Part shown: positions 1 to 36,799 of the stretch, piece by piece
Numbering within the stretch: the first letter of the stretch is position 1
How the letters are laid out: the number at the start of each line of letters is the position of its first letter
NCBI GenBank assembly: GCA_003252075.1
Contig: QKDO01000081.1
Span: 1 to 36,799 of the forward strand
DNA: 36,799 bases
From: Nitrospirota bacterium
GTDB lineage: Bacteria > Nitrospirota > Thermodesulfovibrionia > Thermodesulfovibrionales > UBA6898
Direction of reading: 5' to 3'
Position numbers and translations under genes: made by a program
The notes under the pieces: model-generated
Databases searched by the model: none
Told to the model about the DNA's origin: nothing
Seen by the model: the letters and a program-made list of their open reading frames with translations, nothing else

Positions 1-569
1 TAGGCGTTACGCGAGCTCATGGCGAGTCCATCGTGCTCCCGCATAGTCGGGCAGACAACGATCTCGCTATCGAGGCCGAGATCCTTTGTCATTCTCCTGA
101 TGATTACCGTCTGCTGATAGTCTTTCTGGCCGAAATACGCTCGTGTCGGTCTGAGGAGTATCAGGAGCTTTGCAACAACGGTCGAGACACCCTTGAAATG
201 AGCCGGACGGTAATGGCCGCACATTCTTTCTGAAAGACCCTTTACTTCGACCATCGTGGCAAACCCTTCAGGGTACATGAGCGCGTCGTTGGGAAGGAAA
301 AGGATATCGACATCTTCTTTGCGGAGCTTCTCCATGTCTTCTTCTACCGTTCTCGGATAGCAGGCAAAGTCCTCGGAAGGGCTGAACTGGATTGGATTTA
401 CGAATATGCTCACGGCTGTTACGGCGTTCTCCTCCCTTGACATCCGGACAAGGCTGAGATGACCTTCGTGAAGTGCTCCCATGGTCGGCACGAATCCGAC
501 CGTTCTGCTGTGCATAAGATGCCCGCGCGATATATCCTGCATGATCCTTGGAATCCGGATGATCTCCAT
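1..569 (-). CDS. panC: pantothenate synthetase, 3' part beyond the window edge
   Basis: Pantoate-beta-alanine ligase catalyses ATP-dependent condensation of pantoate with beta-alanine, the last step of pantothenate (CoA precursor) synthesis in the cytoplasm. The reading frame starts at the ATG at 569-567 (MEIIRIPRIMQ) and stays open to the left edge, giving 189 residues of a protein usually about 280 long. The nucleotide-binding HIGH-type motif is visible as PTMGALHEGH near residue 30. The frame runs into the conserved MSSRN motif exactly where the window cuts it. The start lies 7 bp after the ispG stop, so it is the distal gene of an mltG-ispG-panC run. Identity is secure; only the C-terminal end is missing. 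Confidence 0.95.
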   Translation of the reverse strand, partial: MEIIRIPRIMQDISRGHLMHSRTVGFVPTMGALHEGHLSLVRMSREENAVTAVSIFVNPIQFSPSEDFACYPRTVEEDMEKLRKEDVDILFLPNDALMYPEGFATMVEVKGLSERMCGHYRPAHFKGVSTVVAKLLILLRPTRAYFGQKDYQQTVIIRRMTKDLGLDSEIVVCPTMREHDGLAMSSRNA

Positions 570-576
570 TCCTGCG

Positions 577-1638
577 TTATTTTGCCCCCTTTGTTATTTC
601 CTTCATGAGTTCACGAAGCAGGTCCTTTTCCTTTACGGCCTTAACGAACTTTCCTTTCCTGAACAGGATACCGCTGCCTTTTCCCCCTGCAATGCCTATG
701 TCAGCCTCCCGGGCCTCTCCGGGACCATTCACCGCGCATCCCATGACCGCTACCGTGACCGGCGTTTCGATGTCCTTCAGCCCTGACTCTACCTTTGCTG
801 CGAGACCTTTGATATCAATCTGGCACCTCCCGCAGGTAGGACAGGAAATGATGTTTGCGCCTTTCTTCCTGAGGCCGAGGGACTTGAGGATTTCAAAGGC
901 AACGCGCACTTCTTCAGCAGGTTCTGCGGAAAGGGAAACCCTCATGGTATCCCCGATACCTTCGGACAGTAAAATGCCGAGCCCTACCGCGCTCTTAATG
1001 ATGCCGGTGAAGGATGGGCCGGCTTCTGATACGCCGATATGCAGGGGATACCGGAACTTTTTTGAAAACAGGCGATAGGCCTCTACAGTCGTCGGCACAT
1101 TCGAGGCCTTGAGCGATACCTTGATCTCACGGAAATTCATGCTCTCAAGGATATCGATATGCTCGGCAGCGCTCTCAACAAGGGCTTCGGGGGTAGGATG
1201 CTGGTATTTTTCGAGCAGCTTCTTGCCCAGTGATCCTGCATTCACGCCAATACGGACAGGAATGCTGCGGTCCTTGCATGCTGCCACAACCTCTGCCACT
1301 TTCCAGCGCACCCCGATATTGCCCGGGTTTATCCGCAGGCCGTCGACACCCTGACGTATCGCCTCCAGCGCAAGCCTCCAGTCGAAATGGATGTCTGCGA
1401 TCAGGGGGATCGATATGGAATGCTTTATCTTTCCCAGCGCCAAGGCAGCCTGCATGTCAGGTACGGCAACCCGGATGATCTCGCAACCCGCCTTGGTCAG
1501 CCGTCTGGCCTGCCGCGCGGTAGCTGCAGCATCGCGCGTATCCGTTTTCGTCATGGACTGGACCGACACAGGGCTGCCGCCGCCGATCAGTACCGCACCC
1601 ACATGGATCTTTCTTGTCCTGTTACGAGGGGGGAGCAT
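577..1638 (-). CDS. ispG: 4-hydroxy-3-methylbut-2-en-1-yl diphosphate synthase (IspG/GcpE)
   Basis: This [4Fe-4S] enzyme of the non-mevalonate (MEP) isoprenoid pathway reductively converts MEcPP to HMBPP. The 353-residue product has the N-terminal TIM-barrel signatures (PVSVQSMTKTDT, PLIADIHFDW, LRINPGNIG) and the C-terminal cluster-binding part. The iron-sulfur ligands are seen in SCPTCGRC and MGCAVNGPGEA, whose Glu is the fourth ligand in the family. Length matches the short bacterial form. The ATG at 1638 follows GAAGG at a suitable distance and overlaps the mltG stop by 17 bp, indicating translational coupling. Confidence 0.97.
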   Translation of the reverse strand: MLPPRNRTRKIHVGAVLIGGGSPVSVQSMTKTDTRDAAATARQARRLTKAGCEIIRVAVPDMQAALALGKIKHSISIPLIADIHFDWRLALEAIRQGVDGLRINPGNIGVRWKVAEVVAACKDRSIPVRIGVNAGSLGKKLLEKYQHPTPEALVESAAEHIDILESMNFREIKVSLKASNVPTTVEAYRLFSKKFRYPLHIGVSEAGPSFTGIIKSAVGLGILLSEGIGDTMRVSLSAEPAEEVRVAFEILKSLGLRKKGANIISCPTCGRCQIDIKGLAAKVESGLKDIETPVTVAVMGCAVNGPGEAREADIGIAGGKGSGILFRKGKFVKAVKEKDLLRELMKEITKGAK

Positions 1639-2656
1639 CGTTTCCTTCCGCAGGAGTCTTTTTCAGTTCCAGCTTCTTGGCTCGGTACAGCCGAACGTTT
1701 TCAGCATGCTCCCTCTCGTTTTCGGCAAAGCGGTGCGACCGGTCATCCTGTGCGACAAAGTAGAGATAGGGTACATTTTCTGGGTAGAGCGCAGCGACGA
1801 TGGACTTCAGGCCCGGTGAGGCTATGGGGCCGGGGGGGAGACCCTTGATGCGATAGGTATTGTAGGGCGTTTTTCGTTTCAGGTCATTCAGGGTGATCTT
1901 CTCTCTTGAACTCTTCACCCCATATATGGACGTGGGGTCTGCCTGAAGCATCATATTCTTCTTGAGCCGGTTGTGATACACCGCTGAGATGACGCTGCGC
2001 TCCGAATCAATGACCGCCTCCTTTTCTATTATCGATGCAAGCGTCAGAACCTGGTTCTCAGTCATACCGAGTTCCCGAGCACGGGCAGTGAACTTGTCAG
2101 AGTATTTTTCCCGCATCCGGTAGATCATGGTATCGAGGGCATCTTCAGCGTCCATCCCTTTGGGGATTATATAGGTGTCCGGAAAGATATATCCCTCCAC
2201 ACTGGGTGCAGAAATGCCGTGATACTCCAGGAGGTCATGGTCCCTGGCAAGTTCCATGAACTCTTCTGCAGAGATGAGACCGCTCCTTGCAAAGGCGTCA
2301 GCGATATCGGGGAGAGAATCTCCTTCGAGGACCCTTATCTCGTATTCGATGATTCTTCCTTTGAGGAGAACCTTCAGTATCTGAAACGGACTCATGCCGG
2401 ACCAAAGCGAATAGAACCCTGCCCGTATCTTTCTGTCGGTCCCGCTGAGCCTGGCCGCAAGGAGGATTATCCTGGTGTCTCTGAGCAGTTTCTCATGGTG
2501 AAGGATCCCGACAGCCTGCCTGAATGTGGTGCCTTTCGGGATCTCGATCTCCACATTCCTGCTGGTGGTCTGGACGGGCAGGAAGAGCTCTGCTGCAGCG
2601 TATAGAAGGAAGAGCAGAAATATAGCAGAAGAGATGAAAAAGACGTTTTTTTTCAT
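1622..2656 (-). CDS. mltG: endolytic murein transglycosylase MltG (YceG-like)
   Basis: An inner-membrane lytic transglycosylase that cleaves nascent peptidoglycan strands and so limits glycan length. From the chosen start (MKKNVFFISS) the protein has 344 residues, close to the E. coli length. One N-terminal membrane anchor covers about residues 4-24, followed by a LysM-like/YceG region and the catalytic segment ASIIEKEAVIDSERS, with the conserved Glu, then YHNRL and GLPPGPIASPG. The open frame extends to a TTG at 2722, but that lies inside the groEL terminator hairpin and adds an extra hydrophobic stretch, so I prefer the ATG at 2656. An ATG at 2689 is a less likely alternative. Neither has a strong ribosome-binding site. 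Confidence 0.93.
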   Translation of the reverse strand: MKKNVFFISSAIFLLFLLYAAAELFLPVQTTSRNVEIEIPKGTTFRQAVGILHHEKLLRDTRIILLAARLSGTDRKIRAGFYSLWSGMSPFQILKVLLKGRIIEYEIRVLEGDSLPDIADAFARSGLISAEEFMELARDHDLLEYHGISAPSVEGYIFPDTYIIPKGMDAEDALDTMIYRMREKYSDKFTARARELGMTENQVLTLASIIEKEAVIDSERSVISAVYHNRLKKNMMLQADPTSIYGVKSSREKITLNDLKRKTPYNTYRIKGLPPGPIASPGLKSIVAALYPENVPYLYFVAQDDRSHRFAENEREHAENVRLYRAKKLELKKTPAEGNDAPPS

Positions 2657-2701
2657 ATAGATGTAGCATGACAAAAAAAGACTGCTCATGTAAAGAAGAG
2701 A

Positions 2702-2731
2702 GAAAAAAAGAAGGCGGGGCAAAGCCCCGCC
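2702..2731 (-). terminator. intrinsic terminator after groEL
   Basis: On the minus strand an 8-bp perfect GC stem (GGCGGGGC / GCCCCGCC, loop of 3, positions 2713-2731) is followed by CTTC and a run of seven T, about 27 bp after the groEL stop. This is a textbook rho-independent terminator. It isolates groESL from the mltG-ispG-panC genes downstream. Confidence 0.9.
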
Positions 2732-2757
2732 GTTCTGCTAACGAACAATAGGGTGTC

Positions 2758-4431
<1,674 letters not shown>

Positions 4432-4692
4432 TTATTCGACGATGCCGAGAATGTCTTCTTCTTTGACGATCAGGTAATCAGTGCCGTCCATGTTTACTTT
4501 GGAGCCCGAGTATTTGTCAAAGAGGATGGTGTTGCCGACCTTGACATCCTTTACTTCAGAACCTATTGCCTCAACCTTGCCCTTCTGGGGCTTTTCCTTA
4601 GCAGAATCGGGAATATAAATCCCGCCTGCAGTTTTTTCTCCTTCTTCAGAGTATGATACGAATACCCTGTCCTTGAGTGGCCTGAATTTCAT
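4432..4692 (-). CDS. groES: co-chaperonin GroES (10 kDa)
   Basis: The heptameric lid of the GroEL chamber. The start is set at the ATG at 4692 ([12 protein letters not shown]) because an AGGAG sits 8 nt upstream; the in-frame ATG two codons earlier would be only 2 nt from it. The product has 86 residues, about ten fewer than most GroES. The mobile loop ([16 protein letters not shown]) is intact and the C-terminus [13 protein letters not shown] is typical, so the shortening falls in the middle beta region ([18 protein letters not shown]). Confidence 0.97.
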
Positions 4693-4730
4693 AAGCATTT
4701 CTCCTTTCCGCGTATTTTGATAAGTAGTTG

Positions 4731-4757
4731 TTAGCACTCACCGTAAGCGAGTGCTAA
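4731..4757. promoter_or_regulatory. CIRCE operator (HrcA-binding site)
   Basis: A perfect inverted repeat TTAGCACTC-N9-GAGTGCTAA, identical to the CIRCE consensus, lies 39 bp upstream of the groES start. CIRCE is bound by the repressor HrcA in many bacteria, and heat inactivation of HrcA derepresses groESL. hrcA itself is not in this window. Confidence 0.97.
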
Positions 4758-4785
4758 TATACAGGGAAAATAGATAAGAAGGCAA
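4756..4785 (-). promoter_or_regulatory. groESL sigma-70-type promoter
   Basis: On the minus strand TTGCCT (4785-4780), an 18-bp spacer and TATATT (4761-4756) form a housekeeping promoter. The last two bases of the -10 box are the first two bases of CIRCE, so bound HrcA would block RNA polymerase directly. Confidence 0.75.
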
Positions 4786-4810
4786 GTTTTTATTATGCTG
4801 AAAAAATGAG

Positions 4811-4881
4811 AAAAAGCTCTATTATCTCTCTTTCTCTCTTATAATCTTGTTTTTTCTATATTTTTTAGGAAAGAGCTTTTT
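4811..4881 (-). terminator. possible terminator after the zinc-ribbon gene
   Basis: The arms AAAAAGCTCT (4811-4820) and AGAGCTTTTT (4872-4881) are exact 10-base complements separated by 51 bp of A/T-rich sequence. The inner arm overlaps the end of the upstream gene and the distal arm is followed by more T tracts. It could end the HATPase-rhomboid-zinc-ribbon transcript, but the long loop makes this weak. Confidence 0.3.
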
Positions 4882-5767
4882 TCTTTGCTGCCAGGAAGTT
4901 ATCTATGGCTTCCTTGTAGAAATCGGCCTTGTCTCTGGTCTCCTGGGGGATCCTGTTATCATAAAGCTTCTTGCCTTCTTTCACCTCGGCAGCAAAAACA
5001 GCATAGAACTTGTCCTGTCTGACTGCTTCATCAACCTTTGCTGAATTATAGAGGTAGATATCATTGACGATGGTTCGGGCCAGCCGTCTGGCTTTTTCCG
5101 TCATCTCGTCTCCCTTTACCTCTGCAGATATTTTTGCCGCGGGAGCTTGAGACTGCCCGAAGTCGGGTTGCGGCTTTTTTTCATCCGCTGATATGTCAGG
5201 AGCGCTCGGGACCGGAGACTTTTGCTGATGGGTTTCTGCTTCGGCAGGTGCACCGCTTTGTAACCTGTTGACAGTGTCGATGAGCCTTGTGGAAAGATCA
5301 TGTTCCTCGATATAGTTATCAGCGCCATATAGCGACACAGGCTCTCTCCGGTACTTTGTCTTATCATAGATGGAAGGCACAAGGATGAACTTCATCTCTT
5401 TCGTCTCAGGCCGTGACTTCAGGCGTTTACATACTTCGAAGCCATAAATTTTCGGCAGAGCGACTTCGATGATCCCCAACCAGGGAAGTTCCTTCAATGC
5501 CTTGACCATGGCGTCAATGCCGTCGGCAGAGGTCAACGTGGTATATCCCTGTCCCGCAAGAAGTGTCCTGATGTTCTCGACAACCGAAGGGTTCGAATGG
5601 GCGATAAGCGCCTTCTTTCCGTCAAGGGCCTTTTTCTCCTGTGCTGCCGGCTTCTTTATGACGAGGACCGTGCTGCATCTCGGACATTTGAAGCGCGACC
5701 CCTGCGGTGAGAGCCTGGTATCATCCACCTTCAGCTTCGTCCTGCACTTGGGACATACAACTACCAC
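4865..5767 (-). CDS. zinc-ribbon protein with degenerate receiver domain
   Basis: A 300-residue cytoplasmic protein of unknown function. Residues 1-35 form an MJ0042-type zinc ribbon with two CxxC pairs (CPKC, CPRC). Residues about 50-165 have a receiver-like fold (GFEVCKRLK, YGADNYIEEHD). A linker rich in Ala, Pro, Glu and Lys follows, then an alpha-helical domain of about 80 residues (RLARTIVNDIYLYNSAKVDEA). The receiver lacks all three catalytic features: the acidic pair is HS, the phospho-acceptor Asp is Glu101 (IIEVALP), and the KPF lysine is replaced by Glu. The start is a GTG with GGAGG 8 nt upstream and overlaps the rhomboid stop by 7 bp. Function is unknown; a constitutive, phosphorylation-independent adaptor is a guess. 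Confidence 0.85.
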   Translation of the reverse strand: MVVVCPKCRTKLKVDDTRLSPQGSRFKCPRCSTVLVIKKPAAQEKKALDGKKALIAHSNPSVVENIRTLLAGQGYTTLTSADGIDAMVKALKELPWLGIIEVALPKIYGFEVCKRLKSRPETKEMKFILVPSIYDKTKYRREPVSLYGADNYIEEHDLSTRLIDTVNRLQSGAPAEAETHQQKSPVPSAPDISADEKKPQPDFGQSQAPAAKISAEVKGDEMTEKARRLARTIVNDIYLYNSAKVDEAVRQDKFYAVFAAEVKEGKKLYDNRIPQETRDKADFYKEAIDNFLAAKKKALS

Positions 5768-6438
5768 GTTTTAGACCTCCTTGGCTGCCACAATTTTATG
5801 GTGATAAGACCGGCGATGAACCCCCCGACATGGGCAAACCACGCAATACCTCCCTGATTCCGGATCCCCTGCGCGGTCAAGCCGCTCACGACCTGTATAA
5901 TAGCCCAAAATCCTATAACTATCAAGGCAGGAATCTGGATGGTCTGGACGAAAAATCCGAGGAATATGAGTGTATGGATACGGGCGTAGGGAAAGAGCAG
6001 TAGGTAGGCGCCAAGAACGCCCGATATGGCCCCGCTTGCACCGATCATCGGCACGGTAGAGGAAGGCGCGATCAGTGCGTGGGATACCGCAGCCGCGATC
6101 CCGCAGAAGAGGTAAAAAAAGATAAATCTGAAATGGCCGAGCCTGTCTTCGATATTGTTACCGAAGATCCAGAGGTAGAGCATATTGCCGAAGATATGGA
6201 AAATGCCGCCATGCATGAACATGGAGGTGAAGAGCGTTAACGCCGGATGAATAGGCTGTGTGGGTGTGGGCTGCATAGTGATAATATTGTATGGTATAGC
6301 ACCATAGGCGTAGACGATCTGCCGGCTGTCTGTGCCGCTCAGCATCTGGAGAATAAAGACCACAATGTTCAGCACGATTATCGCAATGGTGACAAGCGGG
6401 AACGTATTTGAGGGATTGTCGTCCTTATAAGGGAACAT
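5761..6438 (-). CDS. rhomboid family intramembrane serine protease
   Basis: An intramembrane protease predicted to cut transmembrane segments of substrate proteins. The 225-residue product has about six hydrophobic segments, the amphipathic HGGIFHIFGNMLYLWIFGN region, the catalytic serine motif GASGAISG and the catalytic histidine in AHVGGFIAGL. AAGGA lies 8 nt before the ATG. It overlaps both the upstream HATPase gene (14 bp) and the downstream zinc-ribbon gene (7 bp), so the three are one transcription unit. The substrate is unknown. Confidence 0.92.
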   Translation of the reverse strand: MFPYKDDNPSNTFPLVTIAIIVLNIVVFILQMLSGTDSRQIVYAYGAIPYNIITMQPTPTQPIHPALTLFTSMFMHGGIFHIFGNMLYLWIFGNNIEDRLGHFRFIFFYLFCGIAAAVSHALIAPSSTVPMIGASGAISGVLGAYLLLFPYARIHTLIFLGFFVQTIQIPALIVIGFWAIIQVVSGLTAQGIRNQGGIAWFAHVGGFIAGLITIKLWQPRRSKTW

Positions 6439-7015
6439 TTCCTGTTTCCTTTGGTGATCTCAGGCGAGGGCGCTGATCAAAAAAGCCCTGCAGCGCCTCA
6501 AGCAGATCATTTCGGATCGCGGACAGGACTTCTGAAGAGTTTATCGGGACCTCCTCGATGGCGGAGCGTATTTCGCGTGTATCAAGACGGTAGCTCATGC
6601 CATCACAAGCACAATGGAGGAGGATGTCGACGCACGGGTTCCCTGCGATCAGCGTCGTGACCGTGTCAGCGATATTGCCGAGTGGCTTCATGTCAATATG
6701 GCTTGGTCTGAAATCGGCAGTAACGACGGTACCCTTGCCCACAATAGAGCGGACCACGATGTCACCGCCCGTTTCCCTTGCCGACTGCGCCAAAAGGGAA
6801 AGTCCTAATCCTATCTTACGCGTTGTCCGGGTGGTGCAGAACGGATCGAGGACCTTCTGAAGGAATGCGTCCGTCATACCTTTGCCGTTATCCTCAATCT
6901 CTACGGTGAAAAGGTCTTTCACGGTCTCTTCGACGATGCTGATCCGGATGAATGTTGCTGCAGCATTGATCGAGTTCTCGACGATGTCGAGGATGTGGAG
7001 GGACAGGTCTTCCAT
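6425..7015 (-). CDS. HATPase_c domain ATP-binding protein
   Basis: A stand-alone GHKL ATPase of 196 residues with no histidine-phosphotransfer or sensor domain. The N box (VENSINAA), G1 box (DNGKGM) and G2 box (GLGLSLL) are all present in the first 110 residues. The remaining 80 residues form an alpha/beta extension (ILLHCACDGMSYRLDTREI). Proteins of this shape are commonly encoded in [FeFe]-hydrogenase/HydB gene clusters. Here the gene lies about 2 kb downstream of such a cluster (9.2-19.6 kb), on the same strand but separated by a plus-strand gene. Role and target are unknown. Confidence 0.85.
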   Translation of the reverse strand: MEDLSLHILDIVENSINAAATFIRISIVEETVKDLFTVEIEDNGKGMTDAFLQKVLDPFCTTRTTRKIGLGLSLLAQSARETGGDIVVRSIVGKGTVVTADFRPSHIDMKPLGNIADTVTTLIAGNPCVDILLHCACDGMSYRLDTREIRSAIEEVPINSSEVLSAIRNDLLEALQGFFDQRPRLRSPKETGNVPL

Positions 7016-7176
7016 ATCCGTTCATTGTATCAGAAACCATAGTAACAGAGCGTAGCATTTCCGCAGTGAAACAAGCGTCGGAGAGCGGTGCGCATAAGCC
7101 CGGGAGTCCAAGCTTCCACGCTGGCCAGCGCTGAAATGGCTACTAAACCTGCTGGCAATATGAGATAATAAATTAC

Positions 7177-8967
7177 ATGGCGAGTATATCTATTCTGCAA
7201 AAAGCTCTTTCTCTCTTGCTCATGCTTGCTTCGGCGGCGCTCTCTTTTCCGCTCCTCGTTCATGCCAAGGAAACGGGTATAGCGCTTGCGCCATATGCAT
7301 CAGGCTTCTCATCGCCCGTCTTTATTACGCACGCCAGCGATGGCAGCCAAAGACTCTTTGTTGTTGAGCAGATAGGAGTCATCAGGATTGTCAGAAATGG
7401 GGTGCCGAATGCCGCGCCCTTCCTCGATATATCCGACCGGGTTCTTTTCGGGGGGGAACAGGGTCTTCTGAGCATGGCCTTTCCGCCTGGCTATGCGGAG
7501 AAGGGATATTTTTATGTCAACTATACGAGGAGGCCTGATGGGGCTACGGTCATTTCACGTTTCAGGACAACAGCCGACCCTGACACTGCAGATCCCTCTG
7601 TTGAGGAGGTCATCATCACAGTCGAGCAGCCCTTCGCGAATCATAACGGCGGACAGATTGCCTTTGGACCTGCTGACGGGTTTCTCTATATCGGCATGGG
7701 CGACGGCGGGTCAGGAGGTGACCCGCAGAATTTTGCACAGAACCTCTCAGATCTCCCGGGAAACAAGCGGCTCCTGGGCAAGCTCCTGAGGATTGACGTG
7801 GAATCAGGGCTCCAGCCGTACGCAATCCCGCAGACCAATCCGGTCCTCGAAGGACGCAGAACCGAGGTATGGGCGCTGGGTTTGCGGAATCCCTGGCGTT
7901 TTTCATTCGACCGGGGCACGGGAGATCTCTACATCGGAGACGTCGGCCAGGGACTGCGGGAGGAGATCGACTTTCGACCTGCATCGAGTGCTGGCGGAGA
8001 AAACTATGGCTGGAACATCTTGGAGGGTTCTCTCTGCTTTTTCCCCGCATCAGGTTGCTCGCCTCCGTCGAACTACACGCCTCCGGTTACAGAGTATGAT
8101 CATGGCTTAGGATGCTCTGTCACCGGAGGCAGCGTATACCGGGGAGTTGAATTCCCTCCGCTCAATGGCCTCTATTTCTTTGGGGACTTCTGTTCCGGCA
8201 GGCTCTGGAGCCTGAGGCGCGTCGCTAACACGTGGCAGCAGGTCCTCCTTCTTGATACGGGAATGAACATCTCTACTTTTGGTGAAGACGAGGGGGGCGG
8301 ACTGTATGTGGCTGATTATGCTACCGGAGGCATCTCAAGGATTGTTCCATCCATAACTCTCATCGCTCCGAATGGCGGGGAGGTCATCCCATCAGGGTCC
8401 GTCTTCCCGGTCAGCTGGACAGCGCCGGCAGAGGCAACCTCCTTCAGGGTGAAGTATTCCTTAGACAAAGGAATTACCTGGAGGGTTGCCGATGGCGTCT
8501 TTTCGGGAAACAGTTTTGCCTGGAACGTACCGATGCCGAAAAAAAACAGGAGGGGTTCACGCATCAAGGTGATCGGATTTGACGCTCAGGATAACAGGAT
8601 TGGCGGAGACATTTCGGATGCGGCGTTTACCGTCGAATCTGTAAGCATAACGTCTCCGGTACATGCTGACATACTCATGCAGGGGACCTCTCATGTCATT
8701 ACATGGAGAACAAACGGGACAAGGGAACCTGTGGACAGCTTCAGACTCTTCTACACGAAGAACAGGGGCAGGACCTGGACGAGGATCGTTCGGACTGAAC
8801 CGGGAACAGGCAATCCCGGGAGGTTCAGCTGGGATGAAGCTTCAGAAAATCCAATACCGAATGTTCGTGCGGCAAAGTCGGGGAGCAGGTTAAAGATTGT
8901 GCTGAAAGACGCGCAGGGCAGGACAACAGGTATAGCTCTCAGTGATTTTTTCACCATAGGACCGTGA
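7177..8967 (+). CDS. secreted PQQ-dependent sugar dehydrogenase with C-terminal Ig-like repeats
   Basis: A member of the soluble glucose/sorbosone dehydrogenase (GSDH) family, which oxidises aldoses in the periplasm using PQQ. The 596-residue product has a signal peptide (hydrophobic residues about 10-27, likely cut after VHA30). A six-bladed propeller covers roughly residues 35-390, with the catalytic-base motif NHNGGQIAFGP (His156) and further propeller motifs GMGDGGSGGDPQN and LGLRNPWRFSFD. After it come two related beta-sandwich repeats of about 100 residues (SITLIAPNGGEVIPSGS and SITSPVHADILMQGTS, each with a [Y/T]-W-R/T strand), resembling bacterial Ig-like adhesion or carbohydrate-binding modules. 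It stands alone on the plus strand between minus-strand genes. Substrate and PQQ use are family inferences. Confidence 0.9.
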   Translation: MASISILQKALSLLLMLASAALSFPLLVHAKETGIALAPYASGFSSPVFITHASDGSQRLFVVEQIGVIRIVRNGVPNAAPFLDISDRVLFGGEQGLLSMAFPPGYAEKGYFYVNYTRRPDGATVISRFRTTADPDTADPSVEEVIITVEQPFANHNGGQIAFGPADGFLYIGMGDGGSGGDPQNFAQNLSDLPGNKRLLGKLLRIDVESGLQPYAIPQTNPVLEGRRTEVWALGLRNPWRFSFDRGTGDLYIGDVGQGLREEIDFRPASSAGGENYGWNILEGSLCFFPASGCSPPSNYTPPVTEYDHGLGCSVTGGSVYRGVEFPPLNGLYFFGDFCSGRLWSLRRVANTWQQVLLLDTGMNISTFGEDEGGGLYVADYATGGISRIVPSITLIAPNGGEVIPSGSVFPVSWTAPAEATSFRVKYSLDKGITWRVADGVFSGNSFAWNVPMPKKNRRGSRIKVIGFDAQDNRIGGDISDAAFTVESVSITSPVHADILMQGTSHVITWRTNGTREPVDSFRLFYTKNRGRTWTRIVRTEPGTGNPGRFSWDEASENPIPNVRAAKSGSRLKIVLKDAQGRTTGIALSDFFTIGP

Positions 8968-8988
8968 ATGGCAGCCGGCTACTATCTG

Positions 8989-9068
8989 ATTATGAGTGTC
9001 GGCATTTTTTGAGAAGGGGTTCATCGCCTATAGGTGATGTACCTTATTCAGTTCTGCCGACTCATAAT
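8989..9068 (+). repeat. large nested inverted repeat between convergent genes
   Basis: The arm at 8989-9004 (ATTATGAGTGTCGGCA) pairs with 9055-9068 (TGCCGACTCATAAT) over 14 bp with a 2-nt bulge (TG, 8997-8998). Inside lies a second hairpin, CATCGCCTA/TAGGTGATG (9022-9039), of about 9 bp with one G-T pair. The element begins 21 bp after the sugar-dehydrogenase stop and ends in AATTTT. It may be a bidirectional transcription terminator, a structured small RNA or a REP-like element. The rest of 8968-9173 shows nothing else I can name. Confidence 0.55.
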
Positions 9069-9173
9069 TTTAGTGCCGTGGTCACTATCCTTAAAAAGTG
9101 GTCCCTTGCGGGGTATATTATGCAGAAAGATGTCGTGATGGTGATTGCGGCATAAGGACGAACTGCTCTCTTC

Positions 9174-9914
9174 TCAGAGGACTACTTTTCTGTTGTTTTT
9201 TCCGCCAAGAGCGAGGCTGAGTTCTTCAAACGAAGCGTGGTTCATATACAGGCCAATTGTTTTTTTCCCAATGTCCTCAAGCTGGTGGGCATCAGAGGAT
9301 GTGATCCAGGGGAGGGTACGGTACCCGCCGAATTTCTCAATGGCTTCTTCCATTCCGGTTCTTGATGAGATCTCAAGTGCGTCGAAGCCGGCCTCCGGCG
9401 GGATGAAGCCGAGTTGGCCGATAATACCGAAGACTTCACGGTCGATGTGACTGGCCACGGCTATACCCTGAAACAAGTGAATAAGCTCAACAATCCTGTT
9501 GACCGAGAGGTCCGTTGCCCCGATCAGGAGTCTTCTATTGAACCCGAGAACCTCATCTTCTTCATTCACGATGACCTGCATGCCGAATGCATCCTCGTCA
9601 TTGTCTCCTGGCTGAAGATGCTCGTAAACAAATTCCTGCATAGCAAGGGCAAGCTCGAGGTTTTCGAAGAAGCCAAGCACATGGACCTCCTCGGACGACG
9701 TGATCTCCATGCCCGGGATCACCGCAATTCCCCGTTTCTTGCCGATTTCCTGCGTTACTGCAATATTTTCGGCAGAGTTATGGTCACAAAGAGCTATGAT
9801 GTTGATTCCGCGGGATGCAGCCGTTTCGATGATATTGCGCGGAGTCATGAAAAGGTCTGCGCAGGGGGAGAGGCATGAATGTATGTGGAGATCTGCCCTG
9901 AATTCTACCGGCAT
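9174..9914 (-). CDS. PHP domain metal-dependent phosphoesterase
   Basis: A predicted metal-dependent phosphatase or nuclease of the polymerase-and-histidinol-phosphatase family, 246 residues, with no fused domain. Metal-binding motifs are in order: DLHIHSCLSPCA (residues 8-19), CDHNS, GMEITSSEEVHVLGFF, ASHIDRE and SSDAH. The start overlaps the upstream DRTGG gene by 10 bp, so it is the last gene of the redox-enzyme cluster. PHP proteins of this kind recur beside HydB/NuoF-like subunits and the DRTGG/ATPase set, but their substrate is not known to me. Confidence 0.9.
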   Translation of the reverse strand: MPVEFRADLHIHSCLSPCADLFMTPRNIIETAASRGINIIALCDHNSAENIAVTQEIGKKRGIAVIPGMEITSSEEVHVLGFFENLELALAMQEFVYEHLQPGDNDEDAFGMQVIVNEEDEVLGFNRRLLIGATDLSVNRIVELIHLFQGIAVASHIDREVFGIIGQLGFIPPEAGFDALEISSRTGMEEAIEKFGGYRTLPWITSSDAHQLEDIGKKTIGLYMNHASFEELSLALGGKNNRKVVL

Positions 9915-10246
9915 CTCAGCCCGAGGGCATAGAGCCTCCCGACGAGTTCAAACGTAGGCAATGCGCTGGTCATGACAGGAATGTTCTCCGCAACAGCACG
10001 CTTAAGCGTATCTTCATCAGGTCTTCTGTTGTTCACTAGGATAATGCCGGCCAGCCCTTTGAGAGATGCTACGGCGACAATATTAAGGTGGATCTGCAGG
10101 GTGATCCATATGTTGCCCCCGGAAGAGTTACCCATCACATCTGATAGGAGGTCGCTCACGTAGCCGCCTGTCACCTCTCTGGTCAGATCGAGCCCGGGGG
10201 TCTTCACCTCAAGAGACAGTCTGTTTACGATCTCCTGCAGGTTCAT
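9905..10246 (-). CDS. DRTGG domain protein (distal copy)
   Basis: A small cytoplasmic protein (113 residues) consisting of a single DRTGG-like alpha/beta domain, a presumed ligand-binding module. The characteristic N-terminal part is VTGGYVSDLLSDVM, then a hydrophobic strand (GLAGIILVNN), then IPVMTSALPTFELVGRLYALG. It starts inside the end of the anti-sigma-type ATPase gene (4-bp overlap) and is about 25 codons shorter at the C-terminus than the second DRTGG gene in the same operon. Its ligand and partner are unknown. Confidence 0.85.
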   Translation of the reverse strand: MNLQEIVNRLSLEVKTPGLDLTREVTGGYVSDLLSDVMGNSSGGNIWITLQIHLNIVAVASLKGLAGIILVNNRRPDEDTLKRAVAENIPVMTSALPTFELVGRLYALGLRCR

Positions 10247-10689
10247 GCACGCTCCTTATCGCCATTCGCCAGACGGATGGTGAACTCCAGGGTAGTGCCT
10301 TCGCCTACCATGGAATTGATGACGAAGTGGTCGGTGCTCTTTTTGATGTTCGGCAGTCCCATTCCTGATCCAAATCCCATCTCGCGGATATAGTCCGGCG
10401 CAGTGGAATACCCTTCGGTCATGGCGAGGTCAATATTCGGAATTCCCTGTCCCATGTCCTGGATCGTGACAGAGATTTCGGTATTCGATATCCGATATTT
10501 CATCATTCCTGCTACGGCGTAAATGATTACGTTCATTTCTGCCTCAAAGGCAGCGATAGCCGTTCTCCGTATGATATCCTGCGGGACACCTCTCTTTTCG
10601 AGCACCCCTTTCAGGCTGCTCGACGCCGCGCCGGCATTGGTGAAGTCCTTGCCAGTGAGAAAAAAAACACCTTCCTCGGCGTTGATCAT
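10243..10689 (-). CDS. anti-sigma-factor-like serine/threonine ATPase (HATPase_c)
   Basis: A 148-residue GHKL ATPase of the RsbW/SpoIIAB type, without sensor or dimerisation domain. The N box is AAFEAEMNVIIYA, G1 is DMGQGI and the G2 loop is GFGSGMGLPNI. An AGGGA lies 9 nt before the ATG. RsbW-type proteins bind and phosphorylate partner proteins, but no sigma factor or STAS antagonist is encoded here. It lies between two DRTGG genes, and its consistent pairing with them suggests they are its partners; that is inference. Confidence 0.85.
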   Translation of the reverse strand: MINAEEGVFFLTGKDFTNAGAASSSLKGVLEKRGVPQDIIRRTAIAAFEAEMNVIIYAVAGMMKYRISNTEISVTIQDMGQGIPNIDLAMTEGYSTAPDYIREMGFGSGMGLPNIKKSTDHFVINSMVGEGTTLEFTIRLANGDKERA

Positions 10690-10747
10690 CCGCGGCTATC
10701 CCTGGCCACAGTCATTGAGTAAAGAGCGTACCGCACGATTGTACCTG

Positions 10748-11140
10748 TTATAGAGATTGTGCACGCACAGTTATGATCGGCGCCTGATTCAGATGGTGAA
10801 ATTGGCTCCGGAGACCTCGTTCATAGAGTTTGCCGCAGGTATCGAACATCGAGAGATCTGTTACGAGGAGGGGAATGCGCTTTTCCTCGGCGAGCTTGAT
10901 AGTCTGGCTGTCAGGGCTCTTCCCCTGGATAAAGACGATCACCTCGATAGCAGCCATTTCGGCGGTGCGAATTACCTGCGCGTTGGTCAATCCCGTGACA
11001 AGGAGGGATTTTGTTACCGAAAAGGACAGAACATCGCTCATCAGATCTGCGCAGTATGCGCTTTCAACAGTTTTCTGAAGCGGCACCTGATCGGTGAGCA
11101 TGCGTGCTTTAAGTATGGAAAGGATTTCAGCGAGATTCAT
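10748..11140 (-). CDS. DRTGG domain protein (proximal copy)
   Basis: A 130-residue protein with one DRTGG-like domain (VESAYCADLMSDVLSF, then VIVFIQGKSPDS, then IPLLVTDLSMFDTCGKLYERG). It is a diverged paralogue of the 113-residue protein further along the operon. The start overlaps the stop of the NuoG-like gene by 4 bp, implying coupled translation with the enzyme subunit. A 58-bp gap then separates it from the ATPase gene. A regulatory or assembly role for the oxidoreductase is inferred from position only. Confidence 0.85.
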   Translation of the reverse strand: MNLAEILSILKARMLTDQVPLQKTVESAYCADLMSDVLSFSVTKSLLVTGLTNAQVIRTAEMAAIEVIVFIQGKSPDSQTIKLAEEKRIPLLVTDLSMFDTCGKLYERGLRSQFHHLNQAPIITVRAQSL

Positions 11141-13596
11141 CCTTTAGCACTCTCCACTTTTACTGCGCAGGTACTTGCGGCACCGTTCTCCGGGTAGTAG
11201 AGCAGTGCGTTGACGCGGCCATGCGGGAAATGGGTCGAGGTGAAAACCGAACCTGCAGGGACAGCATCTGTTACCCGTGCCTTGAGATAGATGGTGCCTC
11301 TCCGGGAGGATACCTTCACATGCGTGTTATCCGTTACCGCCAACTTTACCGCGTCCTCATCATTGATTTCGAGGTAGGCTTCGGAGACGACCAGATCGAG
11401 GGATTTGGAACGGGTCGACATGGTGCCCGAATGCTGAAGAACGTCCCTGATCACCAGGGAAAAGGGATACTCAATCGATGGAGTCTCGCCAGTTACAAAA
11501 GCCACAGCATGAAACACCCTTCTGTCAGAGGGCGAGTTTGTTTCGCGCACGGTCTCCTTGATCTCCTCGGAAAGACCTTCAACACTTCGCGTTCCGATCT
11601 CCTTACCCAGAGCAAGGGAAAGGTTTCTCAGGATCTGCCAGTCAGGCAATGATTGGCCCGGCGTCTCAACGATCCTCTGCAGCTTCTGTGTTACTCCTTC
11701 TGCATTCACAAACGTGCCGTTTTTTTCCGCCCAGCCGGCAGCAGGCAGAACAATATGCGCGAGTTTTGCCGTTTCGGTGAGTGCTATGTCCTGGACTATG
11801 AGCAGGTCGAGAGATTTCAACACAGATTGTATCTTCGAGCTGAAGGGATACCGGGAGACAGGGTCCTCACCCAGGATGATGAGGCTCCGTACCGCTCCCT
11901 GTTCGTAGAGCATTTCAGCGAGACCCTTGAAGCCGGAGACGGGCTGAATCCCCATCTTGACCATGCCAAAGGTGTTTGCGTACTCAGCGGGGATCTGAAG
12001 GGTTTCCGGATCATCGCCGAGGAGCAGTACAAGATTTGCAGCTGCAAGAACCGTTTCTCTGCCCTTGGTGTTCTCGGAGATATTCATGGTAAGGGTGATC
12101 ATGCGGTTCTTCGCTCTTGCCAGCTCCTCTGCTGAAGCGATCAGCCCAGCCTCAGGAATGCCGGTGATCTTTGACACCTTTTCCGAAGTATAATCATCAA
12201 GACTCTTCTCAAATGCATCGAACCCCTCCGTCTTTGAGACGATCTGCCGGTTGAAAAGGTCCCTATCGATGATGATCTTCATAAGACCATTCAGTAATGC
12301 CACCGATGTGCCGCTCTGCAGCTTGAGGTGCGAGGTGCTGTGGCGGGTGAGCTTCGTCTGCCGCGCATCTGCAACGATCAGTCTGGCCCCCTCCCTTTTT
12401 GCCTGGAGGATATTCAGGGCAAAGACGGGATGGGTCGCGCTGATATCGGATTCAACGACCAGGATGACATCCTTGCCCAGGGGGGCCTTCATGCTTATGG
12501 TGTGGGACTTCGTGCCGAATGCCATGCCAAGCGCCTTCTGGACAGCGGCATAACCGAACGCAGCAGATGAATCGATGTTCCCTGAGCCAATGACGTTGCT
12601 CATGAACTTCCGGAGCATGTAGTTATCCTCATTGGTGCAGCGGTGAGATCCGATTGCTCCGACAGCTTCCTTGCCATGTGCTGCAATGATATGGGTTAGA
12701 CTGTCACTGGCAAACTTGAGCGCCTCGTCCCATGTTGCAGGAACAAGCTCACCGCCTTTTCTGACGAGAGGGGTCTTCAGCCGGTTTTCACTGTAAATGT
12801 AGTCAATGCCGAACCGTCCCCTTCCGCAGAGGTTCCCTTCGCTCCGCCCATTATCTTCCTTTGCGCGGGACCTGAGGATCTTACCCTCCCGGGTCCCTAT
12901 GGTGAGGGTGCAGCCGCATCCACAGAAAGGACAGATTGTGTCCTTTTCCTCGAGAAACCATGCCCGTGCCTGGAACTTCATCGGTTTGCTGAGAAGAGCT
13001 CCCGTGGGGCAGATGTCAATGCACTGGCCGCAATAATCGCACTCAAGAATTTCTCCGAAGGCCGGTTGAACGACCGTGGGGAATCCTCTGCCAATAAACC
13101 CGAGGGCGCCGCGCCCCTGGTGTTCCGCGCATATGCGAACACACTTGCCGCAGAGGATGCAGCGGTTTGCCGTAAGCTCGACAAGTGGCCCCCGTACATC
13201 CGGCGGCATCGCCTTTCGGTGCCTGATAAACCTGCCCTCAGGCTTTCCGTATTCATAGGCAATGTCCTGAAGGTCACATTCCCCTGCCTTGTCGCATACC
13301 GGGCAGTCGAGCGGGTGATGGATCAGCAGGAGTTCAAGAACCGTCTGCCGCGCCTTTTTCAGTTTTGGGGTGTCGGTCTTGATTACCATCCCGGGAGCAA
13401 CAGGCGTGGAACACGATGCAAGGAGCCTCGGATTCCCTTCCTGCTCAACAACACAGAGCCTGCATCCCCCGTATGGTCTGAGTCTTTTGTCATAACACAT
13501 GTTCGGTATGTTAATGCCGATCTTTTTTGCAGCAGCGAGGATGGTTGCGCCTTCCTCGACCGCGACTTTTTTATCGTCAATTATGAGTTCAACCAT
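11137..13596 (-). CDS. NuoG/FdhA-like iron-sulfur subunit lacking the catalytic Cys/Sec
   Basis: An 819-residue soluble iron-sulfur subunit of an NADH-linked oxidoreductase. In order it shows an N-terminal [2Fe-2S] domain (Cys34, 45, 48, 62), the His-Cys [4Fe-4S] segment (HHPLDCPVCDKAGEC, residues 93-107), a two-cluster ferredoxin domain (CILCGKCVRIC, CDYCGQCIDIC), a further [4Fe-4S] site (CPFCGCGC ... Cys257), a molybdopterin-oxidoreductase domain (about 270-680) and the dinucleotide-binding C-terminal domain. In formate dehydrogenases the sequence after NIDxxAR is Cys or Sec followed by His; here it reads NIDSSAAFGY, so Gly348-Tyr349 replace them. It therefore probably conducts electrons rather than oxidising formate. 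It follows the NuoF-like gene with no spacer. A degenerate FDH or an alternative NuoG are both possible. Confidence 0.9.
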   Translation of the reverse strand: MVELIIDDKKVAVEEGATILAAAKKIGINIPNMCYDKRLRPYGGCRLCVVEQEGNPRLLASCSTPVAPGMVIKTDTPKLKKARQTVLELLLIHHPLDCPVCDKAGECDLQDIAYEYGKPEGRFIRHRKAMPPDVRGPLVELTANRCILCGKCVRICAEHQGRGALGFIGRGFPTVVQPAFGEILECDYCGQCIDICPTGALLSKPMKFQARAWFLEEKDTICPFCGCGCTLTIGTREGKILRSRAKEDNGRSEGNLCGRGRFGIDYIYSENRLKTPLVRKGGELVPATWDEALKFASDSLTHIIAAHGKEAVGAIGSHRCTNEDNYMLRKFMSNVIGSGNIDSSAAFGYAAVQKALGMAFGTKSHTISMKAPLGKDVILVVESDISATHPVFALNILQAKREGARLIVADARQTKLTRHSTSHLKLQSGTSVALLNGLMKIIIDRDLFNRQIVSKTEGFDAFEKSLDDYTSEKVSKITGIPEAGLIASAEELARAKNRMITLTMNISENTKGRETVLAAANLVLLLGDDPETLQIPAEYANTFGMVKMGIQPVSGFKGLAEMLYEQGAVRSLIILGEDPVSRYPFSSKIQSVLKSLDLLIVQDIALTETAKLAHIVLPAAGWAEKNGTFVNAEGVTQKLQRIVETPGQSLPDWQILRNLSLALGKEIGTRSVEGLSEEIKETVRETNSPSDRRVFHAVAFVTGETPSIEYPFSLVIRDVLQHSGTMSTRSKSLDLVVSEAYLEINDEDAVKLAVTDNTHVKVSSRRGTIYLKARVTDAVPAGSVFTSTHFPHGRVNALLYYPENGAASTCAVKVESAKG

Positions 13597-15459
13597 CTAT
13601 TTTTCCTCCTTTGCCCCGACTGCAGTCTTCGCGAGGAACTCATTCGGGTCGCCATCAAAGCCCGCAGGGAGAATCCGGATCGAGTTGAACTTGCAGGTGT
13701 CGAAACACGTCCTGCAATGGACGCAAAGTTCCTGGATGATCTTATGGGGGACCTTCTTTTCACCGACAACGGCTTTTGACGGGCAGGCTCTGAGGCATGC
13801 GCCGCAGGCCTTGCAGAGTTTCTCATCGATCCAGAAGGTGGTAAGGTTGCGGCAAACGCCTGCCCTGCACCATTTTTGGTGAATGTGTGATTCATATTCA
13901 TGCTTAAAATACCTGAGCGTTGAAAGGACCGGGTTGGGAGCAGTCTGTCCAAGGCCGCAGAGGGAAGTGGTGATGATGTCCCTGCTCAGGTCTTCAAGGG
14001 TGGCGATGTCACTCTCCTTCCCTTTACCCTCAGTGATGTCCGTGAGCATGTCGAGAAGGATCTTCGTGCCTACCCGGCAGGGGGTACATTTTCCGCAGGA
14101 CTCGTCGGCAGTGAACTCAAGGAAGAACTTCGCCGTACCCACCATGCAGGTACCGTCATCCATGACGACCATGCCTCCGGAACCTACGATGGCTCCGGTT
14201 GCCACGATATCCTCGTAGGTTACCGGTATGTCAAGAAGATGTTCGGGTATGCAGCCCCCTGATGGGCCGCCAAGCTGAACAGACTTGAATTTTTTCCCTT
14301 TCTTGATGCCGCCGCCGATATCGTAGATGATGGTCCTCAGTGGTATGCCCATCGGGACCTCAACAAGACCGACATTATTGACGGCACCGGTCAGGGCAAA
14401 GACCTTTGTTCCCGCCGACTTTTCCGTGCCGAGACTGCGGTACCATGCAGAACCGTTCAGGATAATGGGGGCGATCTGTGCGAGCGTCTCAACATTGTTC
14501 AGTACGGAAGGTTTGTCCCAGAGCCCTTTCACTGCAGGGAAGGGTGGCCGCGGCCGCGGCATGCCCCGCTTCCCTTCTATGGATCTCATAAGCGCCGTCT
14601 CTTCACCGCAGACGAATGCACCGGCGCCGAGATAAATGTCAAGTTCAAAATCAAAGCCGGAACCGAGGATATTCTTGCCGAGAAGACCTGCCTCTGTCGC
14701 CTGGTCTATGGCCATTCTGAGGCGCTTAACCGCGAGGGGGTACTCAGCCCTTACATAAATATATCCGTGATGAGCCCCGATAGCCCTGGCGCCGATGACC
14801 ATTCCTTCAATCACCGAGTGCGGGTCTGCCTCCATGACGGAACGATCCATGAATGCACCGGGATCTCCTTCATCGCCGTTGCAGAGCATAAATTTTATTT
14901 CCGAGGGGACTTTGGAGGCGAATTCCCACTTAAGGCCTGTTGAGAAGCCTGCACCGCCCCTTCCTCTCAGTCCGGAGTCTTTGACCGTTTTAATGATCTC
15001 CTCGGGGGTCATTTCGGTGAGAGCCTTCGCTGCCGCCTGGTATCCGTCACGAGCGATATACTCTTCAATCTTCTCAGGATCGATGAGTCCCTTGTTCCTC
15101 AGCACTCTGAGAACCTGATGCTTGAAGAACGGGATATCCTTCATGCCGGGGATTGCGGCCTTTTTCTCCGGTTCCCTGAACATGAGCTTTTGGTAAGGCC
15201 TGCCTTTGAGGAAATGTTCCTCTACCAGCATTGGAACTTCCTCGGGGGTCACCTTCTGGTAAAAGATCTCTTCAGGATATACTGCCATAACCGGTCCTTC
15301 TGCGCAGTAACCGTTGCAGCCAGTGAGCACGATCTTAATCTCTTCGGCAAGGCCTTTCTTTGCGAGCTCTTGTTCGAGCGCTGTCTTGACCTTTGCCGTA
15401 CCGCTGGCAACACAACCGGTGCCTGCACATAACATCAGATGCGAGCGAACCTTTTCCAT
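13597..15459 (-). CDS. NuoF-like NADH-oxidising flavoprotein (HndC/HydB type)
   Basis: The FMN- and NAD(H)-binding subunit of a soluble NADH oxidoreductase, 620 residues. It has an N-terminal thioredoxin-fold [2Fe-2S] domain (Cys11, 16, 48, 52), the NuoF core with the NAD/FMN motifs GLRGRGGAGF (about 164) and NGDEGDPGAFMDR (about 194), an SLBB segment, the [4Fe-4S] site SCGKCTPCR, and a C-terminal ferredoxin domain with two clusters (CKACGACLRAC, CVHCRTCFDTC). The N- and C-terminal additions are typical of HydB/HndC subunits of (bifurcating) hydrogenases and formate dehydrogenases, and are absent from the complex I NuoF encoded at 22.9-24.2 kb in this same window. No ferredoxin-oxidising or H2-evolving catalytic subunit is adjacent. 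Confidence 0.93.
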   Translation of the reverse strand: MEKVRSHLMLCAGTGCVASGTAKVKTALEQELAKKGLAEEIKIVLTGCNGYCAEGPVMAVYPEEIFYQKVTPEEVPMLVEEHFLKGRPYQKLMFREPEKKAAIPGMKDIPFFKHQVLRVLRNKGLIDPEKIEEYIARDGYQAAAKALTEMTPEEIIKTVKDSGLRGRGGAGFSTGLKWEFASKVPSEIKFMLCNGDEGDPGAFMDRSVMEADPHSVIEGMVIGARAIGAHHGYIYVRAEYPLAVKRLRMAIDQATEAGLLGKNILGSGFDFELDIYLGAGAFVCGEETALMRSIEGKRGMPRPRPPFPAVKGLWDKPSVLNNVETLAQIAPIILNGSAWYRSLGTEKSAGTKVFALTGAVNNVGLVEVPMGIPLRTIIYDIGGGIKKGKKFKSVQLGGPSGGCIPEHLLDIPVTYEDIVATGAIVGSGGMVVMDDGTCMVGTAKFFLEFTADESCGKCTPCRVGTKILLDMLTDITEGKGKESDIATLEDLSRDIITTSLCGLGQTAPNPVLSTLRYFKHEYESHIHQKWCRAGVCRNLTTFWIDEKLCKACGACLRACPSKAVVGEKKVPHKIIQELCVHCRTCFDTCKFNSIRILPAGFDGDPNEFLAKTAVGAKEEK

Positions 15460-15504
15460 CTATATCCTCCTGAACTTCCTTTCCTTGTAACGGATTTCTT
15501 TATC

Positions 15505-15888
15505 TCAATACGTTGTCTCGCAACCGGTAACAAGGGCATATTTCTCGACCGGCTTTCCGCCGAGCACATGCTCACGGAAGATCTCACGGATCTTTTCGTC
15601 GGTAAGGTCACTATATCTTACCGGAGGCTGGTTAGCGAGCTCTACGGTTGCGAGCGGCTCTTTCGCGCAAAGACCGGCGCATCCTGATGTCGTTACGATG
15701 ATGTCATTCCGGTTAACCTTGGCGATTTCTTCCATGACCGCTGTCATAATATTGCGCGCTCCGGCGGCAATACCACACGTGCCCATATGGACGATGATCT
15801 TGACAGTGTAGCCGCCTTCTCTGAGCGTGAAGTCAGCCTTATATTTTTCCTTGATCTTTTGGAGATCCGCTATCGTGAGTTTCGGCAT
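15505..15888 (-). CDS. thioredoxin-like [2Fe-2S] ferredoxin (HndB-type)
   Basis: A 127-residue electron-transfer protein. The start is placed at the ATG at 15888 (MPKLTIADLQKIK), which has AGGAGG 6-7 nt upstream; the frame is open 13 codons further but without a comparable site. Cluster ligands follow the thioredoxin-like ferredoxin pattern: Cys in GTCGIAAGA, then SGCAGLC, plus a Cys near the C-terminus (VTGCETTY). Related proteins serve as small subunits of NADP-reducing hydrogenases. It follows the REC-NuoE fusion gene directly. Confidence 0.9.
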   Translation of the reverse strand: MPKLTIADLQKIKEKYKADFTLREGGYTVKIIVHMGTCGIAAGARNIMTAVMEEIAKVNRNDIIVTTSGCAGLCAKEPLATVELANQPPVRYSDLTDEKIREIFREHVLGGKPVEKYALVTGCETTY

Positions 15889-15889
15889 C

Positions 15890-16819
15890 CTATCCCTCCT
15901 GTTCAGCAACTGCTGCGGTTTCTTCATCGGGGGCCTGGTCGCTGGCCGGCCCTCCGTACTCGCCCATAATCTTCAACGCTTTCGATGGAGTCATCGCACC
16001 ATAGGTTTCCTGGTCGATCATCATAACCGGGGCAAGGCCACATGCACCTAGGCATCTGACTCCTTCAATAGAGAACTTTTTGTCCTCAGTCGTTTCTCCA
16101 ATGTCGATTTTGAGCCGTTCCTTGATCTTTTCGAGGACTCCTTCGATCCCCTTGACATAGCATGCAGTCCCAAGACAAACCCTTATGTTATGGTCTCCTC
16201 GCGGCTTCATGGTGAAAAAGGAATAGAAGGAGACAACACTGTGCACCTCTGCCTCTGGCATGTTCAGACCCTTTGCTATTCTCTTTTGCACAACGGGGGG
16301 GAGAAAGCCGACGATCTCCTGCGCTCTCTGAAGCGCCGGGATGAGAGAGCCCGGCCGGTGGCGGTATTCCCCGATCACTCTGTCGAGTTCCTTAGCCATG
16401 GCCGGGGGGAACTCCTCAGCCGCTTTTTCCTCGGCAGGTTTTCTGCCTTCTGCCCATTCAACAGCCCTCTTGGTCACATCGAGCAAAACCGAAGGTGTGA
16501 ACGGTTTCGGCACATAATCGATGATTCCCAGTTCGAGAGCTTCCTTCATGGTGTCCTGCGAGGGGTAGCCCGTTATGATGACGATGCCAATGTTCGGCCG
16601 TGACTTCTTGATCCACCTGATAAGTGTAATACCGTCTACTTCCGGCATCTTCAGGTCAGTGAAGACGAGGTCATACGCTCCCTGCTCCATCTTCAGGATC
16701 GCTTCGCGTCCTCCGAGCGCTCCTTCTATCTGGTAGCCCTCACTTTTCAGGACCCGTTCGGCACTCCTGATGACGACGAGTTCATCATCAACGACCAGGA
16801 TCTTAGGTTCAGCTGACAT
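15890..16819 (-). CDS. response-regulator receiver fused to a NuoE-type [2Fe-2S] domain
   Basis: A 309-residue fusion. Residues 1-125 are a receiver domain with every catalytic residue in place: Asp11/Asp12, phospho-acceptor Asp55 (LVFTDLKMP), Thr83 (IITGYP) and Lys105 (VPKPF). After an Ala/Glu-rich linker (about 125-140), residues 143-300 are a complete 24-kDa NuoE/HndA-like domain with the four [2Fe-2S] ligands Cys215, Cys220, Cys256 and Cys260 (CLGTAC, CLGAC). There is no DNA-binding domain, so phosphorylation would act on the electron-transfer subunit itself or on its docking to the NuoF-like partner encoded downstream. This is the only NuoE homologue in the cluster, so the receiver is probably part of the enzyme. 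The domains are certain; the mechanism is inference. Confidence 0.92.
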   Translation of the reverse strand: MSAEPKILVVDDELVVIRSAERVLKSEGYQIEGALGGREAILKMEQGAYDLVFTDLKMPEVDGITLIRWIKKSRPNIGIVIITGYPSQDTMKEALELGIIDYVPKPFTPSVLLDVTKRAVEWAEGRKPAEEKAAEEFPPAMAKELDRVIGEYRHRPGSLIPALQRAQEIVGFLPPVVQKRIAKGLNMPEAEVHSVVSFYSFFTMKPRGDHNIRVCLGTACYVKGIEGVLEKIKERLKIDIGETTEDKKFSIEGVRCLGACGLAPVMMIDQETYGAMTPSKALKIMGEYGGPASDQAPDEETAAVAEQEG

Positions 16820-16842
16820 AAATCCTCCTCAGTATGGTTCGG

Positions 16843-17610
16843 TTAAATCGTGATCAGTTCAACGCGCGCGAGCCAGAGAAGCCATCCCTCGCTCAGGTTG
16901 TCCCTGACGAGTGCGCTCATGGCGGTGTTTGCATGCTGGTTTACCTCGATCACCCTTCCGGTCATGGGTGCGATCAGGTCATCGGTCTGCCCGCTGCTCG
17001 TAAGGACCTTGCCGAAGCTTTCTCCTGCCATGATGGTCCTCAGATGTGGGGAAACCTCTATGGAAGCGAGTTGGCCGGCCAGGAGCCAGTACCGCGCATC
17101 GCAGCCGACTTCCCATATGTTGTTCTTCAGCGGCCTCGCCCACGTCCCTTCCTTATAGAACAGGACAGGATTCTGCGTGTCCCGCAGATTGACGATGTCG
17201 TTTCTGAACTCATCGATGAAAGCCTTTCTCAGGATCCAGCCCCGGTTGTCAAATATCTTACGTGCAACATTCAGCATGAACTCGGGGGTAAAGGGCTTTT
17301 CGATAAACTCGAAGGCACCGAGCCTGACGGATTCCTTGGCATCTTCAAGGGTAGGATATCCCGTGATGATGACGACATCGAGCTTCGGCTGAACGTTCTT
17401 TGATTCCCGGAGAACCGTGATGCCGTTCATGTCGGGCAGCCTGACATCTGAGATCAGCAGGTCGAACTCTTCGGTCGACACCTTCTTGATGGCATCTTCT
17501 CCCTTGTCGACGGTAATGATGTTGAACCCTTCGGCACCGAGAATCCTCTTGCAACTCAGCGTAACGACGGGATCATCATCAAGAACTAGTATCTTCCCCT
17601 TATTTTCCAT
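16843..17610 (-). CDS. response-regulator receiver fused to a GcvH-like domain without lipoyl lysine
   Basis: A 255-residue protein. Residues 1-125 form a receiver with Asp11-13, phospho-acceptor Asp55 (LLISDVRLPD), Thr83 and Lys105. Residues about 150-250 resemble glycine-cleavage H protein / lipoyl domains: IMAGESFGKVL, then DLIAPMTGRVIEVNQHAN, then EGWLLWLARV. In H proteins the lipoylated Lys sits in the turn before the D-L-x-A-P segment; here that position is Gly207 (TSSGQTDDLIAP), so the domain cannot be lipoylated in the normal way. No output DNA-binding or enzymatic domain is present. It lies between a lone receiver and the REC-NuoE fusion. It may be a scaffold or allosteric docking module; this is speculation. 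Confidence 0.88.
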   Translation of the reverse strand: MENKGKILVLDDDPVVTLSCKRILGAEGFNIITVDKGEDAIKKVSTEEFDLLISDVRLPDMNGITVLRESKNVQPKLDVVIITGYPTLEDAKESVRLGAFEFIEKPFTPEFMLNVARKIFDNRGWILRKAFIDEFRNDIVNLRDTQNPVLFYKEGTWARPLKNNIWEVGCDARYWLLAGQLASIEVSPHLRTIMAGESFGKVLTSSGQTDDLIAPMTGRVIEVNQHANTAMSALVRDNLSEGWLLWLARVELITI

Positions 17611-17663
17611 GGCTGCCCTCCTTATGATGCTGCATGTCCGGTATCATACACGGCCTGCAGCCC

Positions 17664-18038
17664 TTACTTGTTTCGTATCTTAAAGACATTCGACACCGTG
17701 GCAATGAGCGTGTCGGGGGTAAAAGGCTTTTCGATATAGTCGAAAGCCCCGAGCTTGATAGCCTTTACAGCGGTCTCGACGGTCTGATACCCGGTTACGA
17801 TGACAACATCTGTCGCCGGCCATTTTCCCTTGATGTTCGCGAGCACCTCTATGCCGTCCATATTCGGCATCTTGAGGTCGGTGAGGACGAGGTCAAAGGA
17901 CTCCTCCTCCAGTAGTTTCAGTCCCTCAGGACCGTTCTTTGCCATCTTGAGCTCATATCCTTCAGGCACGAGCGTCCGGCTGCAGCTCAACCGAACGATG
18001 TCTTCATCGTCTATGACGAGTATTTTCCCCTTGCTCAT
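17664..18038 (-). CDS. single-domain response regulator
   Basis: A 124-residue CheY-like receiver with no output domain. Asp10/Asp11 (VIDDED), phospho-acceptor Asp54 (LVLTDLKMP), Thr in IVTGYQT and Lys in YIEKPFTPD are all present, so it should be phosphorylatable. Its start overlaps the 3' end of the sensor kinase gene by 4 bp, making it the direct cognate partner. It could act as a phosphate shuttle or sink for the two receiver fusions encoded next; their receivers share the TGY and KPFTP signatures with it, suggesting duplication. Confidence 0.93.
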   Translation of the reverse strand: MSKGKILVIDDEDIVRLSCSRTLVPEGYELKMAKNGPEGLKLLEEESFDLVLTDLKMPNMDGIEVLANIKGKWPATDVVIVTGYQTVETAVKAIKLGAFDYIEKPFTPDTLIATVSNVFKIRNK

Positions 18039-19612
18039 GATGTCTCCTTCAGTGCCGGGAGTCTTATAATGAAGCTGGTGCCCTCTCCGACCTTGGTGTT
18101 GATCGTGATCTTGCCGCCATGCTCCTGAATGATACCATGGGTCACGGCAAGGCCAAGTCCTGTGCCCTTGCCGACGGGTTTGGTGGTAAAAAAGGGCTCG
18201 AAGATCTTTTCGAGATCTTCATCCTTGATGCCGTACCCCGTATCTTTAAACTCTATTTCCACGAAATCATGATCGTGTTCCTTCACGTTCTTGGTTGTTA
18301 TGGTGATCGTTCCTTTGCCTTCGCATGCGTCTGCAGCATTGACGATCATGTTAAGGAATACCTGCTGTAACTGCGGCGCATCCGCCTTGATCCGTGCAAG
18401 CGAGGGGTCGAAGTTGGTAACCAGCGTAATATTGAAGAAGTCCGCCTTGTTCCTTACGATGTTGAGCGAACTGCCTAATACATCGTTGATGTTCGTAGGG
18501 GACTTTTCAGCCGTATTGGCCCGTGCAAACCCGAGCAACCCCTTGATGATATTAGAGCACCGGTTTGCCTGATCGATGATGACCTCGACATCCTCATATT
18601 CCTCAGAACCTTTCGGGAATTTTTTCAGGAGCAGATGGCCGAAGGTCACAATGCCGGTAAGGGGACTGTTGATCTCATGGGCAACGCCTGCTGCCATCCT
18701 GCCGAGGGAAGCCAGCTTTTCGGAGTGGACGAGCTGCTGCTGAGCGCGATGAATCGCATCGGTCTTCTCCTGGACCTTTCTTTCAAGCTTATTGCCCCAG
18801 TTCATCAGCTCGTTTTTCGCCTTTTTGAGCTCTGCGTTCATGGCATTGAATGTTTCCGCGAGCTCGCCGATCTCGTCTCTTCGATGGATTTCGATATGGT
18901 GGTCAAGATCCCCGGATGCCACTTTTCTCATGCCCTGCGAAAGAAGGGTCAGGGGCGTGGAAACAAGGTTCCAGAGGATGATGCAGAGCGTTGCCGATAT
19001 TACGACAGAGAAAGCGAGCACATATGCCGTTATCGCGATGCCCTGCTGCATGATGCTTTTGTCGAGGAGCTCAAGGGAAAGGTCAGCCTGGACAAGCCCG
19101 AGCATACGCTTGTTTTTGGGGTGGACATGGCATGCGGCAGTTGAGCAGGAAAATTCGTTGTATATGGGCTGTACGATGCTGAGGACCCGGTAATGTTCCC
19201 CTTTGGTTACCTTCCAGCTCGGGGTAACCTTTGCCGGCCCCGAAGAATCGTGGCATTTCAAGCAGACCGGGGCATTTTTGTCAATGACCGTGCCGACCAT
19301 CTTCTTGTCCGATGAGTAAGCGATTTTTCCCGTGCAATTGAAGATCTGGACATTCTGCACGCCTTCGGCAACGCCGACAGCCTCAACGGTCTGCTGGATA
19401 AGCAGGTCCTGATTGGTAAGCATTCCGTACCGTGTACTGTTCCGTATGTAGTCAACAAAGGAATATCCGTACTTTACCGAACTCGCCAGGAGCTCCTTTT
19501 CCTGGTGCTTGAAGAGGAAAAACCAGAAAAGCAGGCTGCCGACTACCATGAGGGTGCCGATAGTCAGAATGAGCTTTCCCGTGAGTGAGTGAAATGATTT
19601 TTTTACGCGCAT
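18035..19612 (-). CDS. sensor histidine kinase with periplasmic c-type heme motifs
   Basis: A 525-residue membrane kinase. TM1 covers about residues 12-34. The periplasmic sensor (about 36-190) contains a canonical heme c motif CLKCH (117-121) and a spaced C-x4-CH motif CSTAACH (156-162) followed by HVHP. TM2 covers about 191-213, then come HAMP (about 214-268), a coiled linker, the H box [11 protein letters not shown] with phospho-acceptor His312, N box [10 protein letters not shown], and G1/G2 boxes (DTGYGI, GTGLGL). Heme-bearing sensor domains of this type are expected to sense redox potential or small ligands such as NO, CO or O2. It heads the minus-strand cluster and starts 113 bp from the divergent nuo operon. 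No strong ribosome-binding site precedes the ATG. Confidence 0.93.
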
Positions 19613-19655
19613 TGATAAAAAATTTAAATCATTTACAACAATTAAAGCAAGAAAA

Positions 19656-19673
19656 AACCTAAAGCTGTAGGTT
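19656..19673. promoter_or_regulatory. dyad in the kinase/nuoA divergent intergenic region
   Basis: An 18-bp inverted repeat, AACCTA-N6-TAGGTT, lies between the start of the heme-sensor kinase (19612) and the nuoA -35 box (19686), flanked by A-rich sequence on the left and T-rich on the right. It could be an operator shared by both directions. As a hairpin with flanking T runs it could also block transcription in either direction. Confidence 0.4.
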
Positions 19674-19685
19674 CAATTTTTTTGC

Positions 19686-19714
19686 TTGACATATTCGTTT
19701 GCATATCCTATAAA
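19686..19714 (+). promoter_or_regulatory. nuo operon sigma-70-type promoter
   Basis: TTGACA (19686-19691, exact consensus), a 17-bp spacer and TATAAA (19709-19714). Transcription would begin near 19721, only a few bases before the first nuoA ATG. Confidence 0.75.
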
Positions 19715-19740
19715 ATTATACCGTCATGCCCGGAACTTTT

Positions 19741-20097
19741 ATGCCTTCTGAATATTTAGGGGTACTTATCTTCCTGATGGTCGCTACGGCCTTCAGTATA
19801 GGCGCGCTGGTTCTCGGCGAGTTCTTTCGCCTCAGAAGGCCCTATGCCGAGAAGCTCATGCCCTATGAATCCGGCAATATCCCTGTCGGTGAGCCCCATA
19901 TGAGATTTTCCGTCAAGTTCTATATCATAGCCATGCTGTTTGTTGTGTTCGACGTGGAAGCGGTCTTCCTCTATCCCTGGGCAGTGGTGTTTGACAAGAT
20001 CGGCCTCTACGCATTTGTCGAAATGGTGATCTTTATCGTGATCCTGTTCGTCGGATACATCTACGCATGGAGAAAGGAGGCCTTTGTATGGGACTGA
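19741..20097 (+). CDS. nuoA: NADH-quinone oxidoreductase subunit A
   Basis: A small membrane subunit of complex I at the junction of the peripheral and membrane arms. From the chosen start ([13 protein letters not shown]) it has 118 residues, three transmembrane segments, and the conserved loop YESGNIPVG after the first (KLMPYESG). An in-frame ATG at 19726 would add five residues. I prefer 19741 because the predicted transcription start near 19721 would leave the first ATG essentially leaderless, and because homologues begin close to the EYLPILIF segment. It overlaps nuoB by 10 bp. Confidence 0.93.
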
Positions 20098-20621
20098 TCA
20101 CCACGCTCAGCACGCCTTCCCAGCAGCTGGTTGAGGTTGAAGAAGGAACGAAGATCCTTGCACCGAATATCATCATCTCCACGATGGACAAGCTGATCAA
20201 CTGGGGAAGAACGTCGTCACTGTGGCCCATGACGTTCGGTCTGGCCTGATGCGCCATCGAGATGATGGCCGTGTATGCCAGTCACAATGATCTTGACAGA
20301 ATGGGAATCATCCCCCGAGGCTCTCCTCGGCAGTCTGACTTTATGTTTGTCGCCGGCACCGTGACGAAGAAGATGTCAGAGATCGTCAGGCGCGTCTATG
20401 ACCAGATGCCGGAGCCGCGATATGTTATTTCCGTAGGAAGCTGTGCCAACAGCGGCGGTATATTCGACACCTACAGCACGGTTCAGGGATGCGATACATT
20501 TCTGCCTATTGACGTATACATTCCCGGCTGTCCGCCGCGGCCCGAGGCCTTTATTGACGGGATCATCAGGCTGCAGGAAAAGATAAGGCACGAGCAGTTC
20601 CGGTGGAGCCGCTGGAGATAA
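20088..20621 (+). CDS. nuoB: NADH-quinone oxidoreductase subunit B, interrupted by in-frame TGA at an N2-cluster cysteine
   Basis: The subunit carrying the terminal [4Fe-4S] cluster N2, which passes electrons to quinone. It starts at the ATG at 20088 with AGGAGG 7 nt upstream. The frame reads through [11 protein letters not shown], then TGA (20247-20249), then [14 protein letters not shown] and on to the TAA at 20621, for 177 codons in total. In all NuoB proteins I know, this site is Cys-Cys and both residues bind N2; the TGA is exactly the first Cys. The other ligands ([21 protein letters not shown]) and the whole downstream sequence are intact. This suggests selenocysteine decoding or a single-base error or recent mutation rather than decay. 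If TGA stops translation, only 53 residues are made and complex I cannot form. Confidence 0.85.
20247..20249 (+). other. in-frame TGA at the first N2 Cys codon of nuoB (candidate selenocysteine)
   Basis: This TGA codon is followed by TGC GCC ATC GAG. Downstream RNA could form a 6-bp hairpin (GCCATC/GATGGC, 20253-20269, loop GAGAT). That coding sequence is conserved (AIEMMA), so the hairpin may be incidental. A second small hairpin (TGGC/GCCA, 20266-20280) has its 7-nt loop about 21 nt after the TGA with G in the second position, roughly where bacterial SECIS loops lie, but its stem is only 4 bp. The SECIS evidence is therefore weak. Confidence 0.5.
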
Positions 20622-20695
20622 GAGAAGTTTACATCCCATAGCCTGCAGGTGAGAAGAACCGAAGGGTTGCGGACGAAGGGCAAGAACTGAGATAC

Positions 20696-21229
20696 ATGGA
20701 ACCAATTCAGATTGCAGAGAGACTGAAGGAGCGTTTTCCCGAAGAAGTTCTTGATGTCAAGGAGTTCAGGGGGCAGGTCTCGGTCACGGTTGGAAAAGGC
20801 AGGATCCTTGAGATATGCAGATATCTCCACGATGAACCTGACCTTTACCTTGATTACCTCATAGACCTCTGTGGTGTTGACTATCTTGGCAAAAAAGATA
20901 ACCGGTTCGAAGTTGTCTATCACCTGTATTCCATACGGCATCGTCACGCACTCCGCCTTAAGGCTGAGGTTCCCCAAAACGATGCAAGAATCGACTCGGT
21001 CATGCCGGTCTGGATCGGGGTTAACTGGCATGAGCGTGAATGTTACGACCTGTTCGGCATTGTCTTTTCCGGACATCCAGACCTGAGGAGGGTGCTCCTT
21101 CCCGAGGATTGGGAAGGATATCCGCTCAGGAAGGACTATCCGCTGAAAGGACCCGATACGGAGTGGAGCGGGTTCACAGACGTACTGGAACGATCGAAGA
21201 AGTACAGACAGTTTGACTGGTACCAGTGA
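20696..21229 (+). CDS. nuoC: NADH-quinone oxidoreductase subunit C (30 kDa)
   Basis: A peripheral-arm subunit of complex I packed against NuoD. 177 residues, with the family signature [21 protein letters not shown] split as [12 protein letters not shown] and [14 protein letters not shown], then [10 protein letters not shown]. It is a separate gene, not fused to nuoD. A 74-bp gap separates it from nuoB, the largest within the operon; no alternative gene is seen in it. The nuoD ATG lies one base after its stop. Confidence 0.96.
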
Positions 21230-21230
21230 G

Positions 21231-22421
21231 ATGGAAGATATAGAAAAACCCTTTGAGACAAAAGAACTGACGATCAGCATGGGGCCCCAGCATCCTGCGA
21301 CCCACGGTGTCCTGCGGCTGGTTCTGCAGCTTAACGGAGAGAACGTCGTCAAGTGTACTCCCTACGTAGGGTACCTGCACCGGGGCGTTGAAAAGCTCGG
21401 AGAACACAGGACCTACTTTGCTGCCCTTCCGCTGACGGACAGACTTGACTACATATCATCCATGAACAACAACGTGGGGTATGTCAATGCTGTCGAGAAG
21501 CTGTTCGGTATCGAGGCCCCGGAACGGGCGAAATATATCAGGACTATGGTTGCCGAAATGGGCAGGATATCGAGCCATATCATATGGCTCGGCACGCATG
21601 TGCTGGACATCGGCGCTACTACGCCCTTCCTTCTTTCCATGGCGCAAAGGGAAAGGATCCTCGACCTCTTTGAAATGCTTTGCGGCGCGCGTCTTACGGT
21701 GAGTTACCCGCGGGTCGGCGGCGTCCGCAATGATATCAGCCAGGAGTTCCTCGATCTGCTGTACGAGTTTGTACTCGACTTCCCGTCAAACATGGACGAC
21801 TTTGAGACCCTGGTGACCGAAAACAGGATATGGAAGGAACGAACCGTCGATATCGGTGTCATTTCTGCCGAGGAAGCGGTCAACTGGGGCCTTACCGGCG
21901 GTACGCTGCGCGGCTCCGGGGTCGATTACGACGTGCGGAAATATTTCCCCTACGATGCTTATGACAGGGTCGAGTTCGACGTGCCGGTGGGCAAGAAGGG
22001 TGATTGCTACGACCGGTACCTCGTCAGGGTAGGCGAGCTGCGGCAGGCGAACCGGATAATCAAGCAGTGCATCGAGAACCTTCCGGCAGGGCCGGTCATG
22101 GCAGATGCTCCGAAGTTCACACTCCCGCCGAAAGACATGGTCCTGAAGGATATGGAGCACCTGATCCACCAGTTCATTCTTATCACGAAAGGGCCGACCG
22201 TGCCGGAAGGCGAGGTCTATGTGGGATCTGAGGTGCCGAAAGGGGAACTCGGGTTTTATTTCGTGAGTGACGGCACGGGAAAGCCTTACAGGATGAGGGT
22301 CCGCTCCCCATCCTTTGTGCACGCGTCGGTGCTCCCGAGGCTCAGCGAGGGAGGCCTTATCGCAGACGTGATCGCAAACATCGGAACGATAGACATCGTT
22401 CTCGGTGAGTGTGACCGGTAA
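21231..22421 (+). CDS. nuoD: NADH-quinone oxidoreductase subunit D (49 kDa)
   Basis: Together with NuoB this subunit forms the quinone-binding pocket of complex I. 396 residues from the chosen ATG ([13 protein letters not shown]), containing the signatures [34 protein letters not shown] and the C-terminal ERCD-equivalent [10 protein letters not shown], as in NiFe-hydrogenase-related large subunits. A TTG at 21213 is in frame and would overlap nuoC by 17 bp; the ATG one base past the nuoC stop is the simpler choice. Confidence 0.97.
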
Positions 22422-22452
22422 ATATTACGGGAAGAGGCAGACAAGGACAATA

Positions 22453-22917
22453 ATGTTCAGTAGTGCGGCAAAACAGGAGATCGAGGATATCAGGACGAAA
22501 TACCCGAATGCCCGGGCAGCTCTCCTGCCTACGATCTATGTTGCCCAGAGGGAGTTCGGATGGCTCTCCTCCGAGGCTTATGATGCAGTCGCTGACCTTC
22601 TTAACGTTCCGAAGGCAACCGTGCGGGGGGTTGCGACGTTCTATGCCATGTACAAGCAGAAGCCCATGGGCAGGCACCTTATCCAGCTTTGTACCAATGT
22701 CTCCTGCATGATCCTCGGTGCCGAACGGCTCGTCGATTTCCTGAAGATCACATATGGCGTCGAACCGGGCGGCGTATCGCCGGACGGCCGTTTTTCGCTC
22801 GTCATCATGGAGTGTATCGGGGCCTGCGGTACAGCTCCTGCAATGCTCGTCAATGATGACTTCCACGACAACCTTACGGAGAAGAAACTGCAGGAAATCC
22901 TGGAGAAATACACGTAG
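22453..22917 (+). CDS. nuoE: NADH-quinone oxidoreductase subunit E (24 kDa)
   Basis: The [2Fe-2S] (N1a) subunit of the complex I NADH module. The start at 22453 (MFSSAAKQEIEDI) is supported by AAGGA 6 nt upstream; the frame is open back to a GTG at 22405 inside nuoD. 154 residues, with cluster ligands in CTNVSC and CIGAC. It is the stand-alone counterpart of the NuoE domain fused to a receiver at 15.9-16.8 kb. Confidence 0.95.
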   Translation: MFSSAAKQEIEDIRTKYPNARAALLPTIYVAQREFGWLSSEAYDAVADLLNVPKATVRGVATFYAMYKQKPMGRHLIQLCTNVSCMILGAERLVDFLKITYGVEPGGVSPDGRFSLVIMECIGACGTAPAMLVNDDFHDNLTEKKLQEILEKYT

Positions 22918-22923
22918 AGCACC

Positions 22924-24186
22924 ATGGAAACGATACTGTTAAAGAACATACAGAATCCCAACTCGGCCGACATTGCCGAGTATAAGAAGGCTGGCGGGTA
23001 TGCAAGCATCCGGAAGGCGCTCGGGATGGAACCTCAGCAGGTCATTGACGAGGTAAAGAAGGCCGGACTCCGCGGCCGCGGCGGCGCGGGGTTCCCTGTT
23101 GCCATGAAATGGACCTTTGCTTCAGCCGATCCGAAGTTCCCGAAGTACCTGCTCTGTAATGCAGACGAGGGAGAACCGGGGACATTCAAGGACCGACCGA
23201 TCCTCGAGAAGAACCCGCATCTGCTTATCGAGGGGATGATCATCTCGGGTCACGCGCTCAAGGCTGAGTACGGATACATCTACCTGCGGGGCGAATATCC
23301 TGCTGCGAAACATATCCTTAATGCCGCGATACAGCAGGCTTACGACACTAACCTTCTCGGTGAAAATATCCTTGGCAAGGGGATCACCTTCCACCTTGCC
23401 GTGCACCAGGGAGCAGGCGCTTACATTTGCGGTGAGGAGACGGCACTCATCGAATCACTCGAAGGGGACAAGGGACAGCCGAGGATCAAGCCTCCATTCC
23501 CGGTGAACGTCGGCGTATTTTCGAAGCCGACCGTTGTCAATAATGTCGAAACGCTGTCGAACCTCCCGTATATCATAGAGGTGGGTGGCGAGACCTATGC
23601 CAAGATCGGGACCCCGGACTGCCCGGGACCGAAGATCTTCTGCATCAGCGGACATGTAGAAAAGCCCGGAATATACGAACTTCCGATGGGCACGAAGCTC
23701 AGGGATATCATCTATACGCACTGTGGCGGCATTAAGGGCGGCAAGAAGCTCAAGGCAGTCATCCCCGGCGGTATATCGACACCGGTGCTTCCTCCCGACA
23801 AGATTGATTGTCCCATGGACTTCGTGAATATGCCGAAGCATGGGAGCATGCTCGGTTCCGGTGCGGTCATCGTTATGGATGAGTCCGTTTGCCTGGTAAA
23901 GGTCTGCCACAGGGCGCTCAAGTTTTTTGAGCATGAATCCTGCGGCAAATGTACTCCCTGCCGGGAAGGCACAGGATGGCTCAGGGCCATACTCGGACGC
24001 ATCGAAAACGGCGAGGGCATGGAAGGTGACATAGACACGATGCTCGCTGTATCGGCAAATATGCTCGGCAAAACCTTCTGTCCGCTCGGCGACGGAGCTG
24101 CCTCTGTAGTGCAAAATTTCATCAAGCATTTCCGGCCTGAATTCGAAGAACATATCAGGGCAAAGAAATGTGTGGTTAACGGATAG
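22924..24186 (+). CDS. nuoF: NADH-quinone oxidoreductase subunit F (51 kDa)
   Basis: The NADH- and FMN-binding subunit of complex I with cluster N3. 420 residues, the plain complex I length, with GLRGRGGAGFPVAMKW, NADEGEPGTFKDR, an SLBB segment and the N3 site SCGKCTPCREGTGW. It lacks the N-terminal [2Fe-2S] and C-terminal 2[4Fe-4S] domains of the paralogue at 13.6-15.5 kb. Confidence 0.97.
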   Translation: METILLKNIQNPNSADIAEYKKAGGYASIRKALGMEPQQVIDEVKKAGLRGRGGAGFPVAMKWTFASADPKFPKYLLCNADEGEPGTFKDRPILEKNPHLLIEGMIISGHALKAEYGYIYLRGEYPAAKHILNAAIQQAYDTNLLGENILGKGITFHLAVHQGAGAYICGEETALIESLEGDKGQPRIKPPFPVNVGVFSKPTVVNNVETLSNLPYIIEVGGETYAKIGTPDCPGPKIFCISGHVEKPGIYELPMGTKLRDIIYTHCGGIKGGKKLKAVIPGGISTPVLPPDKIDCPMDFVNMPKHGSMLGSGAVIVMDESVCLVKVCHRALKFFEHESCGKCTPCREGTGWLRAILGRIENGEGMEGDIDTMLAVSANMLGKTFCPLGDGAASVVQNFIKHFRPEFEEHIRAKKCVVNG

Positions 24187-24190
24187 TGCG

Positions 24191-26773
24191 ATGATCACCA
24201 TAACAATAAATGACAGGGAGATTAAGCTTGAGAAACCGGTGTCGGTCTTAGAGGCTGCACGCTCCGCCGGTATCAAGATACCGACACTGTGCTATCACGA
24301 GCAGCTGGAACGGTATGGCGGTTGCAGGCTTTGCCTTGTAGAGGTCGAGAAGATGCCGAGACTCCAGACGGCATGCACGCTGATGGTGGCGGACGGCATG
24401 GTTGTCAGGACAGAGACAGAGCAGATAGCTGACGTCAGGCGTGGTATTCTTGAGTTCCTCCTGATCAATCATCCGCTCGACTGTCCATACTGCGATAAGG
24501 CAGGAGAATGTGATCTCCAGGATCTTGTTGAGAAATACGGTCCCGGGAAGGGAAGGTTCAAGGAAAAGAAGAGGAAAGTTCCCGAGAGCCTTCAGGACCC
24601 GGTGATCGTCAGAAACATGGATCGCTGCATCATGTGTACACGTTGCGTTCGGATGTGCGAAGGGCTCCAGGGCGCTTCGGCTATCGCCGTCATTAACCGG
24701 GGCGGCCACTCCCATATCGAGCCGTTTTCGAGCGGCAGATTTGACTGCGAGTACTGCGGTAACTGCGTCTCAGTCTGCCCTGTCGGAGCGATTATGTCCA
24801 GACTTCACCGGCACAGCTACCGTCCGTGGCAGGTGAAAGAACAGTACGAAACGGTCTGCCCTTACTGCGGAGTCGGCTGTACGGTCGTCACGCAGGTCCG
24901 TGACGACGTGATAAAGCGGGTGATACCGAAGCTTGGCTCCACGGTGAACAATGGCATGCTCTGCTCTCGCGGGCGGTTCGGTTATGAGTTTGTCGGAAGC
25001 AAGGACAGACTCAGCGTGCCGCTTATCAGGAAGAACGGCGCGCTTGCCGAGGCAACCTGGGAAGAGGCCATAACCCTTGTTGCGAAAAAGCTCGGCAATA
25101 TCAAGTCAACTTACGGCAGTGACGCGGTTGCCGGCATGGCATCGCCGCGCTGCACGAATGAGGACAATTATGTGTTACAGAAGTTTCTGCGCGTTGCGGT
25201 TGGCACGAACAATGTCGATACGACTGCTCGGACCGGATTTGCCGGGGCGCAGAGCTTCATTGAAAACATCTTCGGACAGGGTGCTACGGCGAATATCATC
25301 TCCGGCCTTGCCAATTCTGATACGGTCATGGTAATAGGCGGGGACCCTACTACGGTCAACCCCATCCTTGGTCTACAGATCAGGGCATGCGCAAGGAGGG
25401 GCGGACAGGTCATGACCGTCGGCGAGTTTGAGGGACTGAGGATCTTTAGCCCGACAAAGCTCTTGCCCCGGCAGTTTACGGAGACATTCCTCCTCGAGGG
25501 GATCGTGACTGCGCTCAGGGAAAAGAAGGGCCTTTCAGGGGCGAACGCCCCGCTTGAGGGGAAGATAAAAAGCATCAATGTCACTGCCGCAGATGTTGCT
25601 GCAAAGTCCGGCGTATCGGAAAAACAGCTTGCCGCATATGTGGATCTTCTCGCAGCTGCGACGACGTTCAGTATCGTCATCGGCAAGGAGACCGTACAGA
25701 GCATCGGCGGAAGCTATAAGCTTCTCCTGCTTGCGGCAATAACCTATCTTGCAAACGGAAGAGTATATCTTCTCTCGGAGAAGGCGAACGAGCAGGGTGC
25801 GCTCGATATGGGCTGTGCACCGGACATGCTGCCGGGATACCGTCCTGTTGCCTATCCCGAATTCACGAAGAAGTATGGGGCGGTCTGGCATGCAGAGCTG
25901 TCTGAAAAGCCCGGTCTTAATCTCTTCGAGATGATCGAAGCTGCCGAGAAGGGAACGCTCAGGGCCATGTATGTGATGGGAGAAAACCCCGTATGCAACA
26001 TCCCCAATTCCGGCAGGGTGGAAAAGGCCTTCAAGAATCTGGATTTCCTGATTGTTCAGGACATCTTTCTCACGGAAACGGCAAAGCTCGCCGATGTTGT
26101 TCTTCCGGCGCTTGGCTGGGGAGAAAAGGACGGGACCTTTACAAACATGGAACGCAGAATCCAGCGCGTGAAAAAGTCTGTGCAGCGAGAGGGCATGGAA
26201 GACTGGAAGATCGTAGCGGAAATAGCAAAAAACATGGGATACCGCATGGATTACACCAAGGCTGAAGAGGTCTTCCACGAAATTGCAAAGGTATCGCCGC
26301 TTTACCGGGACCTTTCCTACGAGGACATCGAAAAAGGTGAGAACATCTATCCGTATAAGGGAGAGCCTCTCCGGGATGTAAAGGAAGATATTCAGATCGA
26401 CACCTCAGCCGTTTCAGCTGCAGCCGGAAAGCTCTATCTGAAGGTGGAGAGACCGCTCTTCCATTCTGGTACCATGAGCACGCACGCCGCCTCTCTGATG
26501 AACATCTATCCCCATGCCGTGGCACGGATAGGAGCGGGGAGGGCGAAGATGCTCTCTCTCACGGAAGGCGATGTGGTAACCGTCAGGTCAAAAGCCGGGG
26601 CCCTGTCTCTTTTTATTGCTATCGAGAAAGCCGGAGACGACTTGTCTGTCACGATAAGCAATAACTTCGAAAGCAAAGGCGCATTCAGACTTGCTGACTA
26701 CACGCTCGATCAGGTAACCAAGGCTCCCTGCATCGATGCTGTTGAGATATCCATAGAAAAGGTGACTGCATGA
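24191..26773 (+). CDS. nuoG: NADH-quinone oxidoreductase subunit G (75 kDa)
   Basis: The large iron-sulfur subunit of the complex I NADH module. I start it at the ATG at 24191 (MITITINDREIKL), just after the nuoF stop; a GTG at 24170 is in frame but overlaps nuoF. 860 residues: [2Fe-2S] N1b (Cys34, 45, 48, 62), the His-Cys cluster (NHPLDCPYCDKAGEC), N6-type ferredoxin clusters (CIMCTRCVRMC, CEYCGNCVSVC), the additional N7 site (CPYCGVGC ... Cys258) and a molybdopterin-oxidoreductase-like domain. The formate-dehydrogenase catalytic site is replaced (NNVDTTARTGF), as expected for NuoG. It is closely colinear with the 819-residue subunit at 11.1-13.6 kb. Confidence 0.96.
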   Translation: MITITINDREIKLEKPVSVLEAARSAGIKIPTLCYHEQLERYGGCRLCLVEVEKMPRLQTACTLMVADGMVVRTETEQIADVRRGILEFLLINHPLDCPYCDKAGECDLQDLVEKYGPGKGRFKEKKRKVPESLQDPVIVRNMDRCIMCTRCVRMCEGLQGASAIAVINRGGHSHIEPFSSGRFDCEYCGNCVSVCPVGAIMSRLHRHSYRPWQVKEQYETVCPYCGVGCTVVTQVRDDVIKRVIPKLGSTVNNGMLCSRGRFGYEFVGSKDRLSVPLIRKNGALAEATWEEAITLVAKKLGNIKSTYGSDAVAGMASPRCTNEDNYVLQKFLRVAVGTNNVDTTARTGFAGAQSFIENIFGQGATANIISGLANSDTVMVIGGDPTTVNPILGLQIRACARRGGQVMTVGEFEGLRIFSPTKLLPRQFTETFLLEGIVTALREKKGLSGANAPLEGKIKSINVTAADVAAKSGVSEKQLAAYVDLLAAATTFSIVIGKETVQSIGGSYKLLLLAAITYLANGRVYLLSEKANEQGALDMGCAPDMLPGYRPVAYPEFTKKYGAVWHAELSEKPGLNLFEMIEAAEKGTLRAMYVMGENPVCNIPNSGRVEKAFKNLDFLIVQDIFLTETAKLADVVLPALGWGEKDGTFTNMERRIQRVKKSVQREGMEDWKIVAEIAKNMGYRMDYTKAEEVFHEIAKVSPLYRDLSYEDIEKGENIYPYKGEPLRDVKEDIQIDTSAVSAAAGKLYLKVERPLFHSGTMSTHAASLMNIYPHAVARIGAGRAKMLSLTEGDVVTVRSKAGALSLFIAIEKAGDDLSVTISNNFESKGAFRLADYTLDQVTKAPCIDAVEISIEKVTA

Positions 26774-27837
26774 TAAGCTCTGTGACCAGCTTTCTTGCTT
26801 CTTTCGTGGGTGAACCGATGGCGGACATGATCCTGAACATCGTCATCATCCTGATCAAGGTGGCAGTGGTGATAGTCGGGACCCTTTTGCATGTCGCCTA
26901 TGCAACCTATTGGGAACGGAAGGTTATCGGTCATATGCAGCTGAGGTTGGGTCCCCGTGAGGTCGGCCCTTTCGGTCTTCTGCAGCCGTTTGCTGACGGG
27001 GTGAAGCTCTTTTTCAAGGAAGATATCATACCGGCAGATGCGGACAAACCGATATTTTATCTTGCTCCTGTGATTTTTTTTACATCTGCGCTCACATCTC
27101 TTTCCGTACTGCCGTTTTTCGACGGCTTCGCCGTTGCGAACATCAATGTCGGGCTGCTATTTCTCCTGGCCATGTCGTCGCTCGGCGCTTACGGTATTGT
27201 CATGTCAGGATGGTCAGCCGGCTCGAAATACTCCTTCCTTGGCGGCCTCCGGTCGGCCTCCCAGGTAATCAGTTATGAGATTGCGATGGGGTTAAGCCTC
27301 GTGGGCGTCATGATCATGGCCGGTTCGCTGAACCTTACCGAGATCGTAAGGGCGCAATACAACTATCCGACCGGCTTCTATGCTATTCCCCAGATACTTG
27401 GGTTTTTTGTTTTTTTCGTGGCAATGTTTGCGGAGACGAACAGACTGCCCTTTGACCTGCCCGAGGCTGAAAGCGAACTTGTGGCAGGGTATTTTACGGA
27501 GTACAGTGGATTCAGGTTCGCCATGTTCTTTCTCGGAGAGTATACCGGGATGCTCATTATGTCGTCCATCGGTACGGTCTGCTTCCTGGGCGGTTGGACC
27601 CTTCCGAAGTTCGTTATGGAGGCCCTGCCGTTCCTTTCTGAACTCCCGAACTTTGTCTGGATCGTTGTGTTTTTGGCGAAGGTGTATGTCTTCATGTTCC
27701 TTTTTTACTGGGTAAGAGCAACGCTGCCGAGGTACCGCTATGACCAGCTCATGAATATCGGTTGGAAACTGCTCATCCCGCTTGCCCTTGTAAACGTTGT
27801 GTTTTCCGGGACACTGAAAATCATGGGATGGTTCTAA
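26770..27837 (+). CDS. nuoH: NADH-quinone oxidoreductase subunit H
   Basis: A membrane subunit completing the quinone-access channel of complex I. 355 residues, about eight transmembrane segments, with the signatures TYWERKVIGHMQLRLGP (ERKV), FADGVKLFFKEDIIP and AETNRLPFDLPEAESELV. The ATG overlaps the nuoG stop (ATGA). Confidence 0.97.
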   Translation: MISSVTSFLASFVGEPMADMILNIVIILIKVAVVIVGTLLHVAYATYWERKVIGHMQLRLGPREVGPFGLLQPFADGVKLFFKEDIIPADADKPIFYLAPVIFFTSALTSLSVLPFFDGFAVANINVGLLFLLAMSSLGAYGIVMSGWSAGSKYSFLGGLRSASQVISYEIAMGLSLVGVMIMAGSLNLTEIVRAQYNYPTGFYAIPQILGFFVFFVAMFAETNRLPFDLPEAESELVAGYFTEYSGFRFAMFFLGEYTGMLIMSSIGTVCFLGGWTLPKFVMEALPFLSELPNFVWIVVFLAKVYVFMFLFYWVRATLPRYRYDQLMNIGWKLLIPLALVNVVFSGTLKIMGWF

Positions 27838-28391
27838 TGAAGAATCCATTGATCAAGACAGTTTTTTTCACCGAGATCCTCAAGGGTATGGCTCTTACCT
27901 TCAGGACGCTTTTCAAGTCTCCGGTGACCCGCAGGTACCCGCTGGTTAAAGTGCCGGCACTGCCCGGTTTCCGCGGGCTGCACGCACTTGCCAAGGATAA
28001 TACCGGAAGGATGAAATGCGTAGGGTGCGGCCTCTGCGGAGCTTACTGCCCGTCACAGTGCATCCATATCTATACAACAGAGGGCGAAGACCACAACAAG
28101 GCAGTCGAGCGGTATGAAGTGGATGTCCTCAGGTGCATCTTCTGTGGTTTCTGTGTTGAAGCATGTCCCTTCGGCGCTATCACCCTGAGCGAGCATTATG
28201 AATACGCGAACTATACGAGGGACGATTTCTATATGACCAAGGAGAAACTCCTTGCTAACTGGGACAAGTTCTTTGAGGGCGAAAAGGGAAAGCGGTATTT
28301 CAAGGAATTCTGGAGGCCCATGTCTGATGACTTCACGGGAAACCCTGAGCAGGCGATGTTCAGCAAGATAAAGAGGAAGGAAAGAACATAG
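27837..28391 (+). CDS. nuoI: NADH-quinone oxidoreductase subunit I (23 kDa ferredoxin)
   Basis: The subunit carrying clusters N6a and N6b between NuoG and NuoB. The start is the ATG sharing its A with the nuoH stop (TAATG), giving MKNPLIKTVFFTEIL and 184 residues; the frame extends further upstream only inside nuoH. Two complete [4Fe-4S] motifs are present: CVGCGLCGAYC and CIFCGFCVEAC, the second followed by PFGAI. Confidence 0.96.
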   Translation: MKNPLIKTVFFTEILKGMALTFRTLFKSPVTRRYPLVKVPALPGFRGLHALAKDNTGRMKCVGCGLCGAYCPSQCIHIYTTEGEDHNKAVERYEVDVLRCIFCGFCVEACPFGAITLSEHYEYANYTRDDFYMTKEKLLANWDKFFEGEKGKRYFKEFWRPMSDDFTGNPEQAMFSKIKRKERT

Positions 28392-28393
28392 GA

Positions 28394-28906
28394 ATGCTTC
28401 AACAACTCTTCTTCGGCTATTATGCATTTATGATCATAATCCTGTCGCTGCTCGTGGTCACGAGGGGAAACCCCGTGCACAGCGTGATGTGGATGCTGCT
28501 GCTCTTTTTCCATATTGCGGGACTGTACCTTTTCCTGAACGCCGAGTTTATTGCTGCAATCCAGGTTATCGTCTATGCCGGCGCGATTTTGGTTCTGTTT
28601 CTCTTCGTTGTCCTGCTGCTGAACCTGAGGGAGGAACTTTCTCTCCGGCAGATTGCCGGTTCATGGCCTGCTGCGTTTTTCATTGTTGCTGCCCTTTTCA
28701 TTACCGTAACGGCCGCGCTCGGTGCCTATGTCCAGGGGCCGGTCGGCTCCTATTCGATCGAGGCCATCAGAAGCGAGACCCATACGAAAGCACTGGGCAG
28801 GCTGCTGTATACGGAATACCTGTTCCCCTTTGAAATAGCATCCCTGATCCTGCTTGTGGCCGTCGTCGGTGCGGTGGTCCTCGCAAAAAGAAAACTGAGG
28901 AGTTGA
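28394..28906 (+). CDS. nuoJ: NADH-quinone oxidoreductase subunit J
   Basis: A membrane subunit of complex I with five transmembrane helices. 170 residues, with the conserved third helix [22 protein letters not shown]. It begins two bases after the nuoI stop and shares its stop region with the start of nuoK. Confidence 0.96.
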
Positions 28907-28908
28907 TG

Positions 28909-29211
28909 ATGGTCCCGTTACACTGGTATCTTACCCTGAGCGCAGCGGTCTTCATGATCGGCATGTTCGGTTTTCTGACGCGGAGAAACATCATCATCAT
29001 GTTCATGTCCGTTGAGCTCATGCTGAATGCGGTGAATATCAGCCTCGTCTCCTTCAGCCATTATCTGCAGGACATGCGGGGCCATATCCTCGTCTTTTTT
29101 GTCATCACGGTAGCAGCGGCTGAAGCAGCGATAGGCCTTGCCATCATCATTTCCCTCTTCAGGAACAAGCAGACGGCACATGTCGACGAAATGAACGAGA
29201 TGAAGGGATAG
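28909..29211 (+). CDS. nuoK: NADH-quinone oxidoreductase subunit K
   Basis: A small membrane subunit with three helices and membrane-buried acidic residues in the proton path. I choose the second of two tandem ATGs (28909, [10 protein letters not shown]), since GAGGAG lies 6 nt before it, giving 100 residues, the usual length. The conserved buried Glu is in [11 protein letters not shown] and a second acidic residue in the helix [11 protein letters not shown]. Confidence 0.95.
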
Positions 29212-29214
29212 ACC

Positions 29215-31146
29215 ATGAACAGCTACGCATTGATACCGTTCCTGCCGCTTGCCGCATTTGTCATCAATATCCTTTTCGGCAGGAAATACCTGAAAGAAAA
29301 TGCTCACTGGGTTTCTATCCTTGCGGTCGCTGGTTCCTGGGTGCTTGCAGTCATGGCGCTTGTTGATGTCCTGGGGGGCAATACGATCAACTTTGACCTT
29401 TACACCTGGATGCTCTCCGGAGGGTTCAAGGTCTCCGTCGGTTTCCTGATTGATCAGCTCACCGTTGTCATGCTCATTGTGGTCACGACCTGCAGTACAC
29501 TTATCCACATATATTCGGTGGGTTACATGCATGGCGACTCCGGCTACTACCGGTTCTTCGCATACCTCAGCCTCTTCACGTTCTCGATGCTTATGCTCGT
29601 AATGGCAAACAATTTTCTTCAGCTGTATTTCGGGTGGGAGGGGGTGGGTCTCTGTTCCTATTTCCTTATCGGCTATTATTTTAACAAGAAGTCAGCATCG
29701 GATGCAGGCAAGAAGGCATTCATCGTCAACCGCTTCGGCGATTTCGGCTTTGGCCTGGGCATCTTTGTGGTATTCCTTACCTTTGGGACGGTGTATTACG
29801 AGCCGGTATTCAGCCAGGCAGGAGGCCTTGCAGAAGCAACCTTCAACTTCCTCGGTTATGACGTGCATCTGATGACGCTGATCGCGCTGCTGCTTTTCTG
29901 CGGCTCTGTCGGAAAATCCGCCCAGATACCGCTGCATGTATGGCTGCCTGATGCCATGGAGGGACCGACACCGGTCAGCGCCCTTATCCATGCAGCGACC
30001 ATGGTGACCGCCGGCGTCTTCCTGGTTGCCCGTTGCAGTCCCATATTCAGTCTTTCCGAAACTGCACTTATGGTCGTCGCTCTGACGGGAGCGATTACGT
30101 CGCTCTTTGCTGCAACGATCGGTCTTGTACAGAACGACCTGAAGAGAATCATCGCCTACTCTACGGTAAGCCAGCTTGGCTATATGTTCCTTGCATGCGG
30201 CGTAGGGGCCTACACGGCAGGTATCTTCCACCTCTATACCCATGCTTTTTTCAAGGCCCTCCTCTTTCTCTGTGCGGGGAGCGTCATGCATGCCATGGGT
30301 GGAGAGCTTGATATCCAGAAGATGGGCAATCTGAAGAAGTACATGCCGGTGACATACATGACCATGCTTATTGCATCGTTCAGTATTTCCGGTATCCCTG
30401 GTCTGGCCGGATTTTTCAGCAAGGACGAGATTCTCTGGATGGCTTATGCGGGAGAGAGTCCGGTCGGAAAGTTCGTATGGGCAATCGGTACCCTGGTCGC
30501 GTTCCTTACGGCATTTTATTCCTTCCGGCTCATCTTTCTCACCTTCCACGGAAAGTTCCGCGGAACACATGACCAGGAGCACCACCTGCATGAATCGCCC
30601 AAGTCCATGACCATTCCGCTTATGCTGCTCTGCGTGGGTGCCGTGGCAGCCGGATGGGTCGGCATACCGGCGCTCATCGGCGAAAAAATCGGGGTGCACA
30701 ACTATATTGCTGAGTTCATGAAGCCGGTCCTCGGCCATCCCGAGGGGCACGGGACGCACGCTGAGGAGATGGTGGTGATGCTTATCTCCATCGCGGTCGG
30801 CCTTGCCGGCATCGGCCTTGCCTACTTCATGTATATCCTGCGTCCTGAGTTGCCCGCCCGCTTGGCGCAGCAGCTCAGTGCAGTGTATCGGGTCCTCTTC
30901 AACAAGTACTACGTTGATGAGCTCTACAGCTTTATCATTGTGAGACCGGCTATCTGGATTGCTAAAAACGTACTTATCGGCATAACGGATGCCCGCATTA
31001 TCGAAGCGGTCGTTAACGGTGTGCCGAGCGCTATTGCAGCGTTCAGCTCCGGGCTCCGAAAAATCCAGACAGGGCTAATGCAGCATTATGCTACCATTAT
31101 GGCGACCGGCATCCTGATAATCGTCGCCATAATGCTCCTGAGGTAG
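29215..31146 (+). CDS. nuoL: NADH-quinone oxidoreductase subunit L (antiporter-like)
   Basis: The distal proton-pumping subunit of complex I, related to Mrp antiporters. 643 residues with about 16 membrane segments. Conserved elements are FGWEGVGLCSYFLIGYY, HVWLPDAMEGPTPVSALIHAATMV and the broken-helix lysine region NDLKRIIAYSTVSQLGYMF. The C-terminal part (YYVDELYSFIIVRP onward) corresponds to the long lateral helix and its anchor. AAGGGA precedes the ATG. Confidence 0.97.
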   Translation: MNSYALIPFLPLAAFVINILFGRKYLKENAHWVSILAVAGSWVLAVMALVDVLGGNTINFDLYTWMLSGGFKVSVGFLIDQLTVVMLIVVTTCSTLIHIYSVGYMHGDSGYYRFFAYLSLFTFSMLMLVMANNFLQLYFGWEGVGLCSYFLIGYYFNKKSASDAGKKAFIVNRFGDFGFGLGIFVVFLTFGTVYYEPVFSQAGGLAEATFNFLGYDVHLMTLIALLLFCGSVGKSAQIPLHVWLPDAMEGPTPVSALIHAATMVTAGVFLVARCSPIFSLSETALMVVALTGAITSLFAATIGLVQNDLKRIIAYSTVSQLGYMFLACGVGAYTAGIFHLYTHAFFKALLFLCAGSVMHAMGGELDIQKMGNLKKYMPVTYMTMLIASFSISGIPGLAGFFSKDEILWMAYAGESPVGKFVWAIGTLVAFLTAFYSFRLIFLTFHGKFRGTHDQEHHLHESPKSMTIPLMLLCVGAVAAGWVGIPALIGEKIGVHNYIAEFMKPVLGHPEGHGTHAEEMVVMLISIAVGLAGIGLAYFMYILRPELPARLAQQLSAVYRVLFNKYYVDELYSFIIVRPAIWIAKNVLIGITDARIIEAVVNGVPSAIAAFSSGLRKIQTGLMQHYATIMATGILIIVAIMLLR

Positions 31147-32685
31147 ATGATGGTACAGACCATGAACAATACTATGGGATTCCCGATACTGAGCATGCTC
31201 ATTTTCCTGCCCGCGGTGGGGGCGGCCATTATCCTCCTCCTGAACCGGGCGAACGAAAAAGCCATTAAGATGGTGAGTCTGCTTGTCGGCATCGCGACAT
31301 TCCTTCTCTCGCTGCTGCTTTTTACGAACTTCGACAAGTCAACGCATCTCATGCAGTTCGTCGAGCAACACGAATGGATACCGTCGCTGAATATAACGTA
31401 CTATCTCGGACTTGACGGCATCAGCGTGCTCTTCGTTCTTCTTTCAACGCTGGTCACGATTCTCTGTGTGCTCATCTCCTGGGAATCGATAAAGACGAAG
31501 ACAAAAGAGTTCTTCATCTCCCTCTTGGTCATGGAGGGGGCCATGATCGGAGTCTTTTGCTCTCTCGACTTCATGCTTTTCTACATCTTCTGGGAGGCAA
31601 TGCTCATTCCCATGTACCTGCTCATCGGTGTATGGGGAGGGCCCAACAGGGTCTACGCTGCCGTGAAGTTCTTTCTCTACACGCTGGTCGGAAGCGTGCT
31701 GATGCTTGTCGGCATTATCGTTTTATACTTTTATGCGGGAAGGACATTCAACATCCTCGAGCTCATGACCAAGGCATACCCGTTTAAGATGCAGCTCGTT
31801 CTTTTCTGGGCGTTCTTTGCCGCCTTCGCGGTAAAGGTACCCATGTTCCCGGTGCATACATGGCTGCCTGATGCCCATACGGAAGCTCCCACTGCAGGAA
31901 GCGTCATCCTTGCTGCCGTGCTGATCAAGATGGGGGCGTACGGTTTCCTCAGGTTCTCGATGCCGCTCCTTCCGGATGCATCCCGTGCAATGACGCCGAT
32001 CATGCTCACCCTGTCGGTCATCGCGATCATCTATGGGGGGATCATCTGCCTTGCACAGACGGACCTGAAGAGGCTTATCGCATACAGTTCGGTCAGCCAT
32101 ATGGGATTTGTAACCCTCGGCATTTTTGCCCTGAACACCCAGGGCTTAGAGGGCGGTATTCTGCAGATGCTGAACCACGGGATTGTCACCGGCGCGCTCT
32201 TCCTGAGCGTCGGCATCATCTACGACAGGACCCATACAAGGGTAATCGCAGACTACGGAGGCGTCGCGTCAGTCATGCCCATTTACGCTTCGCTTTTCAT
32301 TGTCTTTACCTTAGCGTCCATAGGGCTGCCTGCAACGAACGGGTTCATCGGGGAGTTCCTCATCCTCCTGGGAGGTTTTACTGCAAACCAGTGGGCCGGG
32401 GTGCTCGCAGCCTCGGGTATCATCATCGGCGCAGGCTATATGCTCTGGCTCTATCAGCGGGTATTTTTCATGGAGACGAACCCGAAGGTTGCAGGACTTC
32501 AGGACGTGAATATGCGGGAGTTGATCACGCTCCTGCCGTTGGTCATACTGATATTCTGGATTGGTATCTACCCGAACACCTTCCTGAGCTTCATGCATCC
32601 CTCCGTCCTGCACCTTCTTGAGAGAGTAAACGGCGGAGGCGCACCGGCAGTGGCCGCAAATGTCATGACGCAGATTCTGAAATGA
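31147..32685 (+). CDS. nuoM: NADH-quinone oxidoreductase subunit M (antiporter-like)
   Basis: A proton-pumping membrane subunit of complex I. 512 residues, about 14 helices, with the conserved Glu in FYIFWEAMLIPMYLLIG, the HTWLPDAHTEAPTAGSV loop and TDLKRLIAYSSVSHMGF. The ATG at 31147 directly follows the nuoL stop; the adjacent ATG at 31150 is better spaced from TGAGG and may be the true start. Confidence 0.97.
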   Translation: MMVQTMNNTMGFPILSMLIFLPAVGAAIILLLNRANEKAIKMVSLLVGIATFLLSLLLFTNFDKSTHLMQFVEQHEWIPSLNITYYLGLDGISVLFVLLSTLVTILCVLISWESIKTKTKEFFISLLVMEGAMIGVFCSLDFMLFYIFWEAMLIPMYLLIGVWGGPNRVYAAVKFFLYTLVGSVLMLVGIIVLYFYAGRTFNILELMTKAYPFKMQLVLFWAFFAAFAVKVPMFPVHTWLPDAHTEAPTAGSVILAAVLIKMGAYGFLRFSMPLLPDASRAMTPIMLTLSVIAIIYGGIICLAQTDLKRLIAYSSVSHMGFVTLGIFALNTQGLEGGILQMLNHGIVTGALFLSVGIIYDRTHTRVIADYGGVASVMPIYASLFIVFTLASIGLPATNGFIGEFLILLGGFTANQWAGVLAASGIIIGAGYMLWLYQRVFFMETNPKVAGLQDVNMRELITLLPLVILIFWIGIYPNTFLSFMHPSVLHLLERVNGGGAPAVAANVMTQILK

Positions 32686-32701
32686 GACCGGAGGACTATT
32701 A

Positions 32702-34129
32702 ATGCCCATAGCGATGCCGAACCTTATACCTGTGATGCCTGAGCTTGTGATGACGGGTGTTGCCATCATCCTGCTCATGGCAGAGCTGGTTATCAAGAGG
32801 AAGGAGACGCTCGGTTTCCTTTCTCTTATATCTGTTGGTCTGATATCCTATCTCCTCCTCGGTTCCGCAGGTACGACCTTTGGCGGCATGTTTGTGTCTG
32901 ATGGGTACAGCACATTCTTCAAGCTTATCTTCATGGCGAATCTTGTTCTCACGGTCCTGATTTCTCCCAAGTATCTTCAGACCATGAGGATCAATTTCGG
33001 GGAGTATTACGCTCTTACCCTTTTTGCCACACTGGGCATGATGCTCATGGCGTCAGCGGCGGATATCATTGTGCTGTATCTCGGCCTCGAGCTTATGGCA
33101 CTCAGCACCTATGTCCTTGCGGGGTTCATTCGCTATGATATGAAGTCGAACGAAGCAGCCATAAAATACCTGCTGCTTGGCGCGTTCGCATCGGCGATAC
33201 TCCTTTATGGCACGTCTCTGATCTATGGTCTCACCGGTACGACAAACCTGAGGGATATCGCCGTCTATATTACACATAATGGACTTGCAAAGAACCCGCT
33301 GCTGATGGTGTCCATGATCTTTTTTGCTGTTGCCTTCTCCTTCAAGATCGCTGCGGTGCCGTTCCATATGTGGGCTCCCGATGCCTATGAAGGCGCACCA
33401 ACACCGATTACTGCCTTCATGTCTGTTGGCCCTAAAGCAGCAGGATTTGCTGTGCTCGGCAGGGTCTTTCTTGTTGCGTTTGGTTCCGTGAAGACAGACT
33501 GGTCTGTTATCTTGATTCCGATAGCCGTGCTTACCATGGCAATTGGCAATATTCTGGCGCTTTCGCAGACAAATATCAAAAGGATGCTCGCCTACTCTTC
33601 TATTGCCCATGCAGGATATATGCTGCTCGGCATCATCGCCGGAACTCCCGCCGGAATTTCGAGCGTGCTGAATTATATGTTCATCTACGCATTCATGAAT
33701 ATCGGCGCTTTTGCGATCGTAATCATGCTCAGGACAGAAGGATTTGCCGGAGAAGATATCAGTGACTACGAAGGGCTTGGAAAAACCCACCCCACAGCTG
33801 CTGCGCTTATGCTGGTCTTCATGTTCTCGCTTACTGGCATACCGCCCATGGCAGGATTCATGGGCAAGTTCTACCTCTTCATGTCCGCTATCAATGCGGG
33901 ATATACCTGGATTGTGATCGTCGCGGTGCTTTTCAGTGCCATATCTGCATACTTCTATCTTAGGATCGTGATGCTCATGTATATGAAGGAACCGAAAGAG
34001 GTTATACAGTTGAATACCTCTCCGGGGATTGGTCTTGCACTTGCCGTTACCGTGTCTGCGGTTATCCTTATCGGCATTCTTCCTGCCAAAGTCCTTGCAT
34101 TGGCGCAACAGGCAGTAACTTCGTTCTGA
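32702..34129 (+). CDS. nuoN: NADH-quinone oxidoreductase subunit N (antiporter-like)
   Basis: The third antiporter-like subunit of complex I and last gene of the operon. 475 residues, about 14 helices, with YLGLELMALSTYVLAGF, the loop HMWAPDAYEGAPTPITAFM, and TNIKRMLAYSSIAHAGYML. GGAGG lies 7 nt before the ATG. With it the operon holds all fourteen subunits A-N in the standard order. Confidence 0.97.
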   Translation: MPIAMPNLIPVMPELVMTGVAIILLMAELVIKRKETLGFLSLISVGLISYLLLGSAGTTFGGMFVSDGYSTFFKLIFMANLVLTVLISPKYLQTMRINFGEYYALTLFATLGMMLMASAADIIVLYLGLELMALSTYVLAGFIRYDMKSNEAAIKYLLLGAFASAILLYGTSLIYGLTGTTNLRDIAVYITHNGLAKNPLLMVSMIFFAVAFSFKIAAVPFHMWAPDAYEGAPTPITAFMSVGPKAAGFAVLGRVFLVAFGSVKTDWSVILIPIAVLTMAIGNILALSQTNIKRMLAYSSIAHAGYMLLGIIAGTPAGISSVLNYMFIYAFMNIGAFAIVIMLRTEGFAGEDISDYEGLGKTHPTAAALMLVFMFSLTGIPPMAGFMGKFYLFMSAINAGYTWIVIVAVLFSAISAYFYLRIVMLMYMKEPKEVIQLNTSPGIGLALAVTVSAVILIGILPAKVLALAQQAVTSF

Positions 34130-34137
34130 AACTATCT

Positions 34138-34152
34138 TCTCCTGATAGGAGA
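34138..34152 (+). terminator. small hairpin after nuoN
   Basis: TCTCCT-GAT-AGGAGA eight bases after the nuoN stop forms a 6-bp stem with a 3-nt loop. No T run follows, so a terminator role is uncertain. Confidence 0.3.
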
Positions 34153-34251
34153 GACACGAAATCTTCAATGGGCCTGAAGAGGAGAGAATGTGTCGACTAT
34201 TATGCCAGCTAACCTCCCTGCTTGATACATCTGTGATTCTATTTTGCCTTT

Positions 34252-34309
34252 TGTAACAATACGTTACAGAGCACGGAAAAGCCGCAACTGCGTCATGGTT
34301 TTTCTGTGC
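34252..34309. repeat. two adjacent inverted repeats between nuoN and a convergent gene
   Basis: TGTAAC-N5-GTTACA (34252-34268) is an operator-like palindrome. Right after it, a 13-bp stem (34271-34283 with 34297-34309, two G-T pairs, 13-nt loop) spans GCACGGAAAAGCC / GGTTTTTCTGTGC. The long stem lies 15 bp before the end of the minus-strand gene and may be a two-way terminator, although no long T run flanks it. Otherwise 34130-34324 holds nothing recognisable. Confidence 0.5.
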
Positions 34310-34324
34310 CAGGCTGGGAATATG

Positions 34325-34798
34325 TTAAAAGACGAATCTGCCGGATTTCATCTCGATCATGAGCGATCCGGATCGTAACACAGCCTCATTGCCAGCTACG
34401 TCAGGACTGAATTGAATCTGCACCGTATGCCTACCGATTTTCAGTCCGCACAGATACCACGAAAAGTTTGCTATGTCAAAATAACCGAATTCTGAAGGTT
34501 CAAAAAAGATTGTTGCCGCAGGGTTAGCCAATACGCCATCAATAAGAGCCTGAAAAGCGATATGCGGTTGCAACGTTGAACCATTTGTTTTTGCCTCTGT
34601 CGAAAAGCGAAGCTCTATGCATTGATTGTTATTGGTGGTAAGTTTGACGGTAGCGTTAAATGCATCAGCCCACACTGTTGCGTCGGGATTCGATACTTCG
34701 GCTGTTTCGCTTATAAAGAGCGTTTTCGCCGATGCAACGCCTTCTGTCAGGACCATCATCAGGCATGCTGCTGATAAGAGAAGCACAATTCGTTTCAT
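34325..34798 (-). CDS. small secreted protein of unknown function
   Basis: A 157-residue protein I do not recognise. The start at 34798 (MKRIVLLLSAACLMMVL) has GGAGG 8 nt upstream. Residues 1-28 form a signal peptide with a likely cut after VASA. The mature part (about 130 residues) is predicted beta-rich, with alternating hydrophobic strands (WADAFNATVKLTT, CIELRFSTEAK, HTVQIQFSPDV). It has just two cysteines (NNQCIEL, WYLCGL), which could form a disulfide. It stands alone with its own promoter. Overall it resembles a small periplasmic or surface beta-sandwich, but no family is assigned. Confidence 0.75.
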   Translation of the reverse strand: MKRIVLLLSAACLMMVLTEGVASAKTLFISETAEVSNPDATVWADAFNATVKLTTNNNQCIELRFSTEAKTNGSTLQPHIAFQALIDGVLANPAATIFFEPSEFGYFDIANFSWYLCGLKIGRHTVQIQFSPDVAGNEAVLRSGSLMIEMKSGRFVF

Positions 34799-34891
34799 GT
34801 CACCGCCCTCCATGGTATGGGTTATATCTTACTTCCAGCAAACAACACATTGCTGAGGCTGCTCAGGTCTTCAGAAGTACTTTCTGACTTA

Positions 34892-34919
34892 ATTATAGCA
34901 ACGGGCGAGGGAAACACAA
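34892..34919 (-). promoter_or_regulatory. promoter of the small secreted protein gene
   Basis: On the minus strand TTGTGT (34919-34914), a 16-bp spacer and an exact TATAAT (34897-34892) lie about 95 bp before the start codon, implying a leader of roughly 85 nt. Confidence 0.6.
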
Positions 34920-34980
34920 TGCGTTCTTACGGGGAAAAAGCGGTCCCGACCCCCCTGCATCATCTCGCTGCATAGGGGTG

Positions 34981-35010
34981 TTTACATTTTCCTGCTCCGG
35001 CAGGTAGAAT
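34981..35010 (+). promoter_or_regulatory. typA promoter with a palindrome in the spacer
   Basis: TTTACA (34981-34986), 18 bp and TAGAAT (35005-35010) fit a sigma-70 promoter. The spacer holds CCTGC-N4-GCAGG (34991-35004), a possible operator. The gene-free stretch 34799-35107 contains this promoter, the opposing promoter at 34892-34919 and a leader of about 90 nt before typA, and nothing else that I can identify. Confidence 0.55.
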
Positions 35011-35107
35011 AAAGACCTGCTGCTGTACGTTTTCAGCGAAGGGCATTCCTGCAGTCTGCAGTTTCCTTCATTTCCTTCAGCAGAAATATCAAAACGGGTG
35101 AGGTGCG

Positions 35108-36799
35108 ATGAAGCGCGAAAATCTAAGGAATATAGCCATTATTGCCCATGTCGATCACGGCAAGACAACGCTGGTGGACGGGTTGCTCAGGCAGTCCGGC
35201 ACCTTTCGCTCCAACGAGAAGGTCCAGGAGAGGGTAATGGACAACATCGACCTTGAGCGCGAGCGCGGCATAACGATCATGGCAAAGAATACGGCTGTCG
35301 ATTATATGGGCACCAAGATCAACATCGTCGATACTCCCGGGCATGCCGATTTCGGCGGCGAAGTGGAGCGCACGCTCAAGATGGTTGACGGCGTGCTTCT
35401 GCTTGTCGATGCGTCGGAGGGGCCGTTACCACAGACGCGGTTCGTGCTTAAAAAAGCTCTTGAACTGAACCTGCCACCGATTATCGTGGTGAATAAGATA
35501 GACAGGCCTGATGCCCGCATCCAGGACGTACTGAACGAAGTGTATGACCTGTTCATCGACCTTGACGCAACCGAGGATCAGCTTGAGTTCCCGATTGCTT
35601 ACACTAACGCAAAACAGGGCGTTGCGAAACTCGGCCTGAACGACGAGGCAACGGACCTGAAACCGCTCTTTGAGCTTATCCTCAAGACCATACCGCCGCC
35701 CGGCGGGGATGAGAACGGACCGCTTCAGCTTCTGGTCACGAATATTGACTACAACGACTATGTCGGAAGGCTCGCGATTGCCAGGGTATTTTCCGGTTCA
35801 GTAAAGGTGGGTGACTGGGTAGCCATGGTGAACAGCCAGGGACAGACCATCAAAACAAAGGTGACGCAGCTCTACGGATTTCAGGGTCTGGCACGGGTAG
35901 ATATTAAGGATGCCTCTGTCGGCGATATCGTTGCCCTTGCGGGCATCGATGGCATCAATATCGGGGATACCATAACGGATATCGAGGATCCCAAGCCGCT
36001 GCCGAGGATCACGGTCGATGAACCGACCATTTCCATGGTCTTTTCCGTCAATACCTCGCCGTTTTCCGGTAAGGATGGAAAGTTCGTGACATCCCGCAAT
36101 TTGAGAGATCGGCTTGAGAAGGAACTTCTCTACAATGTTTCGATAAAAGTGGATTTTAGCAATACGGACTCCTTCAAGGTCATGGGCAGAGGAGAGCTGC
36201 AGCTTGCGATCCTGATCGAGATGATGCGGCGGGAGGGGTACGAGCTTTCGATCTCCATGCCGGAGACGATCACGAAAGAGATCAACGGCAAGGTACATGA
36301 GCCGATGGAGATGCTCGTCATTGATGTGCCTGAGGATTTTGTCGGTGTGGTGACGCAGCAGATCGGTATGCGCAGGGGACGGATGCAGAAGATGCAGAAC
36401 AATGGGCACGGCAGGGTGAGACTCGAGTTCAGGATACCGTCACGCGGACTGATCGGCTTCAGATCACAATTCCTTACCGACACAAGAGGTACGGGACTCC
36501 TGAACCATCTTTTTGACGGGTACGAACCGTGGCAGGGACCTATAGCGAAACGCACTACCGGCGCTCTTGTCGCCGACCGGGCGGGCAAGACCACAACCTA
36601 TGCCCTGTTCCATCTTCAGCCTCGCGGTACGCTTTTCATCCAGGAGAACACGGCAGTTTATGAAGGGATGATCATCGGGGAGAACTCCCGGGACAATGAT
36701 CTTGACGTTAACGTGATCAAGGAGAAAAAGCTTACGAATATGCGGGCATCAGGAGCGGACGAAGCGCTTCAGCTCGTGCCGCCGAGGATTATGAGCCTT
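35108..36799 (+). CDS. typA: ribosome-associated GTPase TypA/BipA, 3' end beyond the window
   Basis: A translational GTPase of the EF-G superfamily that acts in ribosome assembly and stress adaptation. 564 codons are present of about 600. GTP-binding motifs are in order: [10 protein letters not shown] (G1), ERGITI (G2), [11 protein letters not shown] (G3) and NKIDRPDAR (G4). The TypA-specific C-terminal region is recognisable from [20 protein letters not shown], separating it from LepA and EF-G. The ATG at 35108 follows GAGGTG. The right edge cuts it at PRIMSL, shortly before the usual end. Confidence 0.97.

Follow-up and report, generated by a model that had tools for sequence, protein, structure and literature searches.

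RR-NuoE, a 309-residue protein encoded at 15890-16819 on the minus strand of the 36,799-nucleotide stretch of Nitrospirota DNA analysed here (the window), covalently joins a receiver with intact phosphorylation residues to a [2Fe-2S] carrier of the NuoE type, and lies in the same operon as its probable kinase. The best overall explanation is that the receiver, once phosphorylated by this kinase, biases the movement of the domain carrying cluster C1, or the assembly, of a Nuo-Bfu-type module in which RR-NuoE would be the C subunit; we put the probability of this reading at slightly below 0.6. No published description of a receiver-NuoE fusion was found in the open-access literature searched.

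Architecture, conservation and origin of the fusion

The RR-NuoE reading frame runs from an ATG to a stop codon with no internal stops. Its receiver (residues 7-122, 16454-16801) matches Response_reg (PF00072) in Pfam over residues 7-114 (E 2.2e-27) and has, besides the profile match, the residues of a CheY-like receiver: the acidic pair Asp11/12, the phospho-acceptor Asp55, Thr83 and Lys105. After a linker (about residues 123-137) comes the NuoE/HydC/BfuC-type domain (residues 138-288, 15956-16408), which matches the Pfam family 2Fe-2S_thioredx over residues 146-288 (E 2.1e-49), has a helical N-terminal part and carries the four cluster cysteines Cys215, 220, 256 and 260 as a C-x4-C/C-x3-C set. 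The earlier note had assigned these same receiver residues and cysteines, and the orthologues bear it out: all are invariant in 48 aligned sequences, one N-terminally truncated row excepted, and in a wider set Asp55 is kept in 62/63, Thr83 in 61/63, and Lys105 and the four cysteines in 63/63. One RR-NuoE (L096:7817-8683) has a degenerate receiver with D55N and T83V, a natural pseudo-receiver, and that of L101, from the genus in which the tie to complex I is clearest, has T83A, so in some members the receiver is dispensable. Orthologues share on average 80% identity in the receiver, 44% in the linker and 75% in the NuoE domain. Purifying selection is strong on both halves, with dN/dS of 0.01-0.05 relative to close relatives.

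A profile search found full-length RR-NuoE in 75 of 296 Nitrospirota genomes, distributed over 17 family groups of one class, and a copy cut by a contig end in one further genome; nine genomes of another class have an unfused NuoE. In a scan of 84,980 species the match spans from the receiver into NuoE at 49 loci, some of them cut by contig ends, and all 49 are from Nitrospirota MAGs. The loci from L058 onward are unfused NuoE in other phyla, and none of the 80 best-matching loci has the fusion outside Nitrospirota. Samples of 297, 299, 301 and 345 genomes from other groups (those of 297 and 345 overlap) contain unfused NuoE only or no match, with no full-length fusion; the pattern scan for the fusion is sensitive to close relatives alone, and there was no positive control for the Chloroflexota-type sample. 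Among plasmid records, none covers 80% of the RR-NuoE query. A wide spread of the fusion beyond Nitrospirota was rejected, as neither the samples of other groups nor the best 80 loci hold a full-length match.

The earlier note had raised a sequencing error, with a missed stop near residue 130, as a possible source of the fusion; an assembly join would be another. With open full-length copies in 75 genomes, 49 loci from independent assemblies, a variable linker and low dN/dS in both halves, an artefact of either kind has a negligible probability and is ruled out. The fused NuoE domains form one side of a single branch of the tree (SH-aLRT 90), and by this tree the fusion has a single origin; the receiver would have been gained once, at the N-terminus of the C subunit, in the ancestor of a single class of Nitrospirota. 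For that class, the RR-NuoE architecture is an ancient and conserved feature.

The operon and the type of its electron-input module

The operon extends from 19612 to 9174 on the minus strand without large gaps. It encodes a histidine kinase (18035-19612), a single-domain receiver identified by Pfam (17664-18038), a receiver-GcvH-like fusion (16843-17610), RR-NuoE, an HndB-like thioredoxin-fold [2Fe-2S] protein (15505-15888), a NuoF of the BfuB type (13597-15459) and a NuoG-like (BfuA) subunit (11137-13596), followed by a DRTGG-domain protein (10748-11140), an RsbW/anti-sigma-like ATPase (10243-10689), a second DRTGG-like protein (9905-10246) and a PHP-domain protein (9174-9914). The DRTGG - RsbW-like - DRTGG - PHP genes (9174-11140), together with a HATPase gene, accompany Bfu modules across phyla whether NuoE is fused or not; in the window the HATPase protein (6425-7015, minus strand) that accompanies the module in relatives is encoded apart from it. 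A zinc-ribbon protein (4865-5767, minus strand) has a weak and probably degenerate receiver domain (30.6 bits).

The HndB-like gene is a conserved downstream neighbour of RR-NuoE and probably starts at 15888, one base past the RR-NuoE stop. The cluster region of its product holds no more than three cysteines (HMGTCG...CAGLC), and in several relatives (L018, L020, L026 and L045) no copy of the gene was detected. The gene order kinase - receiver - (sigma-54 regulator) - (DRTGG/RsbW/PHP/HATPase) - RR-GcvH - RR-NuoE - HndB - NuoF - NuoG is kept in relatives with local rearrangements, and in one of them a tandem pair of NuoF/NuoG sets lies 3' of a single RR-NuoE (L185:227-8966). The receiver-GcvH protein is a second unusual fusion in the operon. 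Its D11, D12, D55, T83 and K105 are invariant in 44 orthologues, and the position of the lipoyl-lysine (Gly207 here) is Gly in 43/44; a role of the GcvH half as lipoyl carrier was rejected on account of this glycine.

Among solved structures, the NuoE half is nearest in sequence to the HydC chains 7t2r_C, 7q4v_C and 8a6t_C, and RR-NuoE scores below the cut-offs for the ordinary NuoE of complex I (125.0 against 142.4 for TIGR01958, 133.9 against 141 for NF005722). NuoF aligns at full length with BfuB/HydB structures (835 bits to 7t2r_B) and has the full BfuB domain set, consisting of an N-terminal [2Fe-2S] domain, the FMN domain, the B1 motif and a C-terminal 2x[4Fe-4S] domain. The ligands of cluster B2 in the BfuABC family are Cys438, Cys or Thr476, His525, Cys531 and Cys536 (A. 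mobile BfuB numbering), and the alignment places Cys438, Thr476, His525, Cys531 and Cys536 at these positions. His/Cys ligands of B2 are the mark of bifurcating family members (PMC9304861). By these sequence markers the module of RR-NuoE, the HndB-like protein, BfuB-type NuoF and NuoG is of the electron-bifurcating BfuABC kind. The earlier note had described RR-NuoE as a carrier of an NADH dehydrogenase; this is correct insofar as the module is of the NADH-dehydrogenase type, but the extra domains of NuoF set it apart from an ordinary NuoEFG.

The BfuABC family includes, as its type 3, the Nuo-Bfu enzymes, in which NuoEFG of complex I is replaced by BfuABC; these are found in Deferribacteres, Proteobacteria, Planctomycetes and Nitrospirae, with BfuB in clades 38 and 39, the latter including Nitrospirae (Schut et al. 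2022, PMC9304861). The operon NuoF groups with BfuB encoded in complex I operons (SH-aLRT 100), apart from formate dehydrogenase, Nfn-like and ordinary NuoF. The nearest unfused NuoE proteins (L093-L095 and L107) are encoded between nuoD and nuoH of complex I operons and are accompanied by the same HndB, NuoF and NuoG. These unfused sisters thus have BfuABC inside a 14-subunit nuo operon, whereas in the window it is in a separate, divergent operon. It is well supported, and very probable, that RR-NuoE is the C subunit of a module of the Nuo-Bfu type. At the site of the formate dehydrogenase active-site test NuoG reads NIDSSAAFGYAAV; its molybdopterin-fold domain lacks the Cys/Sec, and an assignment as formate dehydrogenase (Fdh-Bfu) was rejected for this reason.

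Nuo-Bfu enzymes and the present module have in common the BfuB-type NuoF with extra clusters, the NuoE-type C subunit and the NuoG-type A subunit, but here the C subunit bears a receiver and the genes form a separate kinase operon rather than lying inside nuoA-N. The Nuo-Bfu paper (PMC9304861) contains neither the term "two-component" nor the name "HndB". The bifurcating hydrogenases HydABC, NiFe-HydABCSL and HndABCD also resemble the module, since the NuoE half is closest to HydC and an HndB-like protein is present; unlike in these enzymes, NuoG here is without a hydrogenase domain and a receiver has been added.

Evidence for a link to complex I

A complete complex I operon, nuoA-N (19726-34129, plus strand), lies divergent to the RR-NuoE operon and includes its own nuoE (22405-22917), nuoF (22924-24186) and nuoG (24170-26773). 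RR-NuoE, regarded in the earlier note as the sole NuoE homologue of this cluster, is the only one within its own operon, but the divergent operon encodes a second and ordinary NuoE. The window genome encodes two input modules, the RR-NuoE module and the ordinary NuoE, NuoF and NuoG, and five of its proteins have a near-full-length NuoE domain. It also encodes a NuoE-NuoF fusion of 613 residues (L005:1474-3315), the NuoE part of which seems to lack the cluster cysteines. Since the ordinary NuoEFG is also encoded, the RR-NuoE module in this organism could work either with complex I or with a soluble partner.

Two genomes of one genus (G162 and G225; 98% and 96% complete) have complex I as nuoABCD-TPR gene-nuoHIJK..., without nuoEFG, and a NuoF of about 420-440 residues is absent from both. 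Two other NuoF-type sets are present in these genomes, an Nfn-like set and a formate dehydrogenase whose sequence is interrupted where Sec would be expected. Because gene content eliminates the other candidates, RR-NuoE, HndB, NuoF and NuoG are likely to be the input module for complex I in this genus. Complex I operons of this kind, lacking nuoEFG, lie at L181 and L101/L170, with a zinc-ribbon/TPR protein in the gap.

It is possible that the module is instead a soluble bifurcating enzyme with an unassigned third substrate and without a functional tie to complex I in the window organism. The complete nuoA-N operon with its ordinary NuoEFG agrees with this, as do the soluble third substrates of other Bfu types (PMC9304861). 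On balance this explanation is doubtful, given the kinship with complex I-embedded modules, the position of the kinase gene, which in many relatives is divergent to nuoA, and the genus without any other candidate for the N-module. The comparative evidence supports a tie between the RR-NuoE module and complex I.

Probable kinase signalling and proposed control of electron entry

The kinase has a predicted periplasmic N-terminal domain with a CxxCH motif (residue 117) and a C-x4-CH motif (residue 156), followed by HAMP, HisKA and HATPase_c domains. Both motifs are present in 27/27 orthologues, which suggests that the kinase carries covalently bound heme c. Similar kinases with sCache_heme (DUF3365/Tll0287) sensors also have a predicted periplasmic CxxCH domain between two membrane helices, with HAMP and HisKA below, and these CxxCH-bearing sensors bind NO or act in redox roles (PMC12889525). 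Unlike these, the sensor domain of the present kinase has no Pfam match to a known sensor family, including sCache_heme, and it has the additional C-x4-CH motif; it may be a new heme-c sensor domain.

Among the receivers examined in its own genome, the best non-self matches of the RR-NuoE receiver are the neighbouring receivers of the operon. Four positions in helix alpha1 of a receiver determine the partner kinase. The residues at these positions are VVSR in RR-NuoE and in RR-GcvH and IVSR in the lone receiver, and every other receiver examined in this genome agrees with them at two positions at most. Orthologues largely preserve these residues; in RR-NuoE the fourth position varies. In the kinase operon at L101, no receiver other than that of RR-NuoE was found. 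From the shared alpha1 residues and the common operon, we infer with good confidence that the neighbouring kinase phosphorylates RR-NuoE. RR-NuoE might receive little phosphate, because three proteins of the operon carry receivers.

A movement of the C-terminal domain of BfuC has been proposed to bring C1 within reach of B2, opening the bifurcation path (PMC9304861), and the structure of T. maritima HydABC points to HydC near a mobile bridge (PMC9499530). A receiver at the N-terminus of the C subunit appears well placed to bias this movement or assembly. RR-NuoE, as a C subunit of the BfuC/HydC/NuoE type with cluster C1, would sit beside the HndB-like protein, the BfuB-type NuoF and NuoG, and electrons from NADH and ferredoxin would pass through this module to complex I or a closely related acceptor. 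The upstream kinase would probably sense a periplasmic redox or gas signal through its covalently bound heme c and phosphorylate Asp55. This would alter the packing of the receiver on the NuoE domain, or its docking beside it, and so bias the movement of the C1 domain, or the assembly, on which electron passage depends. Direct control of electron transfer or assembly by phosphorylation, as suggested in the earlier note, is plausible and is the best explanation. A more specific version, in which the heme-c kinase gates the entry of NADH and ferredoxin electrons within seconds through the receiver on the C1-cluster subunit and receiver-GcvH is a second protein-level output, is tentative.

In the AlphaFold monomer model of RR-NuoE (pLDDT 76.3, pTM 0.44) both folds are present and the linker is of low confidence. 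The model gives no confident packing between the receiver and the NuoE domain, so the monomer shows no allosteric contact; a phosphorylation-dependent contact would therefore need NuoF or NuoG, or be transient. The flexible and poorly conserved linker (44% identity, low pLDDT at 127-136) and the further receivers of the operon are also what one would expect if the receiver served in docking, dimerisation or localisation, or as a sink for phosphate, and positioned the input module or tuned the kinase while electron transfer itself stayed the same. Receivers often work by protein-protein contact, for example Rv3143 on the Nuo complex (PMC9274095). Such a role is nevertheless unlikely, since it is the phosphorylation residues that are near-invariant and not the fold alone, and a mere scaffold would have no need of Asp55, Thr83 and Lys105; it also leaves the choice of the subunit with mobile C1 unexplained.

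Information could also flow in the opposite direction, with the redox state of the [2Fe-2S] cluster setting phosphorylation or dephosphorylation of the receiver, so that RR-NuoE would inform the kinase of electron flux and, in some species, a sigma-54 regulator of the operon as well. In many relatives the operon encodes a sigma-54-type receiver protein of 463-490 residues with I-V/I-S-R at the alpha1 positions. A stand-alone RR-NuoE, the second copy in its genome besides that of L103, lies directly 3' of a PAS hybrid kinase of 1123 residues with no NuoF or NuoG nearby (L104:3089-7452). This reading is quite improbable, as the kinase possesses a periplasmic sensor of its own that bears heme motifs, and genes for NuoF and NuoG almost always accompany that of RR-NuoE, in the manner of an enzyme subunit.

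In response regulators of the CheB, PleD and RpfG types a phosphorylatable N-terminal receiver controls an enzymatic, non-DNA-binding output. The output of RR-NuoE differs from these: it is an iron-sulfur protein within a redox enzyme of several subunits. A mycobacterial parallel is Rv3143/MSMEG_2064, a free-standing receiver with NuoD as its binding partner and a modulating effect on complex I (PMC9274095). Like RR-NuoE, it has no DNA-binding domain and is encoded near nuo, and it acts on NADH dehydrogenase I, as RR-NuoE may do; unlike RR-NuoE, it is unfused and binds NuoD rather than NuoE, and it was not phosphorylated by the kinases tested (PMC9274095).

Control of bacterial electron-transport enzymes is mostly discussed as transcription or substrate supply. 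If the preferred reading is true, electron entry would be gated directly, reversibly and under the control of a signal, and not only through gene control. Most likely, phosphorylation relays a redox or gas signal from the periplasm to the subunit that is proposed to gate bifurcation by its movement. The phospho-state of RR-NuoE, like D55 mutants and beryllofluoride, would then offer an experimental handle on how Bfu enzymes control the electron path from C1 to B2, and the genus in which the RR-NuoE module is the only candidate left for feeding complex I makes the gating hypothesis testable in a natural setting. The findings suggest that cells of many Nitrospirota raise or lower electron entry by direct phosphorylation, beside gene control.
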